DNA from: Acidobacteriota bacterium
GTDB lineage: Bacteria > Acidobacteriota > Terriglobia > Acidiferrales > UBA7541
Assembly: GCA_003223215.1 (NCBI GenBank)
Contig: QHYH01000130.1
Coordinates: 1 to 55,024, forward strand
Reading direction: 5' to 3'
Length of the DNA stretch: 55,024 nt
Position 1 is the first letter of the stretch; every line of letters starts with the position of its first letter. The notes under the pieces are model-generated. The model was not told where the DNA came from. It saw nothing but the letters and a program-made list of their open reading frames with translations, and searched no databases. Positions 1 through 55,024 of the stretch are shown in pieces. A program made the position numbers and the translations under genes.

Positions 1-157
1 GCCCCGCACCCCGCAGGGCACCAGCACCACCACGCCGCCAATCTCGATACCATCGACTGACACTCTGGCGACTCACCCTCAGCTCGCGCGCAATGGCGGC
101 CAAGATCAGCTTGCCGGCAGCAAACAAGCGCCCCGCGCGGTTGCGTCGCTGCTCCAT
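1..157 (-). pseudogene. IS630-like transposase, N-terminal HTH (runs off window edge)
   Basis: Reading the minus strand from an ATG at 157 gives a helix-turn-helix start: residues MEQRRNRAGRLFAAGKLI, then AIARELRVSRQSVSRWYRDW and a GGAGALRGAG segment. The pattern 'IARELxVSRQSVSRWYRxWRxGGxxALR' is the DNA-binding N-terminus common in IS630-family transposases and related stand-alone winged-helix proteins. The frame is open to base 1, so the catalytic DDE part, if present, lies outside the window. The only purine-rich stretch upstream (GGAGGG) touches the ATG, which is unusually close. It overlaps the 3' end of the next ORF in another frame, suggesting an insertion or a fused fragment. Family is by motif recognition; completeness cannot be judged. 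Confidence 0.55.
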
Positions 158-513
158 CCCTCCAAAATCTCGACGAGGAGAAAAAGGTGTATGCATACCG
201 TCAGCATAGACGATACACTCTCATTTGTCACTGTATTATGCGAGATTCTATAATTGGGCTGGAAGTAGGAAGCCACGATGTGAGCGATTGCTGCTTCGAG
301 GCTCAGGCCCGCGGTTAAAAGCGCCTGAATCCAGATACGGTGGAAGGCTGCAGGATTCATCTCCGAGACCGTGATGATGCGGTCCAGAGCCTCCAACTGC
401 CAGCCGTGACCGAGTTCTTCTCGCGAGATACGTTCGTGGAGTTCCTTGCGGAGTTGTTCCATTTGTTTGGAGCTGAGCGAGATCATTTCCTCGTCTTTGT
501 CGATCGTGGTCAT
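106..513 (-). CDS. hypothetical protein, 135 aa
   Basis: Small acidic, mostly helical protein of unknown function. The start ATG at 513 has AGGA about six bases upstream. Residues 1-90 look like a genuine protein (KQMEQLRKELHERISREELG, then an aromatic/hydrophobic stretch). The last 20 or so residues (from about 115) are encoded by the same DNA that, in another frame, encodes the transposase N-terminus, so the tail is probably not native: the gene may have been cut by the incoming element. I recognise no family and assign no function. Confidence 0.4.
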   Translation of the reverse strand: MTTIDKDEEMISLSSKQMEQLRKELHERISREELGHGWQLEALDRIITVSEMNPAAFHRIWIQALLTAGLSLEAAIAHIVASYFQPNYRISHNTVTNESVSSMLTVCIHLFLLVEILEGWSSDATARGACLLPAS

Positions 514-586
514 GTATGTTCCTGTAGTCTTTCTTCGGTGATTTCGAGCCTTTCTCCAGTTTCGCTAGCCATGGTCCTCCCCAGCT

Positions 587-610
587 GTCCCAGCCTTCGG
601 AGACTGGGAC
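587..610 (-). terminator. stem-loop downstream of the protease gene
   Basis: GTCCCAG (587-593) and CTGGGAC (604-610) form a 7-bp stem with a TTCG-containing loop, about 30 bases past the stop of the minus-strand protease. No T-run follows on the minus strand, so it may be an RNA-stabilising hairpin rather than an intrinsic terminator. Confidence 0.25.
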
Positions 611-638
611 CCCAGAGAGAGGGATGCGCAACTTGGAT

Positions 639-2111
639 CTAGGCGGTGATGAAGAGTGTCCGGCCGCCGCGGTTTACCAGGAGCAAGGGATTCGTGGCAT
701 CCTTGTGCATCGCCTTGTAGAAGTCCGAGACATTCTTCACGGGTTGATGGTTGACCTCTTGGACGACGTCGCCTTCCCGGAGTCCGGAGTCGGCCAGCGG
801 GCTGGATGGGTTCACGTGCTTCACCACTACACCGGTTGTCGTCGGAGGCAGGTTCAACTGCTGTGCGATGTTCGGAGTCAAATTGGCGACTTCGATACCG
901 GCCGAAGCCTGCTGCTGGTCGCCTGTCTCGTTGTTATTTTCGGCCTGTTCTGTGGGCAATTCATGCAGCTTGATGGTGAGCTCGCGCTGGCTGCCATCAT
1001 GCACCACTTTTAGTTTGGCTTCCGAACCAGGTTGCATCATCGATATGGTCATGCGCAATTGATTGCTGTTCGTCATTGGCTTGCTATTAACCTCCAGGAT
1101 GATATCTCCCCGTCGTAAGCCAGCGGCTTGCGCCGGGCTGTTCGGGCTGACGTCGCCGACCAGGACACCGCGGGGATCCTTTTCTCCGAACGCTTTGGCG
1201 ATCGCTGGAGTAACGTCCTGCGGATAAATGCCCAGATAGGCGCGCGTCACTTTTCCGTTTTTCAAAATCTCTTCCATGACCGTGCGAGCGAGATTCGAGG
1301 GAACGGCGAAGCCGATGCCCTGGTTGCCACCGGATCCGTGAGTGATGATCGCGGTATTGATTCCGATCAGCTCACCGCGGTCGTTGATCAGGGCGCCGCC
1401 GGAATTGCCCGGATTGATGGGCGCGTCGGTCTGGATAAAGTCCTCGTAGTCTTCAATGCCGAGGTTGCCGCGGCCCGTCGCGCTAACGATGCCTTTGGTG
1501 ACGGTCTCTCCAACGCCAAAGGGATCACCGATGGCCAACACCGTGTCTCCGACTTCGGCCTTAGACGAGTCTCCGATGGTGATGGGGAACAGGTTGCTGG
1601 CCTCAATTTTGAGAACGGCTATATCTGTCTTGGGGTCAGTGCCAACAACCCGGCCCTGCAATTCCCGCTTGTCGGAAAGTGTGACGCGCACATCCGTGGC
1701 GCCATCGACGACGTGATTGTTGGTGAGGATGTAGCCTTCCGGGCTGACGACAACGCCGGAGCCCAGGCTCTTCTCGCGATGATCGCGAGGCTGTGGCAGA
1801 GCAAAGCTTCCGTCGCCATCTTCGCCGCCGAAGAACTGGCGGAAGAACGGCATCATCTCTTCAGGGGACTCCGACCGCGCCCGGACGACCCTGGAGGACG
1901 ATATATTTACAACCGCCGGCAAAACCGACTTGAGAACCGGAGCATAGCTGTTCCGGCTCGGTCCGTCATGGGCGTCAGCCAGTTTTAGCGAAGCTGGAGG
2001 ATTGTTCGCGGACATCTTCTCGTGAGCTACGCCCAGTCCAACGGCGCCAACAAAGAAAGCCAATCCAATAACGGAAGGTCTTGAAGTAATCCAAGACTTG
2101 GTTCGATTCAT
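639..2111 (-). CDS. htrA: DegP/DegQ-type (HtrA) periplasmic serine protease
   Basis: Envelope quality-control protease that degrades misfolded periplasmic proteins. An N-terminal hydrophobic segment (about 14-30) is a signal peptide or anchor. The trypsin-like domain carries the full triad: His133 in TNNHVVDG, Asp163 in KTDIAVLKI and Ser237 in NPGNSGGAL. Two PDZ domains follow (roughly 290-380 and 405-490), separated by a Gln/Asn-rich linker. The length of 490 aa is normal for the Do family. ATG at 2111 has AGGAG seven bases upstream. It is divergent from the sensor kinase at 2327 with a 215-bp shared upstream region, which would fit control by that two-component system (inference). Intact, with all key residues present. 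Confidence 0.95.
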   Translation of the reverse strand: MNRTKSWITSRPSVIGLAFFVGAVGLGVAHEKMSANNPPASLKLADAHDGPSRNSYAPVLKSVLPAVVNISSSRVVRARSESPEEMMPFFRQFFGGEDGDGSFALPQPRDHREKSLGSGVVVSPEGYILTNNHVVDGATDVRVTLSDKRELQGRVVGTDPKTDIAVLKIEASNLFPITIGDSSKAEVGDTVLAIGDPFGVGETVTKGIVSATGRGNLGIEDYEDFIQTDAPINPGNSGGALINDRGELIGINTAIITHGSGGNQGIGFAVPSNLARTVMEEILKNGKVTRAYLGIYPQDVTPAIAKAFGEKDPRGVLVGDVSPNSPAQAAGLRRGDIILEVNSKPMTNSNQLRMTISMMQPGSEAKLKVVHDGSQRELTIKLHELPTEQAENNNETGDQQQASAGIEVANLTPNIAQQLNLPPTTTGVVVKHVNPSSPLADSGLREGDVVQEVNHQPVKNVSDFYKAMHKDATNPLLLVNRGGRTLFITA

Positions 2112-2326
2112 TTCTTATCTCCTAGCAGATCTTTGACCGGCCCGCAGGCTTGCATTGGCCAAACATGGCCCGGTCTCTCTAGTTCAGACGCGGAGAGGTG
2201 TGGGCGTGATTCTCCCTACCAATGGGGAGATGGGGTCCCGACGAATGAGTATGCCCGAAGTTTCGGGCGTAGCTTCTGCCGGCTCGGGCAAAGTTGGTAT
2301 TCTGTTCTGGCAGCTAACTAACTGAC

Positions 2327-3721
2327 ATGCACGCGAATAAGCCCCAGCCCGGACTTTCGGAGAAAGCGCCGGGGCCTGGTTTGTCCGAGCACGGGCTCCG
2401 CACGGTCCTGCTTCTGGCGTTCGGTGGATTGTTGGCTCTTATGCTCGTGGCGAGCGTGAGCGCGTTGCTCTCCTTGCGCCAGCTTCATGCGGTTGAACAA
2501 CAAGTTGCCAGCCGCTTCTTGAGTCGCACGCAGGCGCTTTCCGAGGTCGTGATCTCTGTACATATCTATGACGACCAGTTGGCAGAATTCCTTCTGGACG
2601 ATCGAGCGGTAGAGCTGCGTGAGTCAGGTCCTGAAATTGCCGAGCGCGCGGCGAAAGTTCATTCCGCCCTCCGGCGCTACCCCTCGGACGGTGGACCCCG
2701 GGAACGGCAGTTACTCGAGGAGATCGAAGAGAGTCTTTCCCAACAAGAGAGCATTTCCTCCGCGATGTTGTCTCTTACTCCGGGCGATCGCAAGACGCGA
2801 TCCCCGAAGTTTATCCAGGAGCAGCTCCTACCGCGCAGCTTGAGCATTCTCCAGGTTTCGCAACAAATTGCCTCCCTGAATGGCCAGGAGCTTGCCAAAA
2901 GCAACCAGGATCTTCTGGCGAGGTTCGCTTCGCTGCAATCCAAGCTCAAGTCCATGCTTCTTGCCGCTTTGACGGCAGGGCTAGTGCTGTCACTCCTCGG
3001 AACTTTCTATGTCCTGCATCTCGAGCGCCAGGAACGGGAGCGTTATCTCGCACTAGCGGACAACCGCCTCGAGCTCGAAAAATTGTCCGCGCGGCTCTTG
3101 GATATCCAAGAGCAGGAGCGCCGGTCGATCGCCCGCGAGCTTCACGACGAAGTGGGGCAGTCATTGGAAGCACTCCTGGTGGATCTGGGGCGCTTGTCCA
3201 GACTTGCGCCCGCGAACGAAGAAGCCATGCGCGGGCAGATTGCCAACCTAAAGACCCTCGCCGAGAATTCCGTTAAGACCGTTCGCGATATTGCGCTACT
3301 GCTGCGGCCTTCGATGCTCGACGACTTGGGCTTGATTCCTGCTCTGGAGTGGCAAGCGCGCGAAGTATCGCGTCGCGGCGAGATGGAAGTGGAAGTCCAT
3401 CCGGAAATGGTTTCCGAACACTTGCCCGATGAGATCAAGATTTGCGTCTACCGCCTCGTCCAGGAAGCGCTCAATAACGCTGCAGCTCACGCCTCGGCTA
3501 AGAACGCGCGCGTTTCGGTGACTCAGGGCCCCGAAAGGCTTGAAGTCGAAATCACGGACGATGGTCAGGGCTTTGATCCACAGCGCGTGCGCGGCATGGG
3601 CCTCCTCGGTATGGAAGAGCGCGTGAAGCGGCTTGGCGGCAAGCTGAAGATTGAGTCGCGCGCCGGAGGCGGCACTAGGATCATGGCGGAACTCCCCTTA
3701 AAGCTGGCCAACTCCGCCTAG
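2327..3721 (+). CDS. membrane sensor histidine kinase (HisKA_3, NarX/DegS type)
   Basis: Sensor kinase of 464 aa. A transmembrane helix at about 25-48 and another at about 208-230 flank an extracytoplasmic helical region of about 160 aa that resembles four-helix-bundle sensors. The cytoplasmic part has the HisKA_3 dimerisation/phosphoacceptor box ARELHDEVGQS with His273, followed by a HATPase domain: N box QEALNNAAAHA, G1 box DDGQGFD, G2 box GMGLLGMEERVKRLGG. This class phosphorylates NarL/FixJ regulators, and exactly such a gene follows 4 bp downstream, so the two form an operon. The ligand is unknown; divergence from the HtrA gene suggests an envelope-related signal (inference). Confidence 0.92.
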   Translation: MHANKPQPGLSEKAPGPGLSEHGLRTVLLLAFGGLLALMLVASVSALLSLRQLHAVEQQVASRFLSRTQALSEVVISVHIYDDQLAEFLLDDRAVELRESGPEIAERAAKVHSALRRYPSDGGPRERQLLEEIEESLSQQESISSAMLSLTPGDRKTRSPKFIQEQLLPRSLSILQVSQQIASLNGQELAKSNQDLLARFASLQSKLKSMLLAALTAGLVLSLLGTFYVLHLERQERERYLALADNRLELEKLSARLLDIQEQERRSIARELHDEVGQSLEALLVDLGRLSRLAPANEEAMRGQIANLKTLAENSVKTVRDIALLLRPSMLDDLGLIPALEWQAREVSRRGEMEVEVHPEMVSEHLPDEIKICVYRLVQEALNNAAAHASAKNARVSVTQGPERLEVEITDDGQGFDPQRVRGMGLLGMEERVKRLGGKLKIESRAGGGTRIMAELPLKLANSA

Positions 3722-3725
3722 TCTC

Positions 3726-4376
3726 ATGAAAAAGATTCGCATTCTTCTCGCCGACGATCATCAGCTCATGCGGAGCGGGCTGCGCCTTTTAATCGAGCAG
3801 CAACCAGATCTCACCGTCGTTGGGGAGGCGGCCGACGGCCGAGAAGCGGTCGCCCTTGCGAAGTCACTGCGGCCGGACGTCGCGGTCATGGACATCAGCA
3901 TGCCAAATCTCAACGGCATCGAGGCTGCTCATCAAATCACGCAGAGCCACGCGGAAACCGCGGTGATTGTGCTAAGCATGCATCCGGATGAAAGCTATGT
4001 TCTGCGCGCCCTGAAGGCTGGCGCGAAGGGCTACCTTTTGAAGGATTCGGCTGAGTCGGACCTGATCGCAGCGATCCGTGGCGTCGCGCGCGGCAAATCG
4101 TTCTTTAGCCCGGCTGTGAGCAAAGTTCTTTTGGACGACTACCTACGCAAGCTGAAACGCTCCGGTGCGGAAGACGCATACGATCTGTTGACTCCGCGCG
4201 AGCGGGAAATTCTGCAACTCGTGGCGGAGGGAAAATCGAACAAAGAAGTGGCTAATCTTCTGAACCTCAGCGTGTACACGGTGGAGACTCATCGCTCCAA
4301 TATCATGCAGAAGCTAAACCTGAAAGGCGTTCCGGAATTGACGCTTTACGCCGTGCGCAAGGGAATCATCTCCTAG
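3726..4376 (+). CDS. NarL/FixJ-family response regulator
   Basis: DNA-binding response regulator, 216 aa. The receiver domain (about 1-125) has the acidic pair Asp10-Asp11, phosphoacceptor Asp56 in VMDISMP and the conserved Lys in GYLLKDSA. The LuxR-type helix-turn-helix (about 148-212) shows LTPREREILQLVAEGKSNKE and the recognition helix region TVETHRSNIMQKL. It starts 4 bp after the kinase stop and is the obvious partner of that kinase. A likely intrinsic terminator follows at 4385-4410, so the operon is two genes. Target promoters are not determinable from sequence, but the adjacent divergent protease gene is a reasonable candidate. Confidence 0.95.
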   Translation: MKKIRILLADDHQLMRSGLRLLIEQQPDLTVVGEAADGREAVALAKSLRPDVAVMDISMPNLNGIEAAHQITQSHAETAVIVLSMHPDESYVLRALKAGAKGYLLKDSAESDLIAAIRGVARGKSFFSPAVSKVLLDDYLRKLKRSGAEDAYDLLTPREREILQLVAEGKSNKEVANLLNLSVYTVETHRSNIMQKLNLKGVPELTLYAVRKGIIS

Positions 4377-4384
4377 CCGTTCTC

Positions 4385-4410
4385 CCGCCTGTTTGCCTGA
4401 GGTGGTTTTT
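4385..4410 (+). terminator. intrinsic terminator after the two-component operon
   Basis: CCGCCT (4385-4390) pairs with AGGTGG (4400-4405) around a 9-nt loop, with one G-T wobble, and is followed directly by TTTTT (4406-4410). It sits 9 bases past the response-regulator stop. Confidence 0.5.
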
Positions 4411-4548
4411 AGATCCGATTGCCCCAGGACAACGACGTCATAACGTCGGAAGTATTAGCCTCCATGAGGATGCCGTTCGAGAAGTGCGCAAGCCGTCTTC
4501 CGGCAAGTCCGCCATTCTGTCAAAGCCTTTTAAGGAGATCCATTTACC

Positions 4549-5130
4549 GTGCGGTTCCGAGACCCTTTTCTCGCAATGGTTGCTCTCTCGGGATTTGTTC
4601 TGATGTTGTCATTCGTAGCCAAGGAGTCCGCTTCTGCGCGGCCAGTTTTCCCTGAGGAACGCCGCTTACGCCTTTTCCATACTCACACCGGCGAGCGCAT
4701 CGACATAGTCTATCGCCGTGGCGACGCTTACCTCGACGACGCACTTGGCAGGCTGGATCACTTTTTGCGTGACCACCGCACCGGCCAAGGGCTTCATTAC
4801 GATCCCCATCTGTTTGATCTTCTGACGGACCTTACAGCCGCTGCAGGCAAGCCCGATGCCGAGATAGCCGTCGTCTGCGGCTACCGTTCGCCATGGAGCA
4901 ACGAATTCCTGCGGGCCCACACCGCCGGCGTTGCCAAGCACAGTCTCCATATGCAAGCCAGGGCAATCGATATTCGTCTCCCAGGGGTCTCCACACGCGA
5001 TCTCCGAAGTGCTGCCCTGTCGCTTCACCGCGGAGGAGTCGGATACTATCCTCGTTCAGGATTCATTCATGTTGATACCGGCCGCGTCACACAGTGGTGC
5101 TTCGGCTGTTCTGACGGCCTTGCCGATTAG
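4549..5130 (+). CDS. YcbK-like M15-family murein peptidase (DUF882)
   Basis: Predicted periplasmic zinc peptidase acting on peptidoglycan cross-links. The GTG start at 4549 is supported by AAGGAG at 4532-4537, eleven bases upstream. Residues 8-25 form a signal peptide (MVALSGFVLMLSFVA). The family signature is present: the zinc site 'HSLHMQARAIDI' (His...His...Asp pattern) and the C-terminal 'GVGYYPRSGFIHVDTG' with its metal-binding His. The length of 193 aa is normal for DUF882 proteins, which often act as stand-alone endopeptidases. It has its own Shine-Dalgarno and follows a terminator, so it is probably a separate transcription unit. The 240 bases after it contain no gene I can support. 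Confidence 0.85.
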   Translation: MRFRDPFLAMVALSGFVLMLSFVAKESASARPVFPEERRLRLFHTHTGERIDIVYRRGDAYLDDALGRLDHFLRDHRTGQGLHYDPHLFDLLTDLTAAAGKPDAEIAVVCGYRSPWSNEFLRAHTAGVAKHSLHMQARAIDIRLPGVSTRDLRSAALSLHRGGVGYYPRSGFIHVDTGRVTQWCFGCSDGLAD

Positions 5131-5371
5131 CGGTCTCAAGCGACGCGGCCGCTCCGCAGCCCTTTGCGCCCTTTGGATGTCGCCTCGGGATGGCTGCCTT
5201 GGAGAGACTGCCCCCTTTAGGCCACCGGCGCTTACAGTGATTTGCTTGGAGCAACGCGAGCGAGAAATTGACAAGACGGCAGCCGTGCAAAGTGAGGCGC
5301 AAGCCCGAGCAGGGAGGCTAGCTCATGGATGAAACGCCGTTCCAGTAACTTGCCAAGGACGCCAAGACCGA

Positions 5372-5578
5372 CTACTGCACCACCTTGGCGCGAAGACGCG
5401 CGAATTCATCGTCAGTGATGGATTCTGATATCTTGAGCCGATCAAGCTTTTCGATTTCATCTAAGCTGAAGGCCATCGCGCTCTTAATCCCATCGCCTGC
5501 CTGCTGAGCTCGCGCCGCGTTGCGCTGACAGTTGGAAGCGTTCACCGACCGATTGAGTTTGGTCAGCGTGACACTCAT
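5372..5578 (-). pseudogene. SHOCT-domain tail (short or truncated protein)
   Basis: The last 30 residues (DEIEKLDRLKISESITDDEFARLRAKVV) follow the SHOCT pattern: a Leu-rich helix, a turn with I/LT-x-EEF, and a second helix at the extreme C-terminus. SHOCT normally ends a larger membrane or stress protein. Here the N-terminal 35 residues look random, and the upstream DNA on the same strand is an ATP synthase fragment in another frame. The likeliest reading is that only the tail of a gene survives at a deletion junction. A free-standing 68-aa protein is possible but less likely. Confidence 0.45.
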
Positions 5579-5661
5579 TTGGCCCCGCGAATCCAGCCAC
5601 GGAAAGGCGACTTACGGGCATGTTGGTGACGTGCACGTAAAGATTACGTGCGACGCCGGAC

Positions 5662-5844
5662 CAGCAAGGCAGACACTTCAGATCCCGCCTGAGAAAATCG
5701 GAAGATGTTGTCGATGAATAGCAGCACCTCCTGGTGCTTCTCCTCGCGAAATTCCCTGATGGCAAGCCCCGGTAGTGCCACTCGTAGCCGACCACTGGGT
5801 GGTTCGTTCACTTGGCCATAAACGAGGGCAATTTTGGATTCACT
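5662..5844 (-). pseudogene. atpD: ATP synthase F1 beta-subunit internal fragment
   Basis: About 60 codons on the minus strand encode a recognisable middle piece of F1-ATPase beta: [20 protein letters not shown], then [20 protein letters not shown]. This covers the region leading into Walker B (VLLFID) and the catalytic loop after it. The P-loop half and the C-terminal half are absent: the match starts abruptly around 5844, just inside the 3' end of the glgX remnant, and stops abruptly around 5662 (ALLVRRRT-stop where ALLGRMPS is expected). It cannot make a working subunit. Its place downstream of xfp-ackA suggests an ancestral cluster that once held an extra ATP synthase operon (inference). 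Confidence 0.8.
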
Positions 5845-7087
5845 GAGGGAGATGCATACTTCGATTGATCGGCATTGGTGGACCAAAGAACGACTACCGA
5901 GCGAGGCCCTGCCCGATATGTTTGTCCAGAAACTGAAGATGCGCTTTGCCACGGCACAATGTCTTGAGGCGGGTCCAAAAACGTATCGATCCACCGTCTC
6001 CACACTCCGCCCTTCTCCTCGTCTATGTGTGGCAGCTGGAACTCAAGAGGCTCCCAATAGGCGTTAAAGATGAAGCAGGCAAGCAAGCCTTCCCTGCGTA
6101 ACTCGACATTGAGGGCAATACTGTGCGAATGATGGCCCCAGTCCGGCCGATTCAGTTTTACTCCATGCCAGCTCTTCGTCGCCTGCCTGATTAACTCACT
6201 CAGGGTCAGCCGTTCGCGCTCGGGGCCGGTGTCTCGCAACAACCGCCTCGCGGTGAGTAGTTTTACAAACCGATGGATATCTGCATGGTTCCTGAGCAAG
6301 GACCAATCGTACCAGTTGGTTTCGTTATCCTGACAATAGGCGTTATTGTTGCCATGCTGCGTTCGACGGACTTCGTCGCCCATAAGGAACATAGGCAAGC
6401 CAAGCGAGAGCATTAACACGGTGAAGAAATTCTTCACCTGACGGTTTCTCAGCCTCTCAATTTCAGGATCATCACTCAGCCCCTCAACGCCACAATTCCA
6501 GCTGCGATTGTCGTCGGCGCCATCACGATTATTTTCACCATTGGCCTCGTTGTGTTTCCTGTTGTAAGAAACGAGGTCGTTGAGAGTGAATCCGTCGTGA
6601 CAAGTCACAAAGTTGACGCTCTGTTCGGCTTCGCGTTCTTCATGCCTGTAGATTTCGTGGCTACCAATCAATCTGTCCGCAAAGCGCTGCACGGAACCTT
6701 TTTCTCCGCAGAAAAAACTCCTCACGTCGTCGCGGAATTTACCGTTCCACTCTTTCCAGCTGTCCCCAAGAAAGCTCCCCACCTGATACAGCCCGGCCGC
6801 ATCCCACGCTTCAGCGATTATCTTTGTCCCGGCAAGTGCTGGATCCGACTCGATGTCCCACAGCACGGGGGGATTGGGCATGACATGGCCGGATGAGTCG
6901 CGCGCGAGAACCGAGGCGAGATCAAAACGAAAACCATCCACATGCATCTCTTCGACCCAATAGCGCAGACTATCGACGATCATTCGGCGAACGATCGGAT
7001 GATTCGCGTTCAGCGTATTTCCCGTGCCACTATAGTTCGCATAGTGCGACCGGTCGTGCTCCAAAACATAATAAGCGTTGATGTCTG
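5808..7087 (-). pseudogene. glgX: glycogen debranching enzyme GlgX, C-terminal part only
   Basis: The frame encodes the C-terminal 420 or so of about 700 residues of GlgX, the isoamylase-type enzyme that hydrolyses alpha-1,6 branches of glycogen. Counting from the TTG at 7064, the GH13 residues are visible: Asp48 in DGFRFDLAS (nucleophile), Glu85 in IIAEAWDAAG (acid/base), and His156-Asp157 in TCHDGFTLND. The C-terminal beta domain is intact and ends at RSVVVLW. The N-terminal CBM48 domain and the first half of the barrel are missing. Homology begins at DINAYYVLEHDR (about 7087), directly against a histidine-phosphatase fragment in another frame. A truncated protein of this kind is not expected to fold as an active enzyme. 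Confidence 0.85.
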
Positions 7088-7276
7088 GCGCGCGCGCTGC
7101 AGAGGGCTGGTGAAGACCTTTGCGAAAGTTAAGCCCTTGAGACGCTCGCCGAGTCCCCGGGCAGTGTGCTCCCCATGTTCTGTGAGTGGCAGGTCAGTCA
7201 AGCCAGTATGCTGGCCCGACAGGCTCCAGAGAGTCTCACCGTGCCGCGCTAAATAAACGACGGGCCAGTTCGTCCT
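7087..7276 (-). pseudogene. histidine phosphatase (phosphoglycerate mutase-like), N-terminal fragment
   Basis: The minus strand reads VVYLARHGETLWSLSGQHTG, TDLPLTEHGEHTARGLGERL, then FTSPLQRARQTS. This is the N-terminus of the histidine phosphatase superfamily, including the catalytic RHG motif and the conserved SPLxRARQT segment. After about 65 residues similarity ends at the junction with glgX (about 7087). No start codon is visible: the frame runs back to a TGA with only RTNWP before VVYLARHG, so the first codons are lost or altered. The original enzyme would be about 190-210 aa. It lies 100 bases downstream of ackA on the same strand, so it was probably the third gene of that operon. Confidence 0.8.
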
Positions 7277-7373
7277 TCATCGCCTCGTTGTCCTCCCCCG
7301 CTGTCCACGAATTTCATACGCAACCCACCCAACGTCGTCACTGGTGCTTCGGAGAAAATCAACGTAATGGTGC

Positions 7374-8660
7374 TCAGTGGACTCGTAGTTCCTCGACTTT
7401 CGGCGGTCGCCCCAGCTGTGAGGAACAGGGCCCAGCCAGAATGCAACGGACGGTGTCGCGTGCGATCAGGAGTTCTTCGTCGGTTGGAATTACGAAGGCA
7501 TGCAAACGGGAATCATGCGTGCTGATTTGGCTTTCCAATCCGACCGTTTGCTTGTTTCTGTTGTCATCCAACCTCAGACCCGCCCATTCGAGCCCGTGGC
7601 AGATGCGGGCGCGGATTTCTGGCGAGTTTTCTCCGATCCCTCCGGTGAAAACAACCGCGTCCGCACCCCCCATGCATGCGAGGAATGCTCCAATGTATTT
7701 TCTTGCGCGATAGCAAAAGACCTCGATTGCAAGGCGCACCCGGCGGTCGTCATGCTTCGCTTGTTCTTGCAGCAATACGCGCATGTCGTTGGTCAGCCCG
7801 GAGATGCCGAGCAATCCGGACTGGGTGTTGAGCAGCGCTTCCGTTTCGCCGGCGGATAGGCCTTCCTTGGTGGCAATCAGGCTCACAATCGCCGGGTCGA
7901 TGTCCCCCGACCGTGTTCCCATCACCAAACCTTCCAGCGGCGTCATCCCCATCGACGTGTCTATGGAGCTTCCACCTCGAATCGCCGCCGCCGAGCATCC
8001 ATTCCCGAGGTGCAAGGTGATGATATTGGTTTGCTCCGTGCTCACTCCAGCCAGCATCTGGTAGCGCTCGGTGACATAGCGGTGCGAGGTCCCATGAAAT
8101 CCATAACGGCGAATGTGGTGCCTTCGGTACAAGTGGTAAGGGACAGCGTACAGGTAGGCGTGCTCTGGGATCGAATGGTGGAACGAAGTGTCGAAGACCG
8201 CGACCTGCGGCAAATTTGGACCGAATACTTGCCGTGCCGCCAAAATGCCCTTGATGTTATTCGGGTTGTGCAACGGCGCTAACTCGATGCAGTCCTCAAT
8301 CCCCTTGAGCACCTCGTCGTTGATCAGCTTGGATTCCCCAAACAACTCGCCGCCATGAACGACGCGATGGCCAACGGCGTGGACGTCGCCGACGGCCTGG
8401 ATTTCGTGGATTCCCGAAGCGTCCGAGGTGATCCACCGCATGAGGTGTTCCAATGAGGCCTGCATGTCCCGCGTCGAGACACTGAACTTCTTCCTTGAGC
8501 CATCACGCACCAGCACAACGATAAGTACTTCTCCCCCGAACCGGTCAATCTGTCCCCGACACAGGCGCACATCTTTATTCGCGGCAATTGCGTCACGGTC
8601 CGTGGCGATCAACTGAAACTTCAGGCTGGAGCTTCCCGCGTTGAGTACCAGGACATTCAT
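7374..8660 (-). CDS. ackA: acetate kinase
   Basis: Converts acetyl phosphate and ADP to acetate and ATP in the cytoplasm, the energy-yielding step after phosphoketolase. Family motifs are all present: N-terminal [54 protein letters not shown]-type segment, [20 protein letters not shown] and [10 protein letters not shown] place the start at the ATG at 8660 because the family begins at [12 protein letters not shown]; an in-frame GTG at 8717 overlapping the xfp stop is an alternative that would add 19 residues and allow translational coupling. The C-terminus runs about 25 residues past the usual end. It follows xfp by 44 bp: a phosphoketolase-acetate kinase operon. Confidence 0.95.
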
Positions 8661-8704
8661 CAGCAGCTCGTCAAGAGAGAGGTCATCGACAAGATCGGTG
8701 GTTT

Positions 8705-11140
8705 CTAGTACGGCCACTTCCAGGCGGCAGCATCAGGCCTGTCTGTGCCGTGCTCGTAGGCATAATTTCGGCACGATATCTGTTCGTTAAGGAATTTCTC
8801 TTTTGCGTGGGCACCGATTCGCTGAAGCTTCGGAACGCGTTTAATAACATCCATGGCCAAGCTGAACCGATCAATGTCGTTCTCGATGGCCAACTCCAAA
8901 GGAGTGTTGATATTGCCCTGTTCCTTGTAACCGCGGACGTGCATATTGCGGTGATTCGTGCGGCTGTAAGCCAAACGATGGATGAGCCACGGATATCCGT
9001 GGAAATTAAAGATGACGGGTTTGTCGACGGTGAAAAGCGAATCAAAATCTTGGTCACTCAGCCCGTGAGGATGTTCCGAGCTCGGCTGCAGTTTAAAAAG
9101 GTCGATTACGTTGACGTAACGAATCTTGAGATCGGGAAATTCTTCGCGCAGCATCGCAATGGCTGCCAAGGCTTCCTGCGTCGGTATGTCACCGGCTGAG
9201 GCCAGCACAACATCCGGTTCGTTGCCCTGGTCATTGCAGGCTTTCTCCCACATGCCGATCCCCTTGGTGCAGTGGGTTATGGCGGCCTCCATGTCCAAGT
9301 ATTGCAGGTGCATTTGCTTGTCGCAGACGATCACGTTTACGTAGTTTTCGCTCTTCAGACAGTGATTGGCCACTGACAGCAGCGAGTTGACATCCGGAGG
9401 AAGATAAATGCGTGTAACAGCGGAACTCTTGTTGACGACAACGTCCAGGAAGCCCGGATCCTGGTGTGTGAAACCATTATGGTCCTGTCTCCAAACCGTT
9501 GACGTGACCAGGATGTTCAGCGACGCAACCTTTTCCCGCCACGACAGGTGATTGCAGATCGACAGCCACTTCGCATGTTGGTTGAACATCGAGTCGATGA
9601 CATGGATAAAGGACTCGTAGGACGAAATAAAGCCATGGCGTCCTGTAAGCAAATACCCTTCGAGCATGCCTTCCACCGTATGTTCACTCAGCATTTCGAT
9701 TACCCGGCCGTCACGAGCAAGTTCTCCGCCGTCCGCATCTTCGGGAAAGTCCTCCGCAATCCAGAATTTCTTACTGACCGCATAAATATCATTCAGTTTG
9801 TTGGAAGTGTTTTCGTCTGGTCCGAAGACGCGAAAGTTCTTCATGTTCAGTTTCATGACATCCCGCAGGAACACTCCCAGAGGACGCGTGTTTTCGGCCT
9901 CAATGGTCCCCGGTTTTTCAAGCTTCAAGCCGTACTCCTGGAAGTCCGGAAGGCGCAGGGCCCTCTTAAGCTTTCCCCCGTTAGCGTGCGGATTCGCGCC
10001 CATCCGTCGCGCACCCGTCGGAGCGAGTGCTTTCAGTTCTGCAACCAGTTTTCCGCTTTCGTCGAAGAGCTCTTCGGGTTTGTACGAGCGCATCCATTTC
10101 TCGAGTTGCTGGAGTCGCTGTGGATTCTTCCTAACGTCTGCCATCGGCACCTGATGGGCTCTCCAGAAACCCTCTAGTCTGTGGCCATCGACCTCTTTCG
10201 GGGCCGTCCAGCCTTTCGGAGTTCGCAACACGATCATGGGCCAGCGGATCCGCTCGGCAACTCCCGTCTTTCGCGCCTCCTGTTGGTGCCTCCTTATTTC
10301 GGAAATACAATGCTCCGTCGTTGCCGCCATCGCTTGATGCATACTTTCCGGATCAGAGCCCTCCACGAAGGAAGGTGTCCAACCGTAGCCTCGCAGCAGG
10401 TTCTCCAACTCTTCGTGACTAATCCGGGCAAGCAAGGTGGGATTGTTGATTTTGTAGCCGTTCAAGTGCAGGACCGGGAGAACCGCGCCATCGCGGATTG
10501 GATTCAAGAATTTATTGATGTGCCAGGAAGTTGCCAAAGGCCCGGTTTCCGCTTCACCGTCCCCGACGACGGCCGCAACAATTAGCTCCGGATTATCAAA
10601 GGCCGCTCCGCAGGCGTGGGAGAGCACGTACCCCAGTTCCCCTCCTTCATGGATCGAACCGGGTGTCTCCGGTGTGCAATGACTACCTACCCCGCCCGGA
10701 AAGGAGAATTGTTTAAAGAACTGGCGCAGACCTTCTTCGTCCTCGCTCTTATCTGTATAGATCTCGGAATAAGCCCCTTCCAAATAAACTGGAGCGAGAA
10801 CACCAGGGGCGCCGTGTCCGGGTCCCGCCAAGAAAATCATATCTAAGTCGTACTTCTTGATAAGGCGGCTTAGATGGATGTAGATAAAGGCCAAACCGGG
10901 ACTTGCCCCCCAGTGTCCGAGAAGCCGGTTCTTGATGTGCTCTAACTTCAGGGGCTGTCTCAAGAGCGGATTGTCCTGCAGGTAGATCATGCCAAGCATG
11001 AGGTAGTTACACGCCCGCCAGTAAGCATGGGTTTTGCGCAATTCCTCAGCACTCAGAGGGGTTCCTGAAATCGTGGATCTCGCTGTGCCATATGCAGAGA
11101 TGGAGTGGCTAGCCTTCTCGGCCGCTGTTACGGGTGTCAT
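8705..11140 (-). CDS. xfp: xylulose-5-phosphate/fructose-6-phosphate phosphoketolase
   Basis: Thiamine-diphosphate enzyme that splits xylulose 5-phosphate (and often fructose 6-phosphate) with phosphate into acetyl phosphate plus a sugar phosphate; AckA next door then makes ATP and acetate. About 810 aa, full length. Visible: N-terminal [20 protein letters not shown], substrate-site [11 protein letters not shown] and GPGHGAPG, the TPP/Mg motif [15 protein letters not shown] (about 193-207) and the C-terminal [18 protein letters not shown] region. Start ATG 11140 is chosen over GTG 11146 because the strong AAGGAAGGAG (11148-11157) lies 7 bases from the ATG but overlaps the spacing of the GTG. 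Fructose-6-phosphate versus xylulose-5-phosphate preference cannot be read from sequence here. Confidence 0.96.
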
Positions 11141-11147
11141 GCCCACA

Positions 11148-11157
11148 CTCCTTCCTT
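11148..11157 (-). promoter_or_regulatory. strong ribosome-binding site of xfp
   Basis: AAGGAAGGAG on the minus strand, seven bases before ATG 11140. It decides the start in favour of that ATG over the upstream GTG at 11146. Confidence 0.75.
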
Positions 11158-11548
11158 ACATACGCTTAACAGCGAGCCTATGGCCGGTTATAGCCCACGT
11201 CTTCTGTAAGAAGTGACAGGGCCCGCTTGGCTAACGGAGAGACGAGGTCAATGCCCAACTCAAGCCCGTGCTGCAAGGCCTGGCGATAGAGGCAAGTGGC
11301 GTTCAGACGGCTCCGGATAGTTCGATGTCCGACGCCGCGACGCCCGGACACGGAGATCGATCTAAAGCCGAAGGGCGAGTCTGATATCGGATTCGCTTGT
11401 ACTCGTGCGGTGCCACGTTGGTGTGCTTGGGAATGCCCACGAACTTGGTCATCACCATCGGAAAGCGTCCCGGTTCGCTCGATGCGTCCTACTTCACCGA
11501 CCATTTGTCGGACGGGGAAGCCCTGCGGCAATCGAAATGCTATGTTTT
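11158..11548 (-). other. xfp upstream region without a supported gene
   Basis: About 390 bases. Short frames exist on both strands but none has a recognisable domain or a convincing ribosome site. The xfp promoter must lie here; a TATAAC at roughly 50 bases before the xfp start on the minus strand could be a -10 element, but I see no good -35. This could also hold a decayed small gene. Confidence 0.3.
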
Positions 11549-12433
11549 CTAGACTCCAGCGATGGCTTTGTTCTGTAGAACACGCACGACCACGCGACGA
11601 TTCTCCGCTTGTCCTTCTGCTGTTGTGTCCTTGCCAGTTTGCTGGCTTTCGCCCATTGCACCTGGTGCAAGCATCCTGGTAAGAGGAATTTGCCCATCCT
11701 GAATCAGAATATTGACTACCTCGTTGGCCCGGTCCTCGCTTAGTTGTTGATTCAGGGTCACGCTGCCGACGGAGGAGGCGTGGCCCTTAACCTCGATAAC
11801 GTAGCCATTAATGGTCTTGGCTTTCTCCGCCAACGCAAGCAGTTTCGGGCGATAGCTGGGATCAACTTTGACCTGGCCGTTGCCAAAGTAGACAGTAACT
11901 TCATCGAGGATGTAATAATCGTCCAATTGCCCGAAACGCTCGACAGCAGCGTCAATCGACGCTTTGTTGGCAGCGATCTGTTGCTGCTGCTCTTGCAAGG
12001 CCACATTGTGTTTCTCTAGCTCCGCCTTGTTCTGCTGCGCCTGCACTCGAGTTTCGTGCATGCCAGCTTCTATTTTTTGAGCTTGTTCTAGATCGTTGCC
12101 TTTAAAGGAGACCGACTTCGCTACCAGTTGGCTCTGATCGTTATATGTTCCCTCTATTTTAACCTCGAGTCCCGGAATGAGCGCAGCCATCGACATTTCT
12201 TTCCTGCGGGCCTTGAACACACCCTGCACCTGTCCTACTTCAGTGTTGTCCGTCAGCAGGACCACCAGGCTTGCAGAGTCCGCAGTTTGCAGAGTCAAGG
12301 TGTCGCCGTTTCGTGCTTTGATAAGACCCTCGACCTTGATGGACTGGGCTAGAGCAATTGGGCCCAACAATGCAACTCCAATGAGCAACACAATGACAAC
12401 ATGGATAATTCTAAGTGAATGGGAATGGGTCAT
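11549..12433 (-). CDS. OmpA-family outer-membrane/periplasmic protein
   Basis: Secreted protein with a C-terminal OmpA peptidoglycan-binding domain. The ATG at 12433 is preceded by AGAGGAGG (12442-12449) eight bases away; the longer frame to 12481 lacks this. A signal peptide covers about residues 7-30 (IIHVVIVLLIGVALL, cleavage near IALAQS). A small beta-rich domain follows (about 32-110, VEGLIKARNGDTLTLQTADS), OB-like, then a coiled-coil region rich in Gln/Lys (about 120-165), then the OmpA domain (about 180-290) with the NQQLSEDRANEVVNIL signature and a final ENRRVVVRV strand. It lies 105 bp behind DUF2950 and the DUF3300 gene on the same strand, suggesting an envelope operon. Confidence 0.85.
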   Translation of the reverse strand: MTHSHSLRIIHVVIVLLIGVALLGPIALAQSIKVEGLIKARNGDTLTLQTADSASLVVLLTDNTEVGQVQGVFKARRKEMSMAALIPGLEVKIEGTYNDQSQLVAKSVSFKGNDLEQAQKIEAGMHETRVQAQQNKAELEKHNVALQEQQQQIAANKASIDAAVERFGQLDDYYILDEVTVYFGNGQVKVDPSYRPKLLALAEKAKTINGYVIEVKGHASSVGSVTLNQQLSEDRANEVVNILIQDGQIPLTRMLAPGAMGESQQTGKDTTAEGQAENRRVVVRVLQNKAIAGV

Positions 12434-12538
12434 AGATTGGTCCTCCTCTTGATTTGTTAATCCCCCGTCAACAGACCGCAAGACGTGGATGTTTGTTTTC
12501 TGGACGTCGCCGACAGCCCCAAAGAACTGTGTGACTCC

Positions 12539-13531
12539 CTAATCGTCTGTTTCCAAGACTTGGGTCCAGGATTTATTGGGATTGAAGCGTTCCATCTTTT
12601 GGAATTCAGCCAGGGTCTTCGGCCCGAAATCTTTTTCGAAGACTACGCCATCGTGGCTGACGATAAAGGTTTTGACGCCTGTCACGCCGTATTCGGCCGG
12701 TGCAGCTACCAGAGCGAAGCCCCCAATCATCACACCTTTCACGACGAAGTCCATTTCGCCAAGCGGCGCGGCAGGTCCTTCTCCTTTTAGAATCTTGAAA
12801 AAATAGCCGTGGTACGGCTCTCCAGCCGAGTAGCCTTGTTCGATAGCACGAGCGATTTTTTCACCGATTGGCCCAGCCCAGGAGCCGTCGGCGTTTTGCC
12901 AAGCCAAGCCATCCTGCTTGCCCGGCGTGCTGATGATGCGCTGGGCATACTGGTTCACTTCGTAGCCGTCGCGCTTTTGGAGAGCATAGTCGTGCTGGGC
13001 TTCCACATAGCCGTGGCAGATTGCGATGGCGTCCAATTCGTTGGCGCCAATGCGGCGGTAGAGGAGTTCCTGCCGGCCGGTTTTCCCGTCAAAGAACCAC
13101 TTATCAGCCCTCTTCACAATCGGGACGGGGAAAGGCCAGTCCTCATTGCCGACGAGGAGAAACGCCCGGTTCCCGCTCTTCGGGTCTACGGACACGCTCT
13201 TCTTTTCGCGGGCTTCCGCAGCAAAGTTGGTGGCGTGCTGCTGGTCTTGCGCATATTCGCCGGATAGAACTATGTCCTCGCCACCAGGGCCAAAAATCTG
13301 CAGCAAGGTATTCACATCGAACTTGTCCGCAGCATCAATCAGCGCATCTACAGCCTGCTGCGGGGTGTCGAAGCTTCGCGTTCCTACAGTAGAGGCAGCC
13401 GGAGTGGCCGACGGTCTTTCCATGGGAGACTGCTGCGCGGCGAAGGGAGCCGCAAACAGAAAGGCCGAGGCCGCTGTGCAGCCAAGCCAAAGATACTTTG
13501 AAATATGCCTCTTCGCAGCTGTTGATTTCAC
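12539..13531 (-). CDS. DUF2950 family secreted protein
   Basis: 330-aa exported protein of the DUF2950 family, function unknown. A signal peptide is visible (about 10-32, LWLGCTAASAFLFAAPFAA). Characteristic segments include SFDTPQQAVDALIDAA near the mature N-terminus, FGPGGEDIVLSGE, WPFPVPIVKRADKWFFDGK, the RRIGANELDAIAICHGYVEA box, and GYFFKILKGEGPAAP plus the GFALVAAPAEYGVTGVKTF C-terminal block. DUF2950 genes commonly sit beside DUF3300 genes, and here the DUF3300 gene is only 21 bp upstream. Together with the OmpA gene downstream they probably form one envelope-directed transcription unit. No catalytic residues are identifiable. Confidence 0.9.
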   Translation of the reverse strand: MKSTAAKRHISKYLWLGCTAASAFLFAAPFAAQQSPMERPSATPAASTVGTRSFDTPQQAVDALIDAADKFDVNTLLQIFGPGGEDIVLSGEYAQDQQHATNFAAEAREKKSVSVDPKSGNRAFLLVGNEDWPFPVPIVKRADKWFFDGKTGRQELLYRRIGANELDAIAICHGYVEAQHDYALQKRDGYEVNQYAQRIISTPGKQDGLAWQNADGSWAGPIGEKIARAIEQGYSAGEPYHGYFFKILKGEGPAAPLGEMDFVVKGVMIGGFALVAAPAEYGVTGVKTFIVSHDGVVFEKDFGPKTLAEFQKMERFNPNKSWTQVLETDD

Positions 13532-13552
13532 GCCGGTGCTCCTGTTGGTTTC

Positions 13553-14866
13553 TTATCTGCGCCGTCCCCCACCGCCACGACCGCCACCGCCACCGGAGCC
13601 TCCGCCTCGGGATCCCATGCTGGAGGAGCCGCGGCTGCTGCTGGCGCGTGCGCTCGATCCGTTGTAGCCCCGGGAACCCCGGGAACCTCCTCCGAAGGCA
13701 TCCCGGTTTCCGCCACCGCCACGCGAGAGATCCCGGCTGCCAATGCGATCCGCTCCTCCAGCCCCCGCTCGATTACCCCCGCCGACTCCGCCGCCGGCCC
13801 GGTTGCTGAGGCCACCACCACCACCACCTCCTCCACCAGCGCGATTGCTGGGCAGGTTGCCGCCCTGGCGGCTAAGCTGTTGTCTAGCACCAGCCTGACG
13901 GTTGGCCACGGAGTCGCCTCGCGTAGTGCCGCCAAACCTGTCTGCGGTCGCGCGGTCGCGATACGGTGCTCCGCCCCGATGTTGCGGATTGTGCTTCCAA
14001 CTGGCATCCCCACGGCCTCCTCCAATGCCATCACGGCCGGGTTGTTGCGATGGGCGGTTTCCATTCCCGATATTGTTGCGGTTGCCGCCAATGTTCGAGT
14101 TGCGGTTGAAGTTGTTGTTGTTGTTGATGTTGATGTTGTTGTTGCTCCAGCCGCATCCCCAGCCCCAACCACCGCTCCAGAACGCGCCCATCATCACGCC
14201 GACACCAAACGAAATCGCCAGCCCTGCAGCGTAGTACCCTGGCGGTGGGTAATAAATGGGAGGGTAGGGATAGACGGGCGGGCCCCAGACCACCACGGGA
14301 TCATAGGAAGGCACATACACAACTTGAGGATTGGCCTGTTCGACCACGATCACACTCTTGCTCTCGATGACCTTGGTTTCCACCTTCTGTTGCTCGGTCG
14401 ATTTCAGATTACCGCTGTCTTGGGCCTTTTTGCGCATACGCTGTACGGCATCCATCACGTCGTTTTGCTGCGCCAAGAAGGCGTTGCCCAGATCCGTGGT
14501 CCACTGAATGTCGTCTGCCAGACGCTTTACCACGTCCGGCAACCCAGCCATGGCCTGGATACTTGGATCCCACGACTGTTTCGCGACCGCGTCAGCCAGC
14601 GCTTTGTCTTTCAGCCCCGGGTTCTTCAAGAGCCACTGCTGAAGCTGAATGATTTCGAGTGGATAGGTCGACGCTGCCAACGTTTGCGCCAGCAACGGAT
14701 CAGGATAAAGGGCAATCGGCGCAACGAGAGAATCCAGTTGGTCGGGCGGAATCTTGGAAACCTGGTCGCCGGACTGCGAAGGTGCTGACGGCGGGAACGG
14801 CACCGTCGGCATCGTGTCGCCCGGAGCGATAACCAGGGTAAGAACCACCACAAGCAGAATCCGCAT
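13553..14866 (-). CDS. DUF3300 family secreted protein with Asn- and Gly/Arg-rich tail
   Basis: Exported DUF3300 protein of unknown function. The domain proper spans about 35-210: LDSLVAPIALYPDPLLAQTL, YPLEIIQLQQWL, then NPQVVYVPSYDPVVVWGPPV and a Pro/Tyr-rich stretch. A glycine-rich membrane-like segment follows (GVGVMMGAFWSGG), then a run of Asn/Ile (NNNININNNNNFN) and about 170 residues of Gly/Arg/Ser low complexity ending in GGGRRR. I start at ATG 14866, which gives a clean signal peptide (MRILLVVVLTLVIA); ATG 14914 would add 16 polar residues. The basic tail could bind polyanions such as DNA, RNA or acidic polysaccharide (inference). First gene of the DUF3300-DUF2950-OmpA cluster. Confidence 0.88.
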   Translation of the reverse strand: MRILLVVVLTLVIAPGDTMPTVPFPPSAPSQSGDQVSKIPPDQLDSLVAPIALYPDPLLAQTLAASTYPLEIIQLQQWLLKNPGLKDKALADAVAKQSWDPSIQAMAGLPDVVKRLADDIQWTTDLGNAFLAQQNDVMDAVQRMRKKAQDSGNLKSTEQQKVETKVIESKSVIVVEQANPQVVYVPSYDPVVVWGPPVYPYPPIYYPPPGYYAAGLAISFGVGVMMGAFWSGGWGWGCGWSNNNININNNNNFNRNSNIGGNRNNIGNGNRPSQQPGRDGIGGGRGDASWKHNPQHRGGAPYRDRATADRFGGTTRGDSVANRQAGARQQLSRQGGNLPSNRAGGGGGGGGGLSNRAGGGVGGGNRAGAGGADRIGSRDLSRGGGGNRDAFGGGSRGSRGYNGSSARASSSRGSSSMGSRGGGSGGGGGRGGGGRRR

Positions 14867-14968
14867 GTTTTCACCCAAGCAGTCGCTTTTGGGGATCCAT
14901 AGTGATTCGAGCATGCATCACTCACTCACTCTTTCCGACTGTCAAAACTAACAGTCTGCGAAAACTGC

Positions 14969-15460
14969 TTGGCGATGTGCGAAAAAAGAAGCGGACCAGG
15001 ACGCAATAGACCGAAGAGCGCCAATAACAACCGAAAGGAGCATCGGAGCGTGGCTGGCCACGTAACCACGAGCAGCGTCAACACTTTCGCCGTTTATCAG
15101 CCTCAGGTGGACAACTGGCACGCAGACTTGGTGAACCTCTATTGTGGTGTCGAACTGAAGACAGGAAAACAGACAGCTTCCAATTACGGCGTGGTTTGGA
15201 TTCAGGCGCGGACCGAAGTGGACAAGGTGAACCGGTTGGTGACGCTCGACCAACTGGAGGCAGCACTCGAAGCAGACAGCGAAGCAGCCAAGGGCGTCGA
15301 AGTGAAGAACGACCCGCCCAGGGTAATCATTGCAAGTAAACCCCAGAGCCCGCCGCCGATGTGCGCACCGCTCAAGGGCAACTCATCGTTAAGAGTGCAA
15401 CTCAAGGGGATGAGGCCTCTGGTCATTTTGACAGGTGTCCGGACACTGGGGTTCGTCTAA
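14969..15460 (+). pseudogene. N-terminal fragment of a large secreted acidobacterial-type protein
   Basis: A 163-codon frame whose residues about 28-95 look like a conserved domain start (VTTSSVNTFAVYQPQVDNWH, then YGVVWIQARTEVDKVNRLVT). As far as I recall, this pattern opens much longer (several hundred residues) secreted proteins in this phylum; I cannot verify that here. After about residue 98 the sequence becomes unpatterned, and there is no signal peptide: the N-terminus is a basic, unconserved stretch. So both ends seem lost and only one internal domain remains. It is divergent from the DUF3300 gene and 27 bp upstream of the TPR gene. Function unknown. Confidence 0.4.
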
Positions 15461-15487
15461 AAATGTCGCACAAGAGGTAGCACAAAC

Positions 15488-17365
15488 TTGAGCAGGCTTC
15501 TCCGAAAGGTCTTCCGCATCGCGAAGTATCTTGTTTTCCTGCTTCTCTTCTCGACTGCGTCTCTCTCCAATGCGGTTTTCGCGCAGTCGCCCACGCCGAA
15601 CCCCGGTGCAGCGAACAGACACGGTGCGAGCGATATCGACATTCATTTGAGGGGGGCGGACGGCGGTCCGATCGAAGTGCCAGCAGTGGTTACTTTGCTT
15701 GCCGGAAGCGGGCAAGTCCTCACGCAAGGAACAACGCTGAGCGGCAACATACAATTCAAAAGAGTAGCTGCAAGCGCATATACCATTCAGGTGGCTGCAC
15801 CCGGTTATGAAAGTGTTGCCAAAGAATTTCGGCCCTTCGGTGCGGGAACGTCGACAGTCTTTATTGACATGCGGCCGGCGCGGGGTGGAAAAACCGGCAC
15901 GGGTTCCTCGCAGACGCTCCTTGCCCCGAAAGTCCAGAAGGAGTTGGGCAAGGCTCTGGAAGCGTTGCGCTTGAACAAGCCAGAACAGGCGAGGAGTCAC
16001 CTTGCAGCTGCCTATGGCAAGGCTCCAAATCATCCCGCGGTGAATTATCTCTACGGCGTTTATTTCCTGCAAATGGAGGCTCAAGAGAAGGCTAAGTCCT
16101 ATTGGGCAAAGGCTCTGGAGTTTGATCCCAAACATGTTTCTACGCTGCTGGCTTTGAGCCAGGCGCTGATGCGGGAACAAAAACTCACCGAAGCAGAAAC
16201 GTACGTGAAGCGGGCGGTGGAAGTTGACCCCAACTCTTGGCGTGGGCATGCGATTCTCGCAGATGTTCTCTTGAAAGAGCATTTGCCGGAAAAAGCCGTC
16301 CAGGAAGCCGATCACGCGCTGAAACTTGGACATGGACAAGCCGCGATCATACAGCCGCTGCTGGCGCAGGCATTGGCGGAAGGCGGGAACAAGGAACGCG
16401 CTGCAAGACTTCTGGAAGAATACGTTCAGGACCATCCCAGTGATGTCGCAGCGCGCAACCAGCTCGAGCGTATGCAGGCCACGGACGTGCTCATCCTCCC
16501 CGCCAAAGAGGCGGCTCTCGCCGAAGTCAAACCATCAGCCATTTCACTGCCGCTGCCGTCAAACTGGTTGCCTCCTGATGTGGATGAGAAGGTGCCGCCC
16601 GTTGAGCCGGGCGTCCCGTGTGCGTTGGATGAGCTAGTTCAGCAAGCGGGAAAGCGGGTCGAGGAGTTCATCAAAAATGTGGACCGTTTCGCGGCCAGTG
16701 AATTCCTGAGGCACGAATCCATCAATAAATGGGGATTGGCAGAGTTTCCGGAAACGCGCAAGTTCGATTATGAAGTGAGCATCGAGCAATACCGGCCGGG
16801 CTACTTCGATGTGAGCGAGTATCGGGGCAACAAATACTCGCCCGCACAATTCCCAGACGGCGTGGAAACACGCGGGCTACCGTCGATGGCGCTAATTTTT
16901 CACCCAAATAATGTCGGAAGCTTTGCACTGAGTTGCGAGGGTTTGGGCCAATGGAATGGAACCCCGGCGTGGCAAGTGCACTTCCGTCAGAGGCCAGACA
17001 AGCCGAATACCATCCGCTCGTATAAGATTGGCGAGAATGGCCCTTCCTACCGAGTTGCATTGCGAGGGCGCGCGTGGATCGCCGCGGACAGTTATCAGAT
17101 CGTGCGTATGGAAACAGATCTGGTGAGCACATTGCCGGAAATCCGCCTCTTTGTCGATCACACCATCGTTGAATATGGTCCCGTGCGCTTCAAGAACCGT
17201 GATGTGGAAATGTGGCTACCGCAGAACGCCGACCTGTACTGCGATTGGAGAGGAAAGCGTATGCACCGGCGCCACAGCTTCAGCGATTACATGCTTTTCT
17301 CGGTGGATGAGAAGCAGCACATCTCAGAGCCGCAAACGGAAGCGAAAAGCCAAACAAAGAATTGA
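15488..17365 (+). CDS. secreted TPR protein with carboxypeptidase-regulatory-like domain
   Basis: 625-aa exported protein. The TTG start at 15488 has AGAGG ten bases upstream and gives a signal peptide (about 8-36, YLVFLLLFSTASLSNAVFAQ). Next comes a beta-sandwich of the carboxypeptidase-regulatory/PEGA kind (about 48-125, VVTLLAGSGQVLTQGTTLSG), then TPR repeats (about 155-330; ALEALRLNKPEQARSHLAAA, LYGVYFLQMEAQEKAKSYW, ALMREQKLTEAETYVKRAV). The C-terminal third (about 380-610) is a beta-rich domain with no name I can give, containing YRVALRGRAWIAADSYQIVR, reminiscent of outer-membrane lipoprotein-sorting folds. Probably a periplasmic or surface scaffold. The stop is followed directly by a cytochrome scrap. 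Confidence 0.8.
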   Translation: MSRLLRKVFRIAKYLVFLLLFSTASLSNAVFAQSPTPNPGAANRHGASDIDIHLRGADGGPIEVPAVVTLLAGSGQVLTQGTTLSGNIQFKRVAASAYTIQVAAPGYESVAKEFRPFGAGTSTVFIDMRPARGGKTGTGSSQTLLAPKVQKELGKALEALRLNKPEQARSHLAAAYGKAPNHPAVNYLYGVYFLQMEAQEKAKSYWAKALEFDPKHVSTLLALSQALMREQKLTEAETYVKRAVEVDPNSWRGHAILADVLLKEHLPEKAVQEADHALKLGHGQAAIIQPLLAQALAEGGNKERAARLLEEYVQDHPSDVAARNQLERMQATDVLILPAKEAALAEVKPSAISLPLPSNWLPPDVDEKVPPVEPGVPCALDELVQQAGKRVEEFIKNVDRFAASEFLRHESINKWGLAEFPETRKFDYEVSIEQYRPGYFDVSEYRGNKYSPAQFPDGVETRGLPSMALIFHPNNVGSFALSCEGLGQWNGTPAWQVHFRQRPDKPNTIRSYKIGENGPSYRVALRGRAWIAADSYQIVRMETDLVSTLPEIRLFVDHTIVEYGPVRFKNRDVEMWLPQNADLYCDWRGKRMHRRHSFSDYMLFSVDEKQHISEPQTEAKSQTKN

Positions 17366-17369
17366 ACCA

Positions 17370-17480
17370 GGGTGCATTCGCTGCCACGACGGCTCGCACG
17401 TGACTGCAGCAGGCGAATCCATCACTCAAGACTGCAGTGTTTGCCATGAACCCAGTGGCCATGGACGAGGCTTCACCGGA
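17370..17480 (+). pseudogene. multiheme cytochrome c remnant (two CxxCH motifs)
   Basis: Starting 8 bases after the TPR stop, in another frame, the plus strand encodes CIRCHDG (17373) and, 20 residues later, CSVCHEP (17433), separated by SHVTAAGESITQD. Closely spaced CxxCH motifs with this 'CxxCHDG...GE.ITQDCxVCHE' arrangement are typical of the C-terminus of small multiheme c-type cytochromes. There is no start codon, signal peptide or further heme site in frame, and the frame continues into unrelated sequence to 17678. I read it as the surviving tail of a cytochrome gene. The next intact gene is also a cytochrome c. Confidence 0.5.
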
Positions 17481-17722
17481 AATTCTGAGAACTCTTCGGC
17501 TGGAGGAGCGGATATCGAAACTTCAAAAGAAATAGCGTGCGAGGGCTACGCTAAGACGCAATATACACGTCGCTTGAGGTCTTTCTTAGAGCTGCTTGCG
17601 CAACATCAGGAGACCGGCGGGACGCAAAGTGCGCTATTTTTGGGTTTTCGCATCTGCAACCTGAGTTGGATCGAGTAGGTGGTTGATGCGAGCAAAAAAA
17701 TCGGAAGAAGAGGAGAAAAGCT

Positions 17723-18037
17723 ATGAAAAGTAAGGTCATTGTTGGGATCGCAGTCCTTGCCGCATTGACGGCGTCTTTACCGAGGCGCTCGTGGGCTGCT
17801 CATGACGGAGCGTCACTCTACAAATCGAAATGTGCCGGCTGCCACGGCGCGAGCGGCGAAGGTAAACCAAAAGTAAAAGCGCCTGCGCTGAAGGGGACCG
17901 CGCTCACGACCGACCAACTCGCCCAACAGATAACGAAGGGCGCAGCGTCCTCAAAAGCGCCTCACAATAAGGGCCTATCTGGAGTGCAAGAGGAACAAGC
18001 TAAGGCGATTGCTGAGTTCATAAAGACCCTTAAATAA
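17723..18037 (+). CDS. small periplasmic cytochrome c (class I-like), no Met ligand
   Basis: 104-aa mono-heme cytochrome c, an electron carrier in the periplasm. ATG 17723 follows a GAAGAGGAG purine tract. Signal peptide about 1-25 (VIVGIAVLAALTASL, cleavage near SWAA). The heme site is CAGCHG (Cys37, Cys40, His41) with the usual LYKSKCAGCHGASGEG context, and the C-terminal helix EEQAKAIAEFIKTLK is as expected. Unusually, the mature protein has no methionine at all, so the normal distal Met ligand is absent; His81 in APHNKGLSG sits near where the ligand is expected. The heme may be bis-His or five-coordinate (inference). No terminal oxidase is nearby. Confidence 0.9.
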   Translation: MKSKVIVGIAVLAALTASLPRRSWAAHDGASLYKSKCAGCHGASGEGKPKVKAPALKGTALTTDQLAQQITKGAASSKAPHNKGLSGVQEEQAKAIAEFIKTLK

Positions 18038-18206
18038 ACGGGTATCGCTCTCAGCTATCTGTGGTTCCAAGACGTGTTCACGCGTTCCTGGGTAGAGCAC
18101 TGCAAGGGTTGCAATGGTTCTTTTTTCGTGACCGCGAGAGCCTCGGCTCAAGCATGGTGCAGGGCGCGGCAGATCTCGATGATGGAGACCCGTGCGGAGG
18201 TGAGTC

Positions 18207-18794
18207 ATGGCTACAGCAAATGCGTCAGAAGGATTGCGTGGATCTGCGTTCATCAAAAGAGCGAGCGGATGGTACATCGCAACGGCCGTGGTGTTTATCA
18301 TCCTGGGGATCTTTGCCATTGTGGAACCCGGCCTGGCCGGTTTGGCGGTGGCCTTTTTGGTGGGCTGGCTGTTGATTTTTGCCGGCGCTGCGCACTTGCT
18401 GGGGACGTTCAGCGGAGGTGGGGTCGCACGGGTGATCTGGCAGCTGATTCTAGGAGTTATCTACATCCTTGGCGGAATCTACTTTCTGACACATCCATTG
18501 CTGGGGCTGGGCACGCTGACGCTGCTGCTGGCTGGAATCATCCTAGCTGAGGCAGTGCTGGAATTCATTGTATACTCCCGGACGCGGAACGAAGGCGGTT
18601 CGGGATGGACGCTGGCGAACGGCTTAATCACCCTATTGCTGGGCGGATTGATCTGGTTTCATTGGCCATCGAGCTCGGTGTGGGCCATCGGGACGTTAGT
18701 AGGCGTGAACTTGATGATGACCGGAATCTCGCGACTCATGCTCGGGACGGCGGCGCGCAGACTGGCAAAACACACTGAAGCAGAAACTCCGTGA
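18207..18794 (+). CDS. HdeD-like membrane protein (DUF308)
   Basis: 195-aa integral inner-membrane protein of the HdeD/DUF308 family, linked to acid resistance in enterobacteria but of undetermined biochemical role. ATG 18207 is preceded by GGAGGTG seven bases upstream, a strong ribosome site. About six hydrophobic helices are visible in three hairpins: WYIATAVVFIILGIFAIVEP, AGLAVAFLVGWLLIFAGAAH, VIWQLILGVIYILGGIYFLT, LGLGTLTLLLAGIILAEAVL, LANGLITLLLGGLIWFHWP, and VWAIGTLVGVNLMMTGISRL. The tail is short and basic. It is a single gene with about 170 bp before it and 180 bp after it; no operon partner. Confidence 0.88.
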   Translation: MATANASEGLRGSAFIKRASGWYIATAVVFIILGIFAIVEPGLAGLAVAFLVGWLLIFAGAAHLLGTFSGGGVARVIWQLILGVIYILGGIYFLTHPLLGLGTLTLLLAGIILAEAVLEFIVYSRTRNEGGSGWTLANGLITLLLGGLIWFHWPSSSVWAIGTLVGVNLMMTGISRLMLGTAARRLAKHTEAETP

Positions 18795-18942
18795 GGAAGT
18801 ATCAATTCTTCGAGCACCACCAACAGTACTACACTGTGGCCTCCGTATCTTCGCTGTCTTTCTCTTTCTCGCAGGCGTGCCTTGAATCCTCGAGACATGT
18901 GGCTGGTTCACTCCAGCTGGCTTGACTAACCAGGAATTTACG

Positions 18943-18959
18943 CGGAAATTATTTTTCCG
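18943..18959. repeat. short inverted repeat before the PAS kinase
   Basis: CGGAAA (18943-18948) and TTTCCG (18954-18959) around TTATT, 17 bases before the ATG at 18977. It could be an operator or a weak hairpin; there is no independent support. Confidence 0.25.
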
Positions 18960-18976
18960 TGTTATATTGCTCCCCC

Positions 18977-20425
18977 ATGGAAGAGGGAAAGAAACAAACG
19001 ATTAGACCCGATAACCAGCTTTTCTACGATGCTTTTGTGGCGAGTCCGATCGGGATTGCTGTGGAGGATCTAGAAGGGCGGCCTTTGTTCGTGAATCCGG
19101 CGCTTTGCACGATGCTTGGATTCAGCGAAGAGGAAATGCGGAAGAAACACTGTGTCGAATTTTCTCCTCCCGAAGACGCAGAGAAGGATTGGGCCTATTT
19201 CGAGCAGTTGCGCGCGGGTTCGATTGACCGCTATCAGCTGGACAAGCGTTTTTTCCGGCGAGACGGCTCGCTGATTTGGGGGCGCCTGAGTATCTCGCTG
19301 TTGAATAATCGCCCTTCTTCGCTCGTGGTCGCGATGGTGGAAGACATTAGCGAGAGAAGAACGACACAGGAAGACCTGTTACGGCACGCTGGCATTGTCG
19401 AGTCTTCCCAGGACGCGATCATCTCGAAAAGCTTGCAAGGTGCGATTAGAACCTGGAACGCTGGTGCGCGGCAAATGTTTGGGTACACGGAGGAAGAAGC
19501 GATTGGACAGTCTATTTTCATGTTCGTCCCTTCCGAACTGTACGACGAGGAGAAGGAAATTCTGAGACGCCTGGCAGCCGGTGAGCGGATCGACAACTAC
19601 GAAACGGTCCGTATCTCGAAATGTGGCAAGAGAATCTACGTTGCTATCACTGTTTCCCCTGTCAGAGATGAGGAGGGCATGATCATCGGCGCTTCCACGA
19701 TCGCGCGGGACATCACCGAGCGCAAACTGGCCGAGGAAGCTCTTTCCAAAATGAGCCAACGGTTGATCGAAGCGCATGAGGAAGAACGTACCTGGATTGC
19801 CCGGGAGCTTCATGACGATATCAACCAGCGCGTCGCGCTGCTAGCCGTGGATCTGGAACGTTTGAAGCAAAATCCCCCCCGCATGGCAGAGCTCCGACGG
19901 CAACTCGAGGAACGAATAAAACAACTGAACGACCTTGCTGGCGAGATCCAAGCGTTGTCACATCGCCTGCACTCTTCCAAGCTGGAGTATCTGGGGCTTC
20001 GATCAGCAGCGGCCATTTTCTGCACAGAGCTTTCGGATCGACAAAAAGTGAAGATAGATTTCTGCTCAGAGAACGTTCCGAGAGACTTACCGGAGGAGAT
20101 CTCTATTTGCCTGTTCCGCGTATTGCAAGAAGCCCTGCAGAATGCGATTAAGCACAGCGGTTCACAACAAATCCAAGTATCGCTCAGCGTTGAATTGAAT
20201 GAGATCCGACTGACGGTGCGGGATTCGGGGGCTGGTTTTGATCCCAAGGGAGCGATGAAAGCGCAGGGCATTGGACTCACGAGCATGAAAGAACGCCTGA
20301 AGTTGGTGGGTGGAACTCTTTCCATTGACTCGCAACTGAACAGTGGAACAACAGTCCAGGCTCGCGTGCCTCTCGGCAGCAAAGGAAGTACGCGGGAGCA
20401 GGCGGATAGATCTTCAAGTGTCTGA
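18977..20425 (+). CDS. cytoplasmic PAS-PAS histidine kinase (HisKA_3)
   Basis: Soluble sensor kinase, about 482 aa. I start at ATG 18977; a GTG at 18959 is possible, and neither has a clear ribosome site. PAS domain 1 lies at about 15-125 (FYDAFVASPIGIAVEDLEGR, ending in VEDISERR), PAS 2 at about 135-255 (AGIVESSQDAIISKSLQG, ending in ARDITERK). The HisKA_3 box is ARELHDDINQRVALL with phosphoacceptor His279, and the HATPase domain has RVLQEALQNAIKHSG, DSGAGFDPKG and GIGLTSMKERLKLVGG. No transmembrane helix, so it senses an internal cue (redox, gas or small molecule; unknown). Its expected partner, the regulator immediately downstream, is broken, leaving this kinase without a local target. Confidence 0.92.
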   Translation: MEEGKKQTIRPDNQLFYDAFVASPIGIAVEDLEGRPLFVNPALCTMLGFSEEEMRKKHCVEFSPPEDAEKDWAYFEQLRAGSIDRYQLDKRFFRRDGSLIWGRLSISLLNNRPSSLVVAMVEDISERRTTQEDLLRHAGIVESSQDAIISKSLQGAIRTWNAGARQMFGYTEEEAIGQSIFMFVPSELYDEEKEILRRLAAGERIDNYETVRISKCGKRIYVAITVSPVRDEEGMIIGASTIARDITERKLAEEALSKMSQRLIEAHEEERTWIARELHDDINQRVALLAVDLERLKQNPPRMAELRRQLEERIKQLNDLAGEIQALSHRLHSSKLEYLGLRSAAAIFCTELSDRQKVKIDFCSENVPRDLPEEISICLFRVLQEALQNAIKHSGSQQIQVSLSVELNEIRLTVRDSGAGFDPKGAMKAQGIGLTSMKERLKLVGGTLSIDSQLNSGTTVQARVPLGSKGSTREQADRSSSV

Positions 20426-21076
20426 TGGACTTAAGGCCGTTCAGCAAGCCCAAGAATGCAACCAGATCTGATCCTGTTGGACATCGGACTTCCCACCCTC
20501 AATGGAATTGAAGCTGCAAAGCGGATACATCAAGTTTCCCCCCGGTCCAAAATTCTCTTCGTGAGCGAAAACCGCTCTCTGGACACCGCAGAAGAAGCCT
20601 TGAGCACGGGTGCTGGCGGATACATCCTCAAGTCCGATGCGGCCAGTGAACTATGGCCCGCCGTCAAAGCCCTGCTTGAAGGTAAGCGGTTTGTTAGCGC
20701 GAGCCTCTCTGGTCACGATCCATTGACGCGAGACACGGGAGGTTCGGACAGCGGGAAGCGAATCGATGACAACCCGTATTTCCGCTCCGCAGAGAGCGCA
20801 GCGATTTCGGAGTTCCTGGCATCGGTTATCGAGGCGACTGCAGCTGATTTCGGTAACGTGCAACTCTTCGATTCGACGGATCGGGTCTTGAGAATCGCCG
20901 CGCAACATGGCTTTGAAAGAGAGTTGTTGAATTACTTCGATACGGTAGATTGCAAGAACGATTGCGCGTGCAGCGTGGCAATGAACGAGCGCTCCCGCAT
21001 AGTCGTTACAGATGTTGCTGCTGACCGCTGTGCTGGACCTGTAAAGACCGTGCAAGAATGTCGCTTGCCCACTTGA
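20418..21076 (+). pseudogene. response regulator (receiver-GAF) truncated and frameshifted
   Basis: Remnant of the regulator that would partner the upstream kinase. The receiver starts in mid-domain: VSDGLKAVQQAQE is read in one frame at 20418-20456, overlapping the kinase stop, and then PDLILLDIGLPTLNGIEAAK continues in another frame from 20456. The first third, including the acidic Asp pair, is missing and a one-base shift separates the two pieces. The phospho-Asp (LLDIGLP) and the Lys (GYILKSD) remain. Instead of a LuxR HTH, the C-terminal part is GAF-like (FLASVIEATAADFGNVQLFD, VLRIAAQHGFERELLNYF) and also ends early. It is unlikely to be functional as a phosphorylation target. Confidence 0.7.
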
Positions 21077-21612
21077 TCCCCCACTCAGTTCAGTCTGATA
21101 CCCGGTCAGTTTGCAAAAGAGCCTAGGTCCGCTAGAACGATAGGAAAAAGAGAGGCAGCAAAACTCCGCCCGAGTCAGTCTCAATCGCTCCAGCAGAAAC
21201 AGCTCAGCAGCGGTGATGTGATTGTCGTGAATTCGTTTCGGTCCCAGTGACAAATGCGATGCTATCTGACGAGGAGAGCGCCTTCTTTCGATCAGATGAG
21301 TAGGTGGGATCTACGATCAGAAATAACAGGCGTCAAAAATCCAAGCCCTCATCGGTCGACGTCGGGATCGTCTCACTGGCCTATTACGTTGGCCCTTGGA
21401 GGCTTGACTGAGATGGAAAGCCCCGTCGAACGAAAATGCTATATAGGGAGCTTCGTGTTGAGTCTTGTTGGTCAGCCCGGCCTCCGGCGCTAGTTGCTTT
21501 GTTTACGGGAGCTGTCTTCTGCAGCGTTGCGATAGAGACAACATGGGAAACAAAGGCACCGGTCCGCTGCGCCTGCAAGCGGACCGGTGCGAAGTATTTC
21601 TCTCAAAATGTC
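21077..21612. other. intergenic region with convergent ends, only a terminator
   Basis: About 535 bases between the regulator remnant and the minus-strand DUF892 gene. Only short patternless frames occur. Some of the first 150 bases may be the decayed end of the GAF domain, since HSVQSDTRS-like residues appear in a third frame. The one clear element is the hairpin at 21556-21590. Confidence 0.4.
21541..21590 (-). terminator. intrinsic terminator of the DUF892 gene
   Basis: A perfect 13-bp stem: GCACCGGTCCGCT (21556-21568) with AGCGGACCGGTGC (21578-21590), 9-nt loop. On the minus strand it lies 22 bases past the stop of the gene ending at 21613 and is followed by CTTTGTTT. High GC stem plus T-rich tail makes this the clearest terminator in the window. 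Confidence 0.75.
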
Positions 21613-22125
21613 TCACGCCGATGCTGCTGCAGCGCGTTCGGCTACCCTCGTCTCGACCATTTCTCTGAGGAAACGTCCTGTCCGTTCCGCAAACGTCAGT
21701 TTGTCCGCAAGGCAGGTTTCCAATAGCAGACTGACTCCATGATTCCCGACCGCTTCGGCTGCTGCGATTAGCGCGCGGTACTCGGCAATCCGAAAGTGTG
21801 CAAGGTGATTGAGCTTCATTAACGCGAAAATGCGTCTGGCGATAGGACCCTGGACTTCAGCCAACTCCCTGCGAAAGTCCTCGATGAACGTTTCCTGCAG
21901 CCGCCCACTGAGTTTTGCGGGTTGCTCGCCAAGGAGTCTGAAGCATTCGTCGAGTGTGGCAAGGACTTTGCCGGAGACGAACGCCCGCGCCTCCAAAGCT
22001 TCTTTGATCTGGGGATCTTGAGCCAGCTGCCCAATCTCCTGGTAGATCTTCTCGGCTTTTTCGGCGCCCTGTCGTACATCAGTGAGGATCATTACAAAAA
22101 GCTCTTTCGGTGTCTTTATTGGCAT
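21613..22125 (-). CDS. DUF892 (YciE/YciF-like) ferritin-like protein
   Basis: 170-aa, all-helical protein of the DUF892/YciF family, ferritin-like four-helix bundles induced by stress and sometimes di-iron. ATG 22125 has AAGGAG (22133-22138) seven to eight bases upstream. The family start IKTPKELFVMILTDVRQGAEK is evident, followed by helices EALEARAFVSGKVLATLDECF, a kink at LLGEQPAKL, and EYRALIAAAEAVGNHGVSLL. Some canonical metal ligands seem replaced: the segment after LTDVRQGAEK lacks the usual E-x6-Y-x2-E-x2-H arrangement (the Tyr/Glu pair is seen, His is uncertain), so metal binding is doubtful. Monocistronic, with its own terminator. Confidence 0.75.
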   Translation of the reverse strand: MPIKTPKELFVMILTDVRQGAEKAEKIYQEIGQLAQDPQIKEALEARAFVSGKVLATLDECFRLLGEQPAKLSGRLQETFIEDFRRELAEVQGPIARRIFALMKLNHLAHFRIAEYRALIAAAEAVGNHGVSLLLETCLADKLTFAERTGRFLREMVETRVAERAAAASA

Positions 22126-22138
22126 ACGCTCTCTCCTT

Positions 22139-22833
22139 GTGCAAAAGGTTTTCGCACCGTGCGTGATTTAACTCTGGAAGGATGCGATGCGCAAGCTGGC
22201 AGAAGTGACAGTGGAAGCTCAGAATATTGCTCTCTCGCGAAACCACACTCGATCTCACCAAGGGTCAGTGCGTCGGCCAACAAGGTGAATTTATCGCAGA
22301 GACAGCTTGGATGATGCACGTGTGGATTTGGCAGGACAGCATGGCGGGAGTGTTCAGCTCGCCATGGCGTTTTCCCTCCCGGTTTGGACTACCGCGCTAC
22401 TTCTCCTCAACCCCATGATGCCCCCCGGCGTCGCGCTCATCCATTTCCGGGAGACCCTGGGCTCCAGCCTGGTTTTCGGTGCTCTTGCTGGCTGGCTCCT
22501 GAGCCCTCGGCAGCCAACCGCCGCTGTGAGCGCCACCGCCGCCTCCTAACGCGCTGAGACAGCCTGTCATGTCCGGCCGGGCTCTTGCGGCCCGCCACGA
22601 AACAGAAAGCAGATGACGCGGTACGGGAGCAATTTGAGGTCGCTTCGCGACCAATCGTCAGAAGGGGATAAACCTGGTCTTGTGGACGCAATTCAGAACT
22701 TAGGGATGGTTTAAGAAATGTCCGCATTCCCTTCCCGAGGCAACTCGGAACGATGACAAGCAGCACAGAACTGCTTGCCGGCACAGGGAATGGCCCAACT
22801 TCGAATGATTTCCCCGAGATTCTTTCCAGACCG
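22139..22833. other. 695-bp region without a supported gene
   Basis: Both strands carry short frames. A plus-strand frame at 22307-22549 encodes a hydrophobic, proline-rich stretch (WTTALLLLNPMMPPGVALIH, then LVFGALAGWLL) that could be the tail of a lost membrane protein, and an overlapping frame reads TAWMMHVWIWQDSMAGVFS, reminiscent of a conserved C-terminus. Neither has a start with a ribosome site. I treat the region as decayed coding DNA plus the upstream region of the DUF892 gene. Confidence 0.3.
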
Positions 22834-23592
22834 TCAGATGCCGGCGTACCAAGCGTAGCCACCTTCGGGCGACGCTGAGCCCAGGCCTTTGCCGAACTGT
22901 TTGAGGTTATCGGTTATCGTGAGGCGGGTGAGGTATTTGACACTTTTGTAGCCGAGTTGCCGGGGAAGACGCAGGCGAAGCGGTCCGCCGAACCTGACGG
23001 GAAGCTCACTGCCGTTCATTCCGTGTGCCAGCAGAGTTTGCGGATGCAGCGCGTCGGCCATGTCGATGCTCTCCCACCAGTCGGGTTGGATCGAGCGATA
23101 GACAACGTATCGCACTTGAGGGAGGGCCCCTACCAGTTCCAGCACGTGAGAGAGCGGAACGCCGGTCCATTCGCCAATATAGGACCAGCCTTCTTCACAC
23201 TGAATCATCGTGATGTGGCTGCGCCGAGGAAAACTCTTTAGCTCCGCAAGCGAGAACGATGCCGGGCGGGTGACCATGCCATCGACGGTAAGAAGCCAGT
23301 CGGAAAACGCTCCCTGCTGGAGCCGATGGAACTCTTCGCCCAAGGGGGCGACTTCATTTGCGAATGGATCTCTGGAAATCTGGCGTTGCGAAAACTCGCG
23401 TGCCAAGGAGTGGCGTGTCAACAGCCGCTGTGCCGCATAGGTCAGCGTCTCGCCGGGCCCGTAGATGCCACCGAAATCCGGCGGTATCAGTCCATAGCGG
23501 TCGGCGAGCCTTGCCGCAACGACGAGCCCCGATGCGCCCGCTGTGGCCGCGAGGCCGGTGGTAATCAGTTGACGTCGGGAGAGCTTGCTCAT
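22834..23592 (-). CDS. Tat-exported molybdopterin oxidoreductase (sulfite-oxidase fold, MsrP/YedY-like)
   Basis: Periplasmic molybdoenzyme of the sulfite-oxidase superfamily. The N-terminus SRRQLITTGLAATAG is a twin-arginine signal. The Mo-binding region is HITMIQCEEGWSYIGEWTGV with Cys132 as the molybdenum thiolate; VDGMVTRPASFSLAELKSF precedes it and LPVRFGGPLRLRLPRQLGYK follows, both typical of the fold. At 252 aa it has the oxidoreductase domain but no C-terminal dimerisation domain, so it is nearer MsrP than SoxC or sulfite oxidase. It overlaps the cytochrome b gene upstream by 4 bp (ATGA), so they are translationally coupled: a membrane heme protein feeding electrons to, or taking them from, the molybdenum site. 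Substrate unknown; methionine sulfoxide repair is one option. Confidence 0.88.
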   Translation of the reverse strand: MSKLSRRQLITTGLAATAGASGLVVAARLADRYGLIPPDFGGIYGPGETLTYAAQRLLTRHSLAREFSQRQISRDPFANEVAPLGEEFHRLQQGAFSDWLLTVDGMVTRPASFSLAELKSFPRRSHITMIQCEEGWSYIGEWTGVPLSHVLELVGALPQVRYVVYRSIQPDWWESIDMADALHPQTLLAHGMNGSELPVRFGGPLRLRLPRQLGYKSVKYLTRLTITDNLKQFGKGLGSASPEGGYAWYAGI

Positions 23593-24308
23593 ACTCGCTC
23601 CAGTGGTTCGCTGGCGCGACCGGTGATCATGGCGCGCACGCGGCTTCGGAATCCGGCAAGAACGACCATAAAGACGTGAACCAGAAGGAAAATGACCAGG
23701 GCCCCGGTCAAGAAAAAGTGTAAGGTGCGCGCCGATTGCTGGCCACCCAAGACATTGACCGCAGCCGGAATTGCCGAGACAAAGGAAGGAGACATGGCCA
23801 GACCCGTCCAGATAATCAGCGGAAACAGGACAAAAATAATGAGCAGATACGCCATGCGCTGCAACACGTTGTACGACCAGGCCTCCTCCGCACCCGGCCG
23901 CGCGAAGCGCAAATGCTGCGCAATGGAGATCGCGAGGCGCGTGACGGAGACGTCAGAGAGAGCGGGCAGCAAATTCTGCCGAAAATGCCCCTGGGAGAAT
24001 CCGACGGCAACGTAAAGTAAGCCGGTCATGATCAAGACCCAAGCAGATTGGAAATGGAGATAGCGGCTCCAGCCATTCTGGTCGGGGAGCACGTAGCCGT
24101 AGCCGGTGGGAACAGCGGCTCGGGAGGACGCGATCGGTATCGTGAATAAAGCGGGAGTGTTCACGTTGCCGGTCTCACCCCAATAGAAGCGCGGATGAGA
24201 CACAACAATTTCTGATCCACTGACAAGGAGGGCCAGGAACGAAAACGTGGTGAGCCAGTGGGTAACGCGAACGAGAAAAGAATGCCGCAGACGAAGCGTT
24301 TCGGCCAT
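23589..24308 (-). CDS. cytochrome b561-type membrane subunit
   Basis: 239-aa integral membrane di-heme cytochrome b, the membrane electron partner of the coupled molybdoenzyme. I start at ATG 24308, giving MAETLRLRHSFLVRVTHWL; the longer frame would need a TTG at 24359. Four helices are visible, with candidate heme His residues in VRVTHWLTTF, WSRYLHFQSAWVL and TLHFFLTGALVIFLLVHVF. The long loop after helix 1 (HPRFYWGETGNVNTPALF) resembles thiosulfate-reductase and Ni/Fe-hydrogenase b subunits. No ribosome site precedes the ATG, but a possible promoter lies so close that the transcript may be leaderless. Ends in the 4-bp overlap with the oxidoreductase gene. Confidence 0.88.
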   Translation of the reverse strand: MAETLRLRHSFLVRVTHWLTTFSFLALLVSGSEIVVSHPRFYWGETGNVNTPALFTIPIASSRAAVPTGYGYVLPDQNGWSRYLHFQSAWVLIMTGLLYVAVGFSQGHFRQNLLPALSDVSVTRLAISIAQHLRFARPGAEEAWSYNVLQRMAYLLIIFVLFPLIIWTGLAMSPSFVSAIPAAVNVLGGQQSARTLHFFLTGALVIFLLVHVFMVVLAGFRSRVRAMITGRASEPLERV

Positions 24309-24315
24309 TAGCGGA

Positions 24316-24344
24316 GTTGTACCAACTGCGTGCTGGTTGCGCAA
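24316..24344 (-). promoter_or_regulatory. possible leaderless promoter of the cytochrome b/molybdoenzyme operon
   Basis: On the minus strand TTGCGC (24339-24344) and TACAAC (24316-24321) are 17 bp apart, each matching four of six consensus positions. Initiation about seven bases past the -10 would fall at the ATG (24308), consistent with the missing ribosome site. The -35 overlaps a TTGCGCAA palindrome. Confidence 0.35.
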
Positions 24345-24369
24345 GAGGTATCTGCGCAAGTATGCGCAA
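24337..24369. repeat. three TGCGCAA sites upstream of the cytochrome b gene
   Basis: TTGCGCAA (24337-24344), CTGCGCAA (24352-24359) and ATGCGCAA (24362-24369). The first is a perfect 8-bp palindrome. Spacings are 15 and 10 bp, so two copies are on the same helical face. They lie just before or on the predicted -35, where a repressor or activator would bind. Confidence 0.45.
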
Positions 24370-24631
24370 AAATCCCGGTCAGTGCCGGGTCGAGCTTACC
24401 GGTAAAGTACCAGGGCAGTTGCCGGAGTGAGGATAACGGAGAAGGTCGTTGGACACGTCGTAAAGGAACACACACAGAGGCTGGGAATTTCAAAATTAGC
24501 GCCACACCCGGAGTTGACGGCGTTTCTTGTGCATTTGAATAAGCCTTTCGGGTCACTGTTACTTTTGACAGTTGCCCGGAGTCCTTTTCCCTGCTTGACT
24601 CCCACGAATACGTGCGCAGGAGGAGTTTGCC

Positions 24632-25063
24632 ATGGGGGCTCAGACAGTATTGCCTACCCAACCCGCGACAACAAACAGATCAATAATGATGAACCCGCAT
24701 CTCCCAATTCGGGTTTTCTTGTTGAGCGACCATCGGCTTCTACGCGGTGCGCTCGCCCGCACTCTTAAGAATCGGGCCGACATTTCGTTGGTCAGCGCAC
24801 AAGAATCCTCGTTGAACATTACCGCAGAGATCGTCGAGTCAACCTGTGACGTGCTGTTGGTGGGCCCCGTCAACACGCGCGCATTTGATAATCAAGTCTT
24901 CGATCAACTGCAGAGTGCGATCTCAAATTTGAGAATCGTCATGATTGAGATGGAGGCAACGGTCGCTGACGTTATATCTGCAATCCTGTCTGGTTCGCAG
25001 GACTTGCGCCAAGTGGAAGGACCAGGCAGCATTTCCATCTCCAAAAAAGTGAGCGCCCCATAG
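24632..25063 (+). CDS. degenerate receiver-domain protein
   Basis: 143-aa protein with a receiver fold but without the phosphorylation chemistry. ATG 24632 has CAGGAGGAG (24617-24625) six bases upstream. Residues 25-115 align by pattern with response-regulator receivers: IRVFLLSDHRLLRGALARTL (beta1-alpha1), then CDVLLVGPVNTR where the phospho-Asp would be, replaced by Gly78, and LRIVMIEMEATVADVISAIL (beta4-alpha4). The expected GYVLKD segment with Lys and any HTH are absent; the protein ends with a short unrelated tail. It may be a pseudo-receiver acting by protein contact, or a truncated NarL-type regulator. No kinase gene is adjacent. Confidence 0.6.
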   Translation: MGAQTVLPTQPATTNRSIMMNPHLPIRVFLLSDHRLLRGALARTLKNRADISLVSAQESSLNITAEIVESTCDVLLVGPVNTRAFDNQVFDQLQSAISNLRIVMIEMEATVADVISAILSGSQDLRQVEGPGSISISKKVSAP

Positions 25064-25398
25064 TTGTACGGCTTCCTCCTCGGGTGCCAGAGATAGCAAT
25101 CTACAAAAGACTAGCTCCCTCCCGTCCCCGCCAATCTGCTCGTGGTCCTTTTCGAACGTCATGGCTTATAAGGCTAGCGACTCGTGGAAGCGCGAATCCT
25201 CCGAGTACTCGTTTCTCAAAATATGGGAGTGTTTCAATCGAGTCTAGCTCTAATAAGCCCCTTTGACAAAACTCCGCATTCTCGTGGCTCGTGACCAACT
25301 GCTGATCTTGCAACGCGCTGATTCTGCCGCTCTCACGCACGTTTTCCATAGTTTACGGCTCAACAGGCTTCACGCACGAAATGAGAAGGAGAGGAAAC
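25064..25398 (+). other. upstream region of the cold-shock gene, no gene seen
   Basis: 335 bases without a supported frame. Cold-shock genes usually have long structured leaders, so much of this may be promoter and 5' UTR. I see no clear promoter or hairpin. Confidence 0.3.
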
Positions 25399-25602
25399 TT
25401 GACTGGTACGGTGAAATGGTTCAATAACAAGAAGGGATACGGGTTTATTGGTCGGGAAGACGGTCCGGATGTCTTTGTTCACTACTCGGCGATTTTAGAG
25501 GAAGGATATCGCAGTTTATCGGAAGGAGATTTCGTGGAATTTGACATCGTAACGGGCCCCAAAGGGCCGCAAGCTGCGAACGTGACGAAAAAAAAAGATT
25601 GA
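25399..25602 (+). CDS. CspA-family cold-shock protein
   Basis: Small single-stranded nucleic-acid-binding OB-fold protein, an RNA chaperone. Both RNP motifs are present: KGYGFIGR and DVFVHYSAI, with the usual [12 protein letters not shown] start and [10 protein letters not shown] end. I choose the TTG at 25399 rather than the ATG at 25381: AAGGAGAGG (25386-25394) lies five bases from the TTG and would be inside the gene otherwise, and the family begins (M)xTGTVKWFN. This gives 67 aa, the normal length. Monocistronic. A pure A-run (AAAAAAAA) near the end of the gene encodes the lysine tail. Confidence 0.93.
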
Positions 25603-25794
25603 GCGGAACCACTTCTTGTCTCGCCAAGTTGCCCTACCTTCTCGCGCTCACTCCCTAGCGGCTCTTGCGTTTGCGAATCCCACCGTGACAGCGATATAAA
25701 CAAGTGCATAGCTGGGACTTTGTTCATTTTCTTCCCCTGCGTATTGGTCTCTAACCCTTAAGGGCATTTAAAAACCTGTAAGATCTGCCAGCCG

Positions 25795-26082
25795 ATGCGG
25801 TTCGATTGCCTTTCTGCGGGCGGTGACTGGTTTATCCGCTGGGCTGCCCATTGGCCAGCCACAGGAATTCCCGCGCAAACCACAACCGATCAAGCTACCA
25901 CGTGCAAATTTTCCCGACCCGCCTTCGCCAGAGAAGTCGAGCGGCTCTATCAACTCGCCGGGGAATTGAAGGCGGAAGTGGACAAGACAGACTCGGCGAA
26001 CCTGTCTTCGTTGAATCTGCTGAAGAAAGCGGAAGAGATCGAAAAACTGGCACACGAGATTAGGAAGCACTCGAAAGGATAG
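25795..26082 (+). CDS. small protein with C-terminal helical domain
   Basis: 95-aa frame whose last 45 residues form a charged helical hairpin: FAREVERLYQLAGELKAEVD, KTDSANLSSLNLLKKAEEIE, KLAHEIRKHSKG. I have seen this style (LAxELKxxVDK...LSLxxxKKAEEIEKLAHxIR) at the C-terminus of small secreted proteins in this phylum, but cannot name the family. The N-terminal half is Trp/Cys-containing and not a good signal peptide, so the original start may be lost. No convincing ribosome site. It may be a genuine small protein or a remnant tail. Confidence 0.45.
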   Translation: MRFDCLSAGGDWFIRWAAHWPATGIPAQTTTDQATTCKFSRPAFAREVERLYQLAGELKAEVDKTDSANLSSLNLLKKAEEIEKLAHEIRKHSKG

Positions 26083-26352
26083 AGCAGCAGGAAACTGCGC
26101 CGGGGCGCCGCGGGATGAAGCTACCGGGTTCTCTGCGTCAACTTGATGTCCGATTTGCTCCATAAGGACTTGTGACGCGCAGACCGGGTGGCGCGGTCCA
26201 TTTTTGTGTGCCCGTGATCACTACGAAGTGTTCCCGCGTCACTGACAATGGTGCCCTGGACGGAGTAAAAGGACAAAATTGCACAGGCCCTCCGCTGAAG
26301 ATGACTGCCTGGCTTTGGCTGGGAATGTGTGGTTTACCGCGAGCACGGCTTC

Positions 26353-27414
26353 GTGAGACACACGCGAATCATCGTCACCCACTATGGCGGTCCCGATGCA
26401 CTGCAAGTGCTTGAAGAAGAGTGCCCCGAGCCGAAAGGTGGTGAAGTGCGGGTGAGAGTGCTGGCCGCAGGTGTCTCCTTGCCCGACCTCATGGCGCGCG
26501 AAGGCATTCATCCCGAGACGCCCAGGGTTCCCTTCACGCCAGGTTGGGACCTGGTTGGCGTGGTGGATCGGCTCGGCGACAGCGTCGCTGGAATCAGACC
26601 GGGCCAGGCAGTGGCCGCGCTGCCGATCAGCGGTGCCTACGCCGAGTTCGTCTGCCTGCCGCAACGCGAACTTGTTCCGGTGCCAGCCGGGTTAGACGCC
26701 GGCGAGGCCGTCAGCCTCATTTTGAACTACATCACGGCGTACCAGATGCTGCATCGTTCCGCTAAGGCCAAACCGGGCCAGCGCGTGTTGATTCACGGCG
26801 CGGCAGGTGGGGTCGGCTCGGCATTACTGCAGCTTGGGCGGGTCGCCGGGCTGGAGATGTATGGTACCTGTTCATCGCGAGGGGCGTCGGCCGTTGCCGA
26901 CCTGGGCGGTATCCCAATTGATTACCAGCATCAGGACTTCGTGAAAGAAATTCACCGCCTCACGGGCGAGGGTGTAGACGTCGTCTTTGACAGCATAGGT
27001 GGTACCCACATCTGGCGTTCCCGCAAAGCTCTCCGTCCTGGCGGGAGGGTGGTGACATATGGCCTTACTTCCTCGCTACGTGGGGGACGATTAGCTTCAG
27101 GTCGTTCAGGTCGTCGTCACCGCTTTCGCGCCATCCTGATTTTCGGGCTGTACATTGCTGGCGGCTGGCTTCTCCCAGGCCGGAAACGGGTGGTCCCCTA
27201 CAGCATCCAGTGGCTCAAACGGCTGAGACCGGCATTGTTTCGACAGGATTTGATGGCCCTGTTTGACCTCCTTCAACAGCAGAAGATCAAGCCGCTAATC
27301 GCCGAGCGACTTCCCCTTGTCGAAGCAAGACACGCACAGGAGTTGCTTGGCAAAGGAGGGGTGATCGGCAAGATCGTCCTCGTACCCAAGGGGCCAATCT
27401 TGAATCAGCAGTAG
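26353..27414 (+). CDS. zinc-independent MDR-family quinone oxidoreductase-like dehydrogenase
   Basis: Medium-chain dehydrogenase/reductase, about 353 aa, of the NADPH:quinone oxidoreductase/VAT1 branch that reduces enones or quinones. I start at GTG 26353 (RHTRIIVTHYGGPDALQV); GTG 26329 would add eight residues. The GroES-like half has EVRVRVLAAGVSLPDLMARE and GWDLVGVVDRLGDSV; zinc ligands are absent. The Rossmann half has the nucleotide motif GAAGGVGSALLQLGR and FDSIGGTHIWRSRKALRPGG. The segment 270-300 is longer and more hydrophobic than usual (FRAILIFGLYIAGGWLLPG), which hints at membrane association. Single gene; substrate unknown. Confidence 0.85.
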   Translation: MRHTRIIVTHYGGPDALQVLEEECPEPKGGEVRVRVLAAGVSLPDLMAREGIHPETPRVPFTPGWDLVGVVDRLGDSVAGIRPGQAVAALPISGAYAEFVCLPQRELVPVPAGLDAGEAVSLILNYITAYQMLHRSAKAKPGQRVLIHGAAGGVGSALLQLGRVAGLEMYGTCSSRGASAVADLGGIPIDYQHQDFVKEIHRLTGEGVDVVFDSIGGTHIWRSRKALRPGGRVVTYGLTSSLRGGRLASGRSGRRHRFRAILIFGLYIAGGWLLPGRKRVVPYSIQWLKRLRPALFRQDLMALFDLLQQQKIKPLIAERLPLVEARHAQELLGKGGVIGKIVLVPKGPILNQQ

Positions 27415-27469
27415 CCTTGCTTTCAGAAAACGGGTGCGTAATCGAGCGGTGACGGGAGGCGCTGATAGA

Positions 27470-28594
27470 TTACGGCATCCAATCTGCGACAAACACATTT
27501 ATTTCGTGCGGGACCTTCGCGTTGCGGTTCGAAACAAACACGAGCTTCTTGCCATCGGGTGAGAACTGCGGAAACGCGTTGAACCCCCCCGCGAACGTTA
27601 CGCGTTCGAGACCGCTGCCATCGCGGCCGATCGTATAGAGCTCGAATTGACTCGTGGTGGGATGCTCATAGTTTGAAGCGAAGATAATGCGCTGACTATC
27701 CAGGAAAAAAGACGGTGCAAAACTGGCGCCGGGCAGTTTTGTAATCTGCTGCTGATTGGATCCGTCGGCGCGCATGACATATAGGTCCATCTCACTGGGC
27801 TCCACCAAGCCCTGTGCCAGCAGCGATTTGTAGTGAGCAATCTCTTCATCACTTTTGGGATGATGGGCCCGGTAAACAATCCAGTTGCCGTCGGGTGAGA
27901 AGAACGGCCCGCCGTCGTACCCGAGCGTATTGGTCAAGCGGCGAACCTTCGTTCCATCCACATTCATGGTGTAGATGTCCAGATCTCCGTCGCGCGAGGA
28001 AGTGAACACGATCTTTTTGCCATCCGTGGAGAGCGTGGCCTCGGCGTTGTATCCCGGTCCGGTTGTGAGTGACTTGAGGATTCTTCCGTCATCTGTCGCG
28101 TAGTAGATTTGGTATGCGGAATAGATGGCCCAAACGTAGCCATGCGAATAATCCGGACGCGGCGGACAAGCGTCACCCGCCAGATGGGTAGACGAGTACA
28201 ACAGGTGATTGCCATCAGGATAGTAGTACCCACACGTGGTGCGGCCTTTGCCGGTCGACACTAGATGAAGGTCCGAACCGTCGGCATTCATGACAAAAAT
28301 CTGATCACACTGGTAGGGTTCCCGGGTCGACATGAAAATGAGACGGCGGCCATCGTAGCTGAAATACGCTTCGGCATTCTGGCCGCCAAACGTTAATTGC
28401 TTCACGTGTCGCAGGTAAGTTTCCTGCGGGTCGCGCAGCGGATCGTCGGGGGTGCCGTGTACCACTGGCCCGGCGGAGCTAAGGCCAGAGGTGGCCGTCT
28501 TTTCTTGGGCAAGCAGCGAAACCCCGATAAATAAGGTTGCCACGGAGAGCATCACGGCCAGATGCGTGAGATGGAAGTCAGATTGCCTTTTCAC
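27470..28594 (-). CDS. TolB-like WD40/PD40 beta-propeller protein
   Basis: 374-aa exported beta-propeller. Signal peptide about 8-30 (THLAVMLSVATLFIGVSLLA). Repeated PD40 blades are seen: FSYDGRRLIFMSTREPYQCD, LSTDGKKIVFTSSRDGDLDI, FSPDGNWIVYRAHHPKS, FFLDSQRIIFASNYEH and FSPDGKKLVFVSNRNAK, each followed by an 'LYVMRADGSN'-type strand. Such TolB C-terminal-like propellers often serve as protein-binding platforms. The start overlaps the stop of the upstream M28 peptidase by 4 bp (ATGA), so the two are translationally coupled and very probably work together, the propeller perhaps presenting or gating substrate (inference). Last gene of the pair. Confidence 0.85.
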   Translation of the reverse strand: MKRQSDFHLTHLAVMLSVATLFIGVSLLAQEKTATSGLSSAGPVVHGTPDDPLRDPQETYLRHVKQLTFGGQNAEAYFSYDGRRLIFMSTREPYQCDQIFVMNADGSDLHLVSTGKGRTTCGYYYPDGNHLLYSSTHLAGDACPPRPDYSHGYVWAIYSAYQIYYATDDGRILKSLTTGPGYNAEATLSTDGKKIVFTSSRDGDLDIYTMNVDGTKVRRLTNTLGYDGGPFFSPDGNWIVYRAHHPKSDEEIAHYKSLLAQGLVEPSEMDLYVMRADGSNQQQITKLPGASFAPSFFLDSQRIIFASNYEHPTTSQFELYTIGRDGSGLERVTFAGGFNAFPQFSPDGKKLVFVSNRNAKVPHEINVFVADWMP

Positions 28595-30477
28595 TTGCGC
28601 ACCTCAAGTGTCACTTCGCGCGTGACTCGCTCGTTGCCCCGCAGAACCGTCACGGTCACCTTATCGCCGGGCTTGTGTGCGCGGAGCGCGTAGGTGAAAT
28701 CGTAAAGGTTATCGATCGTCTTGCCGTCGAACTCCACCAAAACATCACCGGCTTTGAAGCCTGCTTTTCCCGCTGGACTACCATCGCGCACGTCGGAAAA
28801 TTTAACGCCACCGTGCTCCACCTGCCCGAAATCCGGGATCGAACCGAAATAAGGACCATATCCGCCACCTCCGCCCATTACGGGCGCAACTGGCTCGGAC
28901 ACGCGCACGAATTGAGGTTTGTCGTTCAATGCGTCCAGACCGTGGACCACATTCCCCACAAGTTCAACCACACGTGCGCCGTTCACGGCGTCGATCTTGT
29001 CCCAGGTGTCTGACGGCTTGTGATAGTCGGAGTGCAAACCCGAAAAGAAGAAAAGCACCGGCACCTCGTGTACCGTGAACGATGTCTGGTCGCTCGCGCC
29101 GTAACCAGACGCGGAGTAACTGACGGCTAACTTCACGCTGCTGTTCGCGTCCTCCACGAGTTTCTGAAAGTCCGGCGATGTCCCCGTTCCCCCGATGTAC
29201 ACTCGGTTGTTCGAGACGCGTCCAATCATATCCATGTTGACCATCGCGATGGTTCGCTGCAGCGGAAACGTGGCATGGTTTGCGTAGTGCGCAGAACCCA
29301 GCAAGCCCAACTCTTCGCCCGCAAAACATATAAAAACGACGGAGTGGCGCGGGCGCTCTTTCGAATGCGCTAGCGCATCGGCTAATTCCAGTACTCCACT
29401 TGTCCCCGAGGCGTTGTCATCGGCGCCATGATGAATTTGGCCGCGCTGGCGCGGTGCGAGAGAATCGTGCTCGCCGAGCCCCAGGTGGTCGTAATGCGCT
29501 CCTACGACGATGTATTGATCAGCAATGGACGGCTCACTTCCGGGCAACTCCGCAATCACGTTTGCAGCCTTCCGGTGGATACGCTCAATCTGAACGGTCA
29601 GTGCCAACCGCGATGAGCCGTCAAGGGCCATCGAATGATTGGACAGGTCCTTATCGATGGCTTGGCGAAGCTCTTCAACGGTATGCCCTGAAGGCTTAAG
29701 CCAACTATTCACCGTGTCGGCTGTCACCTGAATGACCGGAATGGTCATTTCTCGCGGGCCGCTCACTTCGTCCAGGCGGAGCAACGCATCGGGCTCACCC
29801 GAGTGATTGCCAAGATCGTTCACCAGCACGATGGCTTTGGCCCCGTGATTCTTGGCATTGGTGGCCTTGTTCGCGATCTCCGAATGAGAAGTGAGCTGTC
29901 TCCCGGCAAATAGGCTGTGCTCGTCGTTTTCCTGAGGCTCGTGGCGCAAAACGATGGCGATTCGGCCACTCACGTCGAGGCCCTGGTAGTCGTCGTAGTG
30001 GTACTCGGGCGCGGTGATGCCGTAACCGGCAAATACAAGCGGCGCCTCGATGCTGGCACTGGCCGAGAAGCTCAGCGGAACAAAGGTTTCTTGCAGGTTC
30101 AGCTTTTCGGAGTGTTCGCCTTGCCGGTAAACGGCGAGGTTCTTGCGACCGAGCTTTGCACCCACCACCAGGTCAAAGTGCTGAAGATATTTGCCGTTGT
30201 CGCCGCCAGGTTTCAATCCGAACTTGCGAAAATGGTCGGCGATGTAGTTGCCCGCCCGATCCAGCTCCTTTGTTCCGTCGCCGCGACCTTTGAGTTGATC
30301 GCTCGACAGGAACTTGATGGGCTCGAGAAACTCTTGAGCCGAGAACGGTCCTCCCGTCTGCGTCCAGCCAAATTCAGCAAAGTGTGCTATGAGGGTGAGC
30401 AGACCTATGCTAAGCCCGAGGGCGGCGAGCACCCGGTTGCTGCTGAGTATCGGAGTTTTCCAATTCGGTAGCCTCAC
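28591..30477 (-). CDS. secreted M28 zinc aminopeptidase with PA and PDZ domains
   Basis: 628-aa exported metallopeptidase removing N-terminal residues from peptides. GTG 30477 has AAAGGA seven bases upstream. A signal anchor lies at about 16-35. The protease-associated (PA) domain is inserted at about 135-270. Two-zinc M28 ligands are complete: His328 in VVGAHYDHLG, Asp353 in GADDNASGTSG, Glu388/Glu389 in FAGEELGLLG, Asp416 in NMDMIGR and His486 in SDYHKPSDTWDKI. A C-terminal PDZ domain (about 540-628) has GSPAGKAGFKAGDVLVEFDG. PA plus PDZ on an M28 core is typical of large Bacteroidetes and Acidobacteria enzymes. Translationally coupled to the propeller gene. Confidence 0.93.
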   Translation of the reverse strand: MRLPNWKTPILSSNRVLAALGLSIGLLTLIAHFAEFGWTQTGGPFSAQEFLEPIKFLSSDQLKGRGDGTKELDRAGNYIADHFRKFGLKPGGDNGKYLQHFDLVVGAKLGRKNLAVYRQGEHSEKLNLQETFVPLSFSASASIEAPLVFAGYGITAPEYHYDDYQGLDVSGRIAIVLRHEPQENDEHSLFAGRQLTSHSEIANKATNAKNHGAKAIVLVNDLGNHSGEPDALLRLDEVSGPREMTIPVIQVTADTVNSWLKPSGHTVEELRQAIDKDLSNHSMALDGSSRLALTVQIERIHRKAANVIAELPGSEPSIADQYIVVGAHYDHLGLGEHDSLAPRQRGQIHHGADDNASGTSGVLELADALAHSKERPRHSVVFICFAGEELGLLGSAHYANHATFPLQRTIAMVNMDMIGRVSNNRVYIGGTGTSPDFQKLVEDANSSVKLAVSYSASGYGASDQTSFTVHEVPVLFFFSGLHSDYHKPSDTWDKIDAVNGARVVELVGNVVHGLDALNDKPQFVRVSEPVAPVMGGGGGYGPYFGSIPDFGQVEHGGVKFSDVRDGSPAGKAGFKAGDVLVEFDGKTIDNLYDFTYALRAHKPGDKVTVTVLRGNERVTREVTLEVRK

Positions 30478-30693
30478 AGCAGATCCTTTGTGAATCGCCT
30501 TCGATTATAAGGGCATTTTCGTCGGAATTGTTTGGCTTCCGGAATGCCGGCGGATGGTGGCCGAGTGGGGCGCGTGTGGAAATATCCATGCGGCATAGCT
30601 TGCCAGTGTGCCATTCAGCGAGGTTTCCCGCTTCACGAAGACAATCTTTCTTCGTATTTGAACCTACTCCCCTTGCTCTCGGTCGTGACCAAA

Positions 30694-30826
30694 CTATTCC
30701 CTTTCACCCGCTTCGGCCAGAATCTCGCGCAGGCGGGAGATCGGTATCGCCACGGCCATGTGGCTATCGCGGCCGGTCACGCTTTCCGCTTTTAGCAGAG
30801 AATCATCGATGGCTTCCTCAGTAGCC
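30694..30826 (-). pseudogene. C-terminal fragment of a P1-family (DmpA-type) peptidase
   Basis: Beyond the stop of the truncated hydrolase, in a different minus-strand frame, the DNA reads AAEATEEAIDDSLLKAESVT, GRDSHMAVAIPISRLREILA, EAGERE, then stop at 30694. 'EATEEAIxxSLLKAxxVTGRDxHxxxAIPIxRLxEIL' is the C-terminus of P1/DmpA aminopeptidases (the self-cleaving serine family). No start and no catalytic Ser segment is present: only about 44 codons survive. The join with the beta-lactamase-fold gene is abrupt, so a deletion seems to have removed the end of one gene and most of the next. Confidence 0.7.
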
Positions 30827-31939
30827 TCCGCGGCCGCCAGCGCCGGGTGATCCAAAAGAAGCGGCGCTACCGAAGGGCCAGACCGAACTGGGCTTCATGA
30901 AGCCCAGTGAGAACTGGACGCCGCTGGTCCTCATGCATTCATCATAAAATCCGCGCGTCGGCGGAATCGCCGGGGCGGCCAAAAGCTCCAACGTCTTTTG
31001 CCCTAGCCCCAACTCGCGCCCGCCGTTGGCGAAAACACTGTAGGCGTGCGCGATGGCTCGGGCGGTCCCGACGCCACCACCGGACGGCACTTCGAGATTG
31101 CGCGCATAGATGCGCTCTGCATCTTGATATACCCCGGTGCCGGGATTCACGCTCAGCGCGCGGTAGATGTTGGAACGAGGATTCATCGCTTCCAGCATGA
31201 AACGAAGCCCGAAGCCGCGCAGAATCTCGATGAAGGTGGGCGGCGCAAGGGTGGCCAGCCGCGAGTTTGGGATGGCTTCAGGCAACCGGATGTAGACGTC
31301 CTCCCCGAGCCGTAACGCTATCTCCTCTTGGAAAAACTGTCCCAAGCTGCGAAGCAGCGGATGCACGCGGCGCAGCAACTCGCCTTCGTAGAAGCCGAGA
31401 CTGAGCCCGTGATACGCCTGGCGGGTTCCGGGCTCCCACGCGGGTTTCTGACGCGCTAACACGACCGCCAGGCGATCGAGATTGGCGACGATACTGAGAT
31501 CGACCCTCTCGTTGATCGCGAATAGGCCTGCCTGGTGAGCGAGGAGCTGGCGGACGGTGATTCGTTCCTTGCCGTTCTGCGCAAACTCCGGCCAGTACGT
31601 GGACACGCGTTCTTCGTAGTTGAGCCATCTGCGAGAGTGGGCGATGGCGAGGGTCATCGCTGCCAAACCCTTCGTGGCTGAGTGGACCACCACCATCGTG
31701 TCCTGCTCCCAAGGCTCGCCGGTCTGCTTGTTCCGAATGCCACCCCAGAGGTCGACGACCTTCTCGCCGCGGAGAAAGGCGCAGCAGGCTCCTCCTGCTT
31801 CGCCTCGCCGAGCAAAATTCTCGGCGAATGCCTCGCGCACGGCCTCATAGCCCGGGCTGACATGCCCCTGAATAGCAAACTGGTCGTGAGCCGTCGTGCG
31901 TGTGGTGGCTCTTGTTTGGGAAAGATGATGGTGGGACAT
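30818..31939 (-). CDS. beta-lactamase-fold serine hydrolase (EstB-like), C-terminally truncated
   Basis: Class C beta-lactamase/esterase superfamily hydrolase. I start at ATG 31939 because AAGAGGG (31948-31954) lies eight bases upstream; the GTG at 31996 has none. Catalytic features, numbered from that ATG: Ser87-x-x-Lys90 in HSATKG, and Tyr176 in AYHGLSLGF in the YxN/YxG position. ITVRQLLAHQAGL is the usual motif after the SxxK. The third motif (HxG/KTG) region is lost: the protein ends at SAASFGSPGAGGRGGY, where relatives continue about 50 residues. No signal peptide. Likely inactive or impaired because of the missing C-terminus, which is replaced by a P1-peptidase tail in another frame. 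Confidence 0.8.
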   Translation of the reverse strand: MSHHHLSQTRATTRTTAHDQFAIQGHVSPGYEAVREAFAENFARRGEAGGACCAFLRGEKVVDLWGGIRNKQTGEPWEQDTMVVVHSATKGLAAMTLAIAHSRRWLNYEERVSTYWPEFAQNGKERITVRQLLAHQAGLFAINERVDLSIVANLDRLAVVLARQKPAWEPGTRQAYHGLSLGFYEGELLRRVHPLLRSLGQFFQEEIALRLGEDVYIRLPEAIPNSRLATLAPPTFIEILRGFGLRFMLEAMNPRSNIYRALSVNPGTGVYQDAERIYARNLEVPSGGGVGTARAIAHAYSVFANGGRELGLGQKTLELLAAPAIPPTRGFYDECMRTSGVQFSLGFMKPSSVWPFGSAASFGSPGAGGRGGY

Positions 31940-32236
31940 CGGAAATACCCTCTTGGGGCTCTTCTTATGTCCGACGCGAAGATTTTTCTGTGACACCGGT
32001 CACCACGAGAGGTGCCGGCCCTTACATGCACGATTCTTGGCGAATCGTTTGGAAACAAGTGTGCCCAAGCAACGACTCTCAATGTCGAGCTTTGGTCGCT
32101 TCTCCCGAGTTGTCACGGGCCCTCAAGAGACTGTGAGCCTGATTCGACGGGCTTGTAGAAGAAGCAGACCAACGGTGAGACCAACGCTGCAGGCAGGAAC
32201 AGAGGCCCTCATAAGGTGAGACCCTGCAATGGACGT

Positions 32237-33712
32237 TCAGGCGAGGGCCTTTTTCACGACGAATCCGCCCACATCCGTCAGGCGGAAGTATCTTCCCTGG
32301 AACTTATACGTCAGCTTCTTGTGATCGATTCCGAGGCAGTGCTGGATGGTCGCCTGTAAGTCGTGGATGTGAACCGGATCTTCCAGAATGTTGTAACAAT
32401 AATCATCTGTTTTGCCGATGCTCAAACCACGCTGAATTCCGCCGCCCGCCATCCAGATCGAGAAACACCGCGGGTGATGGTCGCGGCCATAGTTGGTTCC
32501 GGTAAGTTTGCCCTGGCAGTAGACGGTCCGGCCAAACTCGCCGGCCCAAACGACCAGTGTGTCATCCAACATACCTCGCTGCTTGAGATCGCGTATCAGG
32601 CCGGCCGAAGGCTCGTCGACGCCTTTGCACTGCAACGCAATATCGCGCGGCAAGTCGTTGTGCTGATCCCAGCCGCGATGATACAGCTGAATAAAACGTA
32701 CGCCGCGCTCAGCCAGCCGCCGCGCCAACAGACAATTGGCCGCGTACGTCCCCGGCTTGCGCGAATCCGGCCCGTACAATGCAAACGTGGATTCCGGCTC
32801 CTTTGAAAGATCCATCAGATCAGGCACCGAGGTCTGCATGCGATATGCCATTTCGTATTGCGCCACTCGCGTGTCAATCTCCGGGTCGGCATATTTTTCT
32901 GCCAGCAGGCGATTTAATTTCGCGATGCCGTCCAGCATGCGGCGCCTCGTCGTAGGCGGCACGCCCGGCGGATTCGACAAATACAACACCGGGTCGCCGC
33001 TCGCGCGGAATTTCACTCCTTGGTAGCGCGACGGCAAAAACCCGCTTCCCCACAAGCGCGAAAACAGCGGCTGGTCCGGATTCAATGCATTAGCCTGTGA
33101 AATTAACACTACGAACGCCGGCAGGTTCTGATTTTCACTGCCTAGACCATAGCTAACCCATGACCCCATACTCGGACGCCCGGGCTGCTGGAAGCCGGTC
33201 TGCAGGAAGGTGATTGCAGGATCGTGGTTGATGGCTTCCGAGTAGACCGACTTGATGATGGTAATGTCATCCACAATCTTCGTGTGGTGGGGCATCAGTT
33301 CGCTGATCCAGCTACCCGACCTTCCGTATTGGCTGAATTTGAAAATGGATGGCGCCACCGGAAACGACGACTGCCCGGAGGTCATGCCGGTGATGCGCTG
33401 CCCCTGTCGCACCGAATCGGGCAACTCCGTACCTTGTAATTTGACCAAGTCAGGCTTGTAGTCGAACAACTCCATCTGCGAGGGCGCCCCGGACTGGTGC
33501 AGAAAGATGACGCGTTTGGCCTTGGGCGGGAAATGCGGCAGCCCCACGAGTCCGCCGGTTTTCGGATCGGTTGCAGTATCCGCGGCAAAGCCGTCCGCTG
33601 AGAGCAGCGTCGCCAGGGCCGGAATGCCGATGGCGATTCCCGCAGTACTCCGCCGGAAAAACTGCCGGCGCGTCATTGCCGCGCTCATTTCCGGAGTCAA
33701 CATGTCACCCAT
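32237..33712 (-). CDS. DUF1501 domain protein (Tat signal)
   Basis: 491-aa protein of the DUF1501 family (sulfatase/alkaline phosphatase-like fold), common in Planctomycetes and Acidobacteria beside DUF1549/DUF1553 genes; biochemical role unproven. ATG 33712, with GAGG about seven bases upstream. A Tat-like start is present ([20 protein letters not shown]). Characteristic segments: [77 protein letters not shown] and [18 protein letters not shown], with a C-terminal [14 protein letters not shown]. It begins 18 bp after the large cytochrome-bearing gene, so they form an operon. Confidence 0.92.
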
Positions 33713-33730
33713 ACTCTGCCTCGCCTTCTG

Positions 33731-36700
33731 CTATTGCTTGGTCATCGTCTCGTCGAGATTCAGGATCATGCTCGCTAGCGTCGTCCAGGCTGCGAGCTCA
33801 CGTCGAGCCAGGCTTGAATCTGCCTTCGTTTCGCCAACCGTTAGCAGTTTACTTGCGCTCACCTGGTCCTGGCGGTAAGTGGAGCGGAATTCCCTGAGCG
33901 AGTTCAGAAGCAGAGCGCGTTCCCGTGGATCGGGCCTTCGCGCCGTGGCCAGCTCAAAAGCAAAATCAATGCGCTCACGATCGGATTTGCCCCCATTGCG
34001 CAACGTGCGCTCCGCCAGCGCGCGCGAAGCTTCAACGTAGGTAGGATCGTTGAGAAGCGCCAGGGCCTGCAGCGGCGTATTGGTCACCGTTCGCCTAGCT
34101 GTGCATTTTTCGCGGTCAGGCGCGTCGAACAGAGTCAGCGACGGCGGGGGGACGGTGCGCTTCCAAACGGTGTACAGGCCGCGGCGGTATAGGTCAGAGC
34201 CAGAAGACTGCGTGTAACTCTGGCCCGAATAGCCCTCACCAAACGCCATCTCCTCCCACAAGCCCTTTGGCTGGTACGGATACACGCTCGGCCCGCCGAT
34301 CTTGTCGTTCAGCAATCCGCTGATCGCCAGCGCATTGTCGCGAACCATCTCGGCCGGCAGGCGGAATCTCGGCCCTCTCGCCAAAAGCCGGTTTTCCGGG
34401 TCGCGCTCGATGAGCTCGCGCGATGCCATGGAAGACTGGCGGTAGGTCGCCGAGGTAACTATCAGCCGCTGCATCGCCTTGATGTCCCAACCCGTGCGCG
34501 CAAATTCGGTGGCCAGCCAGTCAAGCAACTCAGGATGGCTTGGCGGTTCACCCTGCGAGCCAAAGTCTTCGGCGGTCTTGACGATCCCGGTTCCGAAGTA
34601 CTGCTGCCAATACTGATTCACCGCAACACGCGCGGTGAGCGGATTCGAGGGGTCGAGGATCCACTTTGCCAGGCCCAAACGGTTCGCGGGCATATCACGC
34701 GACATCGGAGGCAAAAACGAGGGAACACCGGGCGTGACCTTCTCACCCCTATTGTCGTATTGACCGCGGCCCAGAATGAAGGTGTCGCGCGGCTTCGACA
34801 TTTCCGCCATCACCATGGTCGTGGTGATGGACTTTTCGAGCTTGTCGCGCTCTTTTCGCAGTTCTGCCAGGCGAGAGTAAAGCTGTCTGTATTTCTCCGG
34901 GGCGTCGTGCTTCAGAAAGTATTCGGTCAAGCGGGCCTGGTGCTGCTTTTCGAGCCGCGCCTGTTTCTGTTCCTTGCTCTCTGCCTTGGCCAGCTCTCCG
35001 ATATCGGCTTCTTGCGGCGGCTTGTCGGGCTCGAGCGTCGTAATTTCCGTCGCAGGAGCACCGGCAAGCTCGGTCAACAGCACGCGGGCAGGCAGGTGCA
35101 CGGCGAGATTCTCGACCTCAGTGTCGGTCAGCGTGCGCGTGTAAATACGCAGGTCATCGAGTTGGCCTTGGAACAGGCCCCCGGTATCCTTATTCCCAAT
35201 TTCCAAAGACGCGGAAGTCCGGAAGGTGCCGCTGAGCGTATCCTTGGCTATCTCGGTTTCCCAAACCCTGCCATCCACACAGATCTTCAAGCCCGCAGCC
35301 TTGCCCGAACCATCATAGTTAACCAGTACGTGGTGTGCGCCATCCATCGGCACACGATTCTTGGTGCGCACTTCGATAGCGGAATCAGGCCAGCGCTCCG
35401 CGAACCGTGCAACGACGCGAAGATTCCGCTGATGCCTGCCTGTGTACGCGACGTCGTCAAAACCAAGCTCATAGCCAGCCCAGTGCTCGGAGGAATCTTT
35501 TTTCTGAAGAACTTCGCTGCTCTTCAACCCGTAGAGATTTACCCACACGCCGAGCGCAAACGGCTCGCGCGCGTCGAAATCTCCAGCTTGCTCCAGGCGG
35601 ACTTCCGCTTCGCCACTGAATTCAGCGGTCTTGCCGGTTGGCCCGTCTTCATAGACAACTTCGCCTCGCACGAGTTTTCCATCGTGTTTCAACAAGGCGT
35701 CTGACAGGTCGCCGTTGAACGTATAGTGGGCCGCGAGCCCATCGCTCGGCGGCTCGGGCAATGTGGCGATGTGTGTCTTCTGCCATTCATTCCGCAGAGC
35801 CAAAACCTCTTTCTCAGGCATGGCCGCCAAAACATTGGCGATCTGCTGATGGAGGTCGTCCAGCTGTCGCTTTTGCTCCAAAGTGGGCAACGGCAGCACC
35901 GGGTCGGCATTTCCCTCGTACCCGTCGAGGCCGCGCTCAGGGACGGTATTGAAGAACGCAAAAAATCGATAAAAATCCTTCTGCTTGATCGGATCGTACT
36001 TGTGATCGTGACAGCGGGCGCAACCCATGGTGAGTCCCAGCCAGGTCGTTGCCGTCGTGCTCGCGCGGTCCACCACATACTCCACGTGATATTCCTCCGG
36101 TATCGCGCCGCCTTCGAAGTTGATCATGTTGTTGCGGTTGAATCCGCTCGCGATTTTCTGCTCGACCGTTGCGCCCGGAAGCAGGTCACCGGCCAGTTGC
36201 TCGATCGTGAACTCGTCGAAAGGCATGTTGCGGTTGAAGGCGTTAATTACCCAATCCCGCCACGGCCACATCTCGCGCAAGCTGTCGATGTGATACCCAT
36301 GAGTATCGGCGTAACGCGCTAGATCTAGCCACTGCATGGCCATGCGCTCACCGTAGTGTGGCGACCCGAGCAACTGATCCACTCTCTTTTCGTAGGCGTC
36401 GGGAGAGTGGTCCGCCATAAAGGAATCCACTTCGGCAGGGGTGGGCGGCAACCCGGTCAAATCGAAAGCAACGCGTCGCAGCAGCGTGGCCTTGTCCGCT
36501 TCGAAGGAAGGTTTCAGCCCTTCGGCTTCCAAGCGCGCAAGAGTGAAATAGTCGATTGGATTCTTTGGCCAGTTTCTGTCTTTGACCTCTGGTGTTGCCG
36601 GTCGCTTCAGCGGATCAAACGCCCAGTGGGACTGCCACTTGGCGCCCTGATCGATCCAGTCGCGGATTAATTCGATCTCCTTGGGCGTCAGCGTCCTACC

Positions 36701-37024
36701 GGAAGATGCCGGTGGCATGCGTCGTTCCTTAGCGCTGATCCTCTGGTACAGCCGGCTGGCCGCGCTGTTGCCAGGCACGATGATCCGGTACCCGTCTCGA
36801 TCTCCAAACACGCTTTCTGTGGTGTCCAGCCGCAAGTTGCCCTGGCGGCTGCCCTCTTCGGGGCCATGGCAGGCAAAGCAGGCGTCCGAGAGAATGGGGC
36901 GAACGTCGCGGTTGAAGTCTACCGGTTTCTCTGGTGGGTTCGACGGCGTTTGCCAGGCACCCAGCGGAGGGAGGCACAACACTATTGCGGTGGCCGGAAG
37001 CCATCGGCAGATGATCGGTCGCAT
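33731..37024 (-). CDS. PSCyt1-DUF1549-LamG-DUF1553 planctomycete-type cytochrome protein
   Basis: Very large exported protein (1097 aa). I choose ATG 37024, with GAGGAGG seven bases upstream, over the preceding TTG. After a signal peptide (about 8-25) comes a cytochrome c domain with one CxxCH (ACFACHGPEEG; Cys49, Cys52, His53), the PSCyt1 region with RRMPPASSGRTLTPKEIELI, DUF1549 (about 135-340; KNPIDYFTLARLEAEGLKPS, HDHKYDPIKQKDFYRFFAFF), a LamG/concanavalin-like domain (about 420-600; GLAAHYTFNGDLSDALLKHD), a coiled coil (about 640-715) and DUF1553 (about 750-1050; GLAKWILDPSNPLTARVAVN). Operon with DUF1501. Presumed periplasmic sugar-related oxidoreductase system; substrate unknown. Confidence 0.93.
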   Translation of the reverse strand: MRPIICRWLPATAIVLCLPPLGAWQTPSNPPEKPVDFNRDVRPILSDACFACHGPEEGSRQGNLRLDTTESVFGDRDGYRIIVPGNSAASRLYQRISAKERRMPPASSGRTLTPKEIELIRDWIDQGAKWQSHWAFDPLKRPATPEVKDRNWPKNPIDYFTLARLEAEGLKPSFEADKATLLRRVAFDLTGLPPTPAEVDSFMADHSPDAYEKRVDQLLGSPHYGERMAMQWLDLARYADTHGYHIDSLREMWPWRDWVINAFNRNMPFDEFTIEQLAGDLLPGATVEQKIASGFNRNNMINFEGGAIPEEYHVEYVVDRASTTATTWLGLTMGCARCHDHKYDPIKQKDFYRFFAFFNTVPERGLDGYEGNADPVLPLPTLEQKRQLDDLHQQIANVLAAMPEKEVLALRNEWQKTHIATLPEPPSDGLAAHYTFNGDLSDALLKHDGKLVRGEVVYEDGPTGKTAEFSGEAEVRLEQAGDFDAREPFALGVWVNLYGLKSSEVLQKKDSSEHWAGYELGFDDVAYTGRHQRNLRVVARFAERWPDSAIEVRTKNRVPMDGAHHVLVNYDGSGKAAGLKICVDGRVWETEIAKDTLSGTFRTSASLEIGNKDTGGLFQGQLDDLRIYTRTLTDTEVENLAVHLPARVLLTELAGAPATEITTLEPDKPPQEADIGELAKAESKEQKQARLEKQHQARLTEYFLKHDAPEKYRQLYSRLAELRKERDKLEKSITTTMVMAEMSKPRDTFILGRGQYDNRGEKVTPGVPSFLPPMSRDMPANRLGLAKWILDPSNPLTARVAVNQYWQQYFGTGIVKTAEDFGSQGEPPSHPELLDWLATEFARTGWDIKAMQRLIVTSATYRQSSMASRELIERDPENRLLARGPRFRLPAEMVRDNALAISGLLNDKIGGPSVYPYQPKGLWEEMAFGEGYSGQSYTQSSGSDLYRRGLYTVWKRTVPPPSLTLFDAPDREKCTARRTVTNTPLQALALLNDPTYVEASRALAERTLRNGGKSDRERIDFAFELATARRPDPRERALLLNSLREFRSTYRQDQVSASKLLTVGETKADSSLARRELAAWTTLASMILNLDETMTKQ

Positions 37025-37528
37025 CAAGGACCCTCCTCGACCGATTGAAATTGCACAACCGCGAATACCATACTACGTCGGCGTTCTGCTTTGGAAGTAT
37101 CTTCAGCTCAGGTCAACACCTGCATCGATTCCCTATCGCTTCACGCGGGCTCACGCAAAGTCCTGGGCCGGATCCCTCTCCCACTTCTCCATTGGGGTTG
37201 CGCTGGCATGGCGGAATCAGTGCCAGGATACGCCCGGGCAGGCTTAACTGTCGCATGCTCGCGCTAACCCACGGTTGCGGAAGCTCTTGATGTTGGATCG
37301 GGGCTGGCACCTCATGTATCCAGGCATCTTCGATACCGTTTTGATAAACACCTCGAGAACTGAGTTCAGGTTTTGTACATCAAGCGCTCCTCCCTCGACC
37401 TTTACATTCCCAATACGTTCAAACCAATCGTCCATGGGGAGCCTGTCTAACTGTCATTTCTGCCAGTGGGGGAACCAGCCTTGGCCCTCTAACTTTGGAA
37501 CGGTCAGAGGGGCGAAGAGCATACCGAC
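37025..37528. other. 500-bp divergent intergenic region, no gene seen
   Basis: Lies between two divergently transcribed units and must hold both promoters. Short frames on both strands, for example a 63-codon minus frame at 37244-37435, have no recognisable domain or ribosome site. I see no clear -35/-10 pair or repeat. Confidence 0.3.
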
Positions 37529-38611
37529 TTGACGACGGAACAACTGGTGGACAATAGGGACTATGTGAATCGCGGTGTTGAAGTGTCCACCCACGTCGGC
37601 TTAGTCATTCTGTTGGTTGCCGCCTGTTTCCTTTTCTTGCGTCCCTTTCTCCCCTTGATTACCTGGGGTATTATCATCGCCATCTCCGTTTATCCGAGTT
37701 ACAGAAAGTTGCAGGTCGCCTTGCGCGACCGCGGAGTCCTGTCCTCAGTCGTTATTACCATTCTCCTTTTGGCTTTCTTAGTTTGTCCGGTGGTCTTGCT
37801 TGCCGGAACACTGGTTGGGGGTATCCAAACCCTCGCAGCACACCTCAAGGACGGAACCCCGATCATCCCACCACCCCCTGCCAGCATCGAAACCTGGCCT
37901 GTGATTGGCGTTCCCTTGAAAAGTGTATGGAGCCTGGCTTCAACGAACATAGCCACCGCACTAAGGAGTTTTGCTCCTCAGATCAAAGCCGTCGTCCCTT
38001 GGCTGCTCTCGGCTTCCGCGGGAATAGGTCTCACGGTGCTGCAATTCGCTTTTTCCATGGTGGTTGCCGGAATCCTTCTTGCCAACGCCCGAGGCGCTGC
38101 GGGAGCCGCGCACTCATTCGCCACCCGTATATTTGGCGACCAGGGGACGGAGTTTGAGCGGCTCGCCAGCTCCACGATCCGTAGCGTTGCTACAGGCATT
38201 CTCGGCGTGGCACTGATCCAATCGCTTCTCGCGGCCCTTGGTTTCCTCGTGGCAGGATTGCCGGGCGCCGGCTTGTGGGCCACGGTGTTTCTAATTGCCG
38301 CAGTGCTGCAGGTGGGGACGCTTATCCTTGTTCCTTGCGTGATTTACATGTTTGCAGTCTCGAGCGTTACGAAAGCCGTGATTTTTATGTTTTGGTGCCT
38401 CATCGTCGCCCTGGTGGATAACGTGCTAAAGCCTCTTTTGTTGGGGCGAGGCGCCGCGGTTCCCATCGCGGTGGTATTCCTCGGCGCGATTGGCGGATTC
38501 GTGGCATTGGGCATTGTCGGATTGTTCGTTGGTGCGATCGTTTTGTCGGTGGGCTACAAGTTGTTCATCGCCTGGCTAGATCGGGCTCCCGCGAGTATTC
38601 AGAAGATTTGA
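37529..38611 (+). CDS. AI-2E family (UPF0118) membrane transporter
   Basis: 360-aa inner-membrane permease of the AI-2E/PerM family, whose members export small molecules or drive Na+(K+)/H+ antiport. TTG start at 37529; GTG codons further in are alternatives. About eight hydrophobic helices are visible in the 2+1+5 pattern of the family: VGLVILLVAACFLFLRPFLP and GIIIAISVYPSYR at the N-terminus, SSVVITILLLAFLVCPVVLL, then a soluble stretch with PVIGVPLKSVW, and the C-terminal cluster GVALIQSLLAALGFLVAGLP, WATVFLIAAVLQVGTLILVP, FWCLIVALVDNVLKPLLLGR and FLGAIGGFVALGIVGLFVGA. The DNVLKPLLLGR and GLFVGA motifs are typical. The K+ channel gene follows 82 bp later. Confidence 0.9.
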   Translation: MTTEQLVDNRDYVNRGVEVSTHVGLVILLVAACFLFLRPFLPLITWGIIIAISVYPSYRKLQVALRDRGVLSSVVITILLLAFLVCPVVLLAGTLVGGIQTLAAHLKDGTPIIPPPPASIETWPVIGVPLKSVWSLASTNIATALRSFAPQIKAVVPWLLSASAGIGLTVLQFAFSMVVAGILLANARGAAGAAHSFATRIFGDQGTEFERLASSTIRSVATGILGVALIQSLLAALGFLVAGLPGAGLWATVFLIAAVLQVGTLILVPCVIYMFAVSSVTKAVIFMFWCLIVALVDNVLKPLLLGRGAAVPIAVVFLGAIGGFVALGIVGLFVGAIVLSVGYKLFIAWLDRAPASIQKI

Positions 38612-38693
38612 GAAACACGCCGTTGTTTCCAGAAACACAAGGAGTGTTTCATTTGGCTGTTCCTTTCCCGTATCTCTTTGCGGGACGCGCAAC

Positions 38694-39371
38694 ATGAAGA
38701 GGGAGCGAAACAATATCCTGCGTGATTTCGCGGGAAACTACCTGCGCCGTCGCTACTCGATTTTGTTCAGTACGCTCCTTCTTACCATGGTGGCAGCTCC
38801 GGTTCTTAGCGCCCTAAAATTGAGTGGAACGCTGTTTGAGTCATTCGTAGCCGCGAGTCTGCTCGCCGCGGTAATACCCGCCGACACGGTGAGAAGCCGA
38901 TCCCCTCTCTGGGTGCTCCTGATCGTTGCCTGGCTGGCGCGTCCGCTTACTGATTGGCTCGGCAATAGGGTCTTATCGGCGATGACGATGGGAATTTGGA
39001 CCCTGATCGGGTTACTTGCAGCGGTTGCTGCCCTGCGCTTCGCCATGGATGCCACAAAGGTCGACACCGAACATCTGTGTGCCGCCCTCAGCGCTTATTT
39101 GCTCGCTGGCACTTGCTTCGGTCTCTTGTATTGGGTTCTCGAACAGATCAAATCTGGCACCTTTGTCTTCCCCGGCGAATTCTCCCAAACGAGCGCAATC
39201 TACTTCAGCTTCGTCACACTGGCGACGCTCGGTTATGGCGACATCGCGCCGCGTACAGATGTAGCTCGGGGCCTTGCAATCGTCGAAGGCGTTGGCGGGC
39301 AACTTTTCCTGGCGGTTCTGGTCGCACGACTGGTCAGCTTGTATTCAAAGTCCGGGAACCAATCAAGTTGA
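38694..39371 (+). CDS. potassium channel protein (TLGYGD filter)
   Basis: 225-aa ion channel. The selectivity filter is TLATLGYGD (Thr178-Asp183 core), preceded by the pore helix FSQTSAIYFSFVTLATL and followed by the inner helix GLAIVEGVGGQLFLAVLVAR. Upstream are about five hydrophobic helices (YSILFSTLLLTMVAAPVLSA, LFESFVAASLLAAVI, LWVLLIVAWLARP, GIWTLIGLLAAVAALRF, LCAALSAYLLAGTCFGLLYW), giving a six-helix layout but without the regularly spaced Arg/Lys of a voltage sensor. No cytoplasmic RCK/TrkA domain, so gating is undefined. It lies 82 bp after the AI-2E transporter gene, perhaps in the same transcript. Confidence 0.88.
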   Translation: MKRERNNILRDFAGNYLRRRYSILFSTLLLTMVAAPVLSALKLSGTLFESFVAASLLAAVIPADTVRSRSPLWVLLIVAWLARPLTDWLGNRVLSAMTMGIWTLIGLLAAVAALRFAMDATKVDTEHLCAALSAYLLAGTCFGLLYWVLEQIKSGTFVFPGEFSQTSAIYFSFVTLATLGYGDIAPRTDVARGLAIVEGVGGQLFLAVLVARLVSLYSKSGNQSS

Positions 39372-39417
39372 TGGCCGGCGGTCTATCGGGCTGCGGCAAG
39401 CGTCGGACGGGAGTTCC

Positions 39418-39672
39418 TTACTGTGATTTTTCCGCTGATTTGCGGTGAGACTCCTTCAATATCTGGAGGTAGGCAAAAGCAGCGCCTATTCCAATCAATA
39501 CCTGCCACCAATGGCGGTATCCAGTCCCGATACATGCCGAAACGATGGTAAGCACCGCCGCGAAAACTCGTGCCAGGTAGGGATGGTCTTTTAGCGCTAT
39601 GGTCTCAAAAATGGCAGTCAACACCCAGAAAGCAAGCAGACCAAGTATCACAAAAAGGATGGTATCAAGCAT
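39418..39672 (-). CDS. small two- to three-helix membrane protein
   Basis: 84-aa hydrophobic protein: LDTILFVILGLLAFWVLTAI, then YLARVFAAVLTIVSACIGTG and WWQVLIGIGAAFAYLQIL, ending in a polar KESHRKSAEKSQ tail. ATG 39672 has AAAGG nine bases upstream. No family recognised; predicted inner-membrane protein, function unknown. It converges with the potassium channel gene, 46 bp apart. Confidence 0.55.
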   Translation of the reverse strand: MLDTILFVILGLLAFWVLTAIFETIALKDHPYLARVFAAVLTIVSACIGTGYRHWWQVLIGIGAAFAYLQILKESHRKSAEKSQ

Positions 39673-39867
39673 CGGTTGGAACCTTTCGGCGGATGCGCGC
39701 TACTGAGCCTTGACCGTATATCCCGGCTCGACAAATAAGAACTGTTAGTACTTACAGCTGCGTGTTTCTTGAGCTGACGCTTAAATTTGGCAGATTGCCT
39801 TGCCGTGAAAAAGGGGCCAATTATCTCCAAGCGTTCAGCGCGAGGCCCACGGCGAGAGAAGCGATAC

Positions 39868-40310
39868 ATGAATCAAAACCTATTAAGCCTTGCAATTCGG
39901 GGTTTGATGGCTTCCCTTAGCGTTTCTGCTCAAAAGCCGACGGCTGGCACTGTTATTTCAACGAATTCCGCCCGCGTGGCACAAAGAAGGAAAATAAGAA
40001 GGCATCTAGTAATCTGCTGTGGCAGCAGTATGTGGTGCGTACAACTGCTGCCGAATATGAGTGTCGCCAGCCAAAATCATCTCAGCAAGCCATTTTGCCA
40101 GCCAACACAGCAATCCAATTTACTCTTGATAAAGACAAGATGAAGTTCCAATGGAAGGCAAAATACGAGTTCCTCGTGGTCGGTTCGTCGGCACTTCACT
40201 CCCAGCGATCGTTTTGCGACAGGAGACTTACCGGAGGACTGCTAACCAAAAATGACCACAGCACTCCTGTTCAATACCAGCTCGCGTGCAATACCACGGT
40301 GCCTGGTTAA
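39868..40310 (+). pseudogene. small secreted protein gene with a frameshift
   Basis: From ATG 39868 the frame gives a signal-like start (MNQNLLSLAIRGLMASLSVS, AQKPTAGTVIST). Around the CCC run at 39971-39973 the sense moves by one base: from 39978 the second frame reads GTKKENKKASSNLLWQQYVV, RTTAAEYECRQPKSSQQAIL, PANTAIQFTLDKDKMKF and KYEFLVVGSSAL, to a stop at 40310. Joined, this is one small beta-rich exported protein of about 145 aa; the second half, with PANTxIxFTLDKDKMKF and KYEFLVV, resembles small secreted proteins I associate with this phylum but cannot name. Either natural decay or a one-base error in the sequence. Function unknown. Confidence 0.55.
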
Positions 40311-40334
40311 GGCCGTTACCGCCGGAACGAGTCC

Positions 40335-41738
40335 ATGCTTGCGCAGCCAATAGGCCACAGTCAGATCTCCTCGCACGCATTTTACGCAGCAGAACTCCGC
40401 AGCGAGCGCGTACGCATCTTCGGCTTGCTTGCGTTTCTCGGCGTAGTGTTCGTGGCTCTGACCGTTCGCGTTTTTCTCCTACACACCACGGTCCTCAGCC
40501 CGCATGTCGCATGGAATTTCAGCCTGGCCGCGGCGCTCGGCCTTTTTGAGTACGCGATGCTACACCTGGTCAACCGCGCACTGCACAAGGATCAGGAATT
40601 CCCTCGCTTCCTCTGGCTCACTAGTACGGTTCTCGAAACGGCGGTGCCCGCCATCGGAGTCGCTTGGCTGACGACAACGGACTTTGCCTCGGCTTATCGT
40701 CCCTTGGCCAGCCCCGCCACGCTGCTGTTCTTCGTTTTCATCATCCTTTCGATTCTGCGTCTCGACCCTTGGATCTGTCGTCTCGCGGGCATCACTGCCG
40801 CTTTTACCTACCTCGCCGCAGCCATTTCCCTTGGTTGGGTACCTCCTAGGCCGGGAACTCCAGCGCCGGTCACGCAAACCGACGTCAGTCTCTATGCGTT
40901 CATTTTGCTCGTGAGCGGTTTCATCGCCGGCGGCGTTGCCGGGGAGATTCGCAAACATGTCGAAGCTGCTTTGCGGGAGGCAGAAACGCGCCGCCAGCTC
41001 GATCGGGTACAACACGACTTACGGACCGCCCGCGACATCCAGCGGGCGCTGCTTCCGCAAAAGCCGCCGGACCTTTCCGGGTTCGCCATCGCCGGCTGGA
41101 ACAAGCCGGCCGACGACACCGGCGGCGATTTTTACGACTGGGACGTTATGTCCGACGGCCGCCTCATGATTGTGCTTGGCGATGTGACCGGGCACGGCAT
41201 CGGTCCGGCTCTGCTCGCAGCCGCGTGCCGGGCCTACGCGCGTTCCAGCTTTGCCGTTCACACAGATCTGTTCGCCGCGATGACGCAGATTAACGCTCGC
41301 GTTTCCCGCGATCTCGATCCTAGCCGTTTTGTCACCTTTGTGGGAGTCGCCTGCTCTTCAAGCACAGGGGAACTGGAAATCTTATCGGCAGGGCACGGAC
41401 CGCTGCTGCTGTACTCCGCACTTGAAAATTCCTTCCGCGAGATCGATTCGCAAGGCGTGCCCTTGGGCATTCTTCCAGATTTCGTTTCCCAACCATCCAC
41501 GAAAATCCGACTCGAAAGAGACGACATTCTCCTGCTCATCACCGATGGTTTTGTGGAATTTGAAAACCCAGCGCAGGAAGAATTTGGAAAGCAGCGGCTG
41601 GAAGATGCCGTTCGCAGCTCGCGCAGCTTGCTGCCGGATCAAACCATCAAAGGCCTTTACGATGCCATCCTGGCGTTTTCGAACGGTACGAAGCAGCAAG
41701 ACGACCTCACCGCGGTCCTCATCAAGCGCATCGAGTAG
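40335..41738 (+). CDS. SpoIIE/RsbU-type PP2C phosphatase with membrane sensor region
   Basis: 467-aa signalling protein that would dephosphorylate a partner-switch anti-sigma-factor antagonist. The N-terminal 205 residues hold about six helices (FGLLAFLGVVFVALTVRVFL; AATLLFFVFIILSILRLDP; FTYLAAAISLGWVP; LYAFILLVSGFIAGGVAGEI). A coiled coil follows (EAALREAETRRQLDRVQHDL). The catalytic domain (about 235-465) has the metal-binding Asp motifs: ADDTGGDFYDW, LGDVTGHGIGPALLAAACRA, LLITDGFVEF and KQQDDLTAVLIKR. All key Asp residues remain. No anti-sigma or STAS gene is adjacent, so the partner is encoded elsewhere. ATG 40335. Confidence 0.92.
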   Translation: MLAQPIGHSQISSHAFYAAELRSERVRIFGLLAFLGVVFVALTVRVFLLHTTVLSPHVAWNFSLAAALGLFEYAMLHLVNRALHKDQEFPRFLWLTSTVLETAVPAIGVAWLTTTDFASAYRPLASPATLLFFVFIILSILRLDPWICRLAGITAAFTYLAAAISLGWVPPRPGTPAPVTQTDVSLYAFILLVSGFIAGGVAGEIRKHVEAALREAETRRQLDRVQHDLRTARDIQRALLPQKPPDLSGFAIAGWNKPADDTGGDFYDWDVMSDGRLMIVLGDVTGHGIGPALLAAACRAYARSSFAVHTDLFAAMTQINARVSRDLDPSRFVTFVGVACSSSTGELEILSAGHGPLLLYSALENSFREIDSQGVPLGILPDFVSQPSTKIRLERDDILLLITDGFVEFENPAQEEFGKQRLEDAVRSSRSLLPDQTIKGLYDAILAFSNGTKQQDDLTAVLIKRIE

Positions 41739-41928
41739 AAGAGGTCCCGAAAAACGTTCCGGAAAAATTTTGCACTAAGTATGGTCATGGCTGCATGCAA
41801 GTCAATCACTACAGCGGCACCCGCAAGTGTATTCCCGAGCAAAAGAATCACGTGTACAATGAGCGCGGATTCCCGTTCTGGAATGGCAATGCGATGATGT
41901 CGCACTCCACGGTAACGAGTCTTTTGCC

Positions 41929-43272
41929 ATGAACAAAAGAAGGTTTATCAAACTTTTCTCTGGAATGGCTGCAGCACCCGTTGTCTCCCCACTCCTGACG
42001 CTGCTTCCGGACAGCAAACTGAAAAACTGGGCCGGCAACTTGGAATACGGCACCGAAAATATGTACACCGCAAGCTCCGTGGAACAGGCGCGGGATTTCG
42101 TCGGGAAACAGGCGAAGTTGAAAGTGCTGGGAACGCGTCACTGCTTTAACAAGATAGCCGACAGCACCACGGAGTTCCTGTCCTTAAAGCCCGCGGATGA
42201 GCTTCTGTCTGTGAACGCGGCGGAGCGCACCGTAACCGTCGACGGGAGTATGACTTACGGGCATTTGTGCCCGCTTCTTCATGAACAGGGATTTGCGTTA
42301 CACAATTTGGCCTCGTTGCCTCACATTTCCATTGCCGGTTCTTCGAGCACCGCAACTCATGGTTCCGGCGACAGGAATGGAAACCTCGCGACGGCAGTCT
42401 CGGCTCTCGAACTGATTACTGCCGGCGGCGACACGATTCAGCTTTCCCGGCAGAAGGACGGCGAGAAATTCTTAGGAGCCGTTGTCGGGCTGGGCGCGCT
42501 CGGCGTCATCACCAAGGTCACACTCGACATTCAGCCGGCCTACATGATGCGGCAGTACGTTTACTTGAACATGCCCTTGGATCAAGTAAAGGACCACTTT
42601 GAGGCCATCGAATCCAGCGCCTACAGCGTCAGTCTGTTCACGGATTGGCGGAACAAGAATGTCAACGAGTTGTGGATCAAAAGCCGCGTGGAGGAAGGAC
42701 AAGCTTTTGCTCCCGCGCCCGAATTTTTCGGAGCGAAGGGGGCGACCCGAAATTTTCATCCTATTGCGGCGCTCTCCGCGGAAAACTGTACCGAGCAGAT
42801 GGGTGTTCCGGGCCCCTGGTACGAGCGGCTTCCACACTTTCGCATGGGTTTCACCCCCAGCGCCGGGAAGGAATTGCAGTCAGAGTATTTTGTGCCTCGC
42901 CATCACGCCGTTGAAGCCATTTTGGCTGTTGAGCGACTCCATGAACAAGTGAGCCCACATCTGTTGATTACAGAAATCCGCACCATTGCTGCGGACAATC
43001 TTTGGATGAGCCCCTGCTACCAACAACCTTGCGTCACCATTCACTTCACCTGGAAGCAGGATTGGCCTGCGGTTAGAAAATTGCTGCCGGTCATTGAAAA
43101 CGAACTTGCACCATTCAAGGCTCGTCCGCACTGGGGAAAGCTGTTTACGATTTCCCCTGCGGAACTGAAATCCATCTACAAAAAGATGCCTGAGTTTATT
43201 GAGTTGTGTAAGACCTACGATCCGAACGGCAAATTCCGCAATGAATTCCTGAACGTAAACATCTTTGGATGA
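41929..43272 (+). CDS. FAD-linked alditol oxidase-like enzyme (exported)
   Basis: 447-aa flavoprotein of the VAO family, close to alditol/xylitol oxidases and D-arabinono-1,4-lactone oxidase, which oxidise sugar alcohols to aldoses with oxygen. An N-terminal MNKRRFIKLFSGMAAAPVVS segment is a Tat-like signal. The FAD domain has VLGTRHCFNKIADS with His71 at the position of the covalent flavin His, LASLPHISIAGSSSTATHGS and GLGALGVITKVTLDIQP. The C-terminal ALO-type domain has HPHWGK-type residues (KARPHWGKLFTISPAE) and ends with the conserved YDPNGKFRNEFL. Substrate specificity is not determinable. Monogenic, 190 bp after the phosphatase. ATG 41929. Confidence 0.9.
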   Translation: MNKRRFIKLFSGMAAAPVVSPLLTLLPDSKLKNWAGNLEYGTENMYTASSVEQARDFVGKQAKLKVLGTRHCFNKIADSTTEFLSLKPADELLSVNAAERTVTVDGSMTYGHLCPLLHEQGFALHNLASLPHISIAGSSSTATHGSGDRNGNLATAVSALELITAGGDTIQLSRQKDGEKFLGAVVGLGALGVITKVTLDIQPAYMMRQYVYLNMPLDQVKDHFEAIESSAYSVSLFTDWRNKNVNELWIKSRVEEGQAFAPAPEFFGAKGATRNFHPIAALSAENCTEQMGVPGPWYERLPHFRMGFTPSAGKELQSEYFVPRHHAVEAILAVERLHEQVSPHLLITEIRTIAADNLWMSPCYQQPCVTIHFTWKQDWPAVRKLLPVIENELAPFKARPHWGKLFTISPAELKSIYKKMPEFIELCKTYDPNGKFRNEFLNVNIFG

Positions 43273-43386
43273 GGTATCTCGAAGATCCTACCGCAAGATA
43301 CCGTCGCGACACCGGGTTGGGCCCAGACGCTTCGAAGACCCAGCGGTCTGCCCTGTTCGCTGCGCCTAGAAAACCGTACTGCTCAT

Positions 43387-45249
43387 CTAGGGTAGGCGCT
43401 GCTGAAGTAGGTACCCAGACACGTTCGCGGTATTGTCGGTTTGGATCAGAAGAATTTGCGTACCGCTCACCTGGTAGAACGAGATGTTGAAGGTGGTCAC
43501 CGACGGTGGAATGAACGGATACCCGCCCGTTGGCGTCGGGATGTTGAAACTCCCAGTGAAGCGGCCGGGATGGGCAGCGTCCGCGGCGAAGGTGCCGGTG
43601 AAGGGCCCGACGGTATTCGCGGACGTGCTTTGATCAAAATCCGCTACGCCATTGATCAAGTTTCCGGAACCGTCGCTGGTTACCACGCCAACCAGATCCA
43701 GTTCATTCGGAGTTGAAGCGGCAATCGAATTCTCGAGGTTGAGCCCTTGATTTCCCGCAATCGCAGCGGGAGTCGAGGAGATTTGAGGAATGAAGCGGCC
43801 TGTTCCTATGATGTTTGCGTCCGTCTGCAGCAGCAACGCGCCGCCTCCGCTGTTTGAAGAGCTGGGATCGAGAACATTGAGGGACGGATCGACCATGTAA
43901 ACGTTGAAAGTAGAATTTCCCGCTGCGTCTGTCAGATTGAGCGTGCCCTCCAGGCTCTTGTTAAACGCAAAGGTGCCGTTAACAGCTTGGGCGACGCTCG
44001 GAGTCGTAGGTGCCGCTCCGCCCACGTTTGCGTCCGAGACGCCGCCGCTGATACTGCCGACCCCGTCTGCGGTCAATTGTCCGGCTGCTACCGCTCGCCC
44101 CGTGGAACTCCAGCCGGAATGTTCGAAAACAAATTTCCCCGAAAGGGTTGCGGCTGCGGCGCCCTGGGCATAGGCGCTTCCACCTGTTAAATCCACGTTG
44201 TCATCCTCGAACAGCCGAAGCACCTTCGAAGAGATCATATAAAATGTAAAAGACCTGGTTATCCCCGGCATGGGAACGACAGTGAATCTCCCGCGGCCGT
44301 TAGGGTCCGGTGCTTGGTAGAGACTCCCGGTAAAAGCCTGCGAGGTAACGGTGCCGCCGATATTGGTGTCGAGCGTTCCACCGGTGATGTTCCCTTGACC
44401 ATCAGAGCTGAAGACGCCGCCAAAGGCGACCTTCGCTGTCGGCGGAATCGCAGTGTCGACTCCCTCCACGGTGAAGGAATACCCGCCGACGATTTGTGAC
44501 GTGGCAAAGTTTCCCGACTGCAAGTCCAAGGTCCCGCTCCCCGGGCTGCCGCCTGTCTCTATGATCACCGCATGCGAGGCGGAGGTAAGAACAAAACTGA
44601 AGCTTAGAGTTTCCCCATTCTGCGTGTGAATCGTCATTGTGCCGTGCCCGCTCGAATCAACGGCATAGGACGAGACCGGGTCAACGGAGGTCGCGAGAAT
44701 GGGATCCCCTTGATCCCGATAAATGGTGGAAACAATGTCCTCCATCCCGCCTAAAATATTCCCATTCCCATCGACATTCACGCTCCCGGCAAACGTGGTG
44801 GTACCCCGGTCCGCCGAATTTCCGGTTGGTGCCCTAATCAAAAAGGCATACTGGCCTTTCAGCGTGGTATTTGACGCGGTTCCGGAAATAACGACCACCG
44901 CGCTGGCACTCTTGGACGCATCGGTTAGGGAAGTCGCGACGATGGTTACACTGCCGCCGGTCGGCACCGTTGCCGGCGCGGTGTACGTCGTCATGCTACT
45001 GCTCGGTGTTGAAGTCGGACTGAAAGCACCGCACGCGGTCGCAGGAGTGCAGCTCCAATTCACTCCCCGAGTGGCCGGATCATTTTGGACTGTGGCCGCC
45101 ACGCTCGCCGTGCCAGCCGTCGCAAGCCACGCCGGAGGCATAGTCGAAAGCGTAACGGAGACGGACTGCGGCCCCGGCGAACTCCCACCGCCGCAGCCGG
45201 AAATCGCTGCCACGATGCCGATGGCTAGAAGAGACAAATTTTTGTTCAC
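43387..45249 (-). CDS. repetitive secreted lipoprotein with Ig-like N-terminus
   Basis: About 620-aa predicted lipoprotein. I prefer GTG 45249, which gives a clean lipobox (NKNLSLLAIGIVAAISGCGG, Cys near residue 19); a TTG at 45270 would add seven residues. An Ig-like beta domain follows (about 30-130; VSVTLSTMPPAWLATAGTAS). The rest holds four divergent repeats of about 115-125 aa, each starting with GQYAFLIRAPTG, GGYSFTVEGVDT, GKFVFEHSGWSS or the corresponding LDLVGV block, with internal VDGNGNILGG, SDGQGNITGG, ADGVGSISGG and SDGSGNLING turns. Ser/Thr/Gly-rich, few charges: a surface or periplasmic structural protein. Function unknown. Confidence 0.75.
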   Translation of the reverse strand: MNKNLSLLAIGIVAAISGCGGGSSPGPQSVSVTLSTMPPAWLATAGTASVAATVQNDPATRGVNWSCTPATACGAFSPTSTPSSSMTTYTAPATVPTGGSVTIVATSLTDASKSASAVVVISGTASNTTLKGQYAFLIRAPTGNSADRGTTTFAGSVNVDGNGNILGGMEDIVSTIYRDQGDPILATSVDPVSSYAVDSSGHGTMTIHTQNGETLSFSFVLTSASHAVIIETGGSPGSGTLDLQSGNFATSQIVGGYSFTVEGVDTAIPPTAKVAFGGVFSSDGQGNITGGTLDTNIGGTVTSQAFTGSLYQAPDPNGRGRFTVVPMPGITRSFTFYMISSKVLRLFEDDNVDLTGGSAYAQGAAAATLSGKFVFEHSGWSSTGRAVAAGQLTADGVGSISGGVSDANVGGAAPTTPSVAQAVNGTFAFNKSLEGTLNLTDAAGNSTFNVYMVDPSLNVLDPSSSNSGGGALLLQTDANIIGTGRFIPQISSTPAAIAGNQGLNLENSIAASTPNELDLVGVVTSDGSGNLINGVADFDQSTSANTVGPFTGTFAADAAHPGRFTGSFNIPTPTGGYPFIPPSVTTFNISFYQVSGTQILLIQTDNTANVSGYLLQQRLP

Positions 45250-45471
45250 GGTTCGGTCCGAGAGGGGCAAATCCTACCGGCTGGTAAGTAGAAGCATAGC
45301 GAACCCTGCGCAAACCGGATCTATCCGCAATCAGCGATGTCTCCGAATAGTTAATCCCGCGCCGAGCTCAAGAGGAAAACCTGGGGCGGCGGCTCCGAAG
45401 ATGCTTTTCCTCGATTGGACAAGCGAGGCTTCGCCCGGGCAGGCTCTAGAGAGGGTGCAGGTTCGCCGAGC

Positions 45472-45873
45472 CTACGCTGACGCTGCACCGCGCCGCAAGC
45501 TTTTCGCAATTCTAGTTTCGCAGATTGTCTCAACAGCTCGCACCAGCTTGGATGTCGACATGCCCCTGGTGGGAACCACGGTCGTCACGTTTCGGACATC
45601 CTGCGGGACGAACATTGACCGTTCAGCGAGGACGAGGACCGGCAGTCCGGGCGCGACCCTCTTGACTATCTGCAATACCGCCCCACCCGACATGCCGGGC
45701 ATCTGATAATCCAAAACGACGGCGTCCACTCTGTTTCCCGCCAGGAGTTCGAGTCCTTCTTTTCCCGTTGCGGCAGTCAAGAGTTTGTCGCCACTTTTCT
45801 CGAAGTGGGCGCGAAAGACATCAAGCGAATCTCGCTTGTCATCGATGTAAAGAATGGTTTTGGTTTCTGACAC
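45472..45873 (-). CDS. stand-alone receiver-domain protein
   Basis: 133-aa single-domain response regulator. Acidic residues Asp11-Asp12 (ILYIDDKRDSLD) and phosphoacceptor Asp55 (AVVLDYQMPGMSGG) are present. The Thr/Ser switch position is in VLVLAERSM, where Ala replaces it, and the usual Lys of the KP motif is not found (TTVVPTRGMSTS), so signalling may be atypical. No output domain and no adjacent kinase; single receivers often act as phosphate relays or in chemotaxis-like systems. ATG 45873. Confidence 0.8.
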   Translation of the reverse strand: MSETKTILYIDDKRDSLDVFRAHFEKSGDKLLTAATGKEGLELLAGNRVDAVVLDYQMPGMSGGAVLQIVKRVAPGLPVLVLAERSMFVPQDVRNVTTVVPTRGMSTSKLVRAVETICETRIAKSLRRGAASA

Positions 45874-46054
45874 GGCGACCCATCCTTGATCCTTGCCTCA
45901 CCCGGAATACCCTTCCGACCAGGAAAGATGAAAGCTGGGCGAAATATATATAGAAAGGGGACAGCAAAGACGTTATATGCTGTCGCGGCGGGTTGTCAAT
46001 TACCTACTTCTCTCGGTTTCCTATCCGAAACAGCTCGGGAGACCTTCGCCGAGT

Positions 46055-46302
46055 TCAGGGGGAGGCTCCTCCTTCGTAGAAGACTTGATCGAACGGCGTA
46101 CCCCAAGCGCCAGCCCGCTTTTGTAAGGTTTCCACGCTCGAGAGGCTATGACCGTTTTCGAAGCGAGAAGAGGTGGCGCCTCACCAAACCTGTCGCCCTT
46201 CGAATTCTGTCTTGGCTCCAGATTTTTCGCCTCGCGGATGTCCCGGAGTCTGTGGCCGATAAGCAGCCCGAAAAACTCTGCTTCTTTCCGCTCCCTCGTC
46301 TC
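46055..46302 (-). pseudogene. XRE-family HTH regulator with several frameshifts
   Basis: Three frames on the minus strand together reconstruct an XRE regulator: EAEFFGLLIGHRLRDIREAK then NL; SQDRIRRATGLVRRHL; SRFENGHSLSSVETLQK; PFDQVFYEGGASP. This is the pattern 'RLRDIREAKNLSQxxIxxxTGLxRxHLSRFENGHSxPSVETLQKxAxALGVPxxQVFYEG' of a Cro/C1-type helix-turn-helix. At least three frame changes (about 46225, 46185 and 46115) break it, two of them at short repeated bases (GG, TT). No frame spans the domain, so no functional repressor is expected. Confidence 0.75.
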
Positions 46303-46374
46303 TCATAGGGCACAAGAGCAAAGGATCATGCGATCTCTGGTATAGCCTGAACGGAACTAGCTTTGGGGGCTTGT

Positions 46375-46750
46375 ATGACTAAATTCGCGCATCGCCCTTT
46401 GCAAATTTTCTTCTTGGGCTTCATCCTCGCGAGTCCAGTCAGTGCCCAGAAGAAGCTAACCGCAGCCGAGGCGAAACAGCACTTTGGCGAGACGGCGACC
46501 GTTTGCGGCGAGGTGGTTAGCGCCAGGTATGCGGAGTCTTCGAAAGGACACCCAACGTTTCTCAATTTGGACAAACCGTATCCGAAGCCAATCTTTACTG
46601 TAGTGATTTGGACTGAAAACCGAAGCAAGTTTGGAAAGCCAGAGGAAGACTACAAAGGAAAGCAAATCTGCGTGAGCGGAAAAGATCACCGCCTATGCGG
46701 GTTTGCCGGAGATTGTCGTTTCCGATCCCAAGCAGATAAAACTCGAATAG
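46375..46750 (+). pseudogene. small secreted OB-fold-like protein with a frameshift
   Basis: ATG 46375 starts a signal peptide (TKFAHRPLQIFFLGFILASP, cleavage near VSAQ), then KKLTAAEAKQHFGETATVCG, EVVSARYAESSKGHPTFLNL and DKPYPKPIFTVVIWTENRSK, an OB-fold-like strand pattern similar to SNase/DUF-type DNA-binding-like secreted domains. At the AAAA run 46680-46683 one extra base shifts the frame. Removing it restores KITAYAGLPEIVVSDPKQIK then LE-stop at 46750. So the intact product would be about 124 aa. It is either a genuine pseudogene or a homopolymer error. Function unknown. Confidence 0.7.
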
Positions 46751-46855
46751 TGGACGACAGCCGACACCGCTCAAAGGCTTCGGACGATCTTAGGAGTCCA
46801 TCTCGCCCTTGGAATCTGGACTGTTCAAAGCCTCCACTAAAATCCTTGGCGAGGG

Positions 46856-47599
46856 TTACTGTTCGAGATTTGCCCAATTCCCTGCCTGGTCTTGGACTTC
46901 AATCTTCGTTATGGGATGTACTTCCCAAACTGTTCCGCGGTCCCGTCCTACTACGTCGAGATGCTGGAAGTCATACATGAGCCAGCCGCTGATACGAAGC
47001 TGTTTCATCTGGTTGACGTAAGCTGCCACCATTTGCGTCGTCCACTTGTGATTCGGGCGCACCCGAGGAGTGGTCTCGACGATGATCGCGGTGTTAATCG
47101 GCTGCCTTGGTCCCTTCGTAAGATACATGTGCCAATCCACTTCGTCGGGGTTCAAAAGGTTGCAGTTCGTCGTTTCACCGGGTGCCCCCGTTTGTTGCTT
47201 CACGCGGATTGAAAGATATCCGACGACAGACACCGGAGCGCCTTGAATATCGTTCACCCTGTCAGCAGGCAAGTTGTTCAAGTCATCCCAACTAATCGGG
47301 ATTAAATCGCCGTCCGCCGGTTCATCGGTCCGGTTCTTGTTATTGTTTAGCTCTTGCATCTTTGTGTCAGCAGCATTGCCTCTCGGTCCGCATACCGTGC
47401 TCCCCTCGATGACCAGCGGCTGCCCTACGGCTGGCTTTTTTGCGGCAGCAAGTTTGTCGACAAGTTGGGGGTCCACGGTATTCGGTGTAGGCGGTGGATT
47501 CTTGTGTTTCCGAGCTGGACGCGGTGCTTGAGTACGAGCGGGACTGCAGGTCACTGAGACCATGATCGCAAGGACCAGGATTACGGCTTTTTTCATCAT
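46856..47599 (-). CDS. secreted protein of unknown function, WEVHPIT motif
   Basis: 248-aa exported protein. ATG 47599 is supported by GGAGGAG (47607-47613) seven bases upstream; the longer frame continuing to 47899 belongs to an upstream pseudogene. Signal peptide about 2-22 (KKAVILVLAIMVSVTCSPA) followed by a Pro/Lys-rich stretch. The folded part (about 70-247) contains QGAPVSVVGYLSIRVKQQTG, a CNLLNPDEVDWHMYLTKGP segment, VETTPRVRPNHKWTTQMV, and SGWLMYDFQHLDVVGRDRGT then VWEVHPITKIEV. Beta-rich, OB-like by eye. I recall the GTxWExHPIT ending as shared by a family of secreted proteins but know no function. Confidence 0.75.
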   Translation of the reverse strand: MMKKAVILVLAIMVSVTCSPARTQAPRPARKHKNPPPTPNTVDPQLVDKLAAAKKPAVGQPLVIEGSTVCGPRGNAADTKMQELNNNKNRTDEPADGDLIPISWDDLNNLPADRVNDIQGAPVSVVGYLSIRVKQQTGAPGETTNCNLLNPDEVDWHMYLTKGPRQPINTAIIVETTPRVRPNHKWTTQMVAAYVNQMKQLRISGWLMYDFQHLDVVGRDRGTVWEVHPITKIEVQDQAGNWANLEQ

Positions 47600-47614
47600 T
47601 GGACATCTCCTCCG

Positions 47615-48314
47615 TTCATTTGGCTTTGCTTCCCTCTCGAGCAACGCCGCAAATTGCTCGCCTTCGCGCGATATGGCTTGCTTGATGACCTCGGCCTGAC
47701 CACATTTGAGAAGCATCTTGGTCGTCCGCAGCGCTCGGGGAGGTTTTTGCGCCAGTTGTTGCGCCTTTGCCGTAGCGAGCAGATCCGCATCGGCGACGAC
47801 AGGATTCACGCTGTCCAGATCGCGCGCCGCTTCCGCGCCGAATCTCTCGCCGAACAGCAGCAGTTCGGCGGCGCGGTGAGTACTCACGAGCGTCGGCAAC
47901 AGGACGCTCCGACGCGGCTTCCGGGCACAAACCCACGCTCACGAACGGAAGCTGGAACCGCGCGCTCGCGGCGTACACCAGATCGCAGTGCAACAGCATC
48001 GTCGTACCGATGCCGATGGCCGCTCCCGCAACGGCGGCCACCACAAGCTGCGAAGAGGTCGCGAGCGTTTTCAGGTAACGGATGGCGGGCGACACCTGCC
48101 TCGGCTTGGCGGCAAAGTCCGCCAGATCATTCCCCTGGTGAAGCAATCCGGCGCTCCGGCGATCAGCAGGAACGCGGACGGCGGGATCGCCATCCGCGTT
48201 CGTCAATGCCTCGGTCAACCCGTCTACACTTGGAGAGGGCGTTCGTCTTCTCCGGCCGGTTCAGGCGAATCGCGAGAATCCGGTCTTGACGTCAACTACA
48301 ACATGATCGGGCAT
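47615..48314 (-). pseudogene. enoyl-CoA hydratase/isomerase (crotonase), multiply frameshifted
   Basis: Nearly a whole crotonase can be assembled from minus-strand frames: MPDHVVVDVKTG (start 48314), ILAIRLNRPEKTNALS, VDGLTEALTNADGDPAVRV, FLLIAGAPDCFTRG, NDLADFAAKPRQVSPAIRYL then SSQLVVAAVAGAAIGIGTTM (oxyanion-hole region), SVLLPTLVSTHRAAELLLFG, and KPPRALRTTKMLLKCGQAEV. It ends inside the final helix (EREAKPNE), a little short. About five or six one-base shifts separate the pieces, several at GG/GGGG/CC runs. Original role would be beta-oxidation or a related acyl-CoA hydration. Clearly not expressible as one protein as given. Confidence 0.85.
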
Positions 48315-48956
48315 GAGAGTTCCAGGATTGTTCGTGAGGATGAAACGAAGCAACCGCAGGAGTTCCTTCACCCATACTTGTACCTCGCCTGCATGGCTTG
48401 CTGTAATCAAGGGGGCTTTTTCAAAGATACGAAATCACTGCACGCAAAATTTCAAAAATCCGCGATACGCTGGAGTTTCTGTCTGGGCTGTCTGATTGCC
48501 GAGAGTATACATCGATGTTGTATTACCAGGGGCTAGTTATCTTCGATCGAAGCATCACTAGTTTCTGTAGCTGATCAGGACAGGATCGGAACTGTGCAGC
48601 GGTTTACCTGATTGAAGAAATTGGAAACGTTGCTTAGCTCAATCGCGAAAGCGCTTCGGAGTCGCTTCGCACCGTTTGCGGATCTGGGCGTCATACGCTC
48701 GGCGACTTCATGCGGGAGAGCTCAACCTTCAACAGATATTCCCGGTCGGGAATCATTAATGGTCTTAGACGGAATGGCCAAAAGAGTGTTACCGCTCGGG
48801 AATCTCAGGACATGCCACGCGGATGGATCTCGTCATGGAAGAAAAAAACCGGAAGAGAAACCGCTAACTCTATTCGTCTATTGCCACTTACGGATTCTCG
48901 AGGACGCCTGCAAATTTCTCGCCCTGGGTGCTACCTGCGTCAACATTCGCGACGGA
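48315..48956. other. 640-bp region without a supported gene
   Basis: Between the crotonase remnant and the end of the second ADOP gene. Low similarity to anything I recognise. It contains one copy of a 20-base repeat (48903-48922) that recurs at 51640-51659, just upstream of the same ADOP gene. Confidence 0.3.
48903..48922. repeat. 20-base repeat, copy 1
   Basis: GACGCCTGCAAATTTCTCGC; differs by one base from the copy at 51640-51659. It lies 35 bases past the stop of the second ADOP gene. Read on the minus strand it gives ARNLQAS, like ARILEAS at the end of the intact PadR protein, so it may be a remnant of another PadR gene. Confidence 0.5.
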
Positions 48957-51624
48957 TTATTCGTACCGCAAGGCGAGGATCGGATCGACGCGTGTTGCAC
49001 GCCGCGCCGGGATGTAACTCGCGACCAAGGCCACAACCAGCAGCAGGAAAAGCGCGGAAGTGAAGGCGATAGGGTCATATGCGCTGACACCAAAAAGCAT
49101 GTTGGAGAGCACTCGGGACACAGCAGCACATCCGGCCACGCCCGCCAGCCCGCCGAGCAGCACCGGGCGCATTGCCTGCCGGAGCACAGGGCTCATGACC
49201 TCGCTGCCATCAGCGCCGAGTGCCATGCGGATGCCGATCTCACGCACGCATCGGCTAACCCGGTACGACGCCATTGCATAGACGCCGATCGAGCCAAGCA
49301 GCAAAGCCAGGGCGGCTAGCCCGGTAGACAGCGCGGCTACAATGCGCGAGGGAATCCGCCAGACTTCGAGGTAGTCTTCGACCGTGTTCATGTCGACAGG
49401 ACGTCGGCATCAAGCGACGCGACCGCCTCGCGAATGGCTTTGCTGATCGGCATGAAACGACCAGAGAAGCGTACCAGCACATAAGTGCGCACGTTATCCC
49501 GTGGCCCGGCCGGAAAATAAAGGTACGGGGAGCTGAGCTCGCTGAGATGGGAAACTTGCGCGTCCTTGGCCACTCCGATCACCGTATCTTGATGCCCGCC
49601 GCGGAGTAATCGTTTCCCCAGTGGATCTTCGCCCGGCCACAGACGCCGAGCCGTTGATTCCGTGACGATGATCACCGAGGCATCGTCGCGCGCATCGGCT
49701 TGCGCGAAGCCACGGCCACGCGCAATGGGAATCCCAACAACGGAGAAGTATTCTGGCGAAACGTGATTGTATTCGATCTCCACTTTATCGTCGCGGCCGG
49801 AAACCGTGAAGTCGCCAGCGCTCCGGTCGTGGCTCAGCGGGGCGCACTCCGCTTGCGCAATCTCGATCACTCCGGGGAGGCCTGCGATCCGCTCGCGCAA
49901 GCGTTGTACAAACGCAGGCGCGCGGCTTTCATCGTAGCCCTGCGCTCGAAGGTTGAGGAATGCCCCCGCGAGGTCGTTCACGTCGAATCCAGGATTGACC
50001 GTCTGGGCGCAATAAAGTCCGCGCAACAGGAGTCCGGCCGCCAACAGCAGGATCATGCACCCGGCGATCTGCGCTCCCACCAGCCGCTGCGCAAGAGTCC
50101 GCTCTTTTTGCCATCGTCGGAATATGGACTGTCTTCCTTCAAAGCAGTATTCAAGTCTAGCCGCGAACTCTTCAAAGCCGGAATCAGCCCAAACATAACT
50201 CCGGTAAAAACGGTCAGCGTCAGCCCGTAGGCCAGTACCCGAAAGTCCGGCGCAACGTTCACTCTGAGAGTTGAAAACTGATGCGGCAGGTGAGATACCA
50301 CGAACCGCGTGATGCTCGCGAAGGACCCGAACGCAAGCACCGATCCGAGCGCCCCTCCCGTCAAGGAAAGGAGGAGGCTCTCCGTCAACAATTGCCGCAC
50401 GAGACGCCCCCGGCCGGCGCCGATGGACAGCCGGAGCGCCATCTCTTTGTGGCGCACGGAAGCTCGCGCGAGCAGAAGATTGGCAACGTTCGCGCAAGCA
50501 ATCAACAGCACGAGTCCGAAAGCGCCGAAGATTACCGAGGCGACCGGGATCAGGAGTTCCCGCTCGTCCGCTCTGTTGAAGAATGTTCCTATGCTGAGGG
50601 CTAGCGAAGTAGTGCGTCCAGGATATAGTTGGTCAGTGCGTCCGGCGATGACGCCGAGGTCCGCGCGCACCTGCTCCATCGTCACGCCAGGCCGCATCCG
50701 TCCCAGCATCGCCAGCCAGCTTACATTGTCACTGGTCAAGTAATCGCGCCCTGAGTCCAGAGCTTTTTGCATGGTCAGGGGCGCCCAGAACGCACTCGGG
50801 AATGGCTCGGTGCCTGTAAATCCTGGGCGCGTAATGCCAATCACGGTAAACGCCGCTCGGTTCAGGAGGATTCGCTTGCCTACGAGTGAAGGGTCGCCTT
50901 CAAATGTCCCCTGCCATAACCCATCGCTGATCACCACGACAGCGTTTTCGCCCGGAGCGGCGCAGTCGGAACTGACAAAACCCCGGCCGTGTGCCGGATG
51001 CTCGTTCAAAACTTCGAAATAGTTGCAAGTGGCTGCGGTCCCCAAAAGCCGCTGCAACTTGCCGCCGGCAAGGGTTGCTTCGATAAAAGGCTCGTAGGCC
51101 AAGAGACCCGAAAAGACCTCATTGTGATCGCGGTAGTCGAGGTATTCCGCGTAGGAGAACATGCTGGTTTCCCCGTGAGTGTCGCGCTGGAACTGTCCAT
51201 GGAAAACCTGGTCCACGCTCACGATCTGTTCTGCGCGGGGAATCGCGAGCAGACGCAGCATAGCTCCGTTCAGCACCGAAAAGATGCCGACGTTGATTCC
51301 GACACCCAGGGCAATGGCCAGTATGGCAGCGGTTGTGAAGCCGGGATTTTTGCGGAGTACGCGCAGCCCGTAGCGCAGGTCCTGCAGGAAGGTTTCCACA
51401 AGCGATTCCCAGGCGGCAGAGCGGACGACTTCCTTTGCACCTTCGAGATGGCCCTGCTCTAGCCGCACCGCTCGCATCGCATCCTTGCGGCTCATCCCCT
51501 GATTCATCTTCCCATCCTCTGCCATCTCCATGTAGGCGCGCAATTCCTCATCCAAGTCCCGGTCGACTTGCTCCCTTCTGAAAAGCGACCGCAGCCCGCT
51601 TACAACATTTCGCAGCAAGGACAT
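48957..51624 (-). pseudogene. ADOP/MacB-like ABC permease, two frameshifts
   Basis: Acidobacterial duplicated orphan permease: N-terminal ADOP region plus two FtsX-like permease domains, about 889 codons. ATG 51624 (MSLLRNVVSGLRSLFRREQV, DRDLDEELRAYMEMAEDGKM). MacB-type periplasmic domains and helices are visible ([80 protein letters not shown]). Frame breaks are at 50105-50109 (A-run on the minus strand one base short; GKK then ERTLAQRLVG) and 49399-49400 (CC where CCC would restore DVPVDMNTVEDYLE). Both are one-base losses in homopolymers, so a sequencing error is as likely as a true pseudogene. Operon with PadR and the first ADOP gene. Confidence 0.85.
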
Positions 51625-51639
51625 CGCTCACCCGCTTAA

Positions 51640-51659
51640 GACGCCTGCAAAGTTCTCGC
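51640..51659. repeat. 20-base repeat, copy 2
   Basis: GACGCCTGCAAAGTTCTCGC, one mismatch to 48903-48922. It lies 16 bases before the start of the second ADOP gene. On the minus strand it encodes ARTLQAS-stop, resembling the PadR C-terminus (ARILEAS-stop), which suggests a deleted PadR gene upstream of this permease. Confidence 0.5.
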
Positions 51660-51803
51660 ACTGAGCCCGAGCTGGCTGCTCCGCGTCTCCAAGATTCCAG
51701 CGCGGGTCACTCCTATGAAAATAGCTGCCTATCGCGTTGAAAACAAAGCATAGGTGCCTGGGTCCATTTTCATCCTTCGTTGTGGCTCTCCGAGAGCCAT
51801 GAG

Positions 51804-54521
51804 TTACTCGTAACGAAGTGCCACCATCGGATCGACGCGTGTCGCGCGCCGCGCCGGGAAGTACGTGGCCGCCAGAGCGGCCAGCACGAGCAACGAGAGA
51901 GCGCCGACAAAACTCAAGGGGTCTGTATCGGTAATGCCAAACAGCATTTTCTTGAGCAGCGACGCTGACCAATACGCTAGCGCCAGCCCGACGGCGAGTC
52001 CCGTGCCGGCGAAGCGCACGGCACGGCGCAAAAGAAGCACAACAATGTCTTTGCGGCTTGCGCCAAAGGCCATTCGAATGCCGATCTCCGGAATGCGCTG
52101 CGCAACAAAGTAATGGATCACTCCGTAGACGCCTGCCGCGGCCAGCAGCAGCGCAAGCGAAGAAAACAGTCCCATCAGCCACGCCTGAAACCGCCTCGGT
52201 GCTGTCTGCTCATGGAGTACGTCCTGCATGGTTTCGATGCCGGAGAGAATGACACCCTTATCGAGCGAACGGAGAGTGGCGCGAATGGTCTCGGCCGGCA
52301 AGACCGGGCCGGAGGAGGTGCGCACCACGAGATTGGGCGTAGCTTCGCCACTCTGCGCCTGAGCTTCATAAATTTCCGCCATCGGCGCCCGTTCGAGACC
52401 ATGGCTGCGCATATCCGCAACAAGCCCGACAACGGTCACCCAGTCGTCATTCTGTCCACGCGGATCGAATCCCTTTAGCCGTTTGCCGATAGGATCTTCG
52501 CCCGGCCAGTAGCGTTTCGCCAGCGTCTGATTAACGATGGCCACGGGAGGAGAGCCCGGCCCATCCAGTGAATGGAAGTATCTGCCCTTGAGCAGGGGGA
52601 TTCCCATGGCGCGAAAATAGTCGCCGCCAATCTGTGCCCAAACGAGCGGCGTCCAATTCGCTTCGGGCTCGGCGGGATGTCCCTCCACCTGGCGGAGTGC
52701 ATGATTCCGGTTCTCCTCGCGAAAAAAGATGTTGCTGACAGTACCTGCCGCTTGCACTCCCGGGATTTGCCGCAGCCGTTCGAGCACGCGCTGGTAATAA
52801 TCGGCGATGCGGCCGCGAGGAGCTGCGTCCGGATCGCTAACGAGCATCCTGACCGTAAGGATGTGATCGGGCCGAAATCCGGGGTCTATTTCGAGCACTT
52901 TCACGAAACTGCGAATCAACAGGCCTGCGTTCACGAGCAAGACGAGCGAGAGCGCAAACTGCGCGCCGACGAGCAACCCCTGCATTGGCAGCGTGTTGGT
53001 GGCTGTGCTTTGCTGCCCGGTCTTCAGCAATTCGTGTGGATCGCCTGCTGAGAATCGTCGCGCCGGCACCAATCCAAACGCCAGGCTGCAAAGCAGCGCG
53101 AGCAAAAAGCTGAAAGCCAACACGGCGGCATCCATGCGGGTCTCATCGAGCCGGGGGATGTTCACGGGCGACAGCGCAACGATCAGACGAACGGTGGGCC
53201 CTGCGAGTAGCAAACCCGTGCCGCCGGCAAGAATCGCCAGGAGCGCCGACTCGGTCAGCAGCTGCCGAACGAGCCGCATTCGCGTGGCCCCGATGGCCGC
53301 GCGCACCGCCAACTCCCGTGCCCGTGCGACACCACGCGCCAGTGACAGCGTAGCGAGATTCGTGCACGCAATAAGCAACAGCAGCAAGACGCAGAGGGAC
53401 AACAGCAATAGCGGCCGGCGCATCTCGCCGGCGATGTATTCGTCGAGTCGCCGTACCCGCACGCCCAATGTCTTGTTGGAGTCTGGATACTCGCCCGCCA
53501 GCCGCCCGGCAATGGTGTCCATCTCGTTTTGCGCCGTACCGATACTGACGGTCGGCTTCAGTCTTCCCACCACTTGGAATCGGGCCTTGCCCGGTGAGCG
53601 CGTCACGTTCAATGAGCCGCTCGCCGATGGCTCATCGGATGGATTGGTTGTCAGCGGCGCCCACAGCTGGACTTCGTCCTCAATGTGGTCTTCCCAATTG
53701 CCGGCGAGGAAAGGAAAGCGGAACTCTGGCGGCATAACACCCACGACTTGCCATGGCTTGCCGTCAATATAAAGCTTTTGCCCTAAGGCTTCGGGCGATC
53801 CGCCGAAGCGCGATTGCCAGACTCCATAACTCAGAACGATCAGCCGTTCGCGGCGCCGCAACTCTTCCTCGGTAAAGGCGCGGCCAAGGAGCGGTGGAAC
53901 GCCCATCAACGGAAAGAAATTCGACGATACGAACGCGCCTTGGACCTTCTTCGGTTCCTCGCCAGTGAGAGTAACCACGGACCAGCCCCGTTTATAGAAG
54001 ACAGCCAGGTCCTGAAAGGAATGTACCTGACGCCGCCATTCGAGGTAGTCCTGGTAACTTGTGCTTCCGTCGGAGACCGCCCAACCAACCGACCGCGTGT
54101 CGCTGACCCACAGCATGGCCAGTCGGTCGGGATCGTTGTAGGGCAGCGGACGAAGCAGCACTGCATGCACAACGCTAAAAACCGCAGTATTGGCGCCAAT
54201 ACCCAACGCCAGGATCAGCACCGCAAGAACTGCGAATCCTGGCGATTTCCTCAGTGCGCGCAAACCGTAGCAAAAGTCTTGCCAGCACGTCTCCAAAAGA
54301 AACGCCCATCCCGCAGAGTGGATGATTTCCTTGGTGGCCTCGAGAGTCCCCCGCTCCAAGCGTACTGCCCGAAGAGCTTCCTTGGGGGTCATCCCCTGCT
54401 TGGTCTTTTCTTCGGCCGCCATCGCAAGGAAGCCGTACAGCTGTTCGTCCAGCTCTCCCGCCGCCCGTTTTTTTTCGAGCAGCGAGCGAAGCCCGCTTGC
54501 TATGTTTCGCAGTAAGGACAT
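51804..54521 (-). CDS. ADOP/MacB-like ABC permease (intact)
   Basis: 905-aa acidobacterial duplicated orphan permease: an N-terminal ADOP region ([20 protein letters not shown], amphipathic helices) and two FtsX/MacB permease units. Helices include [80 protein letters not shown] and [20 protein letters not shown], with periplasmic MacB domains containing [13 protein letters not shown]-type and [15 protein letters not shown]-like segments. It ends [17 protein letters not shown] as is usual. 'Orphan' because no ATPase subunit gene is adjacent. Role unproven: export or mechanotransmission. Follows PadR by 9 bp; regulated with it. Confidence 0.93.
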
Positions 54522-54530
54522 GACTTCGCC

Positions 54531-54862
54531 TTACGAGGCCTCCAGAATCCTCGCGATCGCCGCCACTTGCTTGCCCCATTCTCGCGTTTCGCTGCTGAGC
54601 CTCTTTTGCCCTTGTTCGGTCAGAGCGTAGTACTTTGCTCGTCTGCTGTTCTCCGTTTCTTTCCATTCTCCCTTGATCAGTCCAGCTCTTTCGAGCCGCT
54701 GAATAGCGAGAAACAGCGAGCCTGCATTCAGGCGAAAAACGCCCCGGCTCATCTGTTCGATTCGGACGGAGATGCCGTACCCGTGCATTGGTCGAGCGCC
54801 AGCGTCTTCAAAAGGAGCATATCTAGCGTGCCTTGCACGAGATCACTCGGTTTGTTAGGCAT
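54531..54862 (-). pseudogene. PadR-family transcriptional regulator, one frameshift
   Basis: PadR-type winged-helix repressor, about 110 codons. ATG 54862 is preceded by GGGGAAAGG. Residues MPNKPSDLVQGTLDMLLLKT then LALD are in one frame; MHGYGISVRIEQMSRGVFRL, NAGSLFLAIQRLERAGLIKG and RRAKYYALTEQGQKRLSSE are in another, to the stop at 54531. The break is at 54790-54791, where GACCAATG is read; one more C (GACCCAATG) restores DPMHGYG. As in the downstream ADOP gene, this is a single-base shortfall in a homopolymer. Known ADOP clusters open with such a PadR gene, so the intact form would autoregulate and control the permeases. Confidence 0.85.
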
Positions 54863-54888
54863 TGGCCTTTCCCCTGGCAAACAAGAGG

Positions 54889-54916
54889 AGCATACGCTTC
54901 TCATCCTGATTGTCAA
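54889..54916 (-). promoter_or_regulatory. sigma-70-type promoter of the PadR-ADOP operon
   Basis: On the minus strand a perfect -35 TTGACA (54911-54916), 16-bp spacer and -10 TATGCT (54889-54894), about 27 bases before the PadR ATG. The best promoter match seen in the window. Confidence 0.6.
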
Positions 54917-55024
54917 GGGCAGAGGTCTTAGCAAACGATCAGCTTTTTGCGCGTTTTAAGAAAATTTCTTGTGGGTCTGCTACTGGACGTGGTAACGGAT
55001 CGGAAGATGAAATTTGTCCAAGGT

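Follow-up and report, generated by a model that had tools for sequence, protein, structure and literature searches.

DUF3300 and DUF2950 proteins as a co-inherited, putatively exported pair with a conserved tail end and a predicted pilin-like partner domain

Three genes for exported-type proteins lie in a row on an Acidobacteriota contig, and the locus raises the question of whether they constitute a single envelope system or whether only some of them belong together. The window (the whole stretch of DNA that was analysed, 55,024 nucleotides) carries these genes as follows.

13553..14866, minus strand: DUF3300 protein gene, 437 aa (ATG at 14866, TAA at 13553-13555; PF11737, E 6.5e-74)
13532..13552, minus strand: 21-bp gap between the DUF3300 and DUF2950 genes, with an AGGAG ribosome-binding site at 13539-13543 (read by eye)
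12539..13531, minus strand: DUF2950 protein gene, 330 aa (GTG start at 13531; PF11453, E 2.6e-106)
11549..12433, minus strand: OmpA-like protein gene, encoding a DUF5666-like N-part, a coiled coil, and an OmpA domain (ATG at 12433; PF00691, E 1.4e-13)

The three open reading frames lie on the minus strand at the coordinates of the preliminary description and belong to the families named there, with Pfam scores of 248.7 bits for DUF3300 (gathering score 25), 355.2 bits for DUF2950 (gathering score 20.2), and 51.4 bits for the OmpA domain (gathering score 27.2), while the DUF5666 match at the N-terminus of the OmpA-like protein was under the Pfam cut-off. On inspection, the three N-termini are hydrophobic and resemble Sec signals, such that export of all three proteins is predicted. 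The 21-bp spacing between DUF3300 and DUF2950 appears operon-like, and the OmpA-like gene starts 105 bp past DUF2950 with AGGAGG at 12442-12447 in front (by eye). A promoter scan of 11000-15600 identified no sigma-70-like promoter, the DUF3300-DUF2950 gap held no terminator-like site with such sites in the scanned region at chance level, and no Rfam families or tRNA genes were identified in the window.

Comparison across 80 named DUF2950 loci did not support conservation of the trio. A relative of the window's OmpA-like family was found within ~6 kb of the pair in six loci, above a rough expectation of 0.03 to 0.6, all Acidobacteria by title, and was absent from the fetched flanks of the other 74 (E 1e-30). 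Its placement varied, being 50 bp upstream on the same strand in L107, 326 bp upstream on the same strand in L123, 1.0-1.7 kb off on the other strand in L088, L089, and L092, and directly downstream on the same strand in L108, the only other locus with the window's three-gene order, where the gene is broken by frame changes. Genome G012 encoded an 84%-identical OmpA-like gene with no DUF2950 or DUF3300 match. The protein had also been said to bind peptidoglycan, which was not borne out as the window protein shares the OmpA domain and the DAP-site Arg with A. baumannii OmpA and PA0833 but differs in its DUF5666-like and coiled-coil N-part and in having Ser for the DAP-binding Asp (roles of Asp and Arg at this site as given in the available text of PMC5974059), a Ser present in 9 of 11 family members overall. 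An envelope system of all three genes, anchoring nucleic acid or polysaccharide to peptidoglycan via the OmpA protein, would suit the tight spacing and individual ribosome-binding sites in the window, the family members near the pair in six loci, the shared order in L108, the directly upstream genes in L107 and L123, and the positively charged DUF3300 tail (below), but is improbable given the opposite-strand and broken copies, the gene without the pair in G012, the Ser replacement, and the confinement of the six positive loci to Acidobacteria. The OmpA-like gene is an optional, occasional neighbour of the pair and was rejected as a fixed third member.

The other two genes showed a different pattern. 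DUF3300 was directly upstream on the same strand in 73 of the 80 named DUF2950 loci and, in a survey of relatives in 61 genomes, upstream of 34 of 38 DUF2950 matches (two places occur in both samples). Six of the seven exceptions among the named loci start at a contig end, and the same applies to three of the four DUF2950 that lack a partner in the relatives; contig ends are the only excuse in both cases. In silico, within the samples examined, an intact DUF2950 with room upstream always had a partner there (DUF3300, or in one locus a look-alike). Unlike DUF2950, DUF3300 also occurs alone, lacking a DUF2950 partner in 18 of 53 rows of the 61-genome survey (some at contig ends). The distance matrices of the partners correlated with r 0.851 (87 loci, duplicates removed), a value reached in 0 of 2000 trials when partners were shuffled among paralogues within three genomes; in a version that retained two duplicate loci, 1 of 2000 trials did so. 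DUF3300 and DUF2950 are a co-inherited pair, paralogues included, and the conserved two-gene unit of predicted exported proteins is the portion of the original proposal that the pairing and co-inheritance uphold. An apparent DUF3300-DUF2950 fusion in L098 was rejected as the Gly tail changes reading frame ahead of the DUF2950 protein's own leader.

These counts derive from the following samples. Of the candidate proteins, 25 of the 35 available entered set A1 and 24 of the 34 entered A2. From the named loci, A3 took 69 of 79 proteins and A4 (DUF3300) 61 of 72, plus the window, giving 62 rows in A4. Rows were chosen by hand, mostly omitting truncated proteins, and L098 was omitted from the A3- and A4-stage alignments. 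The co-inheritance test used 87 of 104 loci with both proteins, omitting L066, L130, L146, and loci with an internal stop or no recognizable domain end and dropping the duplicates L106 and L110 (the places of L055 and L054). The tail composition comparison (His, charge) counted 33 of 34.

The pair had been considered unrecognized, although it was already reported as universally co-localized in rhizobia in 2015, with signal peptides, induction in two transcriptome studies cited there, and no function given in the available text (PMC4653623). The same two Pfam families, order, and signal peptides are seen here and extend to further phyla, whereas the available text of that report describes rhizobia and mentions neither a fold nor S74 nor the tail end. 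In the E. coli genome used as a control, DUF3300 (YacH) was present and DUF2950 gave no match. E. coli YacH is CpxR-regulated and its deletion gave better protamine survival than the wild type, according to the text available (PMC9600279); this phenotype fits a surface role and gives no mechanism.

The architecture of the DUF3300 protein was resolved from an AlphaFold model and column conservation as listed below.

14297..14746, minus strand: ordered N-terminal domain, residues 41-190 (AlphaFold model m8029dcf7fd3e, block pLDDT 88-97)
14006..14146, minus strand: Asn-rich stretch and linker, residues ~241-287 (pLDDT 84 at 241-250, 42-61 beyond)
13862..14005, minus strand: conserved module WKHNPQHRGGAPYRDRATADRFGG, residues ~288-335 (block pLDDT 77-92 over 291-330)
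13556..13861, minus strand: disordered Gly/Arg/Ser tail, residues 336-437, with the end SxRGxSSxG...GGGGRR (column conservation)

The N-terminal domain is modelled as a helical bundle plus a beta-hairpin with a VVYVPSYDP motif, and a search with the whole-length model gave no PDB fold match. The module (residues ~288-335) carries the motif WxHNPxHRGGxPYxDxxTAxRFGG with W290 in 61 and H292, H296, R297, and Y302 in 60 of 62 rows; counts by W-H-N-P pattern were lower (strict 36/52, relaxed 46/62) because the spacing varies. At the tail end, G413, S416, and G433 were present in 60, R435 in 56, and R436 in 58 of the 62 rows, and in 53 of them RR lay within the last 3 residues of the chain as predicted for the mature protein. 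The protein comprises a folded helical domain plus a hairpin, a hydrophobic segment rich in Gly, the W-H-N-P-H-R module, and a variable disordered tail with a conserved GGGRR end. E. coli YacH shares the DUF3300 domain and a recognizable W-H-N-P...Y module, but has other C-terminal repeats and no GGGRR end. The C-terminus had been described as an Asn then Gly/Arg/Ser tail, and its composition was confirmed: residues 256-437 (182 aa) have a net charge of +21 and include 61 Gly, 28 Arg, 21 Ser, and 15 Asn. The stretch is not of low complexity throughout, since residues ~291-330 are predicted to be ordered and carry the motif. The conserved module and the GGGRR end appear to be new.

The GGGRR end coincides with a self-cleavage domain in part of the family. 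PF13884 (Peptidase_S74) was identified in 5 of the 62 A4 DUF3300 proteins. A further 21 loci, of which 10 had the domain, are not one random sample (eight from six chosen pair-bearing genomes, three of them already known with S74, and 13 from the same family). In 12 distinct Rhizobiales DUF3300 genes S74 begins exactly after RR, which directly precedes S-D-x-x-x-K with the S74 Ser and Lys in place; ten of the 12 matches were above the Pfam cut-off of 22 bits and two below (L144, 20.6; L209, 21.7), the L209 site being counted by reading its printed end as the script pattern missed it. The S-D-x-x-x-K and Pfam match are common to these genes and the Peptidase_S74/intramolecular chaperone domains of phage tailspikes, MyRF, and MrfA, whereas the carrier here is a bacterial Gly/Arg-rich protein predicted to be secreted. 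The S74 placement exactly at the GGGRR end appears new. In the known systems, as given in the available texts, trimerization triggers self-cleavage at the S74 Ser by a Ser-Lys dyad (PMC3828593; PMC8326128). As S74 starts right after RR, the S74 and non-S74 forms should therefore mature to the same terminus. The window DUF3300 had no S74 match (Pfam, E 0.001) and, since S74 was confined to Rhizobiales here, its trimerization would be an extrapolation. Neither S74 nor the RR end was present in six of the 21 further DUF3300 as read, comprising two contig-end cuts, one masked, two apparently frame-shifted, and one ending otherwise. Ten of these 21 loci bear S74, and in nine or more of the ten DUF2950 still adjoins DUF3300, so S74 and DUF2950 do not replace each other. 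In L139, an EipA-like neighbour was under the Pfam cut-off (23.3 vs. 30.8).

The DUF2950 protein was resolved into two predicted domains.

13088..13369, minus strand: NTF2/cystatin-like domain, residues 55-148 (model ma52357240aa9)
12554..13087, minus strand: type IV pilin-like domain, residues 149-326, with a long helix (149-184) then a beta sheet (VIA-align and HHalign)

The N-terminal domain matched many NTF2-like chains, a superfamily marked by a cone-shaped alpha+beta fold, in VIA-align with Z ~5-6.5, a moderate level below the tool's safe level. Within residues 157-326, VIA-align gave ComP (Z 7.9), PilE (7.3), and PilX (6.5), and only PilA4 (Z 9.2, matched range from residue 54 and reaching into the first domain) exceeded the value of 8 below which a match can be a common arrangement; a fold family missing from these lists is not thereby excluded. 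Foldseek gave a weak match (best E 0.04). Profile comparison was consistent with the pilin assignment, as HHalign of DUF2950 against acidobacterial PilA (45 sequences, a few shortened or doubtful) gave a probability of 87.8 and E 3.3e-6 for one chosen family with the E uncorrected for that choice. In comparison, the reversed profile reached a probability of 0.1 and none of 20 unrelated families exceeded 0.8 (best E 0.07). The probability was 88.2 with only 35 more distant DUF2950 proteins, and the signal was mainly in the sheet (83.1; helix alone 19.3). A DUF2950 profile search of its own genome gave two tandem PilA-type prepilins as the only non-self matches (E 0.2). The DUF2950 profile had three chance-level matches to PDB sequences and the DUF3300 profile none, while Pfam at E up to 10 returned only DUF2950 and one chance match for five isolated DUF2950 C-domains.

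On the predicted model, DUF2950 displays the helix and antiparallel sheet of the type IV pilin globular fold as in PilA4, ComP, PilE, and PilX. Type IV pilins are defined by a class III prepilin peptide and a hydrophobic N-terminal helix half. Both are absent in DUF2950, where a Sec-like N-terminus (by inspection) and the NTF2-like domain take their place, and DUF2950 was not filed as a pilin for this reason. DUF2950 is predicted to join an NTF2-like domain to a relative of the type IV pilin globular part, which appears to be new. The pilin relationship, together with PilT and tandem PilA genes in the window genome, could suggest that type IV pili are the target of DUF2950, whose pilin-like domain would let it serve as a decoy or cap, but this is highly improbable as its domain lacks the helix half by which pilins assemble and PilT was over the cut-off in 0 of 6 pair-bearing Rhizobiales genomes (some possibly incomplete) vs. 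4 of 4 on the window's side. This PilT distribution was counted in favour of a role for the pair that would be independent of retractable type IV pili.

DUF2950 may alternatively be a dedicated periplasmic chaperone or holdase keeping the hydrophobic and low-complexity parts of DUF3300 soluble until in place. Its practical requirement for an upstream partner when DUF3300 can be unpaired, the co-inheritance, and the addition of an intramolecular chaperone (S74) to DUF3300 in Rhizobiales are consistent with such a role, but unpaired DUF3300 proteins exist, S74-bearing loci retain DUF2950, and the pilin fold is not one that chaperones are known to use, making this role rather unlikely.

The tail had further been proposed to bind polyanions. 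A net positive tail in 52 of the 52 countable A4 members (10 of 62 uncounted) agreed with this, but not as a shared job since six relatives with His-rich tails are near neutral (net -4 to +8); tail charge is not conserved across relatives. In these six loci the pair adjoins a multicopper oxidase gene and in some also a Dps-like ferritin or RND pump, with a mean tail His of 11.9% compared to 3.3% in 27 others. This context could indicate a metal-handling module with a copper- or iron-binding tail, although the six loci are alike and probably one inherited arrangement and the window tail contains 0.8% His, so that the prospect is slim.

The favoured joint reading, tentative and a little short of an even chance, is an oligomeric secreted DUF3300 scaffold with a variable tail, DUF2950 as its dedicated docking partner, and an envelope ligand for the tail. 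Both proteins would cross via the Sec system, and in S74-bearing members S74 would trimerize the chain and then cut itself off, leaving approximately the GGGRR terminus with which the genes of other lineages already end. On these grounds mature DUF3300 may be oligomeric and carry a basic tail whose end is free. DUF2950 would dock on DUF3300 as a dedicated soluble partner rather than a conventional pilus subunit. More speculatively, the assembly might sit in or on the outer envelope, where the tail, cationic Gly/Arg or His-rich by lineage, might hold a charged ligand under envelope stress, with LPS, exopolysaccharide, extracellular DNA, and metal as candidates. A bolder and doubtful extension is an unrecognized secreted assembly system composed of a self-assembling DUF3300 fibre or platform (trimeric by S74 precedent) with an obligatory free GGGRR, a dedicated partner in DUF2950 as a pilin freed from the membrane when an NTF2-like domain took the place of its anchor, and tail chemistry exchanged by lineage so as to hold different ligands. 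With a soluble domain of pilin descent and a precisely positioned site of self-cleavage, the two unnamed families would offer concrete, testable handles.

The pair is widespread, with at least 574 confirmed stretches among the matches listed, and its loci bear labels that include Acidobacteria, Verrucomicrobia, Nitrospirae, and Deltaproteobacteria. DUF2950 was also identified in 201 of 72,556 plasmid records, predominantly of Sinorhizobium and Rhizobium, and two partial matches in a phage collection were both labelled Salmonella.

ORF reading and Pfam searches bore out the three neighboring genes named in the preliminary description, with the coordinates and families claimed and all on the minus strand (the last two entries below are other regions of the window):

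13553-14866, minus strand: DUF3300 protein
12539-13531, minus strand: DUF2950 protein
11549-12433, minus strand: OmpA-like protein
5808-11146, minus strand, downstream of the OmpA-like gene: phosphoketolase (XFP, Pfam-confirmed), with what are presumably an acetate kinase and a glycogen-debranching enzyme
49388-54521, minus strand: large ORFs that we take to resemble MacB/FtsX-type permeases

In the window sequence, 21 bp separate DUF3300 from DUF2950 and 105 bp separate DUF2950 from the ATG of the OmpA-like gene, with clear AGGAG-type ribosome-binding sites for DUF2950 and the OmpA-like gene. The 8.8 Mb genome of the window contained three DUF3300 and three DUF2950 matches, every one paired, and the nearest named loci among the matches listed bear the label Acidobacteria.

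The proposal that these genes may form an envelope-associated system holds for the DUF3300-DUF2950 pair, as a conserved and predicted exported unit. Among 61 genomes including the window's own, DUF3300 was directly upstream and on the same strand for 34 of 38 DUF2950 matches, the others being three at contig ends and one short fragment. In a second sample of 80 named loci, collected via DUF2950 and overlapping the first in two places (identical in the same-genus genome G022 and one named Acidobacteria assembly), 73 had DUF3300 directly upstream and six of the remaining seven had a DUF2950 start within ~720 bp of a contig end. In the seventh, L135 (labeled Nitrospirae), this position is taken by a 360-aa predicted exported protein (L135:4793-5875) with an aromatic segment, a GGGVSGGGFHGGGR tail (Gly/His/Arg), and no Pfam match, a DUF3300 look-alike and possible non-homologous replacement. 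Paralogous partners were co-inherited (r 0.851 over 87 loci, in part expected from common descent), a value reached by none of 2000 within-genome shuffles. The pairing itself is already known: PMC4653623 describes it as universally co-localized in rhizobia with function unassigned and as induced in two transcriptome studies. At L098:2178-4541, a shift of reading frame within the Gly-rich tail makes both genes read as one ORF, and a similar shift seems to mask the DUF3300 gene of the copy on S. meliloti pSymA (L196).

DUF3300 had no DUF2950 partner beside it in 18 of 53 rows from the 61 genomes, some at contig ends, and the E. coli DUF3300 protein YacH stands alone. The yacH gene is reported to be CpxR-regulated, with its deletion giving better protamine survival than the wild type (PMC9600279), and, during exposure to butanol, to be expressed less in a rob mutant (PMC7537768); these findings fit an envelope role and give no mechanism.

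The trio as a unit hardly holds. The OmpA-like protein of the window represents a separate family that combines a DUF5666-like N-terminal part and a coiled coil and whose members were near the pair in six of the 80 loci, all Acidobacteria by title, and in varying placement: directly upstream in L107 and L123; directly downstream, in the window's order, in Edaphobacter aggregans (L108:7151-7999), where it is read in several frames owing to decay or sequencing error; and 1.0-1.7 kb away on the opposite strand in L088, L089, and L092. In the relative G003, the gene lies 3.1 kb downstream with other genes intervening. Since chance would yield at most ~0.6 such loci (a rough estimate from one to three such genes per genome; Poisson tail), the OmpA-like gene is a recurrent optional neighbor of the pair. 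A. baumannii OmpA binds DAP through Asp271 and Arg286 (PMC5974059); alignment showed the Arg retained and Ser at the Asp271 position in the window and in 9/11 members, with Asp kept in L083 (read by eye) and L123.

Other genes also accompany the pair. DUF4136 was nearby in 11 loci by neighbor-cluster count, in 5/80 by named-locus count, and in seven same-genus loci, and lies directly downstream of DUF2950 at L046:6240-6896 and L084:5233-5793. In Bradyrhizobium, the gene for a small predicted exported EipA-like protein (below the Pfam cut-off) follows DUF2950 after a gap of 23 bp (L139:6944-7375), and its cluster recurs near pairs in Verrucomicrobia-labeled loci.

The AlphaFold model of DUF2950 has two domains (mean pLDDT 88), of which predicted residues 55-148 resemble NTF2-like domains with moderate Z and residues 149-326 match the type IV pilins ComP (Z 7.9), PilE (7.3), and PilX (6.5). 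The best Z was for PilA4 (9.2 over 118 residues, in a range beginning at residue 54), and plain Foldseek placed ComP on top (E 0.04). Besides the three DUF2950 proteins, a profile of the pilin-like domain retrieved from the window's genome only two ORFs, whose E of 0.2 falls short of significance by itself; these are tandem, near-identical PilA-type prepilins with a KGFSLIELLIVV start (L170 and L171, contig 52). HHalign of the domain against 45 related pilins gave a probability of 87.8 (E 3.3e-6, 120 columns), compared to 0.1 for the reversed profile and ≤ 0.8 for 20 unrelated neighbor families (best E 0.073), and 88.2 with 35 more distant DUF2950 only. The signal lay mainly in the sheet (residues ~269-305, 83.1; helix alone, 19.3), where GFALVAAPAEYGVTGVKTFIVSHDGVV of DUF2950 aligns with GFEVNATPTTYQTTGVRAFCDDQTGVL of the pilins. 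From the fold match of the predicted model and the profile comparison, we conclude that residues 149-326 are homologous to pilins, for which no report was found in the open-access literature (most subscription papers being outside this scope). DUF2950 is not a conventional pilin, because the prepilin peptide and the hydrophobic half of the helix are missing. PilT exceeded the cut-off in 0/6 Rhizobiales genomes carrying the pair and in 4/4 genomes on the window's side.

In the DUF3300 model, order is predicted for an N-terminal part, for which the fold search with the whole-length model gave no PDB match, and for a second stretch at about residues 291-330. Across the alignment of 62 proteins, this stretch is marked by W290 (61/62) and by H292, H296, R297, and Y302 (each 60/62). 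The tail is variable and its end conserved (G413 and S416, 60/62; R435, 56/62; R436, 58/62), with RR among the final three residues before the predicted mature end in 53/62. Five of the 62, all from Rhizobiales loci, match Peptidase_S74 with the site pattern GGGGRR-SDIxLKHD. Among 21 further loci on the Bradyrhizobium side (eight in six chosen genomes, 13 from a family sample), ten carry S74 with RR immediately before S-D in each, five end in RR or RRR, and six have neither as read. As three S74 genes are common to both sets, 12 are distinct; all match PF13884, ten over the cut-off. According to PMC3828593 and PMC8326128, S74 promotes trimerization and cuts itself off at Ser, on one side of that residue or the other, through a Ser-Lys dyad whose members lie five positions apart. 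Because this Ser directly follows RR, self-cleavage would leave about the same end as a stop codon encodes in other lineages, which points to a functional requirement for the end and to oligomerization in the family, the latter an extrapolation for the window's protein. Likewise, no open-access report was found that places an S74 site at the natural DUF3300 terminus, with most subscription papers outside the search.

The polyanion-binding tail formerly proposed may hold for many members, net charge being positive in 52/52 tails counted from the 62-protein alignment (median +21). It is not the common denominator, since six same-genus loci beside a multicopper oxidase (L047, L059, L069, L072, L075, and L076) have His-rich tails with net charge -4 to +8 (mean 11.9% His versus 3.3% in 27 others). 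By Pfam on representatives, the oxidase block of these loci includes regulators and, in several, a sigma-54 activator, response regulators, an RND pump, or a Dps-like gene.
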